DNA of 64,000 nucleotides, taken from Halobellus rarus. GTDB taxonomy: Archaea > Halobacteriota > Halobacteria > Halobacteriales > Haloferacaceae. The DNA lies in NCBI RefSeq assembly GCF_024494595.1, contig NZ_JANHDI010000007.1, positions 1-64,000 on the forward strand, given 5' to 3'. The translations under genes and the position numbers were made by a program. A model generated the notes under the pieces. That model was not told the origin of the DNA, made no database searches, and saw nothing but the letters and a program-made list of their open reading frames with translations. Positions 1 to 64,000 of this stretch are shown here, piece by piece. Positions within the stretch are counted from its first letter, which is position 1. Each line of letters begins with the position of its first letter.

Positions 1-529
1 GACGGCCGAGGACGGCGACACGTTCAGTGTCGGAGAAGCGACGGTCGAGACCGTGGCCACGCCGGGGCACACGACGGGCATGACGTCGTACCTACTCGAC
101 GAGAGCCTGCTGGCGACGGGCGACGGGTTGTTCATCGAGAGCGTCGCCCGCCCGGACCTCGAAGAGGGCGACGAGGGCGCGCCCGACGCCGCGCGACTGC
201 TCTACGAGTCCCTCCAAGAGCGCGTGCTCTCCCTGCCCGACGACACGCTCGTCGGCGGCGCGCACTTCAGTGATGCCGCGGAACCAGCGGAAGACGGCAC
301 GTACACGGCCCCGATCGGCGACCTGAAAGCGGAGATGGACGCGCTGACGATGGAGGAATCGGAGTTCGTGGAGGTGATCCTCTCGGATATGCCGCCGCGG
401 CCGGCGAACTACGAGGAGATCATCGCGACGAACCTCGGACAGAACGCCGTCGACGACGAGGAGGCGTTCACCCTGGAACTCGGCCCGAACAACTGCGCGG
501 CCAGCCAGGAATCTCTCGCCGGAGACTGA
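1..529 (+). CDS. MBL-fold metallo-hydrolase, 3' part only
   Basis: The reading frame is open from the window edge (frame 2), so the 5' part, including the HxHxDH zinc motif, lies outside. What remains shows the third metal-ligand region as ATPGHTTG near its start and a buried acidic segment (LLATGDGLF) typical of the beta-lactamase fold. The tail carries MPPRPANYEEI and ends LGPNNCAAS, features I associate with haloarchaeal persulfide-dioxygenase/rhodanese-linked MBL proteins. The gene sits 39 bp upstream of two YeeE/YedE sulfur-transport genes on the same strand, which supports a role in sulfane-sulfur metabolism. The exact substrate is inference. Confidence 0.8.
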   Translation, partial: TAEDGDTFSVGEATVETVATPGHTTGMTSYLLDESLLATGDGLFIESVARPDLEEGDEGAPDAARLLYESLQERVLSLPDDTLVGGAHFSDAAEPAEDGTYTAPIGDLKAEMDALTMEESEFVEVILSDMPPRPANYEEIIATNLGQNAVDDEEAFTLELGPNNCAASQESLAGD

Positions 530-568
530 GGCGAACGACTCTAAAATACACGACCCAATAACACACGA

Positions 569-1126
569 ATGGTAACAGATCCACTTCCGCTGCAGATATT
601 CGCCGAACTGTTCCCGAACGGGATCAGTCGCTACGCCGTCGGGGGGCTCCTCGTCGGTCTCGGCGTGATCGTTATTTACATCGGCACAGGCATCCCGGCC
701 GGAGCGAGTACGTTCCTCGAGTCGACGCTGTCGTACGTTTCCGACCAGTCGCGGTTCCAGAAGTACGTCTCCTCGCGGGACTGGCGAGTCGTCTTCACGC
801 TCGGCATCGTCCTCGGCGGTCTGGCGTTCGCTGCGACGGTACAGTCCGGCGTTGTCACGACGTCGCTCTACGAACCCGGAACGACGGGCGAACTGTACGA
901 GGTCGCCGGCGTTACGCTCTGGACGACCGCCGTCCAGCCCTGGCGGCTGTTCTTCGGCGGCATCCTTGTCGGGATCGGAACCCGGATCGGTAAGGGATGT
1001 ACCTCCGGCCACGGCGTCTGCGGCGTCGGCTCGGCGTCGAAGACCTCGCTCGTCGGCGTGGCGACGTTCCTACTCGTCGCTATCGTGACCGCGCAGGTCG
1101 TCGCCGCGCTGGGGGTGAGCCCATGA
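569..1126 (+). CDS. YeeE/YedE family sulfur transporter, first half
   Basis: A 185-residue membrane protein with four likely helices (about 22-42, 73-92, 124-141 and 158-182). The motif GKGCTSGHGVCG (141-152) carries the conserved cysteine of the YeeE/YedE (DUF395, TsuA-like) family, whose studied members import thiosulfate-type sulfur. The protein is about half the length of bacterial single-chain members, and the other half is the next gene. Its stop overlaps the next start (ATGA at 1123-1126), so the two are translationally coupled. The ATG at 569 follows an A-rich leader. Membrane location and family are secure; the transported sulfur species is inferred. Confidence 0.88.
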   Translation: MVTDPLPLQIFAELFPNGISRYAVGGLLVGLGVIVIYIGTGIPAGASTFLESTLSYVSDQSRFQKYVSSRDWRVVFTLGIVLGGLAFAATVQSGVVTTSLYEPGTTGELYEVAGVTLWTTAVQPWRLFFGGILVGIGTRIGKGCTSGHGVCGVGSASKTSLVGVATFLLVAIVTAQVVAALGVSP

Positions 1127-1545
1127 GCGAGGACCGCCATCCCCTGTTCATCCCGCTGATCCTCGTCGGCGGCGTGATCTTCGGGTTCGGACTGGGATTC
1201 AGTCATATGGCGCGGCCGGAGGTCGTGCTGGACTTCCTTCAGTTCGAAGACCTCGGACTGCCGTTCGTCATGTTCGGCGCGGCGATCGTCTCCGGGATCG
1301 CCTTCGCGGTACTGCCGCGGATCCGGGATCGTGCACCGCTGACCGGAAGCCGGTACGAACGCCGGCTGAAACCGTTCGATAGGAACGTCCTGATCGGCGG
1401 CGCGATCTTCGGCGTCGGCTGGGGGCTGTCGGGGATCTGTCCCGGCGCGGCCTACGCCAGCCTCGGTATCGGTAACGTCACCATCCTGTGGGCGCTCGCC
1501 GGGATGTTCGTCGGCGCGTACCTGCAGGGGTACTGGCGGAGTTGA
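1123..1545 (+). CDS. YeeE/YedE family sulfur transporter, second half
   Basis: A 140-residue membrane protein beginning MSEDRHPLF. I chose the ATG at 1123 because it overlaps the upstream stop by four bases and removes an arginine-rich run that is only antisense-like noise. Helices lie at about 8-27, 46-66, 88-106 and 118-136. GVGWGLSGICPGAAYAS (97-113) is the second-half counterpart of the cysteine motif in its partner. The pair would assemble into one transporter that passes sulfur along conserved cysteines. Together with the MBL hydrolase this looks like a sulfur uptake and processing operon. Confidence 0.88.
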   Translation: MSEDRHPLFIPLILVGGVIFGFGLGFSHMARPEVVLDFLQFEDLGLPFVMFGAAIVSGIAFAVLPRIRDRAPLTGSRYERRLKPFDRNVLIGGAIFGVGWGLSGICPGAAYASLGIGNVTILWALAGMFVGAYLQGYWRS

Positions 1546-1903
1546 TCCCTTTTCGCTCCCGAGTCGTGCGGGGGCTGACACGGACGCAGTCTGCCGGTCG
1601 TCTGACGCGGTTTTAAGTGTGACACGGAAGAGCAAACGATCGGGCGCGCACTCCCAGGGACGGTCATTCCGTCCCGCTGCCGAGGGCTGTCGTACCCTCT
1701 CTCGGCGGTCGCTTCCCCATTCGACGCGACCGCCGGTGAGGGACCACAACAGCCTTTGACGGCCTCAGTTCCCATCCTCCCACCGCGCGCCCAACACGCG
1801 GACGTTGCACCCCGGTTCGACGGCGCGTCGTCGTCCCCCGCGACGACGCATCGGACGATTTCCGTTCGCTCTCGTAATCCCTCGATCGTATTGCGCTCCC
1901 CGA
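1546..1903. other. 358-bp convergent intergenic region, no gene seen
   Basis: Lies between the 3' end of the sulfur-transport pair and the 3' end of the leftward TrkA-like gene. Reading frames here are arginine-rich, lack family motifs and overlap on both strands, as expected for GC-rich non-coding DNA. I saw no tRNA-like fold or TATA box with a following gene. Confidence 0.5.
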
Positions 1904-2566
1904 CTACTCGCCGAGGAGCGTCGAACGCGCCCGTTCGAGTCCGTCGTCCTCGTCGTCGACCACCAGCGCGAGCTGGTCGCCGGCCTCGACGATCGTCCCG
2001 GGCAGGGGGATCGTCATCGCCTCGCGCTTTCGACCGTGGGCGTAGACCCGGCCGAAATCGTCGAGGTCGATGTCGTTGACCTTCCGTCCGATCACCGGTG
2101 CGCCCTCCGGAATCGTCACCGTCGTGAGCCGTAGCTGTTCGGTCAGCTCGCCGAGCGCGTTGAAACTCCCCCCGAGCAGCGCCGTCTTCGCCCCCGCCGC
2201 GCCGAGCCGCTCGGGGTAGATGACCTCGTCGACGTCCTCCTCGTAGCGGTCGTAGATCTCCTCTCGGAAGTCCTCGCTGATCCGCATCGCCACCCGACAG
2301 CCGAAGTCCTTGCCGATCATACAGGCAGCGAAATTTATGTTGGGATCACCGGTGAGTCCGCCGAGCGCGACGGCGTTCTCGACGCCCGCGCGCTTCAGGA
2401 CCGACTCGTTGCTCCCGTCTCCTTCGACGACCTCGAAGCCGGCCTCGCGGGCGCGGTCGGCCCTGTCGGGGTCGTTGTCGACGACAACGACCGGGTACCC
2501 CTCTTCGTGGAGAATCCGGGCAGTCCGCCTGCCGACTCGTCCGTACCCGACGATGATGAACGACAT
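1904..2566 (-). CDS. TrkA-type NAD-binding regulatory protein (RCK domain)
   Basis: 220 residues from the ATG at 2566 (MSFIIVGYG); the five residues that could precede it begin at a non-ATG codon. A Rossmann motif GYGRVG sits at the very N-terminus, followed by an acidic residue at the end of the second strand (VVVDNDP) that favours NAD(H). The N-terminal half is a TrkA-N/RCK fold and the C-terminal about 75 residues look like a TrkA-C ligand domain. Such proteins gate potassium (Trk/Ktr) or other cation channels in the cytoplasm. No channel gene is adjacent, so the partner is unknown. Confidence 0.88.
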   Translation of the reverse strand: MSFIIVGYGRVGRRTARILHEEGYPVVVVDNDPDRADRAREAGFEVVEGDGSNESVLKRAGVENAVALGGLTGDPNINFAACMIGKDFGCRVAMRISEDFREEIYDRYEEDVDEVIYPERLGAAGAKTALLGGSFNALGELTEQLRLTTVTIPEGAPVIGRKVNDIDLDDFGRVYAHGRKREAMTIPLPGTIVEAGDQLALVVDDEDDGLERARSTLLGE

Positions 2567-2672
2567 ATGCCAACGTAACACACTCCGGGTACAAAAGCGT
2601 AGACCCGTTGATTCGGGTGCGGCGGGCTGGTCGGGTGCTGGAACACCCGCCCGTCGAGTACATCGATCGCGG

Positions 2673-5423
2673 CTACTCGTCCAGTCGCTCCTGCCACTTC
2701 TGGACGGTCGCCATCAGTTCGATCGGCGAGGTCTCGTTCAGGTCCAGGTCGTCGAGTTGGGTTGCGATGTCCTCCAGTTCCGGCCGATGCTCGGTCGCCG
2801 CGGACTCGTCACCGGACGCCGTGCCCGTCGCCGACGCGCCCTCCGCTCGACCGCCGTCGGCCGCGCTCGCTTCGGCGGCCGCGCCGGTGCCGTCTCTCGT
2901 CTCCCCGCCGCCGGCGAACTCCCCCGCTGAGAGGTCGAACACGGCCTGCGTGGGTTCACTGCTGCCCGTTCCGCCGCCGCTCCCGCGAGCTTCGATCGCC
3001 TCGTCGGCGCGGAGGCGCGCGAGCACCTCGTCGGCGCGGGAGACGACCGGGTCGGGAACGCCCGCCAACTCCGCGACGTGGACGCCGTAGGAGCGGTCCG
3101 TCGGTCCGTCCTCGATCGTCCGGAGGAACGTCACGCTCTCCCCGCTGTCATCGACTGAGACGTGGACGTTCACGACGCGCTCTAAATGCTCCGCCAGCGA
3201 CGTCAGCTCGTGGTAGTGCGTCGCGAACAGCGTCTTCGCGCGCACCTCGTTGTGCAGGTACTCCGTGGCGGCCCACGCGATCGAGATGCCGTCGTAGGTC
3301 GCCGTTCCCCTCCCCACCTCGTCGAGGATCACGAGCGAGTCCTCGGAGGCCGAGTGGAGGATGTTCGAGAGCTCCTGCATCTCGACCATGAAGGTCGATC
3401 GACCCTGCGCGAGTTCGTCGAGCGCGCCGACGCGGGTGTAGATGCCGTCGACGACGCCGACCGTCGCCGCCCGTGCCGGCACGAAACTCCCCATCTGGGC
3501 GAGCAGCGTGATGAGCGCGACCTGGCGCATATACGTCGACTTGCCGCTCATGTTCGGCCCGGTGACGAGCAGGAACCCCCGCTTTTCGTCCATTCGCAGT
3601 CCGTTCGGGACGAACTCGGTCGTCTGCTCGACGACGGGGTGTCGACCGGCGTCGATGTCGAGCGGCCCCGGCTCCGTCAGTTCGGGACGGACCCAGTCGT
3701 TGCCGGCGGCGTGGGTCGCCAGCGACGCCAGGGCGTCGACCTCGGCGAGCGCGCGGCCGACGTCCTGCAGCAGCGCCGCGTGGTCGGCGATCCGATCGCG
3801 GAGGTCACAGAACAACTCGTACTCCAGGTCGCCGCGGGCCTCCTCGAGTCTGAGGATGTCCCGCTCGCGCTCCTCCAGTTCGTCGGTGACGAACCGCTTT
3901 GAGTTCTTCAGCGTCTTGATTTCTTTATAATGCTCGGGCACCTCGTCGGCGACTGACTTCCCGACCTGGATGTAGTGGCCGTCGGTCTTGTTACGGTCGA
4001 CGGTGACGTGGCTCAGGCCGTGCTGTCGCTTCTCGCGCTCGGCGAGGGTGTCGATCCACTCGCTGGCCTCCTCGTGGCGCGTCAGCAACTCGTCGAGTTC
4101 GTCGTCGTAGCCGCGGCGGAACAGGCCGCCCTGCGTGACCGTCTTCGGCGGGTCGTCGGCGAGCGCCGATTCGAGTTCCCCGCGTATCTCCCGGGCGGCG
4201 TCCCGGTCCGGACGGTCGACGATATCGGCGAGCGGCGAGGCGGCGAGCGGCGAGCCCTCGACGGCGTCGGCGAAGGCGGGGAGGACCGCGAGCGTGTCCC
4301 GGACGGCGAGGAGGTCCGTGGCGTCGGCGCTGCCGGACGTCGCGCGCGCTGCTAGGCGCTCCAGGTCGTAGCCGCCGTCGAGCGCGTCGCGGACGCGTTC
4401 GCGGGCGAGCGCGGCAGACGCGAGCGCGTCGACGCAGTCGAGCCGCCGGTCCAACTCTTTGCGGTCGCGTCGGGGGCGGGTCACCCACTCCCGGAGGAGC
4501 CGTCCCCCGGGGCTCGTCACGGTGTGATCGATCGTGTCCACGAGCGTTCCCGTCCGCTCGCCCTGCATCGTCTCGGTGAGTTCGAGGTTGCGCTGGGTCG
4601 TCGCGTCGAGTTCGAGGTGCTCGCTCGTCTCGAACGTCCGCAGCCGCGTCATCGACGGCAACACCCCCGCACCGGTCTCCTCGACGTAGCGGAGCACCGC
4701 TCCGGCGGCCCGGACCGCGGGCGCGTCGTCGAGGCCGACGCTCGAAAGCGTCTCCCGGCCGAACTGCTCGCCGAGCGCGTGTTTCGCCCGCCCGGGGGCG
4801 AACGCGTCGGCCTCGAACAGCGACACCGACGCGTCGGTCTCCTCGCGGAGGCGTCGCGTGAACTCGTCGTCGGCGCGGACGTCCGGTCCCGGGAGGATCT
4901 CGACCGGCGAGAAGCGATACAGCTCCGAGAGCGCGTCGTCGGCGTCGGCGGCGACGGTCACGAGGAACTGCCCGGTCGTCGCGTCCGCGAACGCCAGGCC
5001 GACCCCGGCGGAGCCGTCCGACCCGTCCGAACCGCCCGATCCGCTCCCGTCGCCCACGACGGCGGCGATGTAGCGCGCGTCGGCGTCGTCGGTTTCGAGG
5101 AGGGTCCCCGGCGTGACGACGCGCGTCACCTCCCGGTAGTGGTCGCCGCTCTCGTCCTCGAACTGGTCTGCGACGGCGACCCGGTAACCGCGCTCGACCA
5201 GCGCCTTCAGATACGGCGTGAGGTCGTCGACCGGGACGCCGGCCATCGGGTACGACGAGCCGTGGGAGGACTTCTGTGAGACCTTCAGATCCAACTCGTC
5301 GGCGACCAGTTCCGCGTCGTCGGCGAAGAACTCGTAAAAGTCGCCGCATTGCATCGTCAGCACGTCCGCGTCCGTCTCGGACTTCAGAGCGAGAAACTGC
5401 TCGACGATCCCCTGCGAGGTCAT
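2673..5423 (-). CDS. mutS: DNA mismatch repair protein MutS
   Basis: 916 residues from the ATG at 5423 (MTSQGIVEQ). The mismatch-recognition domain is N-terminal (CGDFYEFF, MAGVPVDDL), followed by connector, lever and clamp domains. The ATPase domain has Walker A GPNMSGKST at about 617-625 and Walker B/signature LVILDEVGRGTATYDG near 690. A Gly/Ala/Ser-rich linker of about 60 residues precedes the C-terminal tail, a common halophile feature. The frame stays open upstream of 5423, but that extension reads antisense through an RNA element and is not protein. MutL is encoded 33 kb away in this window. Confidence 0.97.
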   Translation of the reverse strand: MTSQGIVEQFLALKSETDADVLTMQCGDFYEFFADDAELVADELDLKVSQKSSHGSSYPMAGVPVDDLTPYLKALVERGYRVAVADQFEDESGDHYREVTRVVTPGTLLETDDADARYIAAVVGDGSGSGGSDGSDGSAGVGLAFADATTGQFLVTVAADADDALSELYRFSPVEILPGPDVRADDEFTRRLREETDASVSLFEADAFAPGRAKHALGEQFGRETLSSVGLDDAPAVRAAGAVLRYVEETGAGVLPSMTRLRTFETSEHLELDATTQRNLELTETMQGERTGTLVDTIDHTVTSPGGRLLREWVTRPRRDRKELDRRLDCVDALASAALARERVRDALDGGYDLERLAARATSGSADATDLLAVRDTLAVLPAFADAVEGSPLAASPLADIVDRPDRDAAREIRGELESALADDPPKTVTQGGLFRRGYDDELDELLTRHEEASEWIDTLAEREKRQHGLSHVTVDRNKTDGHYIQVGKSVADEVPEHYKEIKTLKNSKRFVTDELEERERDILRLEEARGDLEYELFCDLRDRIADHAALLQDVGRALAEVDALASLATHAAGNDWVRPELTEPGPLDIDAGRHPVVEQTTEFVPNGLRMDEKRGFLLVTGPNMSGKSTYMRQVALITLLAQMGSFVPARAATVGVVDGIYTRVGALDELAQGRSTFMVEMQELSNILHSASEDSLVILDEVGRGTATYDGISIAWAATEYLHNEVRAKTLFATHYHELTSLAEHLERVVNVHVSVDDSGESVTFLRTIEDGPTDRSYGVHVAELAGVPDPVVSRADEVLARLRADEAIEARGSGGGTGSSEPTQAVFDLSAGEFAGGGETRDGTGAAAEASAADGGRAEGASATGTASGDESAATEHRPELEDIATQLDDLDLNETSPIELMATVQKWQERLDE

Positions 5424-5508
5424 ACCCGCACGTGGGCGTCTGGGTGATAAAACGCTACGGTCTGGGGGCTCTTCGGTCGTCTTCCACGTCGGTCGCCTCC
5501 GACGGAGA

Positions 5509-5516
5509 TTTATATA
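5509..5516 (+). promoter_or_regulatory. TATA box of RNA candidate copy A
   Basis: TTTATATA on the plus strand, 29 nt before the first conserved RNA block (GTGACGTAAGCG). The same spacing is found at copy B (24449). The 17 bases after the TATA box are also similar in both copies. It points away from mutS, so mutS and the element are divergent. Confidence 0.65.
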
Positions 5517-5535
5517 CGAACGGGCGGCCAGCACC

Positions 5536-5656
5536 GACGTGACGTAAGCGAGACCCCGCGTCGGGCCGCGGTTGCTCGGCACGTCGGCGCGGGATCCGGG
5601 AACGGTCGCCAGTCGGGGAGGACTGGTGAGTGTCCCGAGCGGGTGCCGACTGTTCG
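5536..5656 (+). ncRNA. Candidate structured RNA, copy A
   Basis: A roughly 120-nt element that is repeated at 24476-24597. Visible structure: stem P1 pairs 5555-5563 with 5585-5593 (9 bp with one U-G). Hairpin P2 pairs 5597-5601 with 5633-5637 and 5609-5614 with 5621-5626 around an internal loop. TCGGCAC (5576-5582) inside the P1 loop pairs perfectly with GTGCCGA (5643-5649), which would make a pseudoknot. The boundaries are estimates: the 5' end comes from the TATA spacing and the 3' end from loss of similarity to copy B. I do not recognise a family; it lacks C/D boxes and a clear ACA box. RNA nature is inference from structure and promoter. Confidence 0.55.
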
Positions 5657-5806
5657 CCCCATCTCAGCCGAGCGCGCCGCGTCGTGACGGGTTCGGTGGT
5701 CGAGTAGGGCTGCCGGTGTCGTCCTCGGTGGCGTGAGAGAGCCGTCGGTGACGATTCGGCGGTCGAGGCGGGCCGTCGATGACGACAGCGATCGGCGATA
5801 CCGCCC

Positions 5807-7477
5807 TCAACGATCCACCTCGCCCATAATCGTATCGAGGCTGCCGAGCGTCGCGATCAGGTCCGGGATGTACTCCCCGCGGGCCATCTCGGGGAGCGCC
5901 TGCAGGTGCGAGAACGAGGGGCCACGGATCTTGAACCGCGACGGCGAGTCGGTTCCGTCGGCGCGGATGTAGATACCGAGTTCGCCCTTCGCGGCCTCGA
6001 CGGCGCGGTACACTTCCGTGTCGGGATCCGGCTTGATCGTCCGCGGGACGTTCGACTGGATCGTCCGCTCGTCGTCGGGCCACTCGGCCAGCAGATCCGC
6101 GCACTGCTCGACGATGCGCGCGGACTGTTCGATCTCCCGCAACCGGACCAGCAACCGCGCGAAGTTGTCGCCGTCGGGTTCGGTGACGACGTCCCATTCC
6201 AACTGGTCGTAGTAGCCGTAGGGATCGTCCCGGCGGAGGTCGTAGTCGACGCCGGAGCCGCGTGCGACCGGTCCCGTACAGCCGTAGGCTTTCGCCGTCT
6301 CCGCCGGGAGCACGCCGGTGTCGACGGTCCGCAGCTGGATGACCTCGTTTCCGGTGAGCAGGTCGTGGTACTCGGCCAGTCGCTCGGGCAGGTCGTCCAC
6401 GAGGTCGTATATTTCCCCGAGGAACTCCTCGCGGGGTTCGGGGAGGTCCCAGACGACGCCGCCGAGCCGGAAGTAGTTGAACATCAGCCGCTGGCCGGTG
6501 AGGTCTTCCAGAACGTTCTGCACCCGTTCGCGGTCCTTGATCGCGTACATAAACGTGGCCGTGAAGTCGCCGATCACGTCGAGCGCGTACGCGCCGACCG
6601 CCAGGAAGTGCGAGAGCATCCGCGAGAGCTCCGCGGCCATCGTCCGGATCACCTGGGCGTACGTCGGCACGTCGATGCCAGCGAGTCGCTCTGCGGTCCG
6701 CGCGTAGGCCCACTCGTTCAACAGCCCCGCACCGCCCCAGTCCCAGCGGTCGGGGTACGGCATAATCTGGTGACGGTACGTCTTCGACTGGCACATCTGC
6801 TCCTCGCAGCGGTGGATGTAGCCGATGTCGGGGTCGACGTCGACCACCTGCTCGCCGTCGAGGACCACCTGCAGGTGGAGGACGCCGTGGGTCGCCGGAT
6901 GATGCGGTCCGATGTTCAAAAGCAGCGTGTCGCCCGCGCGCTCGTCCTCCTCGATCGGGTTCACGTTCTCCGTGTACGGGACGATCTGCGGTCGATCCTC
7001 GTCGTACTCCAGCGAGAGCGGATGCCCCTGCCACGTCTCCGGAAGGAGGAGCCGACGCAGGTCCGGGTGGTCGGCGTACTCGATGCCGACGAGGTCGTAG
7101 GCCTCGCGTTCGTGCCACCCGGCGGTCGGAAAGACGGGCGCGGCCGACTCGCTGACAGGATCGTCACCCGGCGTCGGGACGACGACGCTCAGCTCCGTCC
7201 TCGGATCGTCGTACCGCTTCAGGTGATAGATCGTCTCGTAGCGGTCCGGATACTCCTGGGCGGTGGCACACGAGAGGTGGTCGAACCCCGCCTCGTCGCG
7301 GAGGTCCCGGAGGACCGCCTGTACCCCGTCGGGACGGACGACGACCGCGGGCGCGTGCTCGTGCGTCTCCCGACGGACTCGGAACTGCGCTTCGAGGGAC
7401 TCGATTGCAGCGTCGACGGCCGATAGCTCTTGATCGCCAACCTCGGGCGTCGATGACTGCTCGGGCGGCGTCTGCAT
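5807..7477 (-). CDS. nuoCD: NADH-quinone oxidoreductase-like subunit CD fusion
   Basis: 556 residues. The N-terminal about 170 residues match NuoC (30-kDa subunit: GWHEREAYDLVGI, HPDLRRLLL). The rest matches NuoD (49-kDa subunit), with IGPHHPATHG at about 187-196, HRCEEQMCQ, and the C-terminal signature DTIMGEVDR. In the respiratory complex these subunits line the quinone site at the membrane-facing arm. In haloarchaea the fusion normally sits in a nuoABCDHIJKLMN operon; here it stands alone between mutS and a divergent Bat-type regulator, with no other nuo gene nearby. It may be a second, independently regulated copy. The ATG at 7477 is the only sensible start. Confidence 0.93.
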   Translation of the reverse strand: MQTPPEQSSTPEVGDQELSAVDAAIESLEAQFRVRRETHEHAPAVVVRPDGVQAVLRDLRDEAGFDHLSCATAQEYPDRYETIYHLKRYDDPRTELSVVVPTPGDDPVSESAAPVFPTAGWHEREAYDLVGIEYADHPDLRRLLLPETWQGHPLSLEYDEDRPQIVPYTENVNPIEEDERAGDTLLLNIGPHHPATHGVLHLQVVLDGEQVVDVDPDIGYIHRCEEQMCQSKTYRHQIMPYPDRWDWGGAGLLNEWAYARTAERLAGIDVPTYAQVIRTMAAELSRMLSHFLAVGAYALDVIGDFTATFMYAIKDRERVQNVLEDLTGQRLMFNYFRLGGVVWDLPEPREEFLGEIYDLVDDLPERLAEYHDLLTGNEVIQLRTVDTGVLPAETAKAYGCTGPVARGSGVDYDLRRDDPYGYYDQLEWDVVTEPDGDNFARLLVRLREIEQSARIVEQCADLLAEWPDDERTIQSNVPRTIKPDPDTEVYRAVEAAKGELGIYIRADGTDSPSRFKIRGPSFSHLQALPEMARGEYIPDLIATLGSLDTIMGEVDR

Positions 7478-7514
7478 ACGCGGATACTCGCGGGTGAGAC
7501 CTCTGGAACTACTG

Positions 7515-7528
7515 CCTCACAGCTGAGG
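7515..7528. promoter_or_regulatory. Candidate operator: palindrome CCTCA-N4-TGAGG
   Basis: A perfect 5-bp inverted repeat with a 4-base spacer in the divergent promoter region, immediately upstream of the TATA-like stretch TTTTATTT (7534-7541) of the regulator gene and 38 bp from the nuoCD start. The position suits binding by the regulator itself. Binding is inference. Confidence 0.35.
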
Positions 7529-7533
7529 TGAAT

Positions 7534-7541
7534 TTTTATTT
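7534..7541 (+). promoter_or_regulatory. TATA box for the Bat-type regulator
   Basis: TTTTATTT centred 27 nt before the ATG at 7564, so the transcript is probably leaderless. This spacing rejects the longer frame that would begin with GTG at 7528, upstream of the TATA box. Confidence 0.65.
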
Positions 7542-7563
7542 CTCCGTCTACCACTCGATCTCG

Positions 7564-8244
7564 ATGCGATCGGTCCAGCTCAGACTCGATCTGCCGTCGC
7601 CCTATGTCCACCCGATGCACGCGTTCGTCGCGGAGACGCCGGGGTTCCGAGCGACGCGGCTGCGCCACTGGAACCCCGCCGTCGGCCAGCGGAACACCCT
7701 CGTGTTCTTCGTCGACGGCGACGATATCGACGCGTACACCGCGGCCTTGGAGGACCAGGAGTCGATCCTGGAGTACGAGGTGGCACACGAGGAATCGCGT
7801 CGCGGCTTCCATCTCGTCGTCACCGAAGATCAGCGCAGCGCCGACGCCAGACTGACCGCGGCGTTTCTGGACACGGGCGTCGTCGTCGTGCCCCCGATCG
7901 TCTACCGCGACGACCGGTGTATCGACGTCTCGATCGTCGGCGCTCCCGACGAGGTCGAGACCGCGATCGACGGTCTCCCCTCAGACGTCGGGGTGACTGT
8001 CCGGAAGATCCGATCGTACGACGGTCGGTTCACGGACCCGACGGCGGCGCTCACGCCCCGGCAACGAGAGGCGCTTCGCGTCGCGGTCCGGCACGGTTAC
8101 TACAACGAGACCCGCGAGGCGACGCTCGACGCCGTCGCCGCCGAACTCGGCTGTTCGACCGGCACCGCAGCCGAACACCTCAGGAAGGCGGAGGCGACGG
8201 TGTTGCGACGGGTCGTCGACGCGGTCCCCGGCGGTCGGGCGTGA
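7564..8244 (+). CDS. Bat-type helix-turn-helix transcription regulator
   Basis: 226 residues from the ATG at 7564 (MRSVQLRL), chosen by TATA spacing. The N-terminal about 150 residues are an alpha/beta ligand or sensor domain as in Bat-associated proteins. The C-terminal part is the HTH_10 (Bat) domain: LTPRQREALRVAVRHGYY at about 160-177, then DAVAAELGCSTGTAAEHLR. This family regulates genes such as bacteriorhodopsin or oxygen-responsive genes. It is divergent from nuoCD, with a palindrome between them, so nuoCD is the obvious candidate target. Ligand unknown. Confidence 0.88.
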   Translation: MRSVQLRLDLPSPYVHPMHAFVAETPGFRATRLRHWNPAVGQRNTLVFFVDGDDIDAYTAALEDQESILEYEVAHEESRRGFHLVVTEDQRSADARLTAAFLDTGVVVVPPIVYRDDRCIDVSIVGAPDEVETAIDGLPSDVGVTVRKIRSYDGRFTDPTAALTPRQREALRVAVRHGYYNETREATLDAVAAELGCSTGTAAEHLRKAEATVLRRVVDAVPGGRA

Positions 8245-8281
8245 CGGTCCCGGAGACGGGTCCGGCGGCGATTCTTCCCCT

Positions 8282-9094
8282 TCACTCCGCGCCGATCGTA
8301 CACGCGTCCGTGTACTCGACGTCGTCGATCGAGTCGATCGGACCGTCGCCGCAGACCGGGCACTCGGGGTTCTGCTGGTAGGGGACGGTCTCGAAGCTCA
8401 TCTCCATCGCGTCGTAGAACAGCAGCCGACCGGTCAGCGTCTCGCCGGCGTCTAAGACGAGTTTCACCGCCTCCGTCGCCTGGATGCAGCCGACCGTCCC
8501 GGGGAGGACGCCGAGCACGCCCGTCGTCGCGCAGTCGGGAACCGTCCCCGGTTCGGGGGCTTCGGGGAACAGACACCGATAGCACGGGCCCTCGGGAGTG
8601 AGCGTCGTGATCTGGCCCTCGAACTTGTAGATCGCGCCGTGAGCGATGGGGATCTCCCGGAGGCGACAGAAGTCGTTCAGCAGATAGCGCGTGGGGAAGT
8701 TGTCGGAGGCGTCGACGACGACGTCGTGGCCCGGAACGACCGAGTCGACGTTCTCCTTCGTCAACCGCGTCTCGTAGGTCTCGACGTCGACGTCGGGGTT
8801 CAAGTTCTCGACGAACGCGGCGGCGCTGTCGACCTTCGGCCGCCCGACGTCGTCGTCGCCGTGGATGACCTGCCGTTGGAGGTTGCTCCGCTCGACGACG
8901 TCGTCGTCGACGACGCCGAGCGTGCCGACCCCCGCGGCGGCGAGGTACTGAATCACTGGCGCGCCGAGGCCGCCCGCGCCGACGACGAGGACCCGCGAAT
9001 CGAGCAGGCTCGCCTGCCCCTCGGGGCCGACCTCGTCCATAATGATGTGTCTGGAGTACCGGTCCAACTGCGTCGAGTCGAGTGAGAGTGACAT
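8282..9094 (-). CDS. ubaA: SAMP-activating E1 enzyme (UbaA/MoeB/ThiF family)
   Basis: 270 residues, full length for the family. The ATP-binding motif GAGGLGAP is at 39-46, with DDDVVERSNLQRQ at 63-75, the aspartate loop SDNFPTRYLLND, two zinc pairs C171/C174 and C245/C248, and the likely catalytic cysteine C188 in PDCATTGVLG. In haloarchaea the single E1 adenylates the small archaeal modifier proteins for protein conjugation and also activates sulfur carriers for molybdopterin and tRNA thiolation. It is cytoplasmic. The neighbours (winged-helix protein, Rieske protein) give no direct clue. The ATG at 9094 lies about 27 nt from a TATA-like AGTTATCC (minus strand). Confidence 0.92.
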   Translation of the reverse strand: MSLSLDSTQLDRYSRHIIMDEVGPEGQASLLDSRVLVVGAGGLGAPVIQYLAAAGVGTLGVVDDDVVERSNLQRQVIHGDDDVGRPKVDSAAAFVENLNPDVDVETYETRLTKENVDSVVPGHDVVVDASDNFPTRYLLNDFCRLREIPIAHGAIYKFEGQITTLTPEGPCYRCLFPEAPEPGTVPDCATTGVLGVLPGTVGCIQATEAVKLVLDAGETLTGRLLFYDAMEMSFETVPYQQNPECPVCGDGPIDSIDDVEYTDACTIGAE

Positions 9095-9217
9095 AGGTGT
9101 CCTCGGTCGGCGAGCGGGATAACTTCTCGTGGAACGATCGGCGAACCGTCTCTGTCGGTCACGGGTCGGACCCGGACGCGACTGTACCGCCGACCGCGCG
9201 ACGTCCCGTTCGGAACG

Positions 9218-9511
9218 TCACTCCGCGCAGCAGGCTTCGGCCTCGTCGGCGTCGCCCTCGGCGGGGTGGGTCTCCGGCGCGTCGTCGGTGAGTTGATAGA
9301 GATTCTGCCGCGCGTCCGCGAAGTAGACGTCCTCGTCGACGACGTCGATGCCTTCGAGCCGTTCGAGCGCGTATCGGACCGTCCGAGCCGACAGCATCGA
9401 CTCCTGGACGATCCCCTTCTGGGTCAGCGGTCCGTTGTATTCGAGTACCTTGAAGACCAGTTTCGCGCTCGGCGGGAGGTCGTCGAGACTCTCCTGTTCT
9501 GCCTCTGCCAT
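9218..9511 (-). CDS. Small winged-helix DNA-binding protein with Cys-Cys tail
   Basis: 97 residues. Residues 14-75 form a winged helix of MarR/TrmB type (SAKLVFKVLEYNGPLTQKG, then SMLSARTVRYALERLEG as recognition helix, then a short wing). The tail is acidic and ends EACCAE, so an adjacent cysteine pair could sense redox state or metal. A TATA-like GGTTTATG (minus strand) lies about 30 nt upstream. It resembles small haloarchaeal MarR-like regulators; target genes are not evident. The divergent Rieske gene starts 146 bp away and is a possible target. Confidence 0.82.
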   Translation of the reverse strand: MAEAEQESLDDLPPSAKLVFKVLEYNGPLTQKGIVQESMLSARTVRYALERLEGIDVVDEDVYFADARQNLYQLTDDAPETHPAEGDADEAEACCAE

Positions 9512-9656
9512 TAGGTCGTATTCAGCGGCCGAACCGTCATAAACCTTCGCGAGTCCGGGCGGCGAGGAAGGCCGAATAACGGTCTGATAGCGGGTTACAG
9601 ACGGGTAACCACCCCGGACGTCACGCTTTTGCGACAGCCGTGGCTATCTGCAGTCG

Positions 9657-10067
9657 ATGCCGGAGGGCACGAAGATCGCGGACGTCGACGACGTCCCCGA
9701 ATCGGGATCGTACCGCTTCACGGCGACGGACGCGTTCACCAACGAGACCGAAGTCATTCTGGTCCGATGCGAGGAGAATCCGGGAATCGAGGCGTGGCGC
9801 AACACCTGTACCCACGAGAGCCAGCGGTTCGACCGGGGCGACGGTGCGGCGATCCGCGACGGCGAGATCGTCTGCCCGCGGCACGGCTCGATGTTCGACG
9901 CCTGTTCGGGCGCGTGCGACAACGGACCCGCCGCCGGGACCGAACTCCCCGGCGTGGCGGTCGCCGTCGAGTCCGGTTCGGTGTTCCTGACCGACGACAA
10001 CTACGCTTTCTTGCACGCGGGCGGGGCCGACGACGGGCCGGGGTCGACGTCGCACATCTCGCTCTGA
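9657..10067 (+). CDS. Rieske [2Fe-2S] protein
   Basis: 136 residues. The two cluster-binding boxes are C51-T-H53 (NTCTHES) and C73-P-R-H76 (CPRHGSMFD), as in soluble Rieske ferredoxins and the small NirD/bedB-like family. Two more cysteines, C83 and C87, follow closely. There is no signal peptide or membrane helix, so it is a cytoplasmic electron carrier. It ends 42 bp from the leuS stop, tail to tail. The oxidoreductase partner is unknown. Confidence 0.9.
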   Translation: MPEGTKIADVDDVPESGSYRFTATDAFTNETEVILVRCEENPGIEAWRNTCTHESQRFDRGDGAAIRDGEIVCPRHGSMFDACSGACDNGPAAGTELPGVAVAVESGSVFLTDDNYAFLHAGGADDGPGSTSHISL

Positions 10068-10109
10068 TCGGGCCCGAGCGTGTCACGGCGGACCCGGAGA
10101 GGAACCGCG

Positions 10110-13049
10110 TTACTCCGCTTCGAGTTCGATCGCCGGACGGAACGGTACGGCCCCCTTGCGCGCCTCGACGTCGTCGCCCTCTCGCTGGACGACGATCTCG
10201 GCCTCGAACTCCGACGCGAGGAAGTCCGCAGCACCGTCGTAGGCGTCGCTCTCGTCGATCTCGGCGAGCGTCGAGAGTTCGTCGTCGTCGCGACCGCGGG
10301 CGAACTCGATCAGTTCGCCCACGAGGTCGTTGACTGCGTTCCCGCGCTCGCGGAGGTCGGGATCCTGCATCACCTCGCCCATCACCGCGCCCTGGTCCGC
10401 GCCCAGATCCGCGACCGTCGCGAAGACGTCGTGCTTCCAGTCGGCGGCGACGGTGATCCGGATCCGGTCGGGATCGGCCTCGGGAACGTCCTCCTCGGCG
10501 TTCTGCAGCGACTGCTGGATCCCCTGGATGTCCTCGACGAGCCGTTCGACCTGCGTCTCCGCGGCCTCGATCCCGCGGTCCAGCAGGTCCTCGTCGACCT
10601 CGGGCCACGGGGCGTCCTCCGCGGGCGTGCCCGTCAGCCGCTCGTGGAGCTCGTTCGTGAGGAACGGGACGAACGGCGCGAGCAGGCGGAGGCGGGTCTC
10701 CAAGACCTCCCGCAGCGTCCACCGCGCGGCGGGCCGCGAGCCGTTCGTCCGGCGGCGGTACCACCGCAGGTCCTCCTCGAAGTCGTAGAAGGCGGCCTGA
10801 CTCGCCGTTCGCGTCTCGGAGCCCTCCATCGCCTCGGTGACGGTCTCGACGGTGCGCTGCAGCCGCGACAGCAGCCATCGGTCCGCCGTCGCGAGTTCGG
10901 GACGTTCCTCGGGGCCCGGATCGTCGATGACGTCCTGCGCGCGGTTCCAGAAGCGTTCGAGCTGATTTCGCACCGAGGCGACCTGCTCGGCGCGCCAGTC
11001 GTAGTCCTGCCACGGCTCCGCCGAGTTCAGGAGGAAGAACCGAACCGTGTCCGCGCCGTACTCCTCGATGGCCTTGCCCGGGAGGACGACGTGACCTTTC
11101 GAGGAGGACATCTTCTCGCCTTCGAGCAGGCCCATTCCCATGATGACGATCCCCTCGGGCCACTGCGACTGGTCGAACAGTTCGGCGTGGTGGAACAGGT
11201 AGAACGTCAGGTGATTCGAGATGAGGTCGTTCGCGGAGAACCGGTAGGTGACCGGGTACCAGTAGAGCCACTCCGAGCGCAGTTCCAGCGCGCGCTCGTC
11301 GGGGTCGTCGACGGCGTCGGATCCATAAAAGAGCGCGTCGAAGAACTCTCTGTCGAGGTCCGCCGCGGGGATCTCATCGAGCCGGTGGGCGATCGTGTAG
11401 TACGCCATGTAGATCGTCGAGTCCGACAGCGGCTCGATGACGAACTCGTCGTCCCACGGCAGGCGGGTGCCCAGCCCGTAGTTCCGGATGCAGGGCCACT
11501 CGTTCAGCCAGTCGATCGTGTGATCGTACTCGCCGCGGGTGTTCTCCGGGATCGCCTCCATCCGCGAGACGACGTCGTGAGCCTTCTGCTTCCAGGCCTC
11601 GTCGTTGTAGCGGAGGAACCACGTGTCCTGCTCGGCGACGACGACGTCGCCGCCGCAGCGGCAGACGACCTCCTCGGAGAACTCCCGCATCGTCCCGAAC
11701 GCGCCCTCGTCGCGGTAGGCGTCGCGGAATCTGCCTCTCACGTCCTCGACGACCTCGCCGGCGAACTCGCCGTACTCGTCGTTCAGTTCTCCTCGGTGGA
11801 ACTCGCTGTTGTACAGTTCCTTGGTGGCCGCTTCGAGCGCGGGATCGGTGCTGGATTCGATCCCGGCCTCCTCGACCGCCGTCTTCGCGGGGATCTCGCC
11901 GTAGCCCTCGATCGAGAGGATCGGAATCGGTTCGATCGCCTCGACCTCGGCGGGATCGATCCCGTACTCGGCCATCCGCTCGTCGTCGGCCTTCGCTTCC
12001 TGGAGGGCGACGTAGTCGTCCGGCGAGTGCGCCGGCACCGACATCACGACGCCGGTGGCGTTCTCGGCGTCGACGAAGTCGGCGGGAAGAACGAGGACTT
12101 CGTCGCCGGTGATCGGGTTGGTGACGCGCTCGCCGACGAGGTGCTCGCCCGAGACCGTGCGCTTGGAGACGACCTCGTGGCCCTGCAACTGGAGCTTCTC
12201 GACCGCCGCGGCGGAGACGAACCACTCCTCGCCGTCGACGTCGGCGATCACGTAGTCGGCGTCGGGGTCGATGTAGGCGTTCGTGACGCCGCGGACGGTC
12301 TCCGGCCGGAGCGTCGCCATCGGCACGACCGTGTCGCCGTGACCGAAGCGGATCAGGGTGTACTCCTGGAACTCCGCCTCCTCGCCTTCGAGTAAGTCGT
12401 GGGTCGTGACCGGCTGTTTCTCGTTGGTGCAGTACTTGACGGGGTGGAGGCCCTTCTCCAGGAGGCCGCGGTCGCGCAGCGTCTCGTACTGCCAGGTGAT
12501 GAACTTCGAGTACCGGTCGTCGTTGGTGGTGAACTCCCGCCGCCAGTCGACCGAGAGCCCGAGGTCCTTCATCCCCTTCTTGTAGTGCTCCTCGATGAAG
12601 TGCCGGGCGTAGCCCATCGGCGTCTCCAGGTCTTCGAGGGTGTCCTCGGCGACGTTGTAGGTGTCCCGGAGGACCGAGAGCTGTTCCTCCTCGCCCTTCT
12701 TCAGCCGCTCGACCGCGCCGATGATCGGCGTGCCGGTGACGTGCCAGGCGATCGGGAAGAGCACGTTGTCGCCCTGCTGCCGTCGGTAGCGGGCGTAGAC
12801 GTCGGGGACGGTGTAGGTCCGAGCGTGCCCGATGTGCATCCCGCCGCTGGGGTACGGATAGGGGACCGTGATGAACGTGGGATCGTCGCTGTCGGCGTCA
12901 GTGGCGTCCGAGACGTCGGGGGCGTCATCGGAGGCATCAGCATCGACCGCGGCCGCCGCTTCGGCCTCGGCCGGATCGGCCTCGTAGCGACCCTCCTCGG
13001 CCCACCGCTCGCGCCAGCGCGCTTCGAGTTCCTGCGGGTCGTAGTCCAT
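10110..13049 (-). CDS. leuS: Leucyl-tRNA synthetase
   Basis: 979 residues from the ATG at 13049 (MDYDPQELEARW). Class Ia synthetase: the HIGH motif appears as MHIGHART near residue 70 and KMSKS as EKMSSSKGH near 645. A large editing domain lies between (EEWFVSAAAVEKLQLQG), and the C-terminal anticodon-binding region is archaeal/eukaryotic in type. An Ala/Asp-rich insertion occupies about residues 24-55, before the first conserved block, and is probably a disordered acidic halophile insert. It charges tRNA-Leu in the cytoplasm. A very long plus-strand frame over the gene is a GC-driven shadow. Confidence 0.97.
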   Translation of the reverse strand: MDYDPQELEARWRERWAEEGRYEADPAEAEAAAAVDADASDDAPDVSDATDADSDDPTFITVPYPYPSGGMHIGHARTYTVPDVYARYRRQQGDNVLFPIAWHVTGTPIIGAVERLKKGEEEQLSVLRDTYNVAEDTLEDLETPMGYARHFIEEHYKKGMKDLGLSVDWRREFTTNDDRYSKFITWQYETLRDRGLLEKGLHPVKYCTNEKQPVTTHDLLEGEEAEFQEYTLIRFGHGDTVVPMATLRPETVRGVTNAYIDPDADYVIADVDGEEWFVSAAAVEKLQLQGHEVVSKRTVSGEHLVGERVTNPITGDEVLVLPADFVDAENATGVVMSVPAHSPDDYVALQEAKADDERMAEYGIDPAEVEAIEPIPILSIEGYGEIPAKTAVEEAGIESSTDPALEAATKELYNSEFHRGELNDEYGEFAGEVVEDVRGRFRDAYRDEGAFGTMREFSEEVVCRCGGDVVVAEQDTWFLRYNDEAWKQKAHDVVSRMEAIPENTRGEYDHTIDWLNEWPCIRNYGLGTRLPWDDEFVIEPLSDSTIYMAYYTIAHRLDEIPAADLDREFFDALFYGSDAVDDPDERALELRSEWLYWYPVTYRFSANDLISNHLTFYLFHHAELFDQSQWPEGIVIMGMGLLEGEKMSSSKGHVVLPGKAIEEYGADTVRFFLLNSAEPWQDYDWRAEQVASVRNQLERFWNRAQDVIDDPGPEERPELATADRWLLSRLQRTVETVTEAMEGSETRTASQAAFYDFEEDLRWYRRRTNGSRPAARWTLREVLETRLRLLAPFVPFLTNELHERLTGTPAEDAPWPEVDEDLLDRGIEAAETQVERLVEDIQGIQQSLQNAEEDVPEADPDRIRITVAADWKHDVFATVADLGADQGAVMGEVMQDPDLRERGNAVNDLVGELIEFARGRDDDELSTLAEIDESDAYDGAADFLASEFEAEIVVQREGDDVEARKGAVPFRPAIELEAE

Positions 13050-13169
13050 ACCTACCCTCACTGAACGGGACGGTAAAATAGCTCCTAACTCGGACGGGCG
13101 GCGTCTTCTCGTGGAGGGACCCCGCGCGGAAGGGACAACGCTAAGGCCGCCGGCCGGCCGCGTTCTGGT

Positions 13170-14039
13170 ATGCACGCAGACGCGGTCGTCCTCGACATCG
13201 ACGGCGTCCTCCTCGACGTCGCCGACTCCTACCGGCGCGCCATCGTGGAGTCCGTCGAGCGACTGTGCGGCCGGACGATCGACCGCGAGGACGTCCAGCT
13301 GTTCAAGGACGCCGGCGGCTTCAACAACGACTGGGACGTGACGTACGCGGCGGCGCTGTACGTCCTCGTCGACGAGCGCGAAGCGATCGACCTCGCGACG
13401 TTCGCCGACGGGATCGAGGCGGCGGGCGGCGGTCTCGACGCCGCCGAGTCGGTCGCGGCCGACCACCTCGGCGACGACGCCTTCGCCGCAGTACGCGACG
13501 ACTGGGACCGCGAGGGGCTTCGCGACGCGTTCCAGGCGCTGTACCTCGGCGCGGACCTGTACCGCGACCTCGAAGGCGGCGACCCGCCGTTCGAGACCGC
13601 CGGCTACATCCACGACGAACCGGTCCTCGTCGATCCCGAAACGCTCGACGCGCTCGCATCGAACGCCGCGGTGGGCGTCCTCACCGGTCGACCGGCCGCG
13701 GAGGCCGACATCGCGCTCGAACGCGTCGGCCTCGACCTCCCCGACGAGCACCGCTTCACGATGGACGACTGGGCGGAGGGCAAGCCGCACCCGAGCGCGC
13801 TCACGACGCTCGCAGAGCGCTTCGACGCCGACAGCGTGGCCTTCGCCGGCGATACCCTCGACGACGTGAAGACTGCCGTCAACGCCGCCGAGGTCGACCC
13901 CCATCGGACCTACCACGGCATCGGCGTCCTCACCGGCGGGCTGACCGGCGAGTCGGGACGAGTGGCTTACGAGTCAGTCGGCGCGGCGGCGGTCGTCGAC
14001 TCCGTGAACGACCTCCCGGGGCTGCTGTTCGGGGAGTGA
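13170..14039 (+). CDS. HAD-superfamily hydrolase
   Basis: 289 residues. Motif I is LDIDGVLLD (nucleophile and acid aspartates at D9 and D11), motif II is VLTGRPAAE, motif III is [11 protein letters not shown], and motif IV is [11 protein letters not shown]. The cap is inserted after motif I (HAD subclass IA; the family resembles TIGR01548 archaeal proteins). Expected activity is phosphatase on a small phosphorylated metabolite, substrate unknown. It is divergent from leuS and followed by two small membrane-protein genes with short gaps (7 and 42 bp), probably one operon. Confidence 0.88.
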
Positions 14040-14046
14040 TTGCCGG

Positions 14047-14442
14047 ATGAACGCGCTCCGGATCGAACGACTGATCTGGGCCGTCGTGTTCGCCGCCCTC
14101 GTCGCGCTCGTCGTCGCGTTCGTGCTCGTCCCCGCGTTCGTGCCCGTCCCCGACCTGACCGGCGTCGTGCCGCTCGTCGTCGCGCTCGTCACGTTCGCCG
14201 CCGTGGCACCGATCGCCGCGCGCCTCTCGCTGGGGGCGATCTCGGCCGACGAGAAGCCCGGCGATCAGACCGTCCAGTACGTCGTCTTCTTTGTGGTCGC
14301 CGTCGTCGGGCAAGTCGCGCTCGGCTCGCTCGGCTACGAGGGAACCGGCCCGAGTCTGTTCGCCTTCGCCGCCGGTTGGCTCGCCGCGACGAAGGCCCGG
14401 CGGCTGAACCCGCGGCGCTGGAACCGGGAGGCGGCGGCGTGA
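14047..14442 (+). CDS. Small membrane protein, uncharacterized
   Basis: 131 residues with four predicted helices (about 9-30, 38-60, 78-96 and 103-116). Short charged loops include ISADEKPGDQTVQ, and the basic C-terminus is ARRLNPRRWNRE. No family-specific catalytic residue is visible. It starts 7 bp after the HAD gene and is likely co-transcribed with it and the next gene. Confidence 0.75.
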   Translation: MNALRIERLIWAVVFAALVALVVAFVLVPAFVPVPDLTGVVPLVVALVTFAAVAPIAARLSLGAISADEKPGDQTVQYVVFFVVAVVGQVALGSLGYEGTGPSLFAFAAGWLAATKARRLNPRRWNREAAA

Positions 14443-14484
14443 GCGGACGCGGCCGCCGTGCCGGCGTCGAGGGGCCGATCGGCG

Positions 14485-14697
14485 ATGAGTGACGACTCCC
14501 CACTCGGCGACGTGAAATCGAACCTCCTCCGGTTCGTCGCCGTGGTCCTGGTGGTCGACGTCCTCGGCCTCGGACTGTGGAGCCTGCTCCCGCCGGAGAC
14601 GACGGTCCGAACGGGGATACTCTTCGGAACGCTTCTGGTCGCGCCCCTGCTGGGGTTCCTCGTCGTATACGCCCCCGCGGTCTCCGCGTCGAAGTAA
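14485..14697 (+). CDS. Two-helix membrane protein, uncharacterized
   Basis: 70 residues from the ATG at 14485 (MSDDSPLGDV). Two hydrophobic helices at about 13-32 and 42-64 are joined by a short loop. The acidic N-terminus should be cytoplasmic. It resembles many small haloarchaeal DUF proteins with no known function, and it closes the HAD-membrane operon. Confidence 0.7.
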   Translation: MSDDSPLGDVKSNLLRFVAVVLVVDVLGLGLWSLLPPETTVRTGILFGTLLVAPLLGFLVVYAPAVSASK

Positions 14698-14840
14698 CGG
14701 AACGGCGGGCGCGCGGTCGTCTCACCGCTCGCGCACCGACTCGCCATTCTCCCCCTCGAACTCCGGCTCGCCATTCCCCTTCGAACTCCGGCTCGCCGCT
14801 TCTCACAATCCTTTACCCCCTCGGTTCCGCACGGACTCCT

Positions 14841-15509
14841 ATGCGAATCGCACTGCTCGGCGGAACCGGGGACCTTGGCGAAGGGCTCGCGCTCCGCTGG
14901 GCGTTCCACACGAACCACGACGTCGTGATCGGTTCCTGCGACCCCGACGACGCGCACGCGGCGGCCGACGAGTACGCCGAAACCGTCGCGGCGCACGGTC
15001 GCGACGTCAAGATCACGGGCTTCGAGAACGGGATGGCGGCCGACCGCGCCGACGTCGTCGTCCTCGCGGTCCCGCCGTACAACGTCGCCGACACCGTCGA
15101 ATCCGTTTCAGACGGTCTCGGGGCAGACGACGTCCTCGTCACGCCCGCGGCGGGGATGCAGCGCGACGAGGACGGCTTCCACGCGCACCCGCCGGGCGCG
15201 GGCAGCGTCGCGGCGCTCGTCGCCGACGCCGCCCCCGACGACGTCCCGGTCGTCGGCGCGCTTCACACTCTCCCCGCCGGCCGCCTCGCCGACCTGGACG
15301 CCGACCTCGGGATCGACGCGCTGCTCGTCGGCGACGACGATCGGGCGAAGGGCGCCGTCGCCGGACTGATCGAAGACATCGACGGCCTCCGGGCGCTCGA
15401 CGCGGGCGGCCTCGCGAACGCCGCCGAAGTCGAGTCGTTGCCGCCGCTCCTGATCAACGTCGCGCGGGAGAACGACGGGCTGGCGGACCTCGGGGTGCGG
15501 TTCGAGTAG
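14841..15509 (+). CDS. npdG: F420H2:NADP+ oxidoreductase
   Basis: 222 residues, the usual family length. The N-terminal Rossmann motif is LLGGTGDLGEGLALRWA, then IGSCDPDDA after the second strand (NADP phosphate site region) and VVLAVPPYNVADT. The enzyme transfers hydride between reduced deazaflavin F420 and NADP in the cytoplasm. The ATG at 14841 is immediately after a pyrimidine tract. It is monocistronic in this window; no F420 biosynthesis gene is nearby. Confidence 0.9.
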   Translation: MRIALLGGTGDLGEGLALRWAFHTNHDVVIGSCDPDDAHAAADEYAETVAAHGRDVKITGFENGMAADRADVVVLAVPPYNVADTVESVSDGLGADDVLVTPAAGMQRDEDGFHAHPPGAGSVAALVADAAPDDVPVVGALHTLPAGRLADLDADLGIDALLVGDDDRAKGAVAGLIEDIDGLRALDAGGLANAAEVESLPPLLINVARENDGLADLGVRFE

Positions 15510-15724
15510 TTCGGTCCTTCCGTCGTCGCGTGTCGCGGGCGCGCTCTGCGCGTCTCTCACCGAGCGTCGTCCGACGCTCGCTCGCGCTCCTGATCCGACC
15601 GTCTCCGACTGCAGGACGACGCGGGAGGTGACCGATCGGCCGTGGCTGTCCGCGGGGGGAAGAGGCCGTCCCGGAGCGGCCGAGGAGACTGATCGATGCA
15701 GCGACCCGCTGATGCGACAGTCAA

Positions 15725-15730
15725 CTATAT
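15725..15730 (+). promoter_or_regulatory. TATA box for the downstream histidine kinase
   Basis: CTATAT lies 29-34 nt before the ATG at 15759. It supports that start over an in-frame ATG at 15696, which lies upstream of the TATA box. Confidence 0.55.
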
Positions 15731-15758
15731 CCGACGCACCCGAGAGCGTAGCAGTACG

Positions 15759-16868
15759 ATGGATCCGTCAGGGGCGGCGAGAAACGAGCACACCTCGGTC
15801 CTCCCGGCGTCGTCGGTGCCGCTGCTCGTGCTCGCCGCGGGCGTCCTCGTCCTCGCCGTCGGCGTCTCCCAGGCCGTTTTGGCCCTTTTCAGCGACGGCC
15901 CGCTCGCCGTCGCGCTCTTCGACCTGCTGTTCGTCGGCGTCCCCGGAAGCATCCTGCTGTACACCGGGCGCTGGATGCCCCGATCGGACATCGTCCCTCG
16001 GTACTACCCGCGACTCATCGCCTGGGTCGTCGGGGCTATCGTCGTGATGTTCGGGTTCATCCTGCTACGCGACCTCCACCCGGGCGTCACCGCCGAGTGG
16101 TCGGTCGGGACGCAGGCCATCGCGCTGATGATCGGTTCGGTCGGCGGACTGGCTATCGGCATTCAGGAGACGCGCGCGACGGTGCGGACGGCACAACTCG
16201 AAGAGCGAACGCGCGAACTCGAGGCCCGAGAGCGGCAACTCACGCGGCAGAACGAGCGGCTCGAGGAGTTCGCAAACGTCGTCTCCCACGACCTTCGGAA
16301 CCCGCTGAACGTGGCCGACGGACGGCTGGAACTGGCCCGCGAGGAGTGCGACAGCGAGCACCTCGATCGCGTCGCGCAGGCGCACGACCGGATGGAAGTT
16401 CTCATCGACGACCTGCTCACGCTGGCCCGGGAGGGTGCGGTCGTGACTGACCCCGAACCGGTCGACCTCGACGCGGTTCTGGAGGCGTGCTGGGCGAACG
16501 TCGCGACGAGCGAGGCGACGCTCCGAGCCGACCTCGACCGAACCGTCCGCGCCGACGAGAGCCGACTGAAACAGCTCTTCGAGAACCTCGTCCGCAACGC
16601 CGTCGAGCACGGTGGTACGGGCGTGACCGTCACCGTCGGCGAACTTCCGAACGGCTTCTACGTCGAGGACACCGGTCCGGGAATCCCCGCGGACGAACGT
16701 GAGGACGTCTTCGACACCGGGTATTCGACGAGTCAGGACGGGACCGGATTCGGGCTGAGCATCGTCGAGCAGGTGGCGAAGGCACACGGGTGGGACGTCC
16801 GCGCGACCGACGGGGCCGACGGCGGCGCGCGGTTCGAGATCTTCGGCGTCGAGTGCGTCGACGAATAG
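15759..16868 (+). CDS. Membrane sensor histidine kinase
   Basis: 369 residues from the ATG at 15759. The N-terminal about 140 residues hold four membrane helices (around 20-40, 48-68, 85-105 and 117-136). A charged coiled stretch follows (EERTRELEARERQLTRQ). The H-box is VVSHDLRNPLN near residue 176; the N-box LFENLVRNAVEHG is near 274; the G-boxes are VEDTGPGIP and GTGFGLSIV. It should autophosphorylate on the H-box histidine and pass phosphate to a response regulator, none of which is encoded here. The signal sensed by the membrane part is unknown. Confidence 0.9.
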   Translation: MDPSGAARNEHTSVLPASSVPLLVLAAGVLVLAVGVSQAVLALFSDGPLAVALFDLLFVGVPGSILLYTGRWMPRSDIVPRYYPRLIAWVVGAIVVMFGFILLRDLHPGVTAEWSVGTQAIALMIGSVGGLAIGIQETRATVRTAQLEERTRELEARERQLTRQNERLEEFANVVSHDLRNPLNVADGRLELAREECDSEHLDRVAQAHDRMEVLIDDLLTLAREGAVVTDPEPVDLDAVLEACWANVATSEATLRADLDRTVRADESRLKQLFENLVRNAVEHGGTGVTVTVGELPNGFYVEDTGPGIPADEREDVFDTGYSTSQDGTGFGLSIVEQVAKAHGWDVRATDGADGGARFEIFGVECVDE

Positions 16869-16922
16869 CGCCTCGGACGCATCGCTCGATGTCGACGCGC
16901 CGACGCCGGTCGCACACGGCGT

Positions 16923-17225
16923 TCAGAACCGGTCGCGAAGTTCCGTCCGCAGGTCCTCCAGCGTGACGTCCTCCATCGCGAGCAGAACCAGCAGGTGATA
17001 CACGAGGTCGGCGCTCTCGGCCAGCAGTTCCTCCTCGTCGTCGTCCTTCGCGGCCAGGATCGTCTCGGTCGTCTCCTCGCCGAGTTTCTCCAGGACGGCG
17101 TTCTCTCCCTTCTCGTGGGTGAAGAGCGACGCGGTGTACGAGCCCTCCGGGAGCGTCTCCTTCCGGTCCTCGATCGTCGCGAACAGTTCGTCGAGGACCT
17201 CCGCCGGCGGCGTGTCCGACTCCAT
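16923..17225 (-). CDS. hisE: Phosphoribosyl-ATP diphosphatase
   Basis: 100 residues from the ATG at 17225. Shows the all-alpha NTP-pyrophosphohydrolase pattern with acidic metal ligands: EKLGEETTETILAAK then LLAESADLVYHLLVLL. The enzyme removes pyrophosphate from phosphoribosyl-ATP, the second step of histidine synthesis. It stands alone away from other his genes, as often in haloarchaea. The upstream in-frame extension to 17291 has no family match. Confidence 0.93.
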   Translation of the reverse strand: MESDTPPAEVLDELFATIEDRKETLPEGSYTASLFTHEKGENAVLEKLGEETTETILAAKDDDEEELLAESADLVYHLLVLLAMEDVTLEDLRTELRDRF

Positions 17226-17277
17226 ACGCCTAGGTGTCGCGGTCGGAAAAAGAATCGTCCGGTTCGCCGCTTCGCCG

Positions 17278-19062
17278 TTAGCTCTCGTCATCGCGCCGCG
17301 TCCCCGACTCCGAACCGGATTCGCCCTCCGCCTCCGAGGCGCGCTGCAACTGTATCGTCACGACGCTGCCGCGCGGTTCGTTCTCCTCGAAGGAGAGGTG
17401 TCCGTCGGCGCGGGTGACCAGCCAGTGGACCAGCCACAGCCCCAGCCCCGTCCCGTGCGACAGCGGGTTGATCTCGTGTTCGCCGGTCAGGATCTTCCAC
17501 TCGGTCGGCGGGATCCCCGGGCCGGTGTCCGCGACGCGAATCCGCACGTCATCGGCGGTCGATTCGATGTTCAGGTCGACGTCCGGCGGCTCGCGGTCCG
17601 AGTGGATCACGGCGTTTTCGAGCAGTTCGCCGACGGCGCGTTCGACGCCCGGGATCGCGACGACGGCGACGTCTTCGGGGCAGTCGAACTCGACCTCGAT
17701 CTCCGCGTCCGGATGAGCCTCTCGGAGTTCTCCCACTTCGTTTCGGACCCGATCCAAGAGCGGAATCCGGTGGTTCGACCCCGACGTCTCGATGATATCG
17801 AGGATCTCGCGGTACGTCTCGGCGAGATCCAACAGCCGTTCTCCGACCCGCCCGATCTGTGCCGCATCGGATGCGACCTCCCCCTCCGTCGACTCCTCGA
17901 TGGCCTGTGCCTTCCCGAGTATCACGTTCATATCGTTTCGGAGGTTGTGTCGTAACACTCGAGAGAGCACGTTGAGTTGGCGTTCCCGCTCTTTCAGCGG
18001 CGTGATGTCCGTCTGGATCGCGACGAACTCTCGTACCGCCCCCGACTCGTCGATGACGGGTGCGACCGTCTGCTGTGCGTAATACAGCGAGCCGTCGCGA
18101 CGCTCGTTGAGGATCTCCTCTTCCCACACGTCTCCCGACTGGACCGTCGCCCACAAGTCCGTGAAGTAATCGTCGGGCATCTGTCCGGAGTTGAGTAGCT
18201 CCGGGGTGCGGCCGACGGCGTCGTCGCGTGAGTAGCCCGTGATCTCCTCGAAGGCGGGATTGACGTACGTTATCGTGCCGCTGTCGCCGGTGATGTAGAT
18301 GGCGTGACCGGCGGTCTCGATGGCGCGACGGAACCGCCGTAGCTTCTGTTCCCGTTCCTTCCGCTCGGTCACGTCGCGCGCGGTGAGAAGCACGTGTCGC
18401 ACCTCCTCGTCGGGGTACTGAACGCACGCTGTCCGCGCCTCGTACCACTCCACTCCGTCGTCTCGCGCCATCGGGTATTCGGTCCGCTGGATCTCGCCGG
18501 TCTCGGCGGTCCGCTCGACCGCCGCCCGGACCGCCGCGGCAGTCTCGTCGGGCAGGACCTCCTCGACCGTCCTGCCGGGGAGGTCTTCCGGCGGGTGGAT
18601 CGTGATCCCGTCCTCTCCGGAGAGGACTTCCCGGTAGCGACCCGATTCGTCGAAGAGAAAGATGTACTCCGGCGAGGCGTTCATCGCCGCCCGAAGCCGA
18701 TTCCGACTCGCCTGCAGTTCTCGGTTCATCTCTCGTAACTGTGCCTTGGTCTCGCTCTCCTCTCGAACGTACTGCACCAAGTAGAACGCGAGACCCACCG
18801 TGAGGACGCTGACCAGGAAAGCGGGCACCTCCCGTATCGTCGACCCGACGTCGAACAGCGTGAGCCCCTGCCGCAGCGCCATCAGCGAGAGCAGCACCAC
18901 CAGGAAGACGAACCGACGGTCGCGCTCTCGGTACAGCAGATACACCGAGAGGCCGACGCCGAGGATACGAAGCAGGAGCGACAGCAGGATCGGAGCGGTC
19001 ACGAACACGAGCGCCGGCCCCCCGAACGAACCTTCGGCCGGACCCGACCCGTCCGTGTGCAA
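17278..19062 (-). CDS. PAS-domain sensor histidine kinase
   Basis: 594 residues. The N-terminus has about three helices (18-42, 50-66 and 78-96). PAS domain 1 covers about 118-235 and PAS domain 2 about 240-365 (AIETAGHAIYITGDSGTITY, with FAIQTDIT-like end). The phosphoacceptor box is RVLRHNLRNDMNVI near 371, the N-box is LLENAVIHSD, and the G-box is VADTGPGIPPTEW. The acidic tail is disordered. The first codon is TTG at 19060-19062; there is no in-frame ATG before the membrane region, so the start is uncertain. A TATA-like GCTTTATGA (minus strand, about 19112-19120) lies further upstream. Response partner unknown. Confidence 0.88.
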   Translation of the reverse strand: MHTDGSGPAEGSFGGPALVFVTAPILLSLLLRILGVGLSVYLLYRERDRRFVFLVVLLSLMALRQGLTLFDVGSTIREVPAFLVSVLTVGLAFYLVQYVREESETKAQLREMNRELQASRNRLRAAMNASPEYIFLFDESGRYREVLSGEDGITIHPPEDLPGRTVEEVLPDETAAAVRAAVERTAETGEIQRTEYPMARDDGVEWYEARTACVQYPDEEVRHVLLTARDVTERKEREQKLRRFRRAIETAGHAIYITGDSGTITYVNPAFEEITGYSRDDAVGRTPELLNSGQMPDDYFTDLWATVQSGDVWEEEILNERRDGSLYYAQQTVAPVIDESGAVREFVAIQTDITPLKERERQLNVLSRVLRHNLRNDMNVILGKAQAIEESTEGEVASDAAQIGRVGERLLDLAETYREILDIIETSGSNHRIPLLDRVRNEVGELREAHPDAEIEVEFDCPEDVAVVAIPGVERAVGELLENAVIHSDREPPDVDLNIESTADDVRIRVADTGPGIPPTEWKILTGEHEINPLSHGTGLGLWLVHWLVTRADGHLSFEENEPRGSVVTIQLQRASEAEGESGSESGTRRDDES

Positions 19063-19322
19063 CTACAGGGGGACCCGACCATTGCTACACTCGCTGGGTA
19101 GCGACGCCTGATTTCATAAAGCCACCGGGGCCGATTATCAGTTTTCGAACCGGGCCGTCCCTCGGTCCGACGGTTTTCGAGAACGTTCGGCGGTTTCGGA
19201 CGCCCGGCGGTTCCGATCCGAACGGCGTGTCTCATAGCGGCGGTTGCCGCCTCTGACCGGCGCGCACGGCTCTCGGGGGCCGCCCTCTCCCCGTCACCGG
19301 GTACCTGCCGCGACTGTCCCGA

Positions 19323-21197
19323 TCAGGCCGGATGGACGGTGATCCGCTGTTTCCGGTCGATCGCCTGCTCGAGTTCGTCGGCGATGGCGCTGCCTCTCGA
19401 CACCTGGATGTCGCCGCCGCGGCCGACCGTCGCGGTGAAGAGGTACTCGCCGTCGGCGCGGATCTCGACGGTTTCGCCGACGTGTTCGTCCATCCGGACG
19501 ACGACGTGCCGTGAGGTCACCTCGGGTGTGACCACGATGCCGTCGTCGGGGCCGCCGGACCCACCCGCTCCACCGCTCCCGCCGCTGCCGGCGGCGGACT
19601 CGCCGCTGGGTCGTCCGGGCTTCTCGTCGTGGGTGCGCACGTCGATGTCGATGCCGAGTCGGTCCTCGACGTCGGAGATGCGGCCGCCGCCCTTGCCGAT
19701 GACGTAGGAGATGTCGTCCTCCTCGACGTAGACGACGGCGTCGTTCTGGCCCTTCAGTTCGACGTCGACGTGCCCGCGGGCGATCGATCGGATCTCGCGT
19801 TCGATCTCCTGGCGGGCGAGGCGACCGACGCCGGTCTCGTCGTCGCCGTCGCCGTCGCCGATCGGCACCGTGACCACCTGGCGGTTGAACGTGTAGATCT
19901 CGTACTCCGGCTTCCCGGTCTCGAAGTCCGCGACCTGGATGACCGGGCGGGCGAGGTCCTCGGCGGTGAGGCCCTCGGGGACCTTCACCTCCGTCGTGAC
20001 GTCGTAGACGGTGTCGACGCGACCGTCTTCGATGTACACGACCGTATCGACGACCTGCGGGATCATCCCGAGCTCGACGCGGCCGACGAGTCGCTGCAGG
20101 GCGTCGATGGCGCGGGTGGCGTGGACGACGCCGACCATTCCGACGCCGGCGAGGCGCATGTCCGCGAAGACGCCGAAGTCCTTCGTCTTCCGCACCTCGT
20201 CGTAGATGGTGTAGTCCGGCCGGACCAAGAGTAGCGAGTCGGCCGTCTTCTCCATGTCGCCGCCGAGGGCGGTGTACTGGGTGATGTCGTCGCCGACCTG
20301 GAGGTCCCGGGGCTTCTCCATCGTCTTGACCGCGTAGTCCGAGTCGGTGAGGAACTCTGCGACCGCCTGCGCGAACGTCGACTTCCCCGCACCGGGCGAC
20401 CCGGAGATGAGGACGCCGCGCTGGCGCTCTTTCAGCCGATCCTTGAGTTCGTCGGCGAACTCGTAGTCCTCCAGATCGGTCTTGACGATCGGTCTGACGG
20501 CGGTGATCTCGATGCCGTCGGAGAAGGGCGGACGGGCGACCGCGATCCGGTAATCGCGGAACTGGACGATGCTCATCCCCGGTTCCGAGAGTTCGAGAAA
20601 GCCCTCCGAACTGCTTCGGGCGGTCTCCTCGATGTCGTCGGCCCACTCCTTCATCGTCGCCTCGTCGGTCACCTCCTCGTCGATCGTCTGGTAACTCATC
20701 TCGCCGATGGCCCCGCGCTTGGCCTTCGGCTTCGTCCCCGTCTTCAGGTGGACGGACATCGTCTGCTCGTCGAAGAACTTCTCGATGACGAGTTCGCCGG
20801 AGCCGCGGACGCGCGGTTCGACGTACTCGACGTCGAGGCCCTTCGCCTTCGCGACCTCTGCCTGGACGACGTCGCTCGTGAGCAGCGTCGCGCCCTCCTC
20901 CTCGGCGACGTCGCGGATCAGCGCGTCGATGTCCCCCTCGTGGGCCCCGGTGGCCTCGCTGGGCTTCGTCCGGCGGCCGACGTATCGCACGTCGACGCGG
21001 CCCTCGTCTGCGAGTTCCGCGAGCCGCTGGAGCTCTTCGAGCCCCTCCCATCCCGTGTCGAAGCCGTCGTTGGCCTGCGATTCGAGTTCGCCGACGACCG
21101 CCTCCGGGACCAAAATCGGCCCCGCGTCGTCGTCGGACTCGACCCGCTCGGACACGCGACCGTCGATGACCGCGCTCGTGTCCGGCACTATCTTCAT
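19323..21197 (-). CDS. PIN domain-ATPase-KH protein (PINA-like)
   Basis: 624 residues from the ATG at 21197 (MKIVPDTSAVIDG). An N-terminal PIN nuclease fold (1-145; acidic residues in VPDTSAVID and HEGDIDALIRD) is followed by a VirB11/PilT-type ATPase with Walker A SGSPGAGKST at about 265-274. A KH RNA/DNA-binding domain (YVIGKGGGRISDVEDRLG) lies near 497-514. A Gly/Ser-rich linker leads into a small beta-rich C-terminal domain. The family is universal in archaea; the Sulfolobus member PINA is a hexameric Holliday-junction branch-migration ATPase working with Hjc/Hjm. Same role here is inference. Confidence 0.92.
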   Translation of the reverse strand: MKIVPDTSAVIDGRVSERVESDDDAGPILVPEAVVGELESQANDGFDTGWEGLEELQRLAELADEGRVDVRYVGRRTKPSEATGAHEGDIDALIRDVAEEEGATLLTSDVVQAEVAKAKGLDVEYVEPRVRGSGELVIEKFFDEQTMSVHLKTGTKPKAKRGAIGEMSYQTIDEEVTDEATMKEWADDIEETARSSSEGFLELSEPGMSIVQFRDYRIAVARPPFSDGIEITAVRPIVKTDLEDYEFADELKDRLKERQRGVLISGSPGAGKSTFAQAVAEFLTDSDYAVKTMEKPRDLQVGDDITQYTALGGDMEKTADSLLLVRPDYTIYDEVRKTKDFGVFADMRLAGVGMVGVVHATRAIDALQRLVGRVELGMIPQVVDTVVYIEDGRVDTVYDVTTEVKVPEGLTAEDLARPVIQVADFETGKPEYEIYTFNRQVVTVPIGDGDGDDETGVGRLARQEIEREIRSIARGHVDVELKGQNDAVVYVEEDDISYVIGKGGGRISDVEDRLGIDIDVRTHDEKPGRPSGESAAGSGGSGGAGGSGGPDDGIVVTPEVTSRHVVVRMDEHVGETVEIRADGEYLFTATVGRGGDIQVSRGSAIADELEQAIDRKQRITVHPA

Positions 21198-21386
21198 ATT
21201 CTCCGGTTCGACCGGCGGACGGATAAGGCTATAGACTGACGCTCCGCCTCGCTCGCCGGGAGACGAACCTGTCGTCACGGACGAACCTCACCTCACAGAC
21301 GGACCTGTCGAGAAACACAGGCGGAGTCGTCGTCAACTGACGGCATCGTCGTCAACTAATAGACCCGTCGTCACCGACGGACCGGC

Positions 21387-23081
21387 TCAGTCGTCGGAGG
21401 GAACGCCCGCCGGCGGGGGACTCGGTCCGGCGGGATCACTGTCCTCTCCGACCCGCCGTCCGTCCTCCCGCTCCTCGTCGGTGTCGAGTATCTCGAAGGA
21501 GTCGACCAGGTCGTCGAGGCCGCTCGCCTGCGCCGTGAGCGTGGCCGCCTGCGCTTCGAGCTCGCCGAGCGATTCGGACTGCTTCGTCGCGTCGTCGACG
21601 GCCGCGGTCGTCTGGGCGGTCGTCTCCTCGGAGATGTTCGCGACGTCGTCGACCCGCGCGGAGACGTCCTGGGCGGACGTGGCCTGCTGGTCGGTGGCGT
21701 CGCTCACCTCGCGGATGCTCCGGTCGATCCCCTCGACCTCGTCGACGATCGACTCGAACTCGTCGATGGCGGTCTCGACGGTGTCGACGCTGGATTTGAC
21801 CTGCTCGTCGGTCTCGTGGACGATCGAGAGCGTCTCCTCGGAGCGCTCGGTCACGTCCTCGATGAGCCCGGACACCTCGTCGGCGGACTCGCGGGTCTCC
21901 TCCGCCAGCGCCTTCACCTCGCGGGCGACGACGCCGAACCCGTCCCCGGCGTCGCCGGCGTGGGCCGCCTCGATCGAGGCGTTGATCGCGAGGAGGTCGG
22001 TCTGCGACCCGATCTCGTCGATGAACTCCGCGACCTCGTCGATCTCGTCGATGTGCGTGGCGAGTTCCTCCATCGCGGCCGCCGCCTCGTCGATCTGCCG
22101 CTCGACGGCGTCGAGTTCCTCCATCGCCGTCGTCGCGACGTCGCGTCCCTCGCGCCCGCGCTCGGCGGCGCGCTCGGCCGTCCCGGCGACCTCGTCGGCG
22201 GAGGCGGCGATCTCCTCGACCGTCGCGGAGAGCGTCGACAGTTCCGAGGCGACGGTCTGGAGGTGTTCGGTCTGCTCGTCGGCCCCGTCCTCGATCTCGT
22301 CGACGGCGGCGGCGACCGCCTCGCTCGACTCGGTCGCGCGCTCGACGTGGGTCTGCGCCTCGTCGCTCATCTCCGCCACTCGGTCGGCGAACGTCTGCAC
22401 CTCCCCGATCGTCGCCGAGAGCGTCCGGAGGAACTCGTTGTACGAGCGCGCCACCTCGCCGTACCGCTCGTCCTCTTCGGCGAGTTCTGCCGCCGGCATC
22501 AGCGCCGTCAGATCGCCCTCACGGGCGTGTTCGGTGGCCTCGCCGAAGGCGTCGACGAGTCGCTGCAGCGCCCGCGTGTGGGTCGTGAGATCCGTCGCCA
22601 TCCGACCGAGCGAGTCCCCGAACTCTCCGGGCAGTCGCTCGTCCAGAACGGGATCGTCGAACTCCCTGTCGGCCATCGCGGTCGCCTGCGCCGAGACGAG
22701 TCGGAGGTGCTCGTGCATGTCGCCGAAGTCCTCGACGAGTTCCGCGATCTCGTCGTTGCCGTCGGTCGTCGGGGGAGACGTCGAGAGATCGCCCGCGGCG
22801 ACGGCGGACGCCGACGTCGAGAGGCTGTCTATCGGGTCGACGACGTCGCGGCGGACGATCAGGACCGTGTTGAGGAAGGCGACGGCCGCGCCGACCAGCA
22901 GCAGCGCCGACAGCACGGTCGTCGTCTCGCCGCTCGTGACCCACGGGAGACCTGCCTGGGCGATCGAGATGGCGAACTGGATCCCGACCGCAGCGAGCAC
23001 TTTCCGCGCGACGGAGTGGGAGACGCCCAGAACGTCCATCGTTCCCCAGAGGAGTCGTTCGTACGATTCGAGGAGGCTCAT
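21387..23081 (-). CDS. Methyl-accepting chemotaxis-type transducer (Htr)
   Basis: 564 residues from the ATG at 23081. Two membrane helices lie near 28-50 and 55-75, followed by a HAMP-like linker ([18 protein letters not shown]) and a long coiled coil. The signalling tip [16 protein letters not shown] is near residue 360, followed by [19 protein letters not shown]. Glu/Gln-rich methylation-like helices flank the tip. There is no extracellular sensor domain, so it may sense a cytoplasmic or membrane signal, or pair with another protein. The C-terminal about 30 residues are Pro/Gly/Asp-rich. No che gene is nearby. Confidence 0.92.
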
Positions 23082-23104
23082 ACGCTGGCTCACCCGACGC
23101 TCAC

Positions 23105-23110
23105 TTATAA
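23105..23110 (-). promoter_or_regulatory. TATA box for the transducer gene
   Basis: TTATAA centred 27 nt before the ATG at 23081. It supports a leaderless transcript starting at MSLLES rather than at the GTG at 23093. Confidence 0.65.
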
Positions 23111-23276
23111 GTCTGCCATCGTGTTCTCACTCACTGATAACAGGAACCGGCACGAGAACGGACCGGTATCAAGGTTTGCGTCCGGGTATCAGATTCGATA
23201 CGCAGTTCGGCGAGAGGACCGTCGATCTTCCACGTCGACTTCGTCGGATCGCTGCGTCGTCGAGGCGTCCTCGTCG

Positions 23277-23915
23277 CTACTGCGTCCGCTCCTGCAGCCA
23301 CTCCGCGAACTTCGCGAAGGCTCGCCCCCGGTGGGAGACGGCGTTCTTCTCCTCGGGGCTCATCTCCGCGAACGTGGTCCCGTCGTGTTCGAAGACGGGG
23401 TCGTAGCCGAACCCGCCCTCGCCGCGCGGTTCGACGATCCGGCCGGGGGCCCGACCGTGAAACAGTTTCACCGGGAGCGCGTCGGAACCGTCGTTTTCCG
23501 CCGGCGTCGCATCCGCGGCGGCCGCGGCGCTCCGGTCCTCGCGGTCGATCGGGTCCGGACTCGCCTCGAAGTCGTCGCCGTCGCAGTACGCCAGGACGCA
23601 CCGGAAGGACGCCCGGTGCGGTTCCGCCGTCTCGCGCTCGACGAGTCGCTGGACCGCCTCGACGCCCAGCGTATTCTCGACGTACGCCGAATAGGGACCG
23701 GGGAAGCCGTCGAACCCCTCGACGAACAGGCCGGCGTCGTCGACGAGGACGGGTTCGCCCGCGTGTCGGTACGCCTCCCGCGCGCCGCGGGCGGCGATCG
23801 GGGCCAGTTCCGCGGCCTGTACCTCGGTGTAATCGTAGTCCAACTGCTCGACGCCGTCGAGGTACTCGCGCGCCTCCCGCACTTTCCCCGCGTTCGTCGT
23901 GACGTAGCGAAGCAT
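23277..23915 (-). CDS. XTP/dITP pyrophosphatase (HAM1/RdgB)
   Basis: 212 residues. The N-terminal substrate loop is YVTTNAGKVREAREYL, with VLVDDAGLFVEGFDG, the conserved GGFGYDPVFEHDG, and SHRGRAFAKFAEWL at the end. It hydrolyses XTP, dITP and ITP to monophosphates, keeping deaminated purines out of nucleic acids. An insert of about 30 residues rich in Ala, Asp and Ser sits between CDGDDFEASP and VKLFHGRAPG, where most relatives have a short turn. It is followed on the same strand by no close gene. Confidence 0.93.
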   Translation of the reverse strand: MLRYVTTNAGKVREAREYLDGVEQLDYDYTEVQAAELAPIAARGAREAYRHAGEPVLVDDAGLFVEGFDGFPGPYSAYVENTLGVEAVQRLVERETAEPHRASFRCVLAYCDGDDFEASPDPIDREDRSAAAAADATPAENDGSDALPVKLFHGRAPGRIVEPRGEGGFGYDPVFEHDGTTFAEMSPEEKNAVSHRGRAFAKFAEWLQERTQ

Positions 23916-24063
23916 CTACCGGGACGTGCGTCCAGTCGAGAGAAAGTCCCGTCGGTTCCGCGCCGCCGACGCGGCGACGACGTCGGTGCGCGACGGTTTC
24001 GTGACCGCGTTGGCCGCGTCGACGACCGCCGCGGCCCTCGATCGGTCGGCCCGCGGGGCGCCG

Positions 24064-24348
24064 TCAGTCGACGATGACTTCGACGGGGCCGTCGTCGTCC
24101 TCGTCGGCTTCGAGGTCGTCGTCCCCGCTCCGGGACTTCTGCTCCTGCCAGAGGAGGCCGCCCACCACGAGCAGCGCGACCCACGAGCGCCAGTTCGCGA
24201 GATTGAGCGTGTAGCCGATGCCGAAGGGCTTCTTCACGAGCATCCCCTCGCCGGGCTTCCAGTACGACGCGAGCATCCGGCCGAACGAGGGGCGCTCGAA
24301 GTTGTACGGAATCCCGAGTATCTCTCCCTGCTTCGGTTTGTCTGCCAT
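24064..24348 (-). CDS. DUF5808-type small protein
   Basis: 94 residues from the ATG at 24348 (MADKPKQGEILG). The core GIPYNFERPSFGRMLASYW then FGIGYTLNLANW matches the DUF5808 pattern. One hydrophobic helix (about 54-66) and a very acidic tail follow. Function unknown; members occur widely in haloarchaea and actinobacteria. TATA motif CGATTTATT (24371-24379, minus strand) is 27 nt upstream, giving a leaderless mRNA. The frame stays open upstream through RNA copy B, but this is not protein. Confidence 0.82.
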   Translation of the reverse strand: MADKPKQGEILGIPYNFERPSFGRMLASYWKPGEGMLVKKPFGIGYTLNLANWRSWVALLVVGGLLWQEQKSRSGDDDLEADEDDDGPVEVIVD

Positions 24349-24370
24349 ACGACAGCGTACGCCGGGCGGT

Positions 24371-24379
24371 AATAAATCG
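24371..24379 (-). promoter_or_regulatory. TATA box for the DUF5808 gene
   Basis: CGATTTATT on the minus strand, centred about 27 nt before the ATG at 24348, and divergent from the promoter of RNA copy B at 24449. Confidence 0.6.
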
Positions 24380-24448
24380 TTTTGGCATCGGCTCGCTGAC
24401 AGTCGGATCGACGAGTCGCGGACGGCTGACCGTCCGGAGGTGCGGGCG

Positions 24449-24456
24449 TTTATATG
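24449..24456 (+). promoter_or_regulatory. TATA box of RNA candidate copy B
   Basis: TTTATATG on the plus strand, 29 nt before the conserved block CGTGACGTAAGCG (24478-24490), exactly as at copy A. Confidence 0.65.
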
Positions 24457-24475
24457 CGAACGAGCGGCCAGGCCC

Positions 24476-24597
24476 CCCGTGACGTAAGCGTCATCCCGCG
24501 TCGGGCCGCGGTTGCTCGGCACGTCGATGCGGGACGAGCGACCGGACCAGTCGGGCGCGGACTGGTCCGGTCGGATCGAGCAGGTGCCGACTGTCAG
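24476..24597 (+). ncRNA. Candidate structured RNA, copy B
   Basis: Paralogue of the element at 5536-5656. Stem P1 pairs 24495-24503 with 24525-24533. Relative to copy A the 3' strand differs at two positions, yet all nine pairs hold (one G-U, one U-A in place of G-C and U-G). Hairpin P2 is a perfect 14-bp stem, 24539-24552 with 24560-24573, 7-nt loop. TCGGCAC (24516-24522) pairs with GTGCCGA (24584-24590), the same pseudoknot as in copy A. It lies in the 276-bp gap between the DUF5808 start and the kae1-bud32 stop. Transcription from the plus strand is inferred from the TATA orientation; the ends are estimates. Confidence 0.55.
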
Positions 24598-24607
24598 CCC
24601 AGCAAAC

Positions 24608-24622
24608 CCGCTCCAGCAGCGG
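24608..24622. terminator. Small hairpin between RNA copy B and kae1-bud32
   Basis: CCGCT and AGCGG form a 5-bp stem with a 5-nt loop just downstream of copy B and just outside the stop codon of the converging kae1-bud32 gene. It could help end either transcript. No T-tract follows, so terminator activity is uncertain. Confidence 0.25.
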
Positions 24623-24624
24623 CT

Positions 24625-26226
24625 TCACTGATACCGGCCGCGTCCCTCGATCGCCCGGAGTCGGTCCAAGACGGCATCGTCACCGACGGCGGCGTATCCT
24701 TCCTCGACGGCCGCGAGCAGCGGCTCCGCGTCCGAGGCGGTCCCGGCGACGCTCTGTTTGAACACGTGGACGTCCATCGCGTGGTCCTCGACGTGGCCGG
24801 TGTGGTAGCCGAGGCCGAAATCGATGAGGTACGTCCGCTGCCTATCGACGCGGACGTTCCGGGTGGTCGGATCGCCGTGCACGAAGCCGGCGTCGTGGAC
24901 GACTGCGAGGTGTCGGCCGACCGCCCGACATCGTCCCTCCGAGAGCGCCGCGGCGAGGTCGTCGTCGCCGACGCGCTGGAAGATCAGCGTCCCCTCTGCG
25001 GGGTCGACGTCGTAGACGACGGGTGTGGGGACGCCGACGCGACGCGCGGCGCTCGTGAGCCGCGCCTCCGCCCGCGTGCGGTCGGCGCGGAGGCGGTCGT
25101 CGAGCGCCGGGTGTCGGTACGCCTTCGGGACGCGCCGCTTGATCACGCGGTCGTCCTCGATCGTCACGGTCGCCTCGGCGCCGCGGATCGTCCCCGACGC
25201 CGACGGATCCCGGACGACTGACTCGTCGCTGCCACGCCAAGTCACTGCAACCTCGTCGGGGCGGAAGTTCGGATCGACCGAGGACTCTGATACTTCGATC
25301 GTATCTCCCGCTCGGAACATCTTCGCCCCGAGGACGGCGATCATCCCCGCGTTGTCCCGCAGAAAACGCGGCTCGGGCGCGTAGAACTCCGCGCCGCGCT
25401 GCTCGCACATCGAGGCGAGCATCTCTCGCAGGCGCTCGTTCTGTCCGACGCCGCCGCCGAGGACGAGTTCGTCGGTACCCGTCAGCGACAGCGCCCGCTC
25501 TGCGACTTCTGTCAGCATCGCGAAAATCGTCTCCTGGAGGCCGGCACAGACGTCCTCGACCGGTACGCCGTCGTCGACGGCGTCCTTCGCGGCGGACATA
25601 ATCCCCGAGAAGGAGAAGTCCATTCCCTTGACGACGTACGGGAGGTCGTGATACTTCCCCTCTTTCGCCCGCTTCTCGACCTTGGGGCCGCCCGGGTGCG
25701 ACCAGTCGAGGTGCCGCGTGAACTTGTCTATTGCATTTCCGACGCCGGTGTCCATCGTCTCGCCGAGGATTCGGTACCGGCCGTCGTGGTAGCCCAGGAG
25801 GTGCGCGTTCGCGCCCGAGGCGTTCAGACAGACCGGCGACTCGAAGCCGGATCGATGACGGCCGATCTCGAGGTGGGCCACCATATGGTTGACGCCGACG
25901 AGCGGCACCGACAGGGTCTGCGCCAGCGCTCGCGCTGCCGTGCCGACGATGCGAAGACACGGACCGAGCCCTGGTCCGCGGGAGAACGCGACGGCGTCGA
26001 TGTCGAGTCCGTCTCCGTACTCACTCGCGGTCGCCGCGGCGTGATCGAGGATCGTCGAGACGACTTCGGGGATCGCTGCTCCCATGTGTTCGGCCGCCTC
26101 GCGCGGGTGGATCCCGCCGCTGTCGGGTTCGTAGGGGTCAGATTCGATGACGACGTCGTCGGTTTCCGCGTCGTAGAGCGCAGCGCTGGCGGCCCAGGCG
26201 GTCCCTTCGATTCCGACGATTCGCAT
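24625..26226 (-). CDS. KEOPS complex Kae1-Bud32 fusion
   Basis: 533 residues. Kae1 (about 1-325) has the metal-binding HMVAH motif (H114, H118), SRGPGLGPCLR, and GGGVGQNERLRE. It catalyses the threonylcarbamoyl transfer in tRNA t6A synthesis. Bud32 (about 335-533) is a small kinase/ATPase: catalytic loop VHGDPTTRN near 452 and LIDFGLGYHT near 470. The fusion is typical of euryarchaea. It is the promoter-distal gene of a leftward information-processing cluster and follows rps24e after 33 bp, where a S27ae gene would commonly be expected. Confidence 0.96.
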   Translation of the reverse strand: MRIVGIEGTAWAASAALYDAETDDVVIESDPYEPDSGGIHPREAAEHMGAAIPEVVSTILDHAAATASEYGDGLDIDAVAFSRGPGLGPCLRIVGTAARALAQTLSVPLVGVNHMVAHLEIGRHRSGFESPVCLNASGANAHLLGYHDGRYRILGETMDTGVGNAIDKFTRHLDWSHPGGPKVEKRAKEGKYHDLPYVVKGMDFSFSGIMSAAKDAVDDGVPVEDVCAGLQETIFAMLTEVAERALSLTGTDELVLGGGVGQNERLREMLASMCEQRGAEFYAPEPRFLRDNAGMIAVLGAKMFRAGDTIEVSESSVDPNFRPDEVAVTWRGSDESVVRDPSASGTIRGAEATVTIEDDRVIKRRVPKAYRHPALDDRLRADRTRAEARLTSAARRVGVPTPVVYDVDPAEGTLIFQRVGDDDLAAALSEGRCRAVGRHLAVVHDAGFVHGDPTTRNVRVDRQRTYLIDFGLGYHTGHVEDHAMDVHVFKQSVAGTASDAEPLLAAVEEGYAAVGDDAVLDRLRAIEGRGRYQ

Positions 26227-26259
26227 CGAAAAGTAGGTGTCTGCTGGCTGTGCGACCGA

Positions 26260-26574
26260 TCAGGCCTCTTCGGCTTCCGCCTCGGCGCCCTCGTCGGCCT
26301 CGATCTTGTTCCGATCGAGCATGTAGTCCTGTTCGATGTCGCGGGCGAAGTCCGGCGACTCGTAGACCTTCGCGTAGCCGACGGTCTTTCGCATCCCGAA
26401 CTTCGTGTCGAGTTTGTGGACCACGACCTCGGCAGAGTCCTTGTTCAGCTTCGCGGCGAGGCTGTCGCGGACGGAGAGCCGCGAGGGCGTCGCGTCGTCG
26501 TGAACGATCTCGAACCGGACGTCGGTCCGATGTAACATCGGGTTCCCGTCCTCGGAGATAATGTCGATTTCCAT
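26260..26574 (-). CDS. rps24e: Ribosomal protein S24e
   Basis: 104 residues. Core pattern: NPMLHRTDVRFEIVHDDATP, RDSLAAKLNKDSAEVVVHKL, then KTVGYAKVYESPDFA, which is the S24e fold, with an acidic tail of Glu/Ala repeats. Component of the small ribosomal subunit. It is flanked by dephospho-CoA kinase and kae1-bud32, the usual haloarchaeal order except for the missing S27ae gene. Confidence 0.95.
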   Translation of the reverse strand: MEIDIISEDGNPMLHRTDVRFEIVHDDATPSRLSVRDSLAAKLNKDSAEVVVHKLDTKFGMRKTVGYAKVYESPDFARDIEQDYMLDRNKIEADEGAEAEAEEA

Positions 26575-26660
26575 GGTTCAGTTGTCCTACCATCCTCCCG
26601 AAAGGAGTAAAAGGATTTCGAAGAGGAGAACGCGGTTCTCGATCTCGCTTCCGACGGCGT

Positions 26661-27209
26661 TCAGCGGGATTCGTCCGTTGCTTCGACGCCGAGAGCCGTC
26701 AGCGCGCCGGAGACGTCGCCGTCCATCCGCTCGATCAGCGACCGCATCTCCGCCTTCGTGTCGTCAGTCACGTCGACCCGCACCATTCCCTCCCCGGGCT
26801 GGCCGTACACGACCGTCGCGCCGTCGGGCGCGACGAGCACCGCCGGCAGCGTCGCGAGGTCCTCCTCGCCGTCGACGACGATCGTGATCGGCTCGTCGGA
26901 TGCGACGGCCTCGGCGAGCGCGACGAGCAGCGACTCCGAGAGCGCCCCGGGCGGGTTCTCGACGTCGCGTCTGTGCTCGGGATCCGCGAGCGCCTCCCGG
27001 ATCTCCGCGTCGACCGTCTCCCGCTTCGTCTTCCCGTCGACGATCGCCACCGCGGGGACGTGGCCCGCCCGCCGCAGGTGGTAGGTGACGACGTCGCCGA
27101 CGGCGATCACGGGCCGGCCGGCATCGGAGAGTAGCGCCGCTGCGTCGGTGTACACCGGGCCGAACGGTTCCTTGAACGAGCCTCGGATGTCGTCGGGAAG
27201 CGTGAGCAT
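26661..27209 (-). CDS. GTP-dependent dephospho-CoA kinase (DUF359)
   Basis: 182 residues. The DUF359 signature is visible as FGPVYTD, IAVGDVVTYHLRRAGHVP, VDGKTKRE and PGALSESLLVAL, plus a GTP/substrate loop VDGEEDLATLPAVL. In archaea this family phosphorylates dephospho-CoA with GTP, the last step of coenzyme A synthesis. The gene starts 5 bp after the spt4 stop, so it is in the same operon as the transcription factors. Confidence 0.93.
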   Translation of the reverse strand: MLTLPDDIRGSFKEPFGPVYTDAAALLSDAGRPVIAVGDVVTYHLRRAGHVPAVAIVDGKTKRETVDAEIREALADPEHRRDVENPPGALSESLLVALAEAVASDEPITIVVDGEEDLATLPAVLVAPDGATVVYGQPGEGMVRVDVTDDTKAEMRSLIERMDGDVSGALTALGVEATDESR

Positions 27210-27213
27210 CCGG

Positions 27214-27411
27214 TCAGCGGACCTTCAGCGCGTAGCCGCCCGGCTCGTTGACGTTCATCTCGTCGGCGATCTCCGACTGCTCGGGGTGCGTGATGACGAC
27301 GTAGCCCGCCCAGTCCTCGGTGAGACTGCTGGAGCCGCAGTTCTCACACGCCTGCGCGTCGCCGTGGTTGATGTAGTGACACTCCCGGCAGGCGAGACGG
27401 GACTCGGCCAT
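27214..27411 (-). CDS. spt4: Transcription elongation factor Spt4
   Basis: 65 residues. A zinc ribbon is formed by CRECH near the start and CENCG after 11 residues. GYVVITHPEQSEIADEMN and the terminal GGYALKVR match archaeal Spt4 (formerly RpoE''). It partners Spt5 on RNA polymerase to aid processivity. It abuts the rpo7 stop without a gap. Confidence 0.95.
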   Translation of the reverse strand: MAESRLACRECHYINHGDAQACENCGSSSLTEDWAGYVVITHPEQSEIADEMNVNEPGGYALKVR

Positions 27412-27990
27412 CTACTCGCCCTCCGCTCCGGTCGTCGCGGTGTTCGCCTGGCGGTCGGCTTCCAGCCAGCCGTGCTTGCCGAGCCCGGGCTGTTTGGCGG
27501 TGAGGCCGATCTTCGAGTCGCGCGGGTTGCGCTCGTCGATGCTCTTCGTCACGACGCGCACGCGAACGGAGTCGCCGACGCTCAGCGTCCGGTTCGACTC
27601 CGTCGACGCGAGCTGCTGGTTCTCCCCGTCGTAGGCGAGGTACTCGTCGGAGATCTGCGAGACGTGCAGCAGCCCGTCGACCGGTCCGATGCCGACGAAG
27701 GCACCGAACTCGACGACCTCGACGACCTCGCCGTCGACGACCTCCTGCATCGAGGGGTCGAACGTGATCGCGTCGAACTCCGCCTCGTAGTAGACGCCGG
27801 CGCGGCCGGGGAGCACCGTCCCCTCGCCGATGTCGTGGACGTCGACGACGCTGACGACGCTGCCGACGTCCTCGTCCATCCGTCCTTCCAGTTTGTCCTG
27901 CAGGAGCCGCTTGACCCGCTGTGGCGTCACGTCCGCGAGGTGCTTCGGCGGTACCTCGACTGTGTCCTTGAGTCGTACCCGTTTGTACAT
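27412..27990 (-). CDS. rpo7: RNA polymerase subunit Rpo7 (RpoE')
   Basis: 192 residues. The N-terminal tip domain starts MYKRVRLKDTVEVPP. The C-terminal S1/OB fold shows GEVVEVVEFGAFVGIGPVDG and LLHVSQISDEYL. With Rpo4 it forms the polymerase stalk, which binds nascent RNA and helps open complex formation. The C-terminus is short and Thr/Ala-rich. It abuts spt4 and is 3 bp from the PIN gene stop: a tight operon. Confidence 0.96.
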   Translation of the reverse strand: MYKRVRLKDTVEVPPKHLADVTPQRVKRLLQDKLEGRMDEDVGSVVSVVDVHDIGEGTVLPGRAGVYYEAEFDAITFDPSMQEVVDGEVVEVVEFGAFVGIGPVDGLLHVSQISDEYLAYDGENQQLASTESNRTLSVGDSVRVRVVTKSIDERNPRDSKIGLTAKQPGLGKHGWLEADRQANTATTGAEGE

Positions 27991-27993
27991 ATG

Positions 27994-28377
27994 TTATGGT
28001 TCTGTTATCTCCAATGCGTTTCGACCCCTTAAACCGATTACGCGAACGCCGCGTTCGAGCAACCGGTCGCGGAGCGGCCTGTCGTTGGTGAGGACGTACC
28101 CGCCCTCCGTCTCTGCGAGTTCGACCACGGCGTCGTCGGCGTAGGAGACGCCGGTCTCGACGATCCGGCACCGGGAGACGAGGTCCCGCCCCACGCTCGC
28201 GGCGGTCGCCTCGACGCCGTTTCCCTCGCCGGCGAGCTTCTCCAACTCGGCGACGACGGCGCGAGGGGCGACCAGGTCGGCGTCGGCGCCGACGAGGCGG
28301 TCGAGTTCCTCGAAGACCCGCACGTCGAGTTCGACCGGCATCATCAGCGCGTTCGTATCGAGTATCACGGTCGTCAT
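27994..28377 (-). CDS. PIN-domain RNase, Fcf1/VapC-like
   Basis: 127 residues from the ATG at 28377 (MTTVILDTNALMMP); the frame remains open to 28422 but the extra residues are unconserved. Acidic catalytic residues are visible in LDTNALM, AELEKLAG, YADDAVVELAE and TNDRPLRDRL. The family is conserved between aIF2-gamma and Rpo7 genes in archaea and is proposed to act in rRNA processing (Fcf1/Utp24-like). No antitoxin gene is present, which argues against a VapBC toxin. Confidence 0.88.
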   Translation of the reverse strand: MTTVILDTNALMMPVELDVRVFEELDRLVGADADLVAPRAVVAELEKLAGEGNGVEATAASVGRDLVSRCRIVETGVSYADDAVVELAETEGGYVLTNDRPLRDRLLERGVRVIGLRGRNALEITEP

Positions 28378-28460
28378 CCTCGTGTGTCGTCGTCTGGTTT
28401 CGGTTTGCTCGCCGTCGTGCATTCACGGCCGCCGTCGGATCACGGCGCCGCGATCGGCCG

Positions 28461-29690
28461 TCACTGCAGCGTCCCGATGCCGATGAGCCGCCACCGCGCG
28501 CCGACCCGGCGGTTGATGGCGATCTTCGCGCCCGATTCGGCGCAGACGGGGCGCTTCAGCGACACCTCGGCCTCGCCCGTCCGGGCGCTCGTGACCGCGC
28601 CGACCGTCGTCGCGGTTCCGACGGTGAGCATCAGCGGCTCGCCCGTGGAAATCTCCTCTACCGCGCCCTCGTCCTCGCCGACGATCCGATCGAGGAGTTC
28701 GACGTCCATCGTGAACTCCCCGCGCGTCGGCGGGAGGGTCCCGGGTTCGCCCGCGACCTGTCCGGCGAGGGCATCGCCCTTCGTGAGGCTCGGGTCGAGG
28801 CCCGTTCCGATGCCGCAGAGGCCGCCCGGTCGGACTTCCTCGACCGACTGACCGCCGGCCTGCAGCGATCGGATCTCCGTGGTGATCGGCTCCCACTCCG
28901 AGGAGCCGCCCTCCTCGACCTCGCGGCCGGGGCGGAGTTCGACCTCCTCGCCGGTGGTGAGTTTGCCCTGGACGACGGATCCGCCGACGACGCCGCCCTT
29001 CAGGTCCTCCCAAGTCGTTCCCGGCCGGTTGATGTCGAACGACCGCGCCGCGAACAGCCGCGGCGATTCGCTCTCGTCGCGCTCGGGCGTCGGGATCTCG
29101 CGTTCGATGGCGTCGATCAGGAGGTCGATGTTGACCTCCTGCTGGGCGCTGACGGGGACGATCGGCGCGTCCTCGGCGACGGTGCCCTCGACGAACTCCT
29201 CGATCTGCTCGTGGGATTCGACCGCGCGCTCGCGGTCGACCAGGTCGATCTTGTTCTGTGCGATGACGATGTTCTCGATGCCGATGATGTCCAGCGCCAT
29301 CAGGTGCTCTTCGGTCTGGGCCTGCGGGACGTCCTCGGTCGCGCTCACGACGAGGACGGCGCCGTCCATGATGGCCGCGCCCGACAGCATCGTCGCCATC
29401 AGCGTCTCGTGGCCCGGGGCGTCGACGAAGGAGACCGTCCGCAGCACCTCGGTCTCCTCGCCGTCCGGCCCGGTCTCCTCGACCGTGTAGCACTCCGGCG
29501 GGTCGACGTCGGGGAGTTTCCGGAACGTGGCGTCAGCGTAGCCGAGTCGGATAGAGATTCCGCGCTTCATCTCCTCGGAGTGCTGATCCGTCCACGATCC
29601 GGACAGCGCCTGCACGAGCGTCGTCTTCCCGTGGTCGACGTGCCCGACGAGTCCGATGTTCACCTCCGGTTGTTGTATTTGTTGTGTCAC
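28461..29690 (-). CDS. eif2g: Translation initiation factor aIF2 gamma
   Basis: 409 residues starting at the GTG at 29690. G1 is [12 protein letters not shown], with the switch FVDAPGHE and the specificity motif AQNKIDLV. Domains II and III follow ([34 protein letters not shown] at the end). It binds GTP and initiator methionyl-tRNA and, with alpha and beta subunits, delivers it to the ribosome. A TATA-like CAACTTTATCAG (about 29739-29750, minus strand) would give a short leader. First gene of the leftward cluster. Confidence 0.96.
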
Positions 29691-29818
29691 TATTGACCTC
29701 CTAGAGAGTAATCTTGCGTGCAATTCGCCGCGAGCGACTGATAAAGTTGCTGTTCTCCGACCGACAGCGGTGTGGGAGGACCTTCCACGGCGTTCGACTC
29801 CGCCACTATGACTGGGTG

Positions 29819-31378
29819 CTATTCGGACAGCGCGCGTTCGAGACTCGTCGCCACCGCCCGCGCCTTCTCGGCCGCGGATTCGGAGACGTTTCCCGCCTCG
29901 ACCGCCGCGTCGAGTTCGTCGTCGTCGACGCGCTCGACCGTCCCGTCGGGCCGCTTCACCACGTCGACGTGGAGGTCGACGTACCGGACCTCGTCGGGGA
30001 AGCACTCGACGGGCGTACAGACGTTGACGTAGGTCCCGCGGTGGTCGCCCTCTGCGCTCCGGTAGACGGTCGGGTACCACCAGCGTCCCTCTCGGAACTT
30101 CGTGAGGGCGGTATCGCCCGCTTCCCGGCGGGTCCCGAGTCCGTCGTAGGTGCCGCTGCCCGAGAGCGTCCGCGTCACGTCCAGGGAGCCGTCGACGTCC
30201 CAGTTGGTCACCTCGCCGCTGCCCAGCGAGAACGCGCGGCCGTCGGGCTTGCCGTGTTTGATCTCGACGGTGTCGCCCTCGACGGGGCCGAACTGCCGCG
30301 TCACGACGTCGAACGGGAAGGCGGGGGCGTCGCCCCCTCTGTCGACCGTTTCGCCCCTCTCGCCACCTGCTCCGGCGAACCCGCCCGCCCCGCAGAGCGC
30401 CTCCGCGAGATCCACCCCGGCGCTCGCCGACTCGCTGGCGGTCTTCGTGCGGTGGTGTCCCGGCATCGTCGCGGTCACTTCCCGCCGGGCGTCGTCGAGC
30501 GCGAACCGGGACTCGCGGCCGAACCACAGCCACCGTCCGGCCGCAGGGGTCGCGAGCGCGGTTGGCCTCTCCGAGACCGACTCCGCTTCGCCGTCGAGCG
30601 CTTCGCCGTCCAACGCTGCGGCGAGATCCTCCGCGCGCTCGACGGCCCGTTCGAGCGCGGCCTCCAGCGCGCTCATCTCTGCGTTCGTGGCGGCGTGGGA
30701 CCACTCGACGCCCCACCCGTCGGGGACGTCGACGGAGAGCAGGTCGGTCATCCCCGCGAGTTCGCGGCCGGCGGCGTCGTCGCGGGTGTCGACTGTGACA
30801 CCCTCTCGCCCGCGAACGAGGGTCGCGAGCCCGGCGTCCGCGCGGATCTCGGTGCCGAGTCGCGCGCGCCGGTCGGCCCACGGCGGCGCGCTCTCTCCGA
30901 CCTGCACCCGGACGTCGTCGCCCGTTTCGAGGTGCTCCTCTGCGTCGCTGTAGGGGAGAAAGCCCTCGCTCTCCCCGAGGTCGCAGACCGCGCCGGAGCC
31001 GAGCGTCTCGCTCACGGTCGCCTCGAACACCGCGCCCGGCGGGGTCGGATCGCCCCACGCGAAGGTGTCGCGGCCGACGCCTCGGAGTTCGTCGGCGATG
31101 GCCGAGACCGTCTCAGGGTCGCCGTCGACCCCGACGCCCTGGCGGTCGCTCGTCGTCGCGACCGTGGCGTCGTGCGTCCCGTCGCCGAACTCGGCGTCGA
31201 AGCGCTCGCGGATCGGTTCGGAGGCCTGCACGACCTCGACACCCGCGTCGAGAAGCAGTCGGGTCACGGCCGTCGTGTAGATCCCTCTGACGCGGACGCG
31301 TGGTTCGACAGTCTCGACGTCTGGTGCGTCGATCTCTCCGTTTTCGTCGCTCTCGTCGCCGCCTCCATCGCCGCTCAT
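29819..31378 (-). CDS. FAU-1-type RNA-binding protein / RNase E-G like (DUF402)
   Basis: 519 residues from the ATG at 31378 ([13 protein letters not shown]). The N-terminal half has an S1-like region ([20 protein letters not shown]). The C-terminal DUF402 domain shows [26 protein letters not shown] split around [21 protein letters not shown]. Pyrococcus FAU-1 binds AU-rich RNA and family members have RNase E/G-like activity on rRNA precursors. Its start overlaps the stop of the upstream small gene (ATGA). Central linker is Gly/Ala-rich. Confidence 0.85.
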
Positions 31379-31749
31379 CGCAGCGCGTCCTCGTCGCGGG
31401 CGAACCGCACGCGGTCGTGGACCGTGGGCCCGAGGGAGAGTTCGACGACGTCGTCCGAGAGGACGCGACCGCCCTCGACCGGGACGCCCCACGCGTCGAA
31501 CCGGAGGTAGCCGCGGAGGTCGCTGCCGTGGGTGAACAGGTCGAGGTACTCGACGGCGTGTTCGTTGATCCCGCCGGCGCTGTGCGCCATCTCCATGTCC
31601 GAGTAGACGACGTCGCGGTCGAAGAACTCCCGGAGGCTGTCGGCGTCGCGGTCGACGGCCGCGGAGACGCGTTCGGAGGCCTCCCGGACCTCCTCGCGGG
31701 AGAGGCCGACGTCTCGGAGCGCGGCCTGCGTGCGTTGATCGAAGTGCAT
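31375..31749 (-). CDS. Uncharacterized haloarchaeal protein coupled to FAU-1
   Basis: 124 residues, acidic, no membrane segments. Contains an N-terminal helical region (MHFDQRTQAALRDVGLSREE) and a conserved-looking block SDMEMAHSAGGINEHAVEY, ending in a beta-rich part with SLGPTVHDRVRFARDED. I do not recognise a characterized family. The stop overlaps the FAU-1 start by four bases, so translation is coupled and a shared RNA-related role is possible. Confidence 0.75.
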   Translation of the reverse strand: MHFDQRTQAALRDVGLSREEVREASERVSAAVDRDADSLREFFDRDVVYSDMEMAHSAGGINEHAVEYLDLFTHGSDLRGYLRFDAWGVPVEGGRVLSDDVVELSLGPTVHDRVRFARDEDALR

Positions 31750-31770
31750 CGGTACGCGTCGGTACGGGCG

Positions 31771-31860
31771 GACGACTTTTGAATCCAGCCAGTCGCGGCC
31801 GTCGCCGTACGGCCCCGACCAGTCGCGGTCGGATTCGTACAGACCCGACCGGTCGCGGTC
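31771..31860. repeat. Degenerate 30-bp tandem repeat, about 3 units
   Basis: Units 31801-31830 and 31831-31860 agree at about 23 of 30 positions and share the end GACC-(A/G)-GTCGCGGTC. A more diverged unit precedes them and ends AGTCGCGGCC. The repeat sits in the divergent spacer between the small gene at 31749 and prsW at 31956. Confidence 0.5.
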
Positions 31861-31955
31861 GACCGTCCGTCTCCGGCCGCGGCCGACGCGGCTGACACTG
31901 TTTCCGAACCGCTCGGGCCGAAGACCTTAGGTCGCCGCGTGAGAACCCGTCGTCG

Positions 31956-32960
31956 ATGCGGGACAGAAAGGACCCGGTCGAGGAGGCCGCCGGTGACTCG
32001 ATGGACCTCTACGACGTCGCGACGTGGGACGTTCGGACCCCGTTGGACAAGGTATCGGCGCTCATCTGGCGGGTCGTCGCCGGCTCCGCCAGACTCGCCG
32101 TGGTCGGGTTCGCTTTCCTCTTGCTCCTCGGGATCGGCGGCCTCGCGGCGCTGACGGACCCCCAGATCGGGTTGCTCACGCTCCTCTCTGCGATCCCGGC
32201 GATCGGGTTGGCCGCCTACGTCTACTCGACCGACGTGACCTCCAGCGAACCGCTGTCGCTTCTCGTCGCGACGTTCCTCCTCGGCGTCCTGACGGCGAAC
32301 TTCGCGGCCGTCCTCAACACCGTACTGCGACCGTACTTCCAGGTGCTCGGATTCCTCGGGACGGCGCTGTTCTTTTACATCGTCGTCGGGCCGGTCGAGG
32401 AGGTGGTGAAACTCCTGGCCGTTCGGTTGTACGCCTACACCGACGACCGGTTCGACGCCGTCCTCGACGGGACGGTCTACGGCGCGATGGCCGGACTCGG
32501 CTTCGCCGTCATCGAGAACGCGCTCTACATCACCCGACAGCTACCGGATCAGGGACTCGATATGGGGCTCGGGCTCATCGGGGTCGGCGGCGGCATCACC
32601 GCGATCAGGGCCCTCGCCGGACCGGGTCACGTCATCTACTCGGCCATCGCGGGCTACTACCTCGGTCTCGCGAAGTTCAATCCCGGCAAACGCGGCCCGA
32701 TCGTCGTGAAAGGTATCCTGCTCGCGGCGTTCGTCCACGCGACCTATAACACCACCGTCGGAGTCGGATCGGCGATCATCGCGGCCGTAACCGGGCTCTC
32801 GGGGCTCGCGCCGTTCCTGGTTTACGTCGTGCTCTACGACGGCGTCTTCGGGCTCTTTCTCCTCCGGAAGATCCAGCGGTACCGCGACAGTTACCGCGAG
32901 GCCCACGCGCCGCCCGCGACCGAATCGGACTTCGACTCGGAACTGACCGAGTTCGAGTGA
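31956..32960 (+). CDS. PrsW-family intramembrane metalloprotease
   Basis: 334 residues with eight or so hydrophobic helices. Metalloprotease-type motifs lie within membrane segments: GPVEEVVKLLAV (glutamate pair), GFAVIENALY, GPGHVIYSAIAGYYLG (histidine), and AFVHATYNTT (histidine). Bacterial PrsW cleaves anti-sigma factors; archaeal substrates are unknown. The N-terminal 25 residues and the C-terminal 35 residues are acidic and likely cytoplasmic. ATG at 31956. Confidence 0.9.
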   Translation: MRDRKDPVEEAAGDSMDLYDVATWDVRTPLDKVSALIWRVVAGSARLAVVGFAFLLLLGIGGLAALTDPQIGLLTLLSAIPAIGLAAYVYSTDVTSSEPLSLLVATFLLGVLTANFAAVLNTVLRPYFQVLGFLGTALFFYIVVGPVEEVVKLLAVRLYAYTDDRFDAVLDGTVYGAMAGLGFAVIENALYITRQLPDQGLDMGLGLIGVGGGITAIRALAGPGHVIYSAIAGYYLGLAKFNPGKRGPIVVKGILLAAFVHATYNTTVGVGSAIIAAVTGLSGLAPFLVYVVLYDGVFGLFLLRKIQRYRDSYREAHAPPATESDFDSELTEFE

Positions 32961-33027
32961 TTCGGCGGCCGTTCGAGCGCTCTCGGCGGGCTCCGTGTGG
33001 TTTTGCGGCCGTGCGTTCCGACGCCCG

Positions 33028-33786
33028 CTAGGCCCCCTCGATCGCGTCGCGGTAGCCGGCGACCATCTGCTCGACGTACTTCGCGACGACGTCGACTTCG
33101 AGGTGCACCGGGTCGCCGACCGACTTCTCCGAGAGCGTCGTCACGTCGTACGTCGTCGGGATGATCGCGACGGTGAACCGCTCGGTGCCGCGGTCGGCGA
33201 CGGTGAGGCTGATCCCGTCGAGCGTGACCGACCCCTTTCCGACGACGTACTGCGCCACCGCCGGCGGCAGCGCGAACTCGAAGAACCAGTCGTCGCCGAC
33301 GCGCTCGATCTCCGTCACCTCGGTCGTCGTGTCCACGTGCCCCTGCACGAGGTGGCCGTCGAACCGGCCGTCAGCGGCGAGCGCGCGTTCGAGGTTCACC
33401 CGATCGCCCGCCCCGATCTCTCCGAGGTAGGTCTTCTCGACGGTCTCGCTCGCGAGGAACACCTCGAACTGGGGTGATGGATCGGTCCGGAACGCCTCGA
33501 CGGTCAGACAGACGCCGTTGACGGCGATCGACTGGCCGTGATGGAGGTCGTCGTACGCGACTTCCGCCTCGGGATCGGCGGCCGACGCGGAGTCGGCAAC
33601 AGTGTCTGAGTCGGTGTCCGCGCCGGGCTCCGGTTCCGTCCCGGAGTCAGGTGCAGACTGTGCTCCCCCGGACGCGGCAGCCGCTGTGGATCCGGTTCCG
33701 TTGACCTCGATGCGGAGCCGTCGGCCCCCCTCGTCGTCGCTCGTCTCGACGACCGTTCCTGTCGTCTCGACGATTCCGGTGAACAT
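33028..33786 (-). CDS. ribE: Riboflavin synthase, two-domain (RibE type)
   Basis: 252 residues from the ATG at 33786 (MFTGIVETTG). Two lumazine-binding barrels: the first has NGVCLTVEAF, and the second has GHLVQGHVDTT and KGSVTLDGISLTV. It dismutates two molecules of dimethylribityllumazine into riboflavin. An acidic insert of about 45 residues (around 30-75, Asp/Ser/Ala/Glu-rich) splits the first barrel, making the protein longer than the usual 200 residues. This is the bacterial-type enzyme rather than the archaeal RibC form, as commonly seen in haloarchaea. Confidence 0.92.
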   Translation of the reverse strand: MFTGIVETTGTVVETSDDEGGRRLRIEVNGTGSTAAAASGGAQSAPDSGTEPEPGADTDSDTVADSASAADPEAEVAYDDLHHGQSIAVNGVCLTVEAFRTDPSPQFEVFLASETVEKTYLGEIGAGDRVNLERALAADGRFDGHLVQGHVDTTTEVTEIERVGDDWFFEFALPPAVAQYVVGKGSVTLDGISLTVADRGTERFTVAIIPTTYDVTTLSEKSVGDPVHLEVDVVAKYVEQMVAGYRDAIEGA

Positions 33787-33928
33787 ACCCACGCATTCGT
33801 CTCAGTTCTGAAAAACGCCTCGAATCCGAGAATCGGCGCGGGGGGGTCGCGACCTCCGCTCTCGGGGTCGCATCCGGGCGGACGGGGTTTCCAAAGGTCT
33901 TTGCCGCTCCCGTCGCTAGGAAGTGTCG

Positions 33929-34627
33929 ATGGACGACGCCGTGCGGGTCCGCGACGCTGCGCAGGAGGCAGTCGAAGACGTCGAACCCGACCGGCTCCGG
34001 GAGGTACTGTTCGAGCGCCTCTCCGACGCGCCGATGACGCCGGCCGTGTTGGCGCTTCTGAGCGCTCGCGCACCCGAAACCGGAGTTGACACCGATGCCG
34101 ACGGCCTCGCGGAGCGAGCTGCCGGCGTACAGTTGATCTACGAGGGCCTGCGACTCACTCGCACGCTGGCCCACGAGGAACCCTGGACGCGGATCGCCGA
34201 CGGCGACGCCACCGGGGACATCGCGGCAGACCTCGACGTGCTCGCCGCGGACGTGTTCGTCTCGCGCGGTTTCTACCTGCTCGCCCGGACCGACGCCGCC
34301 GGCCGCGCGGTCGACGTCGTCCGCGCGTTCGGGCGGGACCAGACGCTCAGACGCGGGGACGGGGCCGACGTCGACTCCCTCGATCGGAACCTCGAATCGG
34401 ACGTCTTCGCGCTCGCCGTCGTCGCCGGAACCACGGCCGTCGGCGCGACGCCCTCGCCCGCCCTGCTGGAGTACGCGGCCGAACTGGGCCGCGACTGCGA
34501 CGCCGACGGGGAGCTACAGCCGGCCGATGCGGCGTTCTCGGAGACGACCGCCGAGCGCCTCGCGTCGCTGTCGGCCGTCGGGAGCGGCCCCGACGACAGA
34601 GTGCCGTCGTCGGCGACGGACTCGTGA
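33929..34627 (+). CDS. Uncharacterized helical haloarchaeal protein
   Basis: 232 residues from the ATG at 33929; a GTG six bases earlier is an alternative. It is almost entirely alpha-helical and acidic, with blocks LTRTLAHEEPWTRIAD and AADVFVSRGFYLLARTD whose pattern recalls the helical core of polyprenyl-synthase-like proteins, but no DDxxD motif is present. I place it among haloarchaea-specific DUF proteins (perhaps DUF7114). The next feature downstream is a tRNA gene. Confidence 0.7.
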   Translation: MDDAVRVRDAAQEAVEDVEPDRLREVLFERLSDAPMTPAVLALLSARAPETGVDTDADGLAERAAGVQLIYEGLRLTRTLAHEEPWTRIADGDATGDIAADLDVLAADVFVSRGFYLLARTDAAGRAVDVVRAFGRDQTLRRGDGADVDSLDRNLESDVFALAVVAGTTAVGATPSPALLEYAAELGRDCDADGELQPADAAFSETTAERLASLSAVGSGPDDRVPSSATDS

Positions 34628-34707
34628 CGACAGGCGGGCGAGTGGATCGCCGGACCCGACCATCAAATCGAAACTCCTAAAGACGAATCCGCGCTACGGA
34701 GAACTGC

Positions 34708-34779
34708 GCCTGGGTAGCTTAGCGGTAAAGCGCGTCCTTGGTAAGGACGAGACCCCGGGTTCAAATCCCGGCCTAGGCT
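34708..34779 (+). tRNA. tRNA-Thr (GGT)
   Basis: Full cloverleaf: acceptor GCCTGGG (34708-34714) pairs with CCTAGGC (34772-34778). D stem is GCTT/AAGC, anticodon stem is CGTCC/GGACG (34733-34737, 34745-34749) with loop TTGGTAA, and T stem is CCGGG/CCCGG around TTCAAAT. Anticodon GGT is at 34740-34742. CCA is not encoded and there is no intron. Confidence 0.95.
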
Positions 34780-34875
34780 TCTGCCTTTCTGTGTAACACT
34801 TAAGCACAGTAGGCACTGTAGGTCCCGTTGCAGAGAGATGTCCGCCTGCGTTAGACATCTCTTGCCGCTCGAACC

Positions 34876-35526
34876 TCACTCCGCGGACTCGTCGAGTCTC
34901 GGGAGCGTCGAGGGGCTCTGATCCGTTCCGATCCCGCTCGTGACGATGAGCCGCATCCCCTGGCGGACGCTCATATCGACCTCGTGGATCTGCTCGTCCG
35001 GGAGTAGCACCAACCGTCCGGCGGTCGGGTTCGGGCTGTGCGGCAGAAACACGTTGTACAGTTGGCAGCCAGCGACGTCCTCGGCGACGGGAGGGCTCTC
35101 GCCGGTCACGAGACCGATCGAGTAGACGTCTTTCCGCGGATACTCGACGAGGACGACGCTTTCGTACGCCGTGTCCCGGTCGACGAGGGAGTTGGCGACC
35201 TGCCGCACGCCCACGTAGATGGTGCTGACGAGGGGAATCACGTTCACGACCTGGCCGAGATTGCCGAACATCTCCCGTCCGACGCGTTGCTGGGCGAGAT
35301 AACCCAAGACTGTGATCGACCCCAGGATCAGCACGACGGCGAGAACCTGGGCGACGACCTCGATGTTCGCCGTGTACTGCGTGAGGCGCGTCTCCCGGAC
35401 GACCGGGTTGACGAACTGGAGCGACCAGTTGACGAGAAGCCGGAGGACGTAGAGCGTGACGACCAGGGGTGTGAGTAAAATCAATCCAGCGAGGAAGCTA
35501 CTCTTGACCGCCGCCGATACGTTCAT
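34876..35526 (-). CDS. DUF502 family membrane protein
   Basis: 216 residues. Two helices lie at about 10-34 and 58-80. The DUF502 core follows: NVIPLVSTIYVGVRQVANSL, SVVLVEYPRKDVYSIGLVTG and VFLPHSPNPTAGRLVLLP. The C-terminus is soluble. The family is widespread in bacteria and archaea; plant members (COV1) affect trafficking, but prokaryotic function is unknown. TATA motif ACTTTTATT (35548-35556, minus strand) lies about 26 nt upstream, so it is leaderless. Confidence 0.88.
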   Translation of the reverse strand: MNVSAAVKSSFLAGLILLTPLVVTLYVLRLLVNWSLQFVNPVVRETRLTQYTANIEVVAQVLAVVLILGSITVLGYLAQQRVGREMFGNLGQVVNVIPLVSTIYVGVRQVANSLVDRDTAYESVVLVEYPRKDVYSIGLVTGESPPVAEDVAGCQLYNVFLPHSPNPTAGRLVLLPDEQIHEVDMSVRQGMRLIVTSGIGTDQSPSTLPRLDESAE

Positions 35527-35547
35527 ACGCTGAGTACACTCACCGGA

Positions 35548-35556
35548 ATAAAAGTC
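35548..35556 (-). promoter_or_regulatory. TATA box for the DUF502 gene
   Basis: ACTTTTATT on the minus strand, about 26 nt before the ATG at 35526. The same nonamer serves as the TATA box of the acyltransferase gene at 57695. Confidence 0.65.
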
Positions 35557-35628
35557 GTTAAGGTCGTGCGGCCGGCCGGCGAAACGGGAGTCCGGCGGGG
35601 TATCGGGACGAAGTTACGGCCGACCGTC

Positions 35629-36144
35629 TCATTCTTCGACGTGCGTCTTCTCGATCGCGGATTCGCCGCCGATCGCCGTGTTCAGGTGCCGGGTGATCCA
35701 GTCGAAAAGCACCACGAGCGGGAGGAGCGCCCGTCCGACCAGCGCGATCGGCTGGGCCACTCTGAGCGCCCACTCCTCGGCGTGACCCAGTCCGTAGGAC
35801 TTCGGCACGATCTCGCCGAATATCAGCACGACGGTGCTGGCGACGACGGTCGAGGCCGTCACGGCGACGCCGGCCGGCAGGTGCTCGGTGAAAAGCAGCG
35901 TGGTGATGCTCGCGATCGCGACGTTGACGACGTTGTTTCCCACCAGAAGCGTCACCAGCAGTCTGTGCGGATCGCCTCGGAGATTCCGCAGCGTCGTGAA
36001 CCGACTGTCGGCCGCTGATTCCGACGACGTGAACCACGCTTCGGGAAGGGTGAAGATTGCCGTCTCGCTGCTCGAAAAGAACGCGCTCACTCCGATCAGG
36101 ACGACGATCGCACCGACAGCGAGACCGATAGAAACCAGTACCAT
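35629..36144 (-). CDS. DUF21/CNNM-type membrane protein, short form
   Basis: 171 residues from the ATG at 36144 (MVLVSIGLAVG). DUF21 domain with helices near 5-25, 65-85, 95-115 and 130-150. Signature residues include SSSETAIFTLPEAW, LLVGNNVVNVAIASI and LIFGEIVPKSYGL. Long members add CBS and CorC domains and move Mg2+ or other cations; here those are absent, so this is a membrane-domain-only version. Ion specificity unknown. Confidence 0.85.
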   Translation of the reverse strand: MVLVSIGLAVGAIVVLIGVSAFFSSSETAIFTLPEAWFTSSESAADSRFTTLRNLRGDPHRLLVTLLVGNNVVNVAIASITTLLFTEHLPAGVAVTASTVVASTVVLIFGEIVPKSYGLGHAEEWALRVAQPIALVGRALLPLVVLFDWITRHLNTAIGGESAIEKTHVEE

Positions 36145-36255
36145 ACGGGCCCTCACTCGCGCCGGCGGCAAAGGTCTCACCCCTGACTTCATAGCGGTCA
36201 CTACCAATCTCTCGGGAGCGGTCACTCCTGCGAGGGCCACGGGAGCGAGCGACTG

Positions 36256-36399
36256 TCAACGGGGCCGTTCGCAGTTCACACAGAGTGCGCCTTCGACGGC
36301 CTCCTTCGGAACGACCGCACCACAGCGGCGGCACCGGAACCGACTGTGCGTGTACTGCGTGTGAGATTCGATCAGAGAACGTCCAGTATCTCCCGGCAT
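36256..36399 (-). CDS. 47-residue zinc-ribbon protein
   Basis: ATG at 36397-36399 and stop TGA at 36256-36258. The product begins MPGDTGRSLIESHTQY and carries two cysteine pairs, FRCRRCGAVVPKEA and ALCVNCERPR, a compact treble-clef or zinc-ribbon arrangement with 14 residues between the pairs. The upstream region turns abruptly AT-rich (36400-36450), as expected for a promoter. Small zinc-finger proteins are abundant in haloarchaea and several affect growth or biofilm. Function unknown. It is 112 bp from the CNNM gene start on the same strand. Confidence 0.7.
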   Translation of the reverse strand: MPGDTGRSLIESHTQYTHSRFRCRRCGAVVPKEAVEGALCVNCERPR

Positions 36400-36536
36400 A
36401 TATTCCTATACAATATACTAATACAAAAAATCTCTGGACGAATATAGTTATATATCTAGCACCGTTCACCGCACGGGCACAACTGACCACCGCACGCGAG
36501 ATCGATCGACGGATCGTCGAGATGGAACAGGGACTG

Positions 36537-36596
36537 TCGAGGCGGTTCAGGCACTTTCGAGGCGGTTCAGGCACTTTCGAGGCGGTTCAGGCACTG
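36537..36596. repeat. Three exact tandem copies of a 20-bp unit
   Basis: Unit TCGAGGCGGTTCAGGCACTT is present three times in a row, with the last base of the third copy differing. A partial copy is on the left flank (GGACTG). The period is not a multiple of three, so it is not a protein repeat. It lies in the 287-bp spacer between the zinc-ribbon gene and the DUF457 gene. Confidence 0.9.
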
Positions 36597-36686
36597 TCGC
36601 AGCAATGCTGTGGCTCGGTGCGACCGCTCCCGTCTATGGTCGATACCGGCGACGACTGACGGCGTCGTCCCGCGCTCACAGGCAGC

Positions 36687-37310
36687 CTACTGGAAATCTT
36701 CGACGAACCGGGCGGGCAGTCGGTCGACGAACTGCGGGGGAAGCGCGTCGACGATCTTCTGCGTGACGAGTACCATCGGCTTGCGCACGAGGACGTACAG
36801 CGTCGAGACGGCGACGGCGGCGAGGACTGCCGCCTGGGCGGGACCGTCGAGGACGTACACGGCCGGCGCGGCGAACGCGATCGCGACCAGGAGGTCTTCC
36901 GGCGCGCCGTCGTAGCGGACCCACCGTCGGGGACGGATCCAGCGGCGGTGGTAGTGGCTGTACACAGCCCGCTCGGAGGTGCCGAGCCACGGCTTCAGCT
37001 CCAGCCCGCCGCCGAGCGCGTCCATCGCGGAGTGCAGCGCCGCCGCCGCGAGAAAGAGCGCCGCGGCGACGGTGATCGTCGTCGGGGTGGCGACGGCCAC
37101 GAGGGCGGCTCCGGCGGCCGCGACGCTGAAGTACACCGGAAAGTGCAACGTCCGGCGGTGGCCGGCGTAGAGGTCGAAGTCCGGAAACAGCCCGCCGAGC
37201 GCGGCCGCCGCGACGGGTATCACGGACGTTTCGGCGGCGCTCCCCGGAAAGACGACGCCGACGAGCACTGCGAGCACGACGCCGGCCAGCGCGTGCGTAG
37301 TTGCCATCAT
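36687..37310 (-). CDS. YdjM/DUF457-type membrane metal-dependent hydrolase
   Basis: 207 residues from MMATTHAL (ATG at 37310; the second ATG at 37307 is equally possible). Signature: MATTHALAG at the N-terminus, GGLFPDFDLYAGHRRTLHFPV with metal-ligand Asp/His, and HSAMDALGGGLELKPW. Several helices surround these. The family (YdjM, LexA-regulated in E. coli) is predicted to be a membrane hydrolase acting on lipids, but substrates are unproven. Confidence 0.88.
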   Translation of the reverse strand: MMATTHALAGVVLAVLVGVVFPGSAAETSVIPVAAAALGGLFPDFDLYAGHRRTLHFPVYFSVAAAGAALVAVATPTTITVAAALFLAAAALHSAMDALGGGLELKPWLGTSERAVYSHYHRRWIRPRRWVRYDGAPEDLLVAIAFAAPAVYVLDGPAQAAVLAAVAVSTLYVLVRKPMVLVTQKIVDALPPQFVDRLPARFVEDFQ

Positions 37311-37479
37311 CACCGGGTCGTACGCCGATGAACGGTATGACCGTTGCGTGTGTCTCGGTACCACTGCTGTCGGTGGGGTCGACCGTGCTCAGTCGCATCC
37401 CACGACGCGCCCCCGATCGGGACTCAAACGTCGCGACCGACACTGCGGATTTTTCCTCTTCGCCGGTCTACCGCCCGGT

Positions 37480-38094
37480 ATGCGGCGACTGATCCGGTCG
37501 GTGAACACCCACTCGATCGCCAGCGCGATGCGGATGAGCATCGCCGTCGTCCTCGGCTACGGGCTCGCGACGTTGAACGTGAGCGTCGTCGTCAACGCGG
37601 TGCTCGCACTCGGAGTCACGTATCTGCCCGCCGTGCTGCGTCGCGACTGGGACCTCCGGCTCTCGCCGGAACTGACCCTCGTCGTGACGCTCGCGGTGCT
37701 CCTGCACACGATCGGGATGCTCGGCCTCTACGAGCACCTCTGGTGGTACGACCACCTGACGCACACGCTCTCGGCTGCGATCGTCGCCGCCGTGGGGTAT
37801 GCGGCCACTCGCGCGCTCGATCGTTACTCGGAGGCTGTGTCGTTCCCGCCGCGGTTTCTCTCGGCCTTCATTCTCCTGTTCACGCTCGCGCTCGGCGTCC
37901 TCTGGGAGGTGCTCGAGTTCCTCGCGCGTATCGCGGCGTCGGCGGTCGGCGTCGAGGCCGTCCTCGTCCAGTACGGCCTCGGAGACACGATCTTGGACCT
38001 CGTCTTCGATACGGTCGGAGCGATTCTGGTCGCCCTGTTCGGCACGCGCCGGCTCTCCGGACTCGTCGACACGTTCCACGATCGGTTCCCGTAG
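37480..38094 (+). CDS. YjdF/DUF2238-like membrane protein
   Basis: 204 residues from the ATG at 37480 (MRRLIRSVNTHS). About six helices. Core WWYDHLTHTLSAAIVAAVGY is the DUF2238 motif, with ALGVLWEVLEFL and the conserved GLGDTILDLVFDTVGAI. Function unknown; bacterial homologues are inner-membrane proteins. An upstream in-frame extension to 37348 covers the divergent DUF457 gene start and is unlikely to be translated. Confidence 0.82.
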   Translation: MRRLIRSVNTHSIASAMRMSIAVVLGYGLATLNVSVVVNAVLALGVTYLPAVLRRDWDLRLSPELTLVVTLAVLLHTIGMLGLYEHLWWYDHLTHTLSAAIVAAVGYAATRALDRYSEAVSFPPRFLSAFILLFTLALGVLWEVLEFLARIAASAVGVEAVLVQYGLGDTILDLVFDTVGAILVALFGTRRLSGLVDTFHDRFP

Positions 38095-38310
38095 CGCCGG
38101 CGGTCGCTTCCGATCGCTGGGACCGGTAACGATTAGGCCCTGTCCGGTCCAGTTACACGCACACTCAATGTGTCTGAACGAGCGTGCGTCCCGTTCTCCG
38201 GACGCCGGTGCGGGCGGCGAGACACGCCGTAACCCGTCGATCCCCTCCCACCGAGTGCGGAACTCGGCCGCGCCCGATCGAGAGCCGCCGTCCACCCTGG
38301 GGGTGGGTCG

Positions 38311-38739
38311 ATGACCGAAGATCACCTCCAGGCGACGATCAGCCTCCGCGGCGTGCTGTTCGCGCCCTGTGGCCGCGTGCTCGTCGTCCGACGCGCCAGC
38401 GACGGCGGCTGGGAGCTTCCCGGAGGGCGGCTCGGCACACACGAGGACGCGCCCGCCGGCGTCCGCCGGGAGATCGCCGAGGAGACCGGGATCGACGCTC
38501 GGATCGGTCGACCGATCCACGCGGTGTCGTGGCGAAACGAGGGCGACCGCGGGCGGTTCGCGGTCTACTACTGGTGTGAGGCGACTGGTGATCTCGACGT
38601 TCGTAACGGTGACGACCCGGTCACGCTCAGCCACGAGCACACCGATTACGCGTGGCTCCCGCCCGAATCGGCGACCGACCGCCTGAGCGACGCCCAGGAG
38701 CGGGCCGTCGACGTCGCGACCGAGGTGTACGAGCCGTGA
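38311..38739 (+). CDS. Nudix hydrolase
   Basis: 142 residues. A perfect Nudix box is at 39-61 (G-x5-E-x7-REIAEETGI). Closest in style to MutT/ADP-ribose-type enzymes that hydrolyse nucleoside diphosphates linked to another group. The substrate cannot be read from sequence. The last four bases (GTGA, 38736-38739) overlap the mutL start, so the two are translationally coupled, which invites a nucleotide-pool-cleaning role alongside mismatch repair. Confidence 0.9.
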   Translation: MTEDHLQATISLRGVLFAPCGRVLVVRRASDGGWELPGGRLGTHEDAPAGVRREIAEETGIDARIGRPIHAVSWRNEGDRGRFAVYYWCEATGDLDVRNGDDPVTLSHEHTDYAWLPPESATDRLSDAQERAVDVATEVYEP

Positions 38740-41306
38740 GCGGAGACGGAGTGCCGCCGGACGCCGACCACCCGGAGGAAGCGCCGGCGGGCGAGGATCA
38801 CGCGGAGGAAGCGCCGGCGGACGCCGACCGTGCGGGTGACACGCCGGAAAGCGAGGACCGACCGAGCGGAACGCCGACGATTCGCGAACTCGACGACCGG
38901 ACGATCCGACAGATCGCGGCCGGCGAAGTGGTCGAACGCCCCGCCTCGGCCGTCAAGGAACTCGTCGAGAACAGCCTCGACGCCGACGCCGACCGGATCT
39001 CGGTCGCCGTCGACGCCGGCGGCACGCAGGGTATCCGAGTCCGGGACGACGGCGTCGGAATGGACCGCGAGTCGGCCGAACGCGCTATCGAAGAGCACAC
39101 CACCAGCAAGATCGACGGCATCGACGACCTCGAGGCGGGCGTCGGCACGCTGGGCTTCCGCGGCGAGGCGCTGCACACCATCGGTGCGGTCTCCCGACTC
39201 ACGATCCGGACGAAGCCCCGGGCGCGTTCGGCCGGCGACAGCGGCGAGAACCGCGAAACACGCGGCGGCGCCTCCGGCACCGAAATCCGGGTCGAGGGCG
39301 GCGACGTGACCGCCGTCGGGGCCGCGGGCTGCCCCGAGGGAACGGTCGTCGAAGTCGAGGACCTCTTTTTCAACACGCCAGCGCGCAAGAAGTTCCTGAA
39401 GACGACCGCGACGGAGTTCGACCACGTCAACACGGTCGTCACGCACTACGCCCTCGCGAACCCCGACGTCGCCATCTCGCTGGAACACGACGGCCGCGAG
39501 GTGTTCGCCACCGAGGGCCGCGGGAGCCTCCAGTCGGCGGTGCTGTCGGTGTACGGCCGCGAGGTGGCCGAGTCGATGATCGAGGTCGAGTACGACCCCG
39601 CGGATGAGGCCGATCCGCCGACCGAGACCGGCTCGGCGGTCGGGGCCGAATCCGACTCGACGGACGGGACGGGGACGGTCGAGGGCGTTCGGGGTCTGGT
39701 CAGCCACCCCGAAACCACCCGAAGCACCCGCGAGTACCTCTCGACGTTCGTCAACGGTCGGTACGTCACGGACGGCGTCCTCAGGGAGGCCGTCCTCGAC
39801 GCCTACGGCGGGCAGTTGGCGGGCGACCGATACCCGTTCGCCGTGCTGTTCGTCGACGTTCCTGCCGACACTGTGGACGTGAACGCCCACCCGCGAAAGA
39901 TGGAGATAAGATATGACAACGAATCGGGCGTCCGGGCCGCCGTCACCGACGCTGTCCGGACCGCGTTGCTCGACGAGGGGCTGATCCGGTCGACCGCGCC
40001 CCGGGGCCGTTCCGCGCCCGAGGAGACCGAGGTCCGACCAGAATCGCCCGATTCAGAGGTCCGGGGCGGCGCGGGACACACACCCCAACCGGGTGCCGGT
40101 TCTGACGCCGCGGGCGAGGCCGACGCCGCGGGATCCTCCCCTGGCTCGGAATTCGAACGCGCCGAACCCGGAACCGCGGCCGAAGTCGACCCGACCGACG
40201 ACGACGCCTGGACCGTCGACGGACTCGGCCGCGGTACCGGTCGGGGCGGTTCGGCACCGACCGACCCGACCGACCGATCCGGCTCCGACTCGGACGTGTC
40301 TCCGGGCCTTGACTCGACTCGGGGCGCGGAGACGGCATCGAACCCGAACGACACGGGACGAGCGTCGGCGTCGACCGCTGACGACGTCCCGGAGTCGACG
40401 CCGACCGAGCGGACGCGGGCCTCCGAGCGGCGACCGAACGTCGAGCGGCGATCGAGATCCGAGCAGCGACCGGATCACGGCCGACAGCCGACGCTCGAAC
40501 GCGACTCCGACGCCGAAGGAGCGAGCCGGCGAGATCGACGATCGGACGCCGACGGAGCGAACCGGCGAACTCAGTCCGGATCGCCTTCGGGAGACCGACC
40601 GGGAGAGACGGGTGGAGGCGACCGGGAGTCGCGGCCCACGGGGATCGTCGGTCCGACCGTCCAGCGCGACCTCCGCGGCGAGGCGGCGACGCTGGAACCG
40701 CGATTCGACGCGCTGCCGTCGATGCGGATCCTCGGGCAGTTACACGACACCTACGTCGTCGCCGAGGCCGACTCGGGGATGATCCTCGTCGATCAGCACG
40801 CCGCGGACGAGCGGGTGAACTACGAGCGCCTCAAAGCCGAACTCGACGGCGACGTCGTCACGCAGGCGTTGGCAGAGCCGGTCGAACTCGAACTCACCGC
40901 CCGCGAGGCGGCGTTATTCGCCGAGTACCAGGCGGCGCTCTCGGACCTCGGGTTCCGCTCCGAGCGGGTCGACGACCGGACCGTCGCGGTCGAGACGGTG
41001 CCGGCGGTCTTCGCCGAAGCGCTCGATCCGGAACTGGTCCGTGACGTCCTCTCGGCGTTCGTCGCCGAGGGCGACGGCGGGGCCGAGACGGTCGAGGCGG
41101 TCGCCGACGACCTGCTCGCCGACCTCGCGTGTTACCCCTCCGTCACCGGGAACACGTCGCTCACCGAGGGTTCGGTCGTGGAACTCCTCGAAGCGCTCGA
41201 CGGTTGCGAGAACCCCTACGCCTGCCCGCACGGCCGCCCCGTGCTCATCCACGTCGACGGCGACGAGATCGGCGATCGGTTCGAGCGGGACTATCCGGGA
41301 CATTGA
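38736..41306 (+). CDS. mutL: DNA mismatch repair protein MutL
   Basis: 856 residues from a GTG at 38736 overlapping the Nudix stop. About 45 acidic residues precede the GHKL ATPase domain, which shows RQIAAGEVVERPASAVKEL, VENSLDADA, DDGVGM, TSKI and LGFRGEAL. A disordered linker of about 200 residues, rich in Ser, Arg, Asp and Thr, follows. The C-terminal domain keeps DQHAADERVNYE (near 685) and CPHGRPV, the motifs of endonuclease-type MutL. It nicks the strand to be repaired after MutS recognition. MutS is at 2673-5423. Confidence 0.96.
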   Translation: MSGDGVPPDADHPEEAPAGEDHAEEAPADADRAGDTPESEDRPSGTPTIRELDDRTIRQIAAGEVVERPASAVKELVENSLDADADRISVAVDAGGTQGIRVRDDGVGMDRESAERAIEEHTTSKIDGIDDLEAGVGTLGFRGEALHTIGAVSRLTIRTKPRARSAGDSGENRETRGGASGTEIRVEGGDVTAVGAAGCPEGTVVEVEDLFFNTPARKKFLKTTATEFDHVNTVVTHYALANPDVAISLEHDGREVFATEGRGSLQSAVLSVYGREVAESMIEVEYDPADEADPPTETGSAVGAESDSTDGTGTVEGVRGLVSHPETTRSTREYLSTFVNGRYVTDGVLREAVLDAYGGQLAGDRYPFAVLFVDVPADTVDVNAHPRKMEIRYDNESGVRAAVTDAVRTALLDEGLIRSTAPRGRSAPEETEVRPESPDSEVRGGAGHTPQPGAGSDAAGEADAAGSSPGSEFERAEPGTAAEVDPTDDDAWTVDGLGRGTGRGGSAPTDPTDRSGSDSDVSPGLDSTRGAETASNPNDTGRASASTADDVPESTPTERTRASERRPNVERRSRSEQRPDHGRQPTLERDSDAEGASRRDRRSDADGANRRTQSGSPSGDRPGETGGGDRESRPTGIVGPTVQRDLRGEAATLEPRFDALPSMRILGQLHDTYVVAEADSGMILVDQHAADERVNYERLKAELDGDVVTQALAEPVELELTAREAALFAEYQAALSDLGFRSERVDDRTVAVETVPAVFAEALDPELVRDVLSAFVAEGDGGAETVEAVADDLLADLACYPSVTGNTSLTEGSVVELLEALDGCENPYACPHGRPVLIHVDGDEIGDRFERDYPGH

Positions 41307-41363
41307 CCGGGAGATTCGTCGACCACCCTATGGCCGCACTGTTGCGCGTCATCGCCACCCACG

Positions 41364-41369
41364 TTTATT
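41364..41369 (+). promoter_or_regulatory. TATA box for the tubulin-like gene
   Basis: TTTATT centred 27 nt before the ATG at 41393, 58 bp past the mutL stop. The GTPase gene therefore has its own leaderless promoter rather than depending on mutL. Confidence 0.6.
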
Positions 41370-41392
41370 GATCTGGTCTCATACCGACAGGT

Positions 41393-43696
41393 ATGCCCAA
41401 CGGTGGAATCCCGCTGTCTCCCCTTGAGCCCCAGGCAGTCACAGTGATCGGGATCGGAGCAGGAGGCTGTCGAATGCTCGAAGCCGTGAACGACGCCGTC
41501 GACCGAGCCGATCCGGGCCCGGCGTTTTCTTCCGTCGCGATCGACTCTCGTGCCCAGGACCTCGAACGGCTCGCGCCGGCGGGGGCCACTTCGATCCACT
41601 TAGAACCCCCGACGACCCTGCTTGCGAAGGATCGAGCGGAAGCTGGCTACCTCGACGAATCGGTCGAACTGCCGCCCGGCGGTGGAACGGCCCGTCAGCG
41701 GGCTCTCGGTCGGTACTACGTCGACAACGCCGAAAACGTCGATTCGGTCGTCAACGGGCTCGCTGAGGTTCTCGACGAGGCATCCGAACAGCTTGCGGAC
41801 CCCTCGGACACGCACCACGTCTGGCTCCTCAGCTCGCTCGGTGGGGGCACCGGAAGCGGGTTAGTTCCCCTGATCGCCGGCCTCGTCGACACGCTCTCGC
41901 CACAGGCGGACGTTTTCGGGATCGGATCCGTACCGCGGCTGGATATGTTGGCAGACGACCCCAGTCCCCCAGCGGGCGAGCCGTCGCTCTACTACAACGC
42001 TTACGCAGCCCTGCGCGAACTCCGCGCTCTGCTCGGCCTCGACGACGCGGATCCGTATCCCCTCGAACTCGAACTCCGGTCGCAACCCCGATCTCTGGTG
42101 TCGGATTCGATCACGCTCGAAGAGAGCCCGATCGGGGCCTACGGGGTCTTCGGGATGGACCAGGCGGAGGTCGCAAACGGATCCTATCGCGAGGCGATGA
42201 ACCGAACCGTGGCCAACGTGATCGTCGATTCGACCGTCGAGACCGACCTCGTCGCCGGTCGGCCGGCGGGTGGGTGGACGAACGACGCCACGCTGTTCTC
42301 GTTCGACGGGGCGGGTTTCAGCGCCCCCATCGAGGAAGTCCGCGAGTTCTACGAGACGGCAGTGGAACTCGAAGGTGTCGACGCGGAGAGCGAGCGGATC
42401 GAAACGCGACTGCCCTCGGTCGAGGATGCCCTGGACGTCCTTCAGTCGGCCGAATCCCGACCTCTGGAGACGCTACTCGACGAGGCGGACGACCTCCCGA
42501 TATCCCGAGACGTGATAAAGCGCGTTCGGAACGAGGTGGCGTCGCTCGAACTCCCGTCGCCCACCGACTCGGGAGTCGACGCCGCCATCGAGTCCGTGAA
42601 AAAGGAGATCAGCGTGGACGAATCCGTCGACGACGTCCTCGCTGCCTATCTCGTCACGCAGCGAGTGGAACGACGAGTCGACGAGGAGTTGCGCTCGCAT
42701 CCGTTCTCCGAGGAGATCGAGGCCCTGACCGACGAGGTTCGGGACCGCCTCGACGACCCGATTCCGGGCGAGAACGCCGATCCCGAGACGCGGTGGGAGC
42801 GGACGCTCGAACCGCTCCTCCGGCAGCGCCAACGGCTGCTCGAGCGCACCATCGACGATACGCTGGCCGTGCGGCTGTTCCATCGTCGCGAACAGCAGTC
42901 GAAACTGGAGCGGCTGCGAGCGCGATACGACAGGCTCCGGGAGCTCCGGGCCGAGTACGAACGCCTCCGAGAGACCAGTTCGCTGATCTCCGAGCGGCAC
43001 GAGGCGGCACGCGAGGACCGTTGGATCGAGCAAGAGCGTCTCGAGCAAGAGGTCGAGGAACTCCGAGAGAAGCGAACCGAACTCACCGACAGGCGAGCGC
43101 AACTCGAACAGCGACTCGATGCGCTCGACGAATCTCTCGCCGATCCATCGTCCGAGCGGTATTCGACGCTTCCGGTTGAGGCCCTGGAAAACGCCGATCC
43201 CGACCAGGTGCTGTCGGCCGACTCTCTCCGCGATCTCGTCAGCGCCGACGTCGTCGCGGCCGTCGCGGTCGCGGACGCGCTGGAGGAGACGGTGGCCCGG
43301 CTCGACGAGACGGTCTGTGACCGCCTCCGACCCGTGGTGGACCCGGTTCGGTACCCGCAACTCGCGCTGTCCGTCTCCGACTCCGACCGGGACCTGATCG
43401 GGATGACTGACAACGCGATAACCGTTGACGGCGCTGAACTGCCCGATCCAACGGTCCTCGAACGGTTCGACGACGCCTATGACGTCCGACACGCCGATTC
43501 CTTCTCGGTCCACGCGGTCGCGACGTACGCCTCGATCGCACTCGAGAACACCAGCGAGTTCGGAACGATCCACGAGTGGTACACCGATCCCGACCGCGAC
43601 GTGGGCGACCTCTTCGATCGGACGGGCGCGGAGGATCGAATCCCACGGTGTTTCGCGTATCCAGAACTTCTCGCGGCGGGCGCGTCCGACGAGTAG
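41393..43696 (+). CDS. Tubulin/FtsZ-like GTPase with long coiled-coil
   Basis: 767 residues. The N-terminal about 320 residues are a tubulin-superfamily GTPase: nucleotide loop [12 protein letters not shown] (18-29) and tubulin signature GGGTGSG at 150-156 within [19 protein letters not shown]. Standard FtsZ is about 370 residues and CetZ about 380. Here about 200 residues of helix follow, then a strongly charged coiled coil (about 480-590) and an alpha/beta tail. It resembles the tubulin-like (Tubulin_2) family rather than FtsZ or CetZ. A cytoskeletal or membrane-scaffold role is inference. Flanked by mutL and KDG kinase. Confidence 0.82.
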
Positions 43697-43782
43697 GCCG
43701 ACGTTCGTGTGGCTCCGCTCGGCCGATGACGGAGTTGAACGCCCCGGCGGTCCACCCCTCTCGGCCTTCCGACGATAATCGC

Positions 43783-43791
43783 AATTATGTA
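43783..43791 (+). promoter_or_regulatory. TATA-like box for KDG kinase
   Basis: AATTATGTA centred about 26 nt before the ATG at 43813; consistent with a leaderless start. Confidence 0.45.
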
Positions 43792-43812
43792 CTCCCTGTC
43801 TCAAGAGAGAGT

Positions 43813-44772
43813 ATGAGCGACATCGTGACCTTCGGCGAGACGATGCTCCGGCTCTCGCCGCCCAGAGGCGAGCGACTCGAACGGACCTCCGAGCTCGGCG
43901 TCCGAACGGGAGGCGCAGAGAGCAACGTCGCCGTGGCGGCTGCCCGCCTCGGCCGCGATGCGACCTGGATCTCGAAGCTGCCGGATTCGGCGCTCGGACG
44001 CCGGATCGTCTCGGAACTGCGGAGCCACGGCGTGCGCACGGACGTCGCGTGGGACGGCTCCGACGACGCGCGACTGGGGACGTACTACCTCGAACACGGC
44101 GGGGAGCCGCGCGGGACCGAGGTAATCTACGACCGGGCCGGCGCCTCGGTGACGACCGCGACCCCGGCGGAACTCCCGGTGGGCACACTCGACGACGCGA
44201 GTGTCTGCTACACGAGCGGCATCACGCCGGCGCTCTCGCCGACGCTCGCGGAGACGACCGACGCCCTCCTCCGGGCGGCTCGGGAGACGGGGACGACCAC
44301 GGCGTTCGACCTGAACTACCGGGGGAAGCTCTGGTCGCCGATGAAAGCGGGCGAGTGTTACGAGTCGCTGTTCCCACACATCGATCTGCTCTTCGCCGCC
44401 GAGCGCGACGCGGCGACCTGCCTCGGTCGCGAGGGCGATCCGATAGAGGTGGCCAACGGCCTGCTTCGGGACTTCGACTTCGAGACAGTCGTCCTCACCC
44501 GCGGGGACAGCGGCTCCGTCGCGGTCCACGACGGCGAGGTGTACGAACAGGACGTTTACGACGCGGAGACGTTCGATCCGATCGGGACGGGCGACGCCTT
44601 CGTCGGCGGCTTCCTCGCGAAGCGACTCGACGGCGGCGACGTCCCCGACGCGCTGGCGTACGGCGCGGCGACCGCGTCGCTGAAGCGAACCGTCGACGGC
44701 GATCTGGCCGTCGTCACGCCCGCGGAGGTCGACGCCGTCGTCGAACGGAGCGCGGGCGGTATCTCGCGGTGA
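43813..44772 (+). CDS. kdgK: 2-keto-3-deoxygluconate kinase, PfkB family
   Basis: 319 residues from the ATG at 43813 ([17 protein letters not shown]). PfkB signatures are [15 protein letters not shown] near 34-48 and the C-terminal [12 protein letters not shown] near 256-267, with the catalytic aspartate in [14 protein letters not shown] is the sugar-acid-binding region. It phosphorylates KDG in the semi-phosphorylative Entner-Doudoroff pathway used by haloarchaea. No other pathway gene is next to it. The following gene starts 7 bp later. Confidence 0.88.
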
Positions 44773-44779
44773 CCCCACG

Positions 44780-45466
44780 ATGACGATGACCCCGACGACG
44801 ACCGGGCGGTACCGCGTCCTCGGACGGCCGCGCGACTCCGAGGAACTCCTGCTCGTCTCGGTTGCCGGGGTTGACTCGACCGTGGACGAGGCTGCTGCTG
44901 ACTCGGCGGCCGACGAGATCGACGCCGACTCGACATTCGACCCGGCGTACGTCGGGACGGCGGGCTACGAGGGCGAACTCGCAGACGCCGTCGCCTCGGT
45001 CTCGGCCGGGCAACTGATCGACGCGACGCTCGTATGGGACGACGGCGACCCTCGTTTCGAGTCCGTCGACGTCGTCGCCGAGAGCGCCTTCGAGTTCTAC
45101 GACGGCGTCACCGGCATCTTCGAGGCGGCCAAGCAGACGTGGATGGTCGCCGAGGCGGACAACGCGGCGATGAACGGCCGCGTGACGAAGAACACCGACG
45201 GCGAACCCAACGGCGCGCTGTACGTGTTCGCGAAGCAGTCGGGCGCGCGGGACCTCTTCGAGGAGTTCCGAACCGGCGTGACGCCGATCGATCCGCTCGT
45301 CAGGCGCGCCGACGACGCCGAGTCGGTACCACCGGAGACCGATCAACCCCGCGCAGTGTTCGTGTTGCGACCGGCCGACGAACCGTTCGTCGTCGTCTAC
45401 GTGGTGTTTCGTCGCGACGGCGTGTTGGCGGAGACGCTTCGATCGACGTACGGTGGGCCGGACTGA
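44780..45466 (+). CDS. Uncharacterized haloarchaeal protein (DUF6663-like)
   Basis: 228 residues, acidic, soluble. The N-terminal beta-rich part has TGRYRVLGRPRDSEELLL; an acidic Ala/Asp segment follows. Then a conserved-looking block FYDGVTGIFEAAKQTWMVAE and NTDGEPNGALYVFAK. I cannot assign a function. It begins 7 bp after kdgK and is likely in the same transcript. Confidence 0.75.
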   Translation: MTMTPTTTGRYRVLGRPRDSEELLLVSVAGVDSTVDEAAADSAADEIDADSTFDPAYVGTAGYEGELADAVASVSAGQLIDATLVWDDGDPRFESVDVVAESAFEFYDGVTGIFEAAKQTWMVAEADNAAMNGRVTKNTDGEPNGALYVFAKQSGARDLFEEFRTGVTPIDPLVRRADDAESVPPETDQPRAVFVLRPADEPFVVVYVVFRRDGVLAETLRSTYGGPD

Positions 45467-45599
45467 TTCCGTCGGACGTACCTCTGTCGAGGTTCTCGGC
45501 ACCTTGCCGGAATACGTCGCGAACGGACTTTCGACAGTATGAGTTCGCGGATTCGGATGAACCGATACCGAATCGGCGAACGCAGAAGCAGATCGACGT

Positions 45600-45797
45600 T
45601 CAGTCCTTCCAGAATGCTGTGTACGCACGGGTGACTCGTCGGATGAGGTGGCTGTCTGTCGTCCGTAGGCGTCTGAATCCGTCCCCAACCGAGGTAACGA
45701 GCGTTCCGAACGTTAGCGCAACCACGTACACGACGAACAGCGCGAGGATCTGCCCGACGTCGTACGCGTGCTTCAGTGTCCCCCCCTGGCCGACCAT
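45600..45797 (-). CDS. 65-residue membrane protein
   Basis: Start ATG at 45797 (MVGQGGTLKHAY), chosen because a strong TATA box (TTTTTTTATATTT, 45818-45830, minus strand) is centred about 26 nt upstream; the longer frame to 45842 would begin upstream of it. One clear helix covers about 17-39 and a basic amphipathic tail follows. No family recognised. It marks the left edge of the glycan locus. Confidence 0.6.
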   Translation of the reverse strand: MVGQGGTLKHAYDVGQILALFVVYVVALTFGTLVTSVGDGFRRLRTTDSHLIRRVTRAYTAFWKD

Positions 45798-45817
45798 TAG
45801 GGGCGTAAATCCAACTG

Positions 45818-45830
45818 AAATATAAAAAAA
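45818..45830 (-). promoter_or_regulatory. TATA box for the 65-residue membrane protein
   Basis: A-rich ATATAAAAAAA (plus-strand view) reading TTTTTTTATATTT on the minus strand, about 26 nt before the ATG at 45797. Confidence 0.55.
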
Positions 45831-45945
45831 CCACGCATCCAATTATCGACTGTGGTTTTCGGGTCGCCGTGGCCGCCGTTCTATTTCGGGGCTGACACAA
45901 AATACGGAACTGTTACTGTCGTCGAAATCGATCGATCTGACGACG

Positions 45946-46536
45946 ATGCTACCCTGGGGTCACCTCGCACTGGGTTATCTCGTCTACACGCTGGGGACAA
46001 GACTTTGGAACCGACGCGCACCTGGTGGTGCGCCGACCCTGGTACTCGCGTTCGGAACACAATTTCCCGATCTTTTCGACAAGCCACTTAATTGGTGGTT
46101 TAACATCTTCGACGGCAGGGCCATCGGACACTCGGTGATTACGACAGTCGTCATTTGTGTGCTGTTGTTCGTCGCAGCACGAAAATACGGGCATCGTGAC
46201 CTTGTCGGGGCGTTCTCGATTGGAGTCTTTACTCATCTTCTCGGAGACTCGTGGAACGTACTGCTGTCGGGGAGCTACGGTCGCGCATCGTTTCTGTTGT
46301 GGCCCCTGCTCTCGCCGCCGACGTATCCCAAAGACAGCCTGCTCGATCACCTCCGAGAGTGGCTCGGTTTTTTCCAAACGGTGCCCGGTAGTTCTCCACG
46401 TCTCCTGGTGGAGACCCAGTTCGGTCTGCAACTCGTTCTCTTCGCACTCCTTATTGGCGTGTGGGCGTTCGACGGGTTCCCCGGACCCAGGACGCTATGG
46501 AACCTGATCACGAGTCAGCGGTCCGTGACAGACTGA
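45946..46536 (+). CDS. Membrane metal-dependent hydrolase, YdjM-like
   Basis: 196 residues with about four helices. MLPWGHLALGYL at the N-terminus, FGTQFPDLFDKPLNWWFN and RAIGHSVITTVV supply His/Asp ligands, and GVFTHLLGDSWNVLLSG supplies more. This is the same broad family as the gene at 36687-37310 but diverged. Such genes are common in haloarchaeal glycosylation regions. The hydrolase activity is a family prediction. Confidence 0.82.
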   Translation: MLPWGHLALGYLVYTLGTRLWNRRAPGGAPTLVLAFGTQFPDLFDKPLNWWFNIFDGRAIGHSVITTVVICVLLFVAARKYGHRDLVGAFSIGVFTHLLGDSWNVLLSGSYGRASFLLWPLLSPPTYPKDSLLDHLREWLGFFQTVPGSSPRLLVETQFGLQLVLFALLIGVWAFDGFPGPRTLWNLITSQRSVTD

Positions 46537-46699
46537 GCAGCTGCTCGACCCGAAGAGACCACCGATTGGCACGAGGATGCTTGGCTTGACAAGAGGACAG
46601 TTGCCCGAACACGAGAGAAGGTCCGTCCACCTGCAGGCGACTCCGACGTAGCCTGGTCGTCACCGCAACCTCTTTTCCATCTGCTTGACCATATCTGGT

Positions 46700-47644
46700 A
46701 TGGACCTGACGGATCAACGCGTCGTCGTCACGGGCGGAGCCGGCCTCATCGGCTCCCACCTCGCCGATCGACTCCACGACGAGAACGACGTCGTCGTCGC
46801 CGACGACCTCTCGAAAGGGACTCAAGACCGGGTTCCCGACGGTGTCGAGTTCGTCGAAGCGGACCTGACCGATCCAGCGGACGTCGACACCGTCGTCACT
46901 GAGGATGTCGACGTTGTCTTTCATCTCGCGGCGTACACGGACACGAACTACGACCGGCCTCGACAGCTGTTCGAGGAGAACTCCGAGATGACGTATAACC
47001 TCCTCGAACGGATGGACGACGTCGGCGTCGACAACTTCGTGTTCACCTCGTCGTCGACGGTCTACGGCGAGGCCCCGCGCCCGACGCCGGAGGATTACGC
47101 CCCGCTCGAACCGATCTCGATCTACGGCGCCTCGAAACTGACCGACGAGGCGCTCCTGTCGACGTACGCGCACTCTTATGAGATGAGCGCCTGGTGCTTC
47201 CGGTTCGCCAACATCGTCGGGCCGAAGCAGCGGGGAAACGTCATCCCGGACTTCATCGAGAAGCTCCTCGACGATCCCGAGACGCTTGAGATCCTCGGCG
47301 ATGGACGCCAGGAGAAGTCCTACCTTCACGTCTCCGAGTGCGTCGACGCGATGTGTCACGTCGTCGAACACGCGGACAAGGCGCTGAACACATACAATCT
47401 GGGGACGCGGACGACCACCTCGGTCAACCGCATCGCCGACATCGTCGCCGACGAACTGGGGCTCGACCCCGAGTACACCTACACCGGCGGCGACCGCGGG
47501 TGGACCGGCGACGTGCCGAAGATGCGACTTTCCATCGAGAAGCTCTCCGCGCTCGGGTGGGAACCGACCCAGTCCAGCGACGAGGCGGTCCGCCGCGCGA
47601 CGAGGGAACTCGTCGAGGAGCTTCGGGCGGGCCACGACGGGTAA
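46700..47644 (+). CDS. NAD-dependent sugar-nucleotide epimerase (GalE-like SDR)
   Basis: 314 residues from the ATG at 46700 (MDLTDQRVVVTGG). Extended SDR: NAD-binding TGGAGLIGSHLAD, serine of SSSTVYG, and catalytic YGASKLTDE (Tyr-x3-Lys). Substrate-binding features are of the UDP-glucose 4-epimerase group. Probable role is to make a UDP-hexose for the surrounding glycan locus. It converges with the GT2 gene (stops 10 bp apart). Confidence 0.87.
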   Translation: MDLTDQRVVVTGGAGLIGSHLADRLHDENDVVVADDLSKGTQDRVPDGVEFVEADLTDPADVDTVVTEDVDVVFHLAAYTDTNYDRPRQLFEENSEMTYNLLERMDDVGVDNFVFTSSSTVYGEAPRPTPEDYAPLEPISIYGASKLTDEALLSTYAHSYEMSAWCFRFANIVGPKQRGNVIPDFIEKLLDDPETLEILGDGRQEKSYLHVSECVDAMCHVVEHADKALNTYNLGTRTTTSVNRIADIVADELGLDPEYTYTGGDRGWTGDVPKMRLSIEKLSALGWEPTQSSDEAVRRATRELVEELRAGHDG

Positions 47645-47653
47645 CCGTTCCGT

Positions 47654-48871
47654 CTATCTTCGTTTCGCGATCGAACTCATAAAGAACGCGTTGAAGACGG
47701 TCTGTGCGCCGATGACTATCGCGGTGAACGCGATAACGTCACCGACGACCATCGGCAGCTGCTGGAAGCCCGTGGCCGCCCACTGGGTCACTAGCCACCC
47801 GGCGTACACCGCGCCCGCGGTGAAGACGAGGACTCCGAGCGTCGCCATCCGTTCGAGGGTCATGTGTTCGACGACGGCCGTGGTGACGGGATCGTCCGGT
47901 CGTTGGATCGCGTCGCCGGTGATCGTCGAAAAGACCCCCATACTCGCGACCTGATAGGCGAGAAGCGTGAACAGCGATCCCATGATGGCCGAGTGGATGC
48001 CGAGGGTGATACCGCCGACGGAGACGCCGCTGTAGGTCGCGACCATCACGCCGATGCCGAGCAGTCCCAGCACGGCGCCCGGGACCGAAAACAGGTAGAT
48101 CGGCGCGTTCAACAGCATAAAACGGACGTGTCGCCACCCGTCCTGGAAGCTCTCGAGGGTCGCCTCTCCTTCGCGTTCGTGGTACGTGATCGGGATCTCC
48201 TCGATCGTCAGATCCTGCGTTCCGGCGACCATAATCATCTCTGAGGCGAACTCCATTCCGGTGGTCTCCAGTTCGAGCTCGTCGAGTATATCCGCACGGA
48301 AGGCTCTGAATCCCGAGTGCGCGTCGCTGACGCCCGCCCCGTAGAAGACGTTCAGGAATTTCGTCAGAAGGGGGTTACCGACATATTGGTGGAGGGCGGG
48401 CATCGCCCCGTCTTCGATCTCCCCTTCGAGACGGCTCCCCATCACTATATCCGCCTCGCCGCTGACTACCGGATCCAACAGCTCGGGGAACTGCCGGAAG
48501 TCGTAGGTCGTGTCGGCGTCGCCCATAACGATGTAGTCGCCCCGGCAGTGCTGGAACGCGTATCGGTACGCGTACCCGTACCCCGGTTCGTCGGGTTCGA
48601 CGACGATGGCCCCCGCCTCGCGGGCAATCTCGGGCGTTCGATCGGTCGAATCGTCGCTTATGATGACTTCCGTCAGGTAGCCTGACTCCCGCACGGCGTT
48701 CTTGACGTAGTCGATACACGTTCCGACGCCCTCTTCCTCGTTCATTGTCGGCATCACGATGCTGACGAGCGGATCAACGTCGCTGTCCGGTCCGACGAGG
48801 ACGTCGCTTCCCTCGTCGGGTATCCGTACGCTCGGTGACTGCTGTTCTCCCGCTGATGTCGTAGATGCCAT
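47654..48871 (-). CDS. Membrane-anchored family 2 glycosyltransferase
   Basis: 405 residues. GT-A domain at about 30-260: SIVMPTMNEEEGVGTCIDYV, IISDDSTDRTPEIAR, and the metal-binding VMGDADTTYDFRQF. Four membrane helices follow at about 268-290, 300-322, 350-370 and 380-400. It resembles dolichol-phosphate hexose synthases (DPM1/AglJ-like) that load a sugar on the lipid carrier at the inner face of the membrane. Likely an early step in glycan assembly; the sugar donor is unknown. Confidence 0.9.
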   Translation of the reverse strand: MASTTSAGEQQSPSVRIPDEGSDVLVGPDSDVDPLVSIVMPTMNEEEGVGTCIDYVKNAVRESGYLTEVIISDDSTDRTPEIAREAGAIVVEPDEPGYGYAYRYAFQHCRGDYIVMGDADTTYDFRQFPELLDPVVSGEADIVMGSRLEGEIEDGAMPALHQYVGNPLLTKFLNVFYGAGVSDAHSGFRAFRADILDELELETTGMEFASEMIMVAGTQDLTIEEIPITYHEREGEATLESFQDGWRHVRFMLLNAPIYLFSVPGAVLGLLGIGVMVATYSGVSVGGITLGIHSAIMGSLFTLLAYQVASMGVFSTITGDAIQRPDDPVTTAVVEHMTLERMATLGVLVFTAGAVYAGWLVTQWAATGFQQLPMVVGDVIAFTAIVIGAQTVFNAFFMSSIAKRR

Positions 48872-49315
48872 AATATTAGGTGGGGACTGTCGATCGGTCG
48901 GTCGGCCGTTCCTCGAAGTCGCCGCGGGTCCCTTCTCCGGATGTCGCGTTGACGGTACCAGAGGCCGAGACGTCGCACTCGACCGCCTCGCGGGTTTTTT
49001 GCACCCTCCGACACCGAGACATTACGCCTATACAACACGATTGGGATCACAAAAGTGTTTTTACGTTAATTTGTTCTTAAATTTGATATAGTCGACCAAA
49101 CCCGCCTCCATTCAGTGAATTCGACATCGGTTAACCGCGGATAAACGTCCACTAAAACCGACTATTCGGGATTATATTAGTCACCTCTTTCCAAACGTTT
49201 AGAAGTAAATTAACATACTGTATATGATATTATATCCAAATATCTAAATACTACTTTGACTGCAGAGCTTCTATCCCAAACACGTACCAATTTTTTGAAC
49301 TTATTTTGGGAGGGG

Positions 49316-49340
49316 GAAAGGCGGCGGACTCGCCGCTTTC
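49316..49340. other. Hairpin in GC-rich island
   Basis: GAAAG-g-CGGCG pairs with CGCCG-CTTTC around a GACT loop: a 10-bp stem with one bulged base. It begins the GC-rich island inside the AT-rich gap and could be part of a small RNA or the end of a lost gene. Confidence 0.45.
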
Positions 49341-49395
49341 TCGATGGCGCGACCTACCGGGGGTCGATCGGCAGTTCGCGTTGTCGTTTGTCCAT

Positions 49396-49411
49396 CTCCG
49401 AATTATCGGAG
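49396..49411. other. Hairpin CTCCGA-ATTA-TCGGAG
   Basis: A perfect 6-bp inverted repeat with a 4-base loop, 55 bp downstream of the previous hairpin, in the same GC-rich island. Confidence 0.45.
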
Positions 49412-49863
49412 CGCGGTGTCGCGGGCGTACGCTACTGCAGAGAATTCCACTACTATTCGGTACTTTATTATCTAAAACAAACATATAATAAATTCTATCA
49501 TAAATAACTTTATAGTACCTATGTTGTTCTAAGAACGTTTTAAAACACTGTTTAAACTATTCAAGCGACAAAGTTCAAACAAGATTGATATTATAAGATC
49601 TGACTAGTAACTCTATATGAAATTCATTTTTTAAATGCAGTTAAAAACACAGTCCTATTTTTCAATTTGTATCACGATGTCGAACGAGTCGTCGTGCACT
49701 TGATTGTCGATGGAAAGATTCCGGGCGGTCATAATCGACGACGGTATTACAAAACTAGCGTTGTAATGAGTACCGTTACGCCTCACGGCGAGGAACGGTT
49801 ACAAACGCTCTATACCAGCTGACTCCCTGCTCGATGATTCGAACCGATGTTCCCGAGAACGAA

Positions 49864-51183
49864 TTAGGCTTCGCGACCGTCGGTTCCCGCCGTTCTCGCC
49901 TCGCCGGTGTGCGACTTCTGTCTCGGCCCTCCGTGATCCGAATTCGTGTCCGTCAGTAATCGGTAGTACGCGTCGATCGAGCGGTCCGTTGTGAAATTCT
50001 CTTCGAATGCCTCGCGGGCGTTTTGTCCCTGCTGCTCAACCAAGTCTGGGTCGTCGTGCCAGGCCCTGATCGCGTCGGCCACCGCGTCGACGTCGCCCTG
50101 CGCCGCTTGGATCCCTGCGTCGGCCTGCCGAACGATGCGCGCCTCGTCGTCGTACGGCTGTGCGATACAGAGGATGGGCTCGCCCGCTGCCATCGACGTG
50201 TACAGTTTGCTCGAGACGCAGACGCCCTCGAAGCCCTCGCGGACCGTGACGAGTGAGACGTCGCCCGACGTCAGACTGTACGGGAGGTCGTCCCAGTCCT
50301 GATATGAGAGAAATCGCACAGCACCGCCCTTCACTCCCAGTCGAGCGGCCAGCTCGACGACGTTTTCTTTGTTGTCCCCCTCGCCGATGACGAGCAGTCG
50401 AACGTTCAGATCGTCGAGTCGCGCTACGGCTCTCACGACAGTTTCGAGGTCGTGGAAGTGGGCGATGTTCCCCGAGTAGAGGATCGTGAACGGTTCGACG
50501 AGGTCGTGTTCTCGACTGAACCAGTTGTCCTCCTTCTCGATCGGTTCGATGAACTCCTCGTCGGCCCAGTTGTGGATTATCTCTATCTTCTCGGGATCGA
50601 ACTCCGGTCCCGCGTTGCGCGTGATCCGCTCTTTCATCACGGGGCCGAGAGCGACGACGTGCTCGGCGTCGCAGAACGTGTACCGCTGAAGCGCCGACCA
50701 GACGCGTTCTACGAGGCCTCCCCGTTTGATGTATCCAAGCTCAACCGGTTGATCCGGATAGAGGTCGTATACGATGTACGTGTACTCCCAGCCTCGGATC
50801 TTCGAGACGGCCCACATCGCTATCGGCAGCATCGGGGGATTCGATACGAAGACGAATTCCCGCTCGTTCTCCGAAGAACTCACGAGGAGTGCGAAGAACA
50901 TCCAGACGGTGAAGGTTCCCCAATTGAACAGCCGCCGCGGCAGCGATGACTGTCGCAATTGCGGCGCGCGTATCCGTTTGACGAGCACGTTCCGATACGT
51001 CGAGATACGTGGCTGTCGTTCGTTTGCACCGCTGTGGTAGTTCGGCTGACCCGTGTAGACGGTCACGTCCAGCCCGCGCTCCTGCAACCCGACGGCGAGG
51101 TCGGTCAACAACTGACCGGTCGACGCCGTGTCGGGATGAAAGTACTCCGTCACGAGGACGTATTCTTTCTCGGAGTCGGTCAC
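49864..51183 (-). CDS. Family 4 glycosyltransferase (WbuB-like)
   Basis: 439 residues. GT-B fold: the N-terminal EYFHPDTASTGQLLTDLAVGL marks the WbuB/WcaI type. The C-terminal donor half has ILYSGNIAHFHDLETVVRAV, LLVIGEGDNK and GFEGVCVSSKLYTSMAAGEPI, with the acidic pair typical of retaining GT4 enzymes. Cytoplasmic, transfers a nucleotide-activated sugar to a growing glycan. Its start lies 9 bp downstream of the stop of the upstream epimerase gene, same strand. C-terminal 30 residues are disordered. Confidence 0.9.
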   Translation of the reverse strand: MTDSEKEYVLVTEYFHPDTASTGQLLTDLAVGLQERGLDVTVYTGQPNYHSGANERQPRISTYRNVLVKRIRAPQLRQSSLPRRLFNWGTFTVWMFFALLVSSSENEREFVFVSNPPMLPIAMWAVSKIRGWEYTYIVYDLYPDQPVELGYIKRGGLVERVWSALQRYTFCDAEHVVALGPVMKERITRNAGPEFDPEKIEIIHNWADEEFIEPIEKEDNWFSREHDLVEPFTILYSGNIAHFHDLETVVRAVARLDDLNVRLLVIGEGDNKENVVELAARLGVKGGAVRFLSYQDWDDLPYSLTSGDVSLVTVREGFEGVCVSSKLYTSMAAGEPILCIAQPYDDEARIVRQADAGIQAAQGDVDAVADAIRAWHDDPDLVEQQGQNAREAFEENFTTDRSIDAYYRLLTDTNSDHGGPRQKSHTGEARTAGTDGREA

Positions 51184-51192
51184 GGGTGTAAG

Positions 51193-52212
51193 TCACCGCT
51201 CGTGCAGCAGCGTTTCGAGGTTCTCCTCGACGTACGTTCGGTCGCGGTTGTTCACGTACCAGTCGAGCGTGTTGTCGATGCCTTCCTGAAGCGTGTATTC
51301 GGGCTCCCAGCCGAGGAGATCCTCGGCGCGCGATGTATCGGCCGCCCGGTGGCGAACGCCGACGGGTTTGTCGGTCAGGTGGTCGATCGAATCGGGTCGC
51401 CAGCCGAGTCGCTCGAAGATGGACTCGGCGACCTCGTTGATCGTGATATAGTCGCTGATACCCGCGTTAACCGGGGTCGCGTCGGCGATGTTCTCCGCGG
51501 CGAGTCGCAGTGCGCGCGTGATGTCCTTCACGTAGGTGAAGTTTCGCGTCTGCTCGCCATCGCCCCAGATCTGGAACGGATCCTGACGCGCGTACGCCTT
51601 GGCCATCAGCGCGACGATGGCGTGTGTCTCGTTCTCGCGGGGGCCGTACGCCGTGAAGATGCGGACGGAGCTGGCGTCGATGCCGTACTGTTCGTGGTAC
51701 GCCTTCAATGACCGCTCGCCCATCAGCTTCGCCCAGCCGTACACCTCGTCCGCGTACGCACCGCCGCGTTCGTCGAAGCTGACCATGTCCTCGCGGAGCC
51801 GTCGTCGCTCCTGCTGGATGTCGGTCGGATACGTACAGGCGCTGGAGGCGAACGTGATCCGGTCGACGCCGTTCTTCGCGGCCGCCTCGAACACGATGTT
51901 GTCGAGCGCCATATTCGTCGCGCAGTTGGCCGGATAGTTCGAGATGTAGCCGCGCCCCCCGTGGTCGGCCGCGAGATGGAACACCGTGTCGACGTTCTCG
52001 GTCGCCCGGTCGGCGACCTCCCACCGTTTGAGGTTGCCTTCGATCAGTCCGATCTCGTCTCGAACCGCCGCGAGGTTCTCTGTTATGCCGCTCGATAGGT
52101 CGTCGACGACACGGACGTCCGCACCCGCCGCGACAAGGTCCTCTGTCAGGTGACTGCCGATGAACGACGCGCCGCCAGTGACGAGGACGCGTTCGCCGAC
52201 CCACTCACTCAT
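51193..52212 (-). CDS. NAD-dependent epimerase/dehydratase (extended SDR)
   Basis: 339 residues from the ATG at 52212 (MSEWVGERVLVTGGA). NAD site TGGASFIGSH, FASSACTYPT, and catalytic EVYGWAKLMGE (Tyr-x3-Lys). Closest in pattern to GDP-mannose 3,5-epimerase and related enzymes, where GYISNYPANCATNM would be a substrate loop. The start overlaps the stop of the upstream SDR gene by 8 bases. Exact sugar unknown. Confidence 0.87.
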   Translation of the reverse strand: MSEWVGERVLVTGGASFIGSHLTEDLVAAGADVRVVDDLSSGITENLAAVRDEIGLIEGNLKRWEVADRATENVDTVFHLAADHGGRGYISNYPANCATNMALDNIVFEAAAKNGVDRITFASSACTYPTDIQQERRRLREDMVSFDERGGAYADEVYGWAKLMGERSLKAYHEQYGIDASSVRIFTAYGPRENETHAIVALMAKAYARQDPFQIWGDGEQTRNFTYVKDITRALRLAAENIADATPVNAGISDYITINEVAESIFERLGWRPDSIDHLTDKPVGVRHRAADTSRAEDLLGWEPEYTLQEGIDNTLDWYVNNRDRTYVEENLETLLHER

Positions 52213-53230
52213 CGGGACCACCGCCGTCGGCGAGCGTCGATCGCTTGGTCGCGCCGAGTTCCGTTTCGGCCCACTCGTAGACCTGACGGAGGCCGTCGTC
52301 GAGCGACACCGCGGGTTCCCACTCGAGCGTCCGCTCCATCCTCGTGGTGTCCGCGGCGTACCGATCGGTTCCCGTGGGCTTCGAGAGGTCGTGTTCGATC
52401 GAGAGGTCCTTTCCGCTGATCTCGATGATCTTTTCGGCGAGCGTGTTTATGCTGACGACCTCTTCGGAGTTCCCGAGGTTGAGCGGTTCGCCGCCGGTGT
52501 CGGTCTCCATCATCCGAATCATCCCGTCGACGAGGTCCGTGACGTAAATGAAGCCGCGCTCCTGGCTGCCGTCACCGAACAGTTCGATCGAACCGCCGTT
52601 CGGCTCCTCGATCACTTTGCGACAGAGCGAGGGGATGACGTGACTACTCGCCGGATCCAGGCTCTCGCGGGGACCGTACGCGTTGAAGATACGCGCGCTT
52701 TCGGTCCTCAGGTCCGTGTCTCGCCGGTAGGCGTCACACGCCACTTCGCCGAGGACCTTCGCCCAGCCGTACGTGCTGTGCGGATCAGCGGGAATCGCCT
52801 GATCCTCGCTGAACAGGTTGAGCCCGTCGTGTTGCTGCCGATAAATACACGCGCTCGAGGCGAACAGGAACCGGTCGACGTCGTTGATCCTGGCGGCTTC
52901 GAGCATATGCTGGTTCATCAGGACGCTCGGCGTCAATCCGTCTACGTTCTCCCGCTGGATGTAGTGAATGCCGCCGACGCTGGCCGCGAGGTGGAAGACG
53001 TGGTCGACGCCCTCCGTCGCAGCGGTACTGCCCCTGTGCGTCGTGAGATCGACGCGACGGACCTCGATGTCGTCGAGCAGGTGCTTCAACTTCTCCGGAC
53101 TTCCCCGCGAGAAGTTATCCGCCACGACGACCTCTGCTCCCTCGTCGACCAGTCTCTCGGTCAGGAAAGAGCCGATGAAGCCACCGCCCCCGGTCACGAG
53201 GACGGTACTCTCGTTCCAACTATCTGTCAT
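52205..53230 (-). CDS. NAD-dependent epimerase/dehydratase (extended SDR)
   Basis: 341 residues from the ATG at 53230 (MTDSWNESTVLVTGGG), chosen because a TATA motif GTTATAC (53254-53260, minus strand) is centred 27 nt upstream. NAD site TGGGGFIGSF, FASSACIYRQ, and catalytic STYGWAKVLGE. Shares the ACxY pattern with the next gene, so the two are probably related enzymes acting in series or as a pair. First gene of a three-gene leftward operon (two SDRs and the GT4). Confidence 0.87.
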   Translation of the reverse strand: MTDSWNESTVLVTGGGGFIGSFLTERLVDEGAEVVVADNFSRGSPEKLKHLLDDIEVRRVDLTTHRGSTAATEGVDHVFHLAASVGGIHYIQRENVDGLTPSVLMNQHMLEAARINDVDRFLFASSACIYRQQHDGLNLFSEDQAIPADPHSTYGWAKVLGEVACDAYRRDTDLRTESARIFNAYGPRESLDPASSHVIPSLCRKVIEEPNGGSIELFGDGSQERGFIYVTDLVDGMIRMMETDTGGEPLNLGNSEEVVSINTLAEKIIEISGKDLSIEHDLSKPTGTDRYAADTTRMERTLEWEPAVSLDDGLRQVYEWAETELGATKRSTLADGGGPDE

Positions 53231-53253
53231 AGCTAGTGTAGTCATCCCTGTCT

Positions 53254-53260
53254 GTATAAC
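53254..53260 (-). promoter_or_regulatory. TATA box for the SDR-GT4 operon
   Basis: GTTATAC on the minus strand, centred 27 nt before the ATG at 53230; leaderless start expected. Confidence 0.55.
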
Positions 53261-53930
53261 AATTCTCCCTGTATTCAATTATCTGTGAATAGTTAGTCGT
53301 AGAAAAATTCCGATATTGGTATTTTAACCCGGCTCGAAGTCGACTCTCGTCTTCGAGACGCACGAGAAGCGCAGATGCCTGGAAACGGGGAACTTTGCCG
53401 TCGAGCGGCATCGTCACGCTCGTGTCCCGTCGGGGTGTGGGCTCGCTTTCGCCCTGTGGAACGGAAACGATGGATCGAAGACGTGGGCATCGACCGAGAC
53501 GGAGCGGTCGACTGGGACGTGGCGGTCGAGTGACGGCTGTACGACGGGGGGAGTAGCGAGATACCGCCTCCCGGCTGCGGCCTCGACGAGGACGGAGCGG
53601 TACCCGAACCGGCTGACACGCCGGCCGTTCCGGTTTTGGAGCTCCGGTGTCGGGGAGATGGGTCGCTTCAGCGAATCCAACGCTCCGCCGGTTCTCGTTT
53701 CGTTGGTTCGGTTCGTCGGGTGATTCAGAGTGGGCTGACACGTTCTCCTTATGCGCACGGTGTGGCAAAGTTAATATGTGGATATTCGATCGCGACTCCG
53801 TCGGCGAGGCAGTCCTCACGATACCGCGTCGAATCCGGCAGGTCGTCCCAAGAGTTTGTGAACGTATAACGGGAATTATTGCGTAGGGTTCGTTCAGCGG
53901 CCCGTACGGTTGGGGGCCAAAATTATGATG

Positions 53931-53939
53931 TATATTTAA
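53931..53939 (+). promoter_or_regulatory. TATA box for the SDR at 53965
   Basis: TATATTTAA, centred about 30 nt before the ATG at 53965. Confidence 0.6.
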
Positions 53940-53964
53940 CACGCAGGGCCCCGATTCCCATTTT

Positions 53965-54975
53965 ATGGGTTCGAAAGTGTACATCACCGGGATAGCGGGA
54001 TTTCTCGGGAGCCACCTCGCAGACGCGTTTATTGAAGCGGGACACGAGGTGGCTGGAAACGATAACCTCTGCGGAGGATACGAGTCGAACGTTCCGGACG
54101 GGGCGGAGTTCCACCGCGTCGACTGCACGGACCTGGACGAACTGAAATCGGCGATGGGAGACGCCGACATCGTCTATCACACCGCGGCGCGAGCACACGA
54201 GGGACTGAGCGTGTTCTCGCCGGCGCAGATCAACGAGAGCATCTACCAGGCGACGACATGCACTCTCTCGGCCGCGGCGGACAACGGCGTCGACCGGTTC
54301 GTCTACTGTTCGAGTATGTCGCGGTACGGCGAACAGGAGACCCCGTTCACCGAAGCTATGGAACCGAAGCCGCAGGATCCGTACGCGATCAGCAAAGTCG
54401 CGAGCGAGGAGCTAGTGGCACTGATGTCCGACGTCCACGGTTTTGACTACGTCATCGCAGTCCCGCACAACATCATCGGACCTCGCCAGCGGTTCGACGA
54501 CCCCTTCCGGAACGTGGCGTCGATCTTCATCAATCGGATGCTCCAGGGGAAACAACCCGTCATCTACGGCGACGGCGAACAGAAGCGGTGTTTCTCCTTC
54601 GTGCAGGACTGCGTCCGACCGCTGAAGAAGCTCGCCCATCAGGACGTGGTCGTAGGTGAGACGATCAACATCGGCCCCGACGACAACTTCATCACGATCA
54701 ACACGCTCGCGGAGGTGATCGCCGACATCCTCAAGTTCGACCTCGACCCCATCTATATGAAGGACCGACCGCAGGAGGTCAAACTGGCGAACTGTTCGGC
54801 CGACAAGTCCCGTCGGCTGCTCGGGTACGAGACGCAGTACACGCTCCGCGACGGTCTCGAAGAGATGGTCGACTACATCCAACGCGAGGGCCCCCGGGAG
54901 TTCGACTACGACCACCTCGAACTCGAGATCGTCAACGACAAGACGCCGGAGACGTGGACGGAACAGCTGATCTGA
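53965..54975 (+). CDS. NAD-dependent epimerase/dehydratase (extended SDR)
   Basis: 336 residues. NAD site TGIAGFLGSHLADAF, CSSMSRYGE, catalytic DPYAISKVASE (Tyr-x3-Lys), and the C-terminal substrate region GDGEQKRCFSFVQDCVRP. The serine-threonine motif differs from its neighbours (SSMSRYG), and the family may be dTDP/UDP-sugar epimerases of the WbpP or RfbB group. It converges with the sulfatase gene (25 bp between stops). Confidence 0.87.
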   Translation: MGSKVYITGIAGFLGSHLADAFIEAGHEVAGNDNLCGGYESNVPDGAEFHRVDCTDLDELKSAMGDADIVYHTAARAHEGLSVFSPAQINESIYQATTCTLSAAADNGVDRFVYCSSMSRYGEQETPFTEAMEPKPQDPYAISKVASEELVALMSDVHGFDYVIAVPHNIIGPRQRFDDPFRNVASIFINRMLQGKQPVIYGDGEQKRCFSFVQDCVRPLKKLAHQDVVVGETINIGPDDNFITINTLAEVIADILKFDLDPIYMKDRPQEVKLANCSADKSRRLLGYETQYTLRDGLEEMVDYIQREGPREFDYDHLELEIVNDKTPETWTEQLI

Positions 54976-55000
54976 ACGCGGATCCACGAGCGGTGTGCGC

Positions 55001-56329
55001 CTACCGGTAGCCAAGGTCTTCGAGCCGGGCTTCGACATCGGCTGTCAGTTCGCCCTCGTCGCTCGCTTCGCCCGCTTCGCTGACGCGTCGGAGCCGGTTC
55101 TCCGCCGCCTGTTTGACCATCGTCGCCTCGTCGTCGTCCGTGCCGTCGACACGCCGACCCGACTGGAGGTCGAACAGTCTCCTTTCGTTCTCGATCTCGT
55201 CGATCTCGTACAGCCATCGCTCGGAGCGGACGCCGACGATCGGATCGCCGTCGACCTCGTGTTCGGCGGTTACGTACCGCCTGTCTGCGTCCGGAACGCG
55301 GCCCTCGTACGCCGTGGGAACGTCCTCGTCGACAGTGGCGTGGAACAGGGGTGGAAGATCGAGGAGACTCACGAGGCCCTCCGTCGGCAGGTCGATCGAC
55401 GGCGGTGTGTTCACGACGACGAGCGGAACGCGCAGCAGTTCGTCGTACATCCGCTCGGGCTTCCCGTACCGGCCGTACTCGCCGAACAGTTCGCCGTGAT
55501 CGGACGTCAACACGACGAGCGTCTCCTCGAACACGCCGTTTCGACGGAGTGCATCGAGGAGTCGTCCCACCTGTCGGTCGACGTAACTGATCGCCGCCCG
55601 GTAGAGTGCGAGCATCTCGTCGATGTCCGAGTCCGTGAGGGAGTCGGGGTCGCGGATGAGCGAGGAGTACATCTCCGACACCGTCGCGGTGTCGACGTGT
55701 TCGACGCCGAACGCTTCGCGGTCCTTCCGGGGCGGATGACACGGGTGGTGAACGTCCATGTAGTGAGTCCACCCGAAGAACGGCTCCCGTGTTTCCTCCA
55801 GCCACGCGACCGTGTCGTCGGTGATCACCTCCGCGCTGACGTAGGGGCGGGCCTTGCCGCTGACGCGCTGGTAGGCCGACTTGAGCAGCCCCGTGAGGTT
55901 GACGACGTCGTCGAGTCGCCGGAGCTTCGGGTTGTTTATTTCGATGCCGCGGGGGAAGATCTGCGTTGCGACGCCCATCAGCGGGTTCTGGTAGTCCTCG
56001 AACGAGTCGAACCCCTCGTCGTAGTGAAAGTACGACGATAGATATGGGTTGCTGTGGAAGCCGCCGGTTTCGAACCCCCGGTCGCGTAGCTCCGAGGCGA
56101 TCCGCGGACGCGAGGGAGCCAGCGGACCGAGACCGCCGTGAGAGAGCGGAAGCGTCCCGGTCAGGATCCCCGGAAACGACGTCGTCGTCCCGGGGCCCGT
56201 GGCGAATGCGTGACTACAGCTTCTCCCCTCCGATTCGAGGTCTGCGATGGACGGAAGCGACGGTTGCATCTCCTGGTACGTGTCGTAGCGCAACGAATCG
56301 ATCGTTATCAGCAGGACGTTCTCGACCAT
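55001..56329 (-). CDS. Sulfatase-family protein
   Basis: 442 residues. Alkaline-phosphatase superfamily core: LITIDSLRYDT with metal-ligand D11, the nucleophile region GPGTTTSFPG (threonine in place of the formylglycine cysteine), HYMDVHHPCHPP, and TSDHGELFGEYG. No signal peptide. Without the Cys/Ser-x-Pro-x-Arg motif it is unlikely to be a formylglycine sulfatase; phosphotransferase or hydrolase activity on glycans is more plausible. It ends ARLEDLGYR, like the second such protein at 58350. Confidence 0.87.
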   Translation of the reverse strand: MVENVLLITIDSLRYDTYQEMQPSLPSIADLESEGRSCSHAFATGPGTTTSFPGILTGTLPLSHGGLGPLAPSRPRIASELRDRGFETGGFHSNPYLSSYFHYDEGFDSFEDYQNPLMGVATQIFPRGIEINNPKLRRLDDVVNLTGLLKSAYQRVSGKARPYVSAEVITDDTVAWLEETREPFFGWTHYMDVHHPCHPPRKDREAFGVEHVDTATVSEMYSSLIRDPDSLTDSDIDEMLALYRAAISYVDRQVGRLLDALRRNGVFEETLVVLTSDHGELFGEYGRYGKPERMYDELLRVPLVVVNTPPSIDLPTEGLVSLLDLPPLFHATVDEDVPTAYEGRVPDADRRYVTAEHEVDGDPIVGVRSERWLYEIDEIENERRLFDLQSGRRVDGTDDDEATMVKQAAENRLRRVSEAGEASDEGELTADVEARLEDLGYR

Positions 56330-56776
56330 CTCAGGGGATAGGCCAGGGTTCGGTGAGCCGGGACGGTTCGGGTCCTACGGTGTCGACGGGGAAGCCGTCG
56401 GCGACCGCTCGTCGGGACGGTGAACGCGTTCTCATAAATCTATCACACCAGACCGTACGCCGGATAATATTTTTTTCGTCGGTAACTGAAAGTAGTATCT
56501 CACTACCGACCCGGTCTCGTTTGTTCTGTCACCTGGTGGTCGACGTGTATTCCTCGTCTTGGCGGTGAAAGCGGGTGCAGTCGGGTCGCCCTTCGTCGTT
56601 CGTTTATTCTCATATGTAACCTGTTATTATATGGACAAAACCTACTACGTGGGATGATATAAAATAGCCATATATAATATATAAAAAAGTCTATACTATA
56701 TACATAGTACTTTTTCGGCTGACATACCATTAGAGTACGGCCAAAACGCAAGCAAACGGGTCCATACGGATGAACT
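56330..56776. other. 447-bp AT-rich spacer, no gene seen
   Basis: Divergent region between the sulfatase gene and the lipoprotein gene. The right 150 bp is almost entirely A and T and contains several TATA-like elements, suitable as promoter DNA for the lipoprotein. No coding frame with family features. Confidence 0.6.
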
Positions 56777-57553
56777 ATGCGTGAGAAAGACGGAACAGAG
56801 GGTCAAGAGGGCTCGGGACTGAGTCGTCGCTCCTACCTGCAGCTCGGTGGTGCGACCGCAGCAGCGCTCGTGAGCGGTTGTCTCGGTGGCGACGGTAAAT
56901 CGACGGCGACGGAGATGCAGCCGCTTCTGGCGTACGGATATGGAGGTGGTCCGATCGTTTCGCAGGAGTCGTTGACCGTGAGTGCCGGAGCGACATCGGA
57001 GAGCGAACCGAACGACCACCGGAGCCACGCGACGGGAATCGAACTCGGGACCGAAGTCGCTGGGACGCTCACGTCGGCAGACATCGACTGGTATGCGTTC
57101 GAGGTGGCGGCCGAGCAGTCGTTCACCGTCGAACTCGACCGGGTGGCGGCCGACGGCGTGTCGCTGGTCGCGCTGTTCGATCCGGAGGGGAACAACCTCG
57201 ACCAGATATACGTCGGAAGCGACGAGCCCACGGCGCTTCCGGAGACGGCCGATCAGTCGGGGACGTACTTCGTCGAGGTCGTCGACATCAACCAGAGCGC
57301 CAGTGACTACACGCTGACTGTCCAGTCCGCTTCGGAGAGTCCGACCGAGACGGCGACGCCAACCGACACTCCCACGCCGACTGAGACGGCGACGGCAACT
57401 GAGACGGCGACGCCGACGGAGACTGAGACGCCGACGGCAACCGAGACGGCGACAGCAACTGAGACGGCGACGCCGACGGCGACTCCCGGCTCGGATTCAG
57501 ACTACGGGAAACTCGGATTCGGCCAGTACGGGTACGGCGGCAGCGGCGCGTAG
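56777..57553 (+). CDS. Tat-exported lipoprotein with PPC domain and YGYGG motifs
   Basis: 258 residues. A twin-arginine signal SRRSYLQLGGATAAALVSG is followed by lipobox cysteine VSGC, so it is anchored outside the membrane. A bacterial pre-peptidase C-terminal (PPC-like) beta domain spans about 75-185: ESEPNDHRSHATGIELG, WYAFEVAAEQSFTVEL and GTYFVEVVDINQSASDYTL. A threonine-rich stalk of about 50 residues (PTETATPT-type repeats), likely O-glycosylated, follows. The end is GFGQYGYGGSGA, and a matching LLAYGYGGG sits just after the lipobox. Function unknown; placement in a glycan locus suggests a surface role. Confidence 0.85.
   Translation: MREKDGTEGQEGSGLSRRSYLQLGGATAAALVSGCLGGDGKSTATEMQPLLAYGYGGGPIVSQESLTVSAGATSESEPNDHRSHATGIELGTEVAGTLTSADIDWYAFEVAAEQSFTVELDRVAADGVSLVALFDPEGNNLDQIYVGSDEPTALPETADQSGTYFVEVVDINQSASDYTLTVQSASESPTETATPTDTPTPTETATATETATPTETETPTATETATATETATPTATPGSDSDYGKLGFGQYGYGGSGA
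57343..57486 (+). repeat. Threonine-rich coding repeat
   Basis: Imperfect repeats of a PTETATPT-type unit inside the lipoprotein gene, with the nucleotide pattern GAGACGGCGACG(C/G)C recurring at least four times. Such repeats may vary in number between strains. Confidence 0.7.
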
Positions 57554-57662
57554 CGTCGCAGCGGCTCTCCAGCCCGCGCTCGGTCGATCGTCCGGCCGTA
57601 CCGGCGGTCGTTTCGAGCGATTACCGCGATCGATCGGGCGCGACGACCGATAACGCAGGGAT

Positions 57663-57671
57663 ACTTTTATT
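57663..57671 (+). promoter_or_regulatory. TATA box for the acyltransferase
   Basis: ACTTTTATT centred 28 nt before the ATG at 57695; identical nonamer to the DUF502 promoter. Confidence 0.65.
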
Positions 57672-57694
57672 CTCGCGTTCGAATACTAATCACG

Positions 57695-58282
57695 ATGGAG
57701 ACGATCCGTTCGGCCGTCGCACTGCTCTCCGAGAAAGGGCCCGTTACCTTCAGTGCCATCGTCCGGTCGCGCGTCGCCGGCGAACTCAGGCGATTGGCGC
57801 TGAACGCCCGGCACAACACGAGTATTCATCGCTCCGCCACGGTGGATTGGGACACGAAGTTCGGAACGGACGGACGCATACGTATCGGCCAGGACTGTCG
57901 GATCCGAAAGAACGCCGTGATTATGCCGTCGGGCGGACGGGTTCGGATCGGATCTAACTCCCTCGTGAACGTCTTCGGAACGCTGCTGGGGCAAGGTGGC
58001 CTCGAAATCGGGCGGGACGTACTGATCGGTCCGCACACGACCGTCGTCGCCGCGAACCACACCTTCGAGAACCCGGACGTACCGATCGACGAGCAGGAAC
58101 TGTCCAGGGAGGGCGTCGAGATCGGCGACGACGTCTGGATCGGCTCGAACTGCACGGTCCTTGACGGCGTCACGGTCGGCGAGGGATCGGTGATCGCCGC
58201 GGGAAGCGTCGTTACCGAATCGGTCCCCGAGTACACCGTCGTCGCCGGCGTGCCGGCCGAACCGATCGGCACTCGCGACTGA
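57695..58282 (+). CDS. Hexapeptide-repeat acyltransferase
   Basis: 195 residues. A left-handed beta-helix starts at about 44: hexapeptide pattern in VRIGSNSLVNVFGTLLGQGG, LEIGRDVLIGPHTTVVAANH and VEIGDDVWIGSNCTVLDGV. The catalytic-type histidine is in AANHTF. WcaF/maltose-O-acetyltransferase-like. It should acetylate a sugar hydroxyl or amino group of the glycan in the cytoplasm. Leaderless. Confidence 0.92.
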   Translation: METIRSAVALLSEKGPVTFSAIVRSRVAGELRRLALNARHNTSIHRSATVDWDTKFGTDGRIRIGQDCRIRKNAVIMPSGGRVRIGSNSLVNVFGTLLGQGGLEIGRDVLIGPHTTVVAANHTFENPDVPIDEQELSREGVEIGDDVWIGSNCTVLDGVTVGEGSVIAAGSVVTESVPEYTVVAGVPAEPIGTRD

Positions 58283-58349
58283 GACTCGGCGGTCAGCCTT
58301 CCGCCGTCGATCCTCATCGGCGGTGCGTCTCGACGTCGACTCCGTGACT

Positions 58350-59315
58350 TCAGCGATAGCCCAGCATCTCAAGTTGCTCTTCGACCTCGTCTTCGAGGTC
58401 GTCGGCCGACTCGTCGGACCGCTGTAGCTGCGGAGTGTACTCGCCGCGGCCGCGCCCGCTCGTCCGCACCCACGGCACCTTCCGGAGCGGGGGGACCGGC
58501 AGCATCGGATGCGCGTACAGGCCATACTCGCCGAACAGTTCGCCGTGGTCGGCCGTGACGACGATGTCGTCGGCGTCGATGTCGTCGACGAGCGTCGCGA
58601 TAGTATCCAGCCCGTCTCGGAGATCAGCTAGGTACGTTTCCCACACCTCCTGGCGGGGCGTTCCGTTCTTCAGCGCCGTCCACGGGTCGCGTTCGAACTC
58701 GCGCAGCGGACGGTTCTCCCGCAGGGCTCGGCTCCCGTACGGATGGTGCGGCGGGAGGTAGTGGACGATCATCCGATCGGGTGACAGCGACCGCCACGTC
58801 GATATCGCCCTGTCGGTCACCGCCTCGGGAACGACGGTCCCGCTGTAGGGGTTCACCGGTCCGTAGCGCCACACTTCGTCGAACGCGAGGAAGGCGTCGG
58901 GCGTCACCGTGTCCCAGCCGGTGAGACGCTTCGAGAACTCGGGCCAGTCCGGTTCCGCCTCGTGCAGCAGAGCCCACCGACTCGACGGGTTGGCGGTGAC
59001 GAGCGCCGTGTTTCGGATCTCTGCGCGGTTGCCCTGCGTGAACGTGTGCGCGACCCACTCGCGCGTCGCGCTGCCGCGCGACCACACCGTGTCGCGCGGC
59101 GCCAGGAAGTCGTACTCGTCCGCGACCGCTTCCATCGCATCGACCCGGCAGGTGTCTAAGATGACCAACACGTCCCACTCCCGATCGAAGACGTCGACCC
59201 CGTGTGGGAGCCAGGAGGACGCCACCGTCAGCGTGGCGTCGGCGGCCTGCCTGAACCGGCCCGCGTGCGGGACTCGGCGGACGATCGAATCCGGGAGGTA
59301 CCGGAGGTTCTTCAT
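58350..59315 (-). CDS. Sulfatase-fold protein, short
   Basis: 321 residues from the ATG at 59315 (MKNLRYLPDSIVRRV). Metal-binding pattern VLVILDTCRVDAME at about 52-65, HYLPPHHPYGSR, and VVTADHGELFGEYG. The cysteine in LDTCRVD is next to the first aspartate, not in a CxPxR sulfatase motif. Shorter than the other sulfatase-fold protein at 55001 but shares the ending VEEQLEMLGYR. Role on glycans inferred from location. Confidence 0.85.
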   Translation of the reverse strand: MKNLRYLPDSIVRRVPHAGRFRQAADATLTVASSWLPHGVDVFDREWDVLVILDTCRVDAMEAVADEYDFLAPRDTVWSRGSATREWVAHTFTQGNRAEIRNTALVTANPSSRWALLHEAEPDWPEFSKRLTGWDTVTPDAFLAFDEVWRYGPVNPYSGTVVPEAVTDRAISTWRSLSPDRMIVHYLPPHHPYGSRALRENRPLREFERDPWTALKNGTPRQEVWETYLADLRDGLDTIATLVDDIDADDIVVTADHGELFGEYGLYAHPMLPVPPLRKVPWVRTSGRGRGEYTPQLQRSDESADDLEDEVEEQLEMLGYR

Positions 59316-59462
59316 TGGGGGACACACGGTCGTCGTCGACTAAATGATTACTGTCTTACCGACCCGGTAACCGTCGCCTAACGGACCGTTGATGGGGAGC
59401 ACGCCCGCTCGTCGATTGGAATCGACTCGGAACCGTCGATCGGATCCGACGCTGAACGCGAC

Positions 59463-60713
59463 CTAGTCGGTGGCTCTGACGTCTGTCGTCGTGGTTATCT
59501 CTTCGAGCGTCTCGTACGCTTGCTGGACGATGTCCTTGATCCAGATGTACTCGTACGTGCTCACGCGGCCGAGGTTGAAGACGTTCTCATAGGAACTGAG
59601 CTTCCCGTTGATGCGCTCGAACTTCTCGATCTCCTCGTTCACCGGCAGGGGGTACGCGTGGGGTGCACGGCGGATTTTAGCGTCGATCGTCTCCGCTTCG
59701 ATGCCCTGTTCGTCGAGGAAGTCGAGCAGGTAACTCTCGAACCACTCCTCCGAGCGCGACCAGACGTCGTCGCCGACGAAACACGGGAACTCGACGGTGA
59801 GGATGTACTCGCCCCCGGGGATCGACTGGGGCGTGAACTCGTAGTCGGTGATGCGCGTGAACTCGTAGTGGTTTGGGAAGTACCCCCAGTCGACGTGCTC
59901 GGGGAACAGTCGCTCCGAGGCCTCGAGGTGTGCACCGAGAATCACCATACTCCGATAGTTCAGTTCCTCCTCGGTGTCGACGAGGATGCTGGGATCGATC
60001 GTGCTGACGAACAAGTCGCTCGTGAGTTCCTCGCCGCTCTCGGTCCGGACGCTCGCGATCGTGTCGCCGTCGGTGTTGAGATCGGTCACCCCGTCGAAGA
60101 CGACCTCGCAACCGGAAACCATCCCCGAGAGGATCTCGGTGTACTTGTCCGTCGGGTAGTACGCGCCGTCGCCAAAGAACTCCTGTTCCTCCTCGGGGAA
60201 ACTGATCTTGAAGTCGAACCAATCGCCGGTGATCCGCGCGGGGTCGATCCCCCAGTGTTTCTCGGTGTAGTGCTTGTTGTACCGCTCGTACAGCGTCGGG
60301 CCCACCTGGTTCAGCATATACTCCTCGAAGAACTCGGCGTCGGTCTTCCCCGGTGCCTCTGCCAGTTCCTCGCGGATCTGATCGGCGTCGTCCCATCGGT
60401 CGATGTTCTGCTTGCTCACCGGGTAGTGGTGCGGATCCTCGAGGCCCCCACGCGGATACGTCGCAGCGTAGAACTCGTGTGCATCGAGGTCGGTGAATTG
60501 TGAGAACAGCTCCCCGACGATCGCTTCCTCCTCTTCGTCGTAGAAGAGCAGGTGCGGAGCCGAGTCGCAGTGGTATCCGCTGTCGAACTCGATCTCACGG
60601 AGGAGCCCGCCGATCGCGTCTTTCTCGACGATCGTCACGTCGTACCCCGCCTCGTCGAGCAGGTGGCCGAGCGAACAGCCGGCGACGCCCGCGCCGATGA
60701 TTGTCACGTCCAC
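59463..60713 (-). CDS. UDP-galactopyranose-mutase-like flavoprotein
   Basis: 416 residues. FAD motif IIGAGVAGCSLGHLL at the N-terminus; the mid-region GPTLYERYNKHYTEKHWG resembles the substrate-binding block of Glf. The C-terminal part contains NLGRVSTYEYIW, close to the Glf FAD/active-site motif with arginine. The predicted reaction converts UDP-galactopyranose to UDP-galactofuranose for glycan synthesis. A protoporphyrinogen-oxidase-like amine oxidase is the alternative. TATA-like AACTTTACC lies upstream. Confidence 0.85.
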   Translation of the reverse strand: MDVTIIGAGVAGCSLGHLLDEAGYDVTIVEKDAIGGLLREIEFDSGYHCDSAPHLLFYDEEEEAIVGELFSQFTDLDAHEFYAATYPRGGLEDPHHYPVSKQNIDRWDDADQIREELAEAPGKTDAEFFEEYMLNQVGPTLYERYNKHYTEKHWGIDPARITGDWFDFKISFPEEEQEFFGDGAYYPTDKYTEILSGMVSGCEVVFDGVTDLNTDGDTIASVRTESGEELTSDLFVSTIDPSILVDTEEELNYRSMVILGAHLEASERLFPEHVDWGYFPNHYEFTRITDYEFTPQSIPGGEYILTVEFPCFVGDDVWSRSEEWFESYLLDFLDEQGIEAETIDAKIRRAPHAYPLPVNEEIEKFERINGKLSSYENVFNLGRVSTYEYIWIKDIVQQAYETLEEITTTTDVRATD

Positions 60714-60964
60714 GGTCGTCTACGTATACAGACTGTTTCGGGTAAAGTTATTCGCGTTCTACCGCCCGGTACGGGCAGCCTCATCGGAGATTGTGGCGGG
60801 TCACAACATCGCACGGCGTCGGGGTCGAGATCGCTGCCGCGTCTCGTGACGTTCGCGAGTGAGGGAGCGTCTAACTGACGGAAACGATCGCGATAGCCGT
60901 GTTAGGACGTTTATTCTATGAAAAGAACTTAGTCGGGCTCTGCCATACCAATCTGCGACTGTGA

Positions 60965-62452
60965 ATGGCTACCGATAATTTGGGCGACGTCGAGAGCAGG
61001 CTTCGAAAGTTGATCCACGACACTAGCTTCTACTCCATCGCCGTCTCCCTCTCGTCGCTGCTGGGGCTGGTCTCGCTCCTCATCTTCACCCGGGCGTTCC
61101 CGCCCGCGTCGTACGGTCGCTACGCGTCTTCGGCGGCGATCGTCGCCATCGTGAGCACGCTTCTGTTCGGGTGGCTCGAGCAGGCCGTCGTGCGGTTCAC
61201 ACCCGAGTTCGAAAACCGGAAGGTCATTCAGAATCTCCTCTCCGTCTTCACGCTCGTGTCCGGAGCGTTCGTGCTCGTCGCTATCGGCGGCTATCTGCTG
61301 TTCGGCGACTCGCTCGGTGCGTACCGACTGTTCTTCTTCCCGGTGGTCGCGCTCATCGTCGCGCAAGGGTTCTTCCAGCCGCTGATTATGTTCTTCCGCG
61401 GCACGCTGGAGTCCCGCTCGGTCGCGAAGTTCCGGACGTTCAACGCGTTCGGCCGACTGCTCATCTCGCTGGTGCTGGCGCTCGTCGTCCTCAACCACAT
61501 CGTCGGCTGGCTCTGGGGGACCGCGCTCGCGATTCTGGGGACGATCGCCCTGATGTTTATCACGACCGACGAATTGCGCGTGGTCCCGCGGATACAGAAG
61601 GACGTCCTGCGTCGGATGATGAGCTACGGCGTGCCGATGATCGGATTCATCATCGGCGAACCGTTCTTGACGCAACTCGATCGGATCCTGTTGGAGGTGA
61701 TCCGCGACAGCGCTTCCGTCGGCATCTACTCCTCGAACTACACGCTCATCAACCAGGGGCTCAGACTCGCGTACTTTCCAGTCCTCCGGGCGATGCAGCC
61801 GATCGTCGTCAACGAGTGGGACGGCGACAACGAGGACGAGGTCGGCGACATCATCTCGAACTTCTCGCGGTACTTCGTACTCCTGGGGATCCCGGTGATG
61901 GTGCTCGGTATGGGGCTGGGCCGACCGCTGAGCGGATTGTTGCTCGATCAGGGGTACAACCAGGGGTACACGATCATTCCGTTCGTCGCCGGCGGCGTGT
62001 TCTTCTGGGGGTTGGCCGACGCTGGTCAACGGGGATTAGAGCTGAAGGAGGCGACGCTGACGCTCTCGATCGGCGTGCTGCTGGCGATCGGCTCCAACTT
62101 CCTCCTGAACCTCCCGATGATCTACTACTTCGGGTATATGGGGGCTGCGGCCGCTACCCTCATCAGTTCGGGTATCTACGTCGTCTTCGTCTGGTACGTC
62201 TCGAGTCGACACATCAACTGGAGTTTCCCCGAACACACGATTCGAAACACCGTCCTCGCCGGGACGCTGATGGGCCTTCCGCCCGCCGCCGTGTATCTCA
62301 CGGGAAGCTACACCCACGTGCTCGTGGTCGCCGCGAGCCTCTTGGGGGCCCCGATCTACCTGACGGTCGTCTACGTCCTGGGAGAGTTCCGCGAGGACGA
62401 AATCCGGGCCGTCTCGGATCTGTTCGACACGGTCGTCGGCCCCCTCCGCTGA
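60965..62452 (+). CDS. Wzx-like polysaccharide flippase
   Basis: 495 residues with about 12-14 helices. MATE/MOP fold of the polysaccharide-biosynthesis family, beginning with an amphipathic N-terminus and FYSIAVSLSSLLGLVSLLIF. YTLINQGLRLAYFPVLRAM and GYTIIPFVAGGVFFWGLADA are the repeat halves. It moves the lipid-linked glycan across the membrane, equivalent to AglR in Haloferax. Rightward, flanked by leftward genes on both sides. Confidence 0.9.
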   Translation: MATDNLGDVESRLRKLIHDTSFYSIAVSLSSLLGLVSLLIFTRAFPPASYGRYASSAAIVAIVSTLLFGWLEQAVVRFTPEFENRKVIQNLLSVFTLVSGAFVLVAIGGYLLFGDSLGAYRLFFFPVVALIVAQGFFQPLIMFFRGTLESRSVAKFRTFNAFGRLLISLVLALVVLNHIVGWLWGTALAILGTIALMFITTDELRVVPRIQKDVLRRMMSYGVPMIGFIIGEPFLTQLDRILLEVIRDSASVGIYSSNYTLINQGLRLAYFPVLRAMQPIVVNEWDGDNEDEVGDIISNFSRYFVLLGIPVMVLGMGLGRPLSGLLLDQGYNQGYTIIPFVAGGVFFWGLADAGQRGLELKEATLTLSIGVLLAIGSNFLLNLPMIYYFGYMGAAAATLISSGIYVVFVWYVSSRHINWSFPEHTIRNTVLAGTLMGLPPAAVYLTGSYTHVLVVAASLLGAPIYLTVVYVLGEFREDEIRAVSDLFDTVVGPLR

Positions 62453-62562
62453 TCGGGACTGAGGACTGCGTACCGGTGATCGTACGGCGGGGGTCGCGAC
62501 CTTCGATAGGTGGCTCCAACAGCGTCTAAGACGCCTGGTATCGATCGGATCTCGGAGCGGAT

Positions 62563-64000
62563 TCACAGACTTTCGTCGACGTGATCGGCCGCCTTCAGGG
62601 CGAGCGCGGCGATCGTCAACGTCGGATGCGTCGCGCCGCCGGTGACGAAGACGCTGCCCGAGGCGACGTATAGGTTCCGGACGTCGTGGGTCCGCAGCGT
62701 CGGACGCACGACGCTCTCGGCCGGGTCGGTTCCCATTCGGGTGGTCCCCATCTTGTGGGAGGCGGGCCGCGGGCTGTCGAAATCGCTCTCGAAGGTGATC
62801 TCCGCGCCCAGTTCGTCCATAATGTCGCGCTGTATCTCCCGGGCGTACGCCATCGTCTCGCGAGCGTGTGAGCCGAGAGACCACGAAACGTCGGGGACGG
62901 GATTTCCGAAGCCGTCGGTCCGGGAGAGATCGAGCGTGACGGCGTTCCCTTCTCTCGGAAGGAGTTCGGGATTCGCGATCATCCCGACGCGCCGGTTCGG
63001 CGTGTCGGCTCGCATCTCTTCGAGCGCTTCGTCGCCCCACTTGTCTCCGACGAGCGGGTCGAACATATCCTCTCGCGTGTCGCGGTCTCCGCCGCGGAGC
63101 GCGCGAGTCGTCCCGGACACCGGGTCGATGTTCTCGAACGCGAGTTTGATGCTCCCCGGAGTCGGCTCCTCGTGATCGTAGAATTGGTGGGTCTCGCTCG
63201 TGTAGAACCCGATCGGGTTCTGGTTCGTCGGCTCGTCGAGGACGCCCTCGACCCGGACGATCGGGTGATCCATAAAGTAGCGGCCGACCGCGCCGCTGGT
63301 GTTCGCCAGTCCGTCCGGATACGTCTCCGAGGCCGACAGAAGCAGCAGCCGAGGGATCTCGACGGCACCGCAGGCGAGCACGAACCGGTCGGCGGTCTGT
63401 CGGTGCCGCTCGCCGTCGGGCGTCGCGTACACCGCTGCCTCGACGTGCGCGCCCTCGTCGTCGTGGACGAGGCGCTGGACCGGCGCGCGGTCGACGACCC
63501 GGGCTCCCTCCGCTTCCGCCTTCCTGACGTGGATGTCGGCGCTGTATTTGGCGCCCGAGGGACAGACTGGGATACAGGTGCTGAAACCGAGACACTGGGT
63601 CCGGTCGTCGTAGGGCTCGGAGTTTCTGGCCTGCGGGATAGTGTGCATCGTGATCCCGAGTTCCTCACACGCCGCTGCGAACAGCGAGTCCGAGTAACTC
63701 GGGGGGAACGCGTCCATCGGATACTCCTGTTCGCGGGGGGGCCCGAAGGGGTTGTCGTCGGCACCGGCCACGCCGAGCTCCCGCTCGGCGCGCGCGTAGT
63801 ACGGGCGGAGATCGTCGTACCCGATGGGCCAGTCCGACGCGAGGCCGTACCGACTGTTCATCTCGAAGTCCTTCTCGTGGAAGCGCGTCGCCATCCCGAG
63901 CCAGTGGAGCGACGTCCCGCCGATCCCCTTCACGCGCGTCCGGTTCAACCGGTAGTACACGTCGCCCGAAGAGGCGTACCTGTCTCGCGCGCCCCCGACG
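62563..64000 (-). CDS. GMC-family oxidoreductase, truncated by window edge
   Basis: The frame is open to the right edge, so the N-terminal FAD-binding Rossmann motif lies outside. Visible are KGIGGTSLHWLGMATRF (flavin-binding block), CIPVCPSGAKYSADIHV (a Cys-rich segment as in short GMC-like enzymes), FVLACGAVEIPRLLLLS and the C-terminal GGATHPTLTIAALALKAADHV. Closest to GMC or gluconate-2-dehydrogenase large-subunit-type flavoproteins. It oxidizes an alcohol, possibly a sugar. A small partner subunit may lie past the edge. Confidence 0.87.
   Translation of the reverse strand, partial: VGGARDRYASSGDVYYRLNRTRVKGIGGTSLHWLGMATRFHEKDFEMNSRYGLASDWPIGYDDLRPYYARAERELGVAGADDNPFGPPREQEYPMDAFPPSYSDSLFAAACEELGITMHTIPQARNSEPYDDRTQCLGFSTCIPVCPSGAKYSADIHVRKAEAEGARVVDRAPVQRLVHDDEGAHVEAAVYATPDGERHRQTADRFVLACGAVEIPRLLLLSASETYPDGLANTSGAVGRYFMDHPIVRVEGVLDEPTNQNPIGFYTSETHQFYDHEEPTPGSIKLAFENIDPVSGTTRALRGGDRDTREDMFDPLVGDKWGDEALEEMRADTPNRRVGMIANPELLPREGNAVTLDLSRTDGFGNPVPDVSWSLGSHARETMAYAREIQRDIMDELGAEITFESDFDSPRPASHKMGTTRMGTDPAESVVRPTLRTHDVRNLYVASGSVFVTGGATHPTLTIAALALKAADHVDESL

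Follow-up and report, generated by a model that had tools for sequence, protein, structure and literature searches.

The element that occurs twice in the window (the whole 64,000-nucleotide stretch of Halobellus rarus DNA analyzed here) belongs, judging by sequence comparison, to what is almost certainly a family of structured RNAs, encoded by small genes that extend across the class Halobacteria and for which we found no earlier description. Its members are predicted to contain, in order, a promoter, a mini-ORF at the predicted 5' end of the RNA (start, a single further codon, stop), a gap of 7–8 nt, a stem (P1), a pseudoknot, a variable arm and the tail CUGUUCGCC. We propose, with only slightly more belief than doubt, that each gene yields a leaderless RNA whose 5' end engages ribosomes and whose effect on translation is exerted in trans.

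Family size and distribution

The first-pass annotation of the window had recorded a pair of paralogous elements. A blastn search found about 40 copies in the window's own genome (best non-self match E = 1e-30), and the recurrence of the element is far above chance. A covariance model (R1) built from 38 copies of this genome returned 54 matches in it, of which 53 are convincing, and the pair noticed originally is two of these 53. A weak covariance-model match at C22:173734 was rejected, being a protein gene and not a family copy. R1 matches 190 of 292 Halobacteria genomes, and a class-wide covariance model (R2) matches 231 of 391, leaving 160 without a match; outside Halobacteria there was none among the matches listed for a phylum-wide sample of 295 genomes. 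The annotation had named a covariance-model search of haloarchaeal genomes as a check and the lack of further copies as grounds for refutation, and the many copies found remove those grounds.

Complete counts are 59 in H. limi and 17, 24, 16, 14 and 19 in five other complete or near-complete genomes, with two copies in every Haloferax genome sampled and about five in Haloarcula. The Halobellus relatives compared include H. limi (NZ_CP031312, G101) and H. clavatus (G100). High-GC members of the same GTDB genus carry many copies (10 to 59), and low-GC congeners (G005, G106 and G107, with 45–50% GC in the sampled stretches) have no detectable copy. The loci in Haloferax other than H. volcanii are the gap between a HAD-hydrolase gene and a gene starting MGFPVSYYCPHCGAVVEL, and a site beside a YcaO gene. 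At L096 (G324) and L098 (G203), both in Halobacteria, the copy lies between consecutive shikimate-pathway genes, chorismate synthase-like and EPSP synthase-like as assigned from protein sequence. Outside Halobellus the distance from TATA box to tail is about 108 nt and the predicted RNA is about 80 nt long; in Halobellus an inserted variable arm of 6–110 nt (40 copies) brings the predicted RNA to about 110–150 nt.

The two copies in the window

The features of both copies are collected in Table 1. Both are intergenic, as had been stated, copy A lying in the gap between mutS and nuoCD and copy B in that between a DUF5808 gene and kae1-bud32. Their identity is 84% for the promoter and the 5' part of the RNA, drops to 73% in the hairpin arm and is 83% in the 3' block, compared with 55–57% across 80 bp on each flank, which agrees with the original observation that the similarity stops at both ends. 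The identical run beginning at 5555 (CCCGCGTCGGGCCGCGGTTGCTCGGCACGTCG) was correctly placed, but it is 32 nt long (5555–5586) rather than 30, and the distance from the TATA box to the block GTGACGTAAGCG is indeed equal in the two copies, but it is 30 nt from TTTATAT rather than 29. Two base changes in the 3' strand of P1 distinguish copy B from copy A with pairing kept, again as described, and the 5' ends suggested near 5538 and 24478 fall one base from GTG triplets at 5539 and 24479, behind the conserved promoter.

Table 1. Positions of features of copies A and B in the window, and of leaderless-gene promoters with the motif GNRRCCA in genome G000
Feature	Position	Strand	Remark
Copy A	5509-5658	+	
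A, TATA box TTTATATA	5509-5516	+	kept in 40/40 aligned copies of the genome
A, downstream promoter element GCGGCCA (consensus GNRRCCA)	5524-5530	+	class-wide; also in leaderless protein-gene promoters
A, predicted RNA 5' end and mini-ORF GTG-ACG-TAA	5539-5547	+	third triplet a stop in nearly all members
A, P1 5' strand CCCGCGTCG	5555-5563	+	two-sided changes at 9/9 pairs class-wide
A, pseudoknot 5' strand TCGGCAC, in P1 loop	5576-5582	+	pairs with 5643-5649
A, P1 3' strand CGGCGCGGG	5585-5593	+	compensatory changes
A, variable hairpin arm (P2)	5594-5642	+	folds alone, z = -4.0
A, pseudoknot 3' strand GTGCCGA	5643-5649	+	pairing and covariation
A, conserved 3' tail CTGTTCGCC	5650-5658	+	near-invariant class-wide; homology ends here
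Copy B	24449-24599	+	
B, TATA box TTTATAT	24449-24455	+	alignment of the genome's copies
B, downstream promoter element GCGGCCA	24464-24470	+	motif common to leaderless protein genes
B, predicted RNA 5' end and mini-ORF GTG-ACG-TAA	24479-24487	+	orthologue L034 has GTG-ACG-TAG
B, P1 5' strand CCCGCGTCG	24495-24503	+	compensatory changes
B, pseudoknot 5' strand TCGGCAC	24516-24522	+	pairing in the genome's copies
B, P1 3' strand CGATGCGGG	24525-24533	+	two changes relative to copy A, pairing kept
B, variable hairpin arm (P2), 14-bp stem	24534-24583	+	folds alone, z = -5.8
B, pseudoknot 3' strand GTGCCGA	24584-24590	+	pairing in the genome's copies
B, 3' tail CTGTCAGCC (variant)	24591-24599	+	aligned copies
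GNRRCCA locus L313	C1:151467		
GNRRCCA locus L314	C11:429613		
GNRRCCA locus L316	C18:156584		
GNRRCCA locus L318	C22:46075		

Secondary structure

The predicted stem P1 has 9 bp and closes a loop of about 21 nt, in which GCGGCAC (TCGGCAC in Halobellus) would pair with GUGCCGC (GUGCCGA in Halobellus) at the 3' end of the RNA. The seven pairs of this pseudoknot can form in all 40 copies of the window's genome, with exchanges among U-A, C-G and U-G and between G-C and A-U. Class-wide, two-sided changes occur at 9/9 P1 pairs and at two pseudoknot pairs, and the covariation score is 0.432, compared with 0.144 for shuffled and 0.05–0.11 for slid partners. The members scored in this way had been picked by pairing. 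The pseudoknot was retested with the 89 matches (83 distinct members) of a model in which it was not built in as pairs. All seven pairs are present in 77 of the 83, and the individual pairs vary in composition: the first is GC in 54, CG in 12, AT in 8, TA in 5 and GT in 3, and the fourth is GC in 45, AT in 30 and CG in 2. The H. limi orthologue at the mutS locus likewise differs by a compensatory change from U-A to C-G.

P1 and the predicted pseudoknot are therefore well supported by comparative evidence. The first-pass annotation had recognized a structured RNA, and its P1 is upheld by compensatory changes, but the pseudoknot had escaped it. A short second helix, between GCGG in the loop and UCGC in the tail, is only putative, its near-invariance leaving no covariation by which to judge it. 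The Halobellus arms fold better than shuffled sequences on average (mean z = -1.7, 38 copies). Two copies on opposite strands 11 kb apart, L009 (G000 C2:82080) and L014 (C2:70947), have near-identical hairpin arms, a likeness that suggests recent duplication or gene conversion. A stop-codon read-through product was also considered but is not supported, as the stem changes compensate without coding constraint and the lengths vary freely.

Promoter and predicted leaderless start

In a leaderless haloarchaeal transcript the TATA box lies about 26–27 nt before the start codon, which is also the 5' end of the RNA. The family has a promoter of this type with this spacing, as protein genes do, although in the absence of RNA data the 5' end is inferred. 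The promoter TTYATNNNCGANNNNGNRRCCA is shared with genes outside the family: in the window's genome it also precedes ordinary genes, such as those of a phosphomannomutase-like protein (MELFGTAGIRG...) and a ParA-like protein (MLAIAGGKGGSGKTT...), in both of which the ATG has the same 30–31 nt spacing from the first base of the TATA box. Because these protein-gene ATGs share both promoter and distance, the GTG of the RNA occupies the position of a leaderless start. The original description of the elements as TATA-driven is borne out by the conservation of the promoter, but had overlooked that it is of the ordinary leaderless-gene type.

The motif GNRRCCA, located about 9–15 nt before the start, together with a TATA box also marks ordinary leaderless genes (L313, L314, L316 and L318; Table 1). 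A family-specific regulator binding GNRRCCA was among the candidates tried, and it is weakened by the presence of the motif before such genes. We saw no description of this promoter element in those parts of the haloarchaeal literature that were consulted.

In H. volcanii 72% of protein-coding transcripts are leaderless, and GUG is the start in only 6–9% of leaderless Haloferax mRNAs (PMC4983044) compared with 90% in the family. The same paper quotes one test in which a leaderless GUG was very weak, at 2.6% of AUG.

The start-stop mini-ORF

In nearly all members a GTG or ATG lies 30–31 nt from the first base of the TATA box, and a stop codon follows six bases on. Among 182 members chosen without regard to reading frame, the first triplet is GTG in 164 (90%) and ATG in 13, and the third is TGA in 127, TAG in 31 and TAA in 18, that is, a stop in 176. 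TGG is never found in the third triplet, although independence of the two purine columns would predict 22 cases; this expectation is an upper guide, the members being related and so not independent events. In a non-redundant set of 40 members, filtered to below 75% identity, the third triplet is a stop in 37. The remaining three read GTG-GAG-GAG-TGA (L254), ATG-TAA (L255) and ATG-CAG-TAG shifted one base later (L265), so that in each of the 40 a start is separated from a stop by 0–2 codons. The second codon is highly variable (ACG, ATC, ACC, CGC, CGT and others) and is lacking altogether in the start-stop members L113, L116 and L255, with forms that include ATG-TAA and ATG-TGA. The spacing between the stop and P1 is 7–8 nt in 156 of the 182, and, given the usual size of ribosomes, one holding the stop in the A site would just reach P1.

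The interchange of GTG and ATG, the use of three stops without TGG and the whole-codon length differences are all predicted by a reading frame; we know of no structural constraint that would predict such a codon pattern. We consider it very probable, on this comparative evidence, that the mini-ORF is under selection. The block GTGACGTAAGCG had been rightly noted as conserved, but its start codon, single codon and stop codon had been missed. Exceptions are few: the start is kept without a nearby stop in 4 of 220 candidates (L215 and L224 in Halopenitus, L233 in Natronomonas and L241 in Haloparvum), and the Halobellus copy L076 has GAG where the stop is expected. The four candidates retain promoter, start, stem and pseudoknot and could serve as natural stop-less test variants.

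Searches against known families

The element had been thought to match no known haloarchaeal RNA family, with a comparison to Rfam advised. Rfam 15 has no match for the family that reaches the curated gathering score and yields only tRNA-Thr in the window, and five family loci searched at E up to 5 gave only chance matches elsewhere. Archaeal C/D box sRNAs are recognized by a C box (RUGAUGA) and a D box (CUGA), together with internal C'/D' boxes, placed around a k-turn. Inspection of the aligned consensus by eye, without a dedicated C/D search, revealed no ordered C/D box pair; GUGAUCUGA resembles parts of these boxes but alternates with GUGACGUAG and GUGCGUUGA. Archaeal H/ACA sRNAs combine a hairpin containing a k-turn with an ACA that lies about 3 nt short of the 3' end, and the conserved 3' end of the family, also judged by eye and with the real end of the RNA not determined, is CUGUUCGCC instead of ACA. 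The broader idea of a structured RNA element with a TATA promoter outside the known families is thus supported by the compensatory changes, the lack of an Rfam match and the conserved promoter.

A supposed match of the tail to 23S rRNA was discarded, as it was not found in this draft genome and the tail varies as CUGUNNGCC. A viral or plasmid origin was likewise rejected: pattern matches in IMG/VR were all due to chance, phage records gave none, and matches in the plasmid collection were confined to H. limi itself. No description of the family was found in the literature, although only open-access papers were covered and a description elsewhere is possible; the conserved 3' sequence occurred in paper texts only in one unrelated human paper.

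Possible function

We hypothesize that the elements are small, stand-alone RNA genes, each with an ordinary haloarchaeal promoter, and that transcription begins exactly at the GUG (less often AUG) and yields a leaderless RNA. A ribosome would load on the leaderless start, read one codon and meet the stop 7–8 nt before the pseudoknot. The stop would hold the ribosome out of the pseudoknot, in which the RNA 3' end is tied into the P1 loop, and so keep that fold from being melted. The RNA could then act in trans on leaderless initiation or termination, either as a decoy or as a regulator, at a dosage set by copy number. Weighing against this reading are the few copies without a nearby stop, the weakness that leaderless GUG can show and the 160 genomes without a match. 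The family, its structure, its mini-ORF and its promoter type come from comparison among members, from which transcription, the 5' end and ribosome loading are inferred, and the effect on translation is a proposal. Functional engagement of ribosomes is reasonably likely, with binding inferred in the absence of ribosome-profiling or genetic data. Control of translation in trans is a more tentative suggestion, and none of the evidence found ties a particular target to the family. It is no more than possible that start-stop RNAs tune translation globally, each ribosome being loaded at the 5' end and terminated at once against the pseudoknot, which would make them a ribosome-level counterpart of 6S RNA in organisms that initiate mainly by the leaderless route.

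An alternative that seems unlikely to us but deserves attention is that the mini-ORF only protects, the ribosome at the 5' end shielding the RNA from 5'-3' decay while the pseudoknot body is the effector and binds a protein or a target RNA that has no connection with the ribosome. Unpaired positions in the body and tail are under strong conservation, and the two-codon minigene of axe-txe was proposed to guard mRNA from nuclease attack (PMC8708949). However, the constant gap of 7–8 nt between stop and stem suggests that the position of the ribosome relative to the pseudoknot matters and not occupancy alone, and no target or partner has been identified.

Genomic context and stability

Of 133 contexts, 98 have a convergent gene downstream, frequently one that ends within 40 nt, and 87 have a divergent gene upstream (genes were called heuristically and orthologues were not removed). 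In the window's genome alone, the downstream neighbor is convergent at 24 of 40 copies and the upstream neighbor divergent at 27; copies A and B each face a convergent gene. Because the downstream neighbor usually lies on the opposite strand, the RNA is not the leader of that gene, and a cis leader, riboswitch or upstream ORF was rejected. The same arrangement could indicate a transcription boundary in cis, with the element as terminator or insulator for the flanking genes and chiefly for the one converging on its 3' end; hairpins can terminate transcription in Haloferax (PMC7237163). We nevertheless regard a boundary as very improbable, since the bias is weak in the window's genome, other orientations exist, and a terminator needs no promoter, start-X-stop mini-ORF or compensating pseudoknot.

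The start-X-stop architecture is also that of tRNA-depleting two-codon minigenes, which act by repeated initiation and dipeptidyl-tRNA drop-off, as in phage lambda bar, and two-codon ORFs are the most toxic bacterial minigenes (PMC8708949). Such a role is quite implausible here: the second codon varies widely with no single tRNA preferred, some members have no second codon, the start is usually the weak GUG, and 53 expressed toxic minigenes would be costly.

The copies are stable, because the same neighbors recur across Halobellus species: copies occupy orthologous loci, such as mutS-nuoCD and DUF5808-kae1, in three of them, and conserved loci are also found in Haloferax and Haloarcula. By eye, no shared flank or target duplication was apparent in 40 aligned copies, and no transposase-family gene was seen adjoining the window copies. 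A non-autonomous mobile element of MITE or REP type would account for many dispersed copies, abrupt ends of the shared sequence and the arm common to L009 and L014, but it is scarcely credible given the loci shared across species, the lack of any apparent terminal repeat in the aligned ends, and the retention of promoter, mini-ORF and pseudoknot in every copy; the initial reservation that the repeat might prove to be a mobile-element end finds no support.

Our preferred reading, a leaderless RNA that engages ribosomes, concerns RNAs that are absent from Rfam although many haloarchaeal genomes carry between 2 and about 60 copies. If the mini-ORF is used, it would represent natural loading of ribosomes on an RNA without a protein product, in a group of hosts where most mRNAs are leaderless and the control of leaderless initiation is an open question. 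Haloferax, with only two copies, makes the family directly testable.

Comparison with known systems

To our knowledge, no analogue exists for start-stop RNAs that are leaderless, stand alone and form a dispersed family, although the predicted parts have analogues, in two-codon minigenes, minimum upstream ORFs and pseudoknotted sRNAs. Haloarchaeal TnpB-associated omega RNAs are compact, pseudoknotted and present in several copies, but they derive from a transposase-family gene, namely its 3' end, whereas the family copies stand alone with their own promoter. Plant AUG-stop minimum upstream ORFs (e.g., NIP5;1), in which the stop directly follows the start, are a conserved ribosome-handling signal. 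The members L113, L116 and L255 resemble them, but the plant ORFs control a protein-coding mRNA in cis, and the family has no downstream ORF.

Among known haloarchaeal RNAs, STRG.136887.1 is a conserved expressed intergenic RNA of 209 nt assigned to Halobellus limi in a halite metatranscriptome (PMC7002113); it comes from a species with 59 family copies, and sequence identity with the family is not established. In H. volcanii, ribosome-occupied intergenic sRNAs without coding potential were reported (PMC12482152). These are likewise haloarchaeal, intergenic and without a protein product, but they have not been shown to be family members, and the paper describes neither a family structure nor a mini-ORF.

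Two-codon minigenes (phage lambda bar and mg2 of axe-txe, PMC8708949) are bacterial and dependent on Shine-Dalgarno sequences, have no pseudoknot body and are not dispersed multi-copy RNA genes, and mg2 acts in cis on a downstream gene, unlike the family. The family nevertheless carries their sequence feature of a start, one sense codon and a stop, with translation only inferred, and such minigenes are thought to act through the ribosome itself rather than through the peptide, as may be the case here.

Follow-up and report, generated by a model that had tools for sequence, protein, structure and literature searches.

The window, which is the whole stretch of 64,000 nucleotides of Halobellus rarus DNA that was analysed, contains an intact gene of 767 codons with an ATG start at 41393..43696 (+). 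The gene encodes a tubulin-like protein of the FtsZ-like-1 family (FtsZl1, Pfam Tubulin_2) and represents a Halobellus lineage that is called unpaired here, with reference to the membrane partner of its relatives. At 767 aa, the product is about twice the size of FtsZ or CetZ, and the reading frame agreed exactly with that of the large tubulin-like protein reported in the sequence-only reading, an earlier note made from the letters of the window. The start at 41393 was preferred over that at 41474 because the alignment with the orthologs begins at residue 1 and because the T1 nucleotide loop requires it. One ortholog (genome G384) is 63% identical across residues 1-766, and a second, in another genome (G333), is 40% identical. 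Together with a pN below pS (Fisher p 1e-10), these orthologs make the 767-aa frame a real gene, far beyond chance.

A promoter-like element, ACGTTTATT, was found at 41361..41369 (+), 23 nt 5' of the ATG, and both the element and its spacing are kept at the orthologous loci L078 and L079. The sequence ACG(T/C)TTATT thus lies exactly 23 nt ahead of the ATG in all three unpaired orthologs, in line with the separate promoter that the sequence-only reading had assigned to the gene, and it would be compatible with an archaeal TATA-type box ahead of a leaderless start. The N-terminal peptide MPNGGxPLSP (41393..41425, +), in which x is variable, is identical in the three orthologs, with codons that differ synonymously, and an extension of this type is missing from most paired FtsZl1 members. 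Near the C-terminus, the FAYPEL motif (43652..43669, +) is conserved, with Y756 invariant and A755, P757 and E758 at 90% or more in 23 sequences.

With regard to the gene location, mutL (38736..41306, +; gene name taken from the earlier note) ends 86 nt upstream, and a PfkB-family sugar kinase (43813..44772, +) is present on the downstream side of the junction; neither neighbor is part of the system. The adjacency to mutL was correctly noted before, but no meaning could be attached to it: the mutL-kinase junction exists without FtsZl1 in 13 of the 17 genomes of the genus, with gaps of 94-544 nt, and a functional link to mutL was rejected for this reason. A functional link to the kinase was also rejected, as the kinase occurs in 17/17 genomes and FtsZl1 beside it in 3/17. 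The junction was occupied in two genomes, G000 and G384. In G333, FtsZl1 precedes the kinase, with no mutL match within the 20 kb read, and no mutL match was found within the 8 kb read in G138. A PfkB relative also lies near the FtsZl1 gene on contig C5 of the H. rarus genome, but PfkB is a common family.

Elsewhere in the window, a MutS protein is encoded at 2676-5423 (-), about 33 kb from mutL, a protein that joins a PIN domain to an ATPase domain of type II/IV secretion type at 19326-21197 (-), and a polysaccharide flippase-type gene lies at 60965-62449 (+). Judged by eye, several genes from about 46700 on resemble sugar-nucleotide and glycosyltransferase genes, and a surface-polysaccharide cluster perhaps begins a short way downstream.

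Family membership

The profile searches that the sequence-only reading had proposed as a check came out in favor of a tubulin relative. The 767-aa protein scored 49.2 bits (E 6e-13) against Pfam Tubulin_2 (PF13809), for which the curated cut-off is 27, and 29.6 bits, slightly under the cut-off of 33, against PF00091 Tubulin. When the Protein Data Bank was searched by sequence, the sole match was FtsZ (E 0.5-1); a profile of 13 relatives matched CetZ2 of Haloferax (E 4e-7), and a profile of the GTPase domain matched a CetZ/FtsZ profile made from the same and other haloarchaeal genomes (E 7.6e-10). The protein belongs to FtsZl1 and is not the extra type of tubulin that had been supposed, since this family was already described by Makarova & Koonin in 2010 and the relatives carry the database annotation 'tubulin-like doman-containing protein'.

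According to the available part of the 2010 paper (PMC2875224), FtsZl1 was described from Halorhabdus utahensis as an FtsZ-like domain followed by a coiled coil and by a C-terminal domain that could not be related to FtsZ. Its operons contain vWA proteins, kinases, and GTPases, and membrane remodelling was proposed; a vWA protein, a Ser/Thr kinase or a diverged GTPase is present in the majority, not all, of the predicted operons. The T6-H7 elements were unidentifiable to these authors, and the same part of the paper gives three options, namely excess divergence, a new filament-forming mode, or no filaments. The Tubulin_2 group is termed FtsZ-like, sparse, and divergent in the available part of PMC9871819. 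An experimental study of FtsZl1 was not found in our literature searches.

Compared with Huta_2051 (1051 aa), the H. rarus protein shows the same FtsZ-like GTPase domain with GGGTG(S/T)G, coiled coil, and C-terminal domain, and the family was first seen in a haloarchaeon, as here. The PF13809 score above the cut-off, the three-part layout, and the GGGTG(S/T)G loop are the marks of the family, and all were found. The H. rarus copy is shorter, at 767 aa; Tubulin_2 frames of the size of Huta_2051 (about 1040-1300 aa), which are many, were left out of the analysis. The two also differ in context: the neighbors here are mutL, the PfkB sugar kinase, and DUF6663, and the neighborhood examined contained no adjacent vWA, Ser/Thr kinase or GTPase gene, a context that is frequent but not required in FtsZl1, and no adjacent membrane partner. 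The H. rarus genome also contains four other Tubulin-family genes of the FtsZ/CetZ type and, on contig C5, a second Tubulin_2 gene. CetZ1 and CetZ2 of Haloferax volcanii (4b46 and 4b45) count with others as the nearest of the solved folds (VIA Z 22-23) but are without the coiled-coil insertion, and their counterparts of FtsZ/CetZ type are encoded separately in the H. rarus genome. TubZ and FtsZ share the tubulin fold and the nucleotide loops but are about half the size of the 767-aa protein.

Nucleotide site

The GTP-binding loop and the GGGTGSG signature were intact, as had been reported. The T1 nucleotide loop VIGIGAGGC occupies residues 18-26 (41444..41470, +), and its G22 is present in 22 of the 23 rows of an alignment of haloarchaeal sequences; one row (L084, 10161-12401) starts too late, owing to the choice of start, and is without the T1 loop. 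A T3-like loop with Arg-x-Arg (41684..41716, +; R101 in 22/23 rows, R103 in 21/23, R107 in 23/23) appears to stand at the place of the T3 phosphate loop of FtsZ and tubulin. The T4 signature GGGTGSG lies at residues 150-156 (41840..41860, +), and G151, G152, T153, G154, G156, G98, R107, and N202 are invariant in the 23 sequences.

The T7-equivalent loop (residues 283-299; 42239..42289, +) is without NxDxxD/E and had a pLDDT below 50 at 289-297. This acid motif was not found at the T7 position in the 767-aa protein or its two unpaired orthologs, whereas the FtsZ of the same genome has it as NLDFAD. The pattern occurred in 4/23 rows, in three of them before H7 and only in L082 near T7, and in none of the unpaired three; in its strict form it also misses control CetZ sequences and tests for an FtsZ-type T7 only. 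Residue 285 is an Asp directly after the predicted H7 helix. Because the GTP loops are intact and the T7 acid motif was not found, GTP binding by the 767-aa protein is likely and catalysis in the usual way is doubtful, and hydrolysis on assembly may be lost.

Predicted fold and coiled coil

An AlphaFold2 model was built from 13 sequences, with a pLDDT of 81.3 and a pTM of 0.68. Foldseek placed TubZ, FtsZ, and CetZ at the top, with E values from 8e-8 (TubZ) to 6e-6. When these matches were re-examined with VIA-align, CetZ1 aligned with 310/330 residues (chain 1..367) to model residues 14..748, at Z 23.1 and an rmsd of 3.8 A. The structure prediction proposed as a check in the sequence-only reading thus returned a tubulin fold. 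That reading had named two findings that would speak against it, of which the lack of a tubulin fold did not materialize, whereas the T7 acid motif was indeed not found in the three orthologs.

Several FtsZ chains were aligned over 273-275 of about 304 residues (M. tuberculosis FtsZ, 273/304) at model residues 13..715, and the alignments to CetZ, FtsZ, and tubulin, which are known as ranges and not as residue pairs, end at model residues 714-763. The GTPase half of FtsZ is too small for that many aligned residues, and so part of the match lies beyond the coiled coil. In the order of the model, a helix at 263-282 is followed by a strand at 300-310, helices at 313-583, and strands at 654-713, with strands and helices throughout 590-761. 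The helix at 263-282 (42179..42238, +) is the predicted H7 core helix; its likeness to H7 of CetZ was judged by eye. The helical, coiled-coil region (residues 313-583; 42329..43141, +) covers about 270 residues that are mostly helical in the model, the longest helix having 89 residues (495-583), and 43% of residues 319-589 are charged, close to the charged coiled coil of about 300 residues estimated before.

This region is apparently inserted within the tubulin fold, and the C-terminal part (residues 588-748; 43154..43636, +) is a probable tubulin C-terminal (activation) domain. The separate C-terminal domain of the sequence-only reading is probably not separate, as the VIA alignments span whole CetZ and FtsZ chains. 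No relation of this domain to FtsZ was found in the 2010 study (PMC2875224), whereas the model suggests one. Both domains of the tubulin fold, as in FtsZ and CetZ, are predicted by the full-length model, and the C-domain assignment comes from this one prediction: the C-terminal stretch modelled alone did not fold (pLDDT 51.8), and its profile showed no similarity to the CetZ profile (E 0.31). After removal of the coiled-coil columns, the profiles aligned over the full length, but the score stems from the N-terminal part. In the model, the coiled coil would come after S7 and before the remainder of the C-terminal domain, which is the position of the M-loop. The M-loop is the lateral-contact loop of microtubules. 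Its region is variable in CetZ, with 14-26 residues in CetZ1 and 3-6 in CetZ2, according to the available part of PMC9856176.

Membrane partner of the paired relatives

Gene prediction and clustering in 18 fetched loci and the 64-kb window revealed a recurrent neighbor of FtsZl1. Partner profiles, built from 14 of the 16 paired loci, matched 16/16 fetched loci with a paired FtsZl1, of which L021 and L084 were new to the profiles, and gave no match in the three unpaired loci (the window, L078, and L079). The adjacent single-pass partner that characterizes the haloarchaeal FtsZl1-membrane-partner module was not found beside the copy at 41393-43696; the one significant partner match in its own genome is on contig C5. 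Where the start is complete, the partner has a signal-like N-terminus. Its outer part is beta-rich, as judged from the sequence, a transmembrane-like segment near the C-terminus was present in 13/13 proteins tested, and many tails end in acidic residues.

Among 391 genomes of the class Halobacteria, the partner was present in 20, all of them among the 22 with this FtsZl1 subfamily (hypergeometric P 1e-31). It lay beside an FtsZl1 match in 20/20 genomes, with a largest gap of 1.8 kb, and on the same strand in 18/20; FtsZl1 copies per genome are lower bounds, with at most two candidates scored in each. No partner match was found in the other two of the 22; of these, G411 has an FtsZl1 open frame of 182 aa and G429 (81% complete) has split frames. 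The partner linkage is new here, unless the partner is one of the A1-A2 families of the supplement to PMC2875224. Two or three FtsZl1 paralogs share one partner gene at four tandem loci (L083, L084, L086, and L087), which is a precedent for more than one subunit per partner and is usual in some species.

The tandem paralogs comprise a short form of about 770 aa and a long form of about 950 aa. An M61-peptidase-like protein was seen near FtsZl1 in L083, L086, and the single-copy locus L089, and the L083 copy, which was the one scanned, has C-terminal zinc ribbons. Two modules are apparently decaying: two in-frame TAG stops interrupt the FtsZl1 frame beside an intact partner at G276:C2:30350-31585, and a partner frame at G200:C34:47555-48157 has an in-frame TGA. 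At L090 (G433), 7637-11848, a paired FtsZl1 relative has a 1418-codon open frame, a possible fusion or gene-calling artefact.

Distribution and evolution of the unpaired lineage

The 767-aa protein was matched in 8/17 genomes of the genus, in two of them (G138 and G434) by short stretches in CetZ/FtsZ-sized frames only. In the tree, the unpaired copies formed one clade with 100/100 support. They lie directly upstream of the same PfkB kinase, so that the three Halobellus species share a single chromosomal site for the gene. On the kinase tree, the pattern of presence needs at least two changes, either two gains or one gain with losses. All three genomes with an unpaired copy also hold a paired FtsZl1 elsewhere; the paired copy is present in 6/17 genomes of the genus, and the probability of this co-occurrence by chance is about 0.03, a value for three genomes of one genus with kinship ignored.

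The dN/dS of the unpaired copy was 0.54 (dS 0.46), compared with 0.094 (dS 0.31) for the C5 paralog in the same two species and 0.14-0.30 for the flanking genes. In all three unpaired pairs, pN was well below pS (p 1e-10 to 5e-7). These results show that the unpaired lineage is fast-evolving and under purifying but weak selection. FtsZl1 has the lowest GC3 (0.78) of the four genes compared at the site, and no frameshift or stop was found in the three species.

Proposed explanation

We give about even odds (roughly 0.5) to the explanation that the window encodes an FtsZl1 protein with an inserted arm, unpaired and GTP-binding, that acts in trans with the paired module. FtsZl1 would be a tubulin-fold, GTP-binding protein in which a coiled-coil arm of about 270 residues splits the GTPase domain from the C-terminal domain and takes the place of the M-loop of tubulin and CetZ. 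In most of the haloarchaeal relatives, the genes of FtsZl1 and of a single-pass membrane protein make up a strict module of two. The membrane protein is predicted to consist of a signal peptide, a beta-rich ectodomain, one transmembrane helix, and a short, often acidic tail, and it probably anchors GTP-dependent filaments at the membrane; the coiled coil may serve as a spacer or cross-linker in these assemblies. The window copy would most likely bind GTP and join the module on contig C5 in trans, as an accessory or co-polymerizing subunit encoded away from it, perhaps docking via the conserved N-terminal peptide. A filament or tether role for the 767-aa protein is a possibility. Rather more tentatively, with doubt prevailing, FtsZl1 proteins may in general be full tubulin folds with an arm of about 270 residues replacing the M-loop and may form, with the single-pass partner, a transmembrane filament system unnamed before, which the window copy would join in trans as a free subunit.

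For FtsZl1, a widespread tubulin-superfamily branch, the available part of PMC2875224 left open whether the missing fold elements are absent or only unrecognized, and our model favors the latter, with the coiled coil within the fold. A partner gene that occurs only beside FtsZl1 genes gives direct access to function in haloarchaea that are amenable to genetics, and the unpaired lineage can serve as a natural test case for subunit action in trans. New here are the split fold predicted by the model, the strict membrane partner seen in the relatives, and the partner-less Halobellus lineage, whose three copies, that of the window among them, are the exceptions and stand in genomes that carry a paired copy elsewhere.

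The promoter-like element kept at a fixed spacing, the intact GTP loops, and the same site in three species would also suit a filament of its own, cytoskeletal or membrane-remodelling, that acts free of a partner in shape or tethering. However, the partner adjoins a paralog in all 20 partner genomes, so that the relatives seem to need it, and the site is empty in 13/17 genomes, so that most of the genus grows and keeps its shape without the gene; we regard this filament as unlikely. The fast evolution (dN/dS 0.54 versus 0.09 in the C5 paralog and 0.14-0.30 in the neighbors) also fits a decaying or diverted role, and a relaxed paralog that came from a once-paired module and is heading to loss would further account for the lowest GC3 of the four genes compared (0.78) and for the patchy presence with its two or more changes on the kinase tree. 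Such decay is nevertheless quite improbable, given pN clearly below pS in three pairs (p 1e-10 to 5e-7), a frame open in three species, and the retention of the promoter-like element and the N-terminal peptide. A role in a biological-conflict (anti-virus) system, with diversification through an arms race, has an equally small chance. Tubulin genes known from GTPase/vWA conflict systems (available part of PMC7159879), patchy distribution, fast evolution, and the paired copy on a Halobellus limi plasmid could be cited for it. On the other side, a PADLOC scan of the 767-aa protein gave no specific match, and its five hits were weak (E 0.0012-0.041) and all fell on the C-terminal half, which holds the coiled coil; the adjacent genes are mutL, the PfkB kinase, and DUF6663, and dN/dS is below 1 overall.

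A phage origin of the gene was rejected, as no match was found in 50,697 phage records or in IMG/VR. The 767-aa protein was matched by two plasmid records, with a query coverage of 62% and 45%. In H. limi, the paired FtsZl1 module is located on the 398-kb plasmid NZ_CP031312 at 125617-127905 and is about 94% identical to the C5 copy, whereas identity between the unpaired copies on the chromosome is only 63%.
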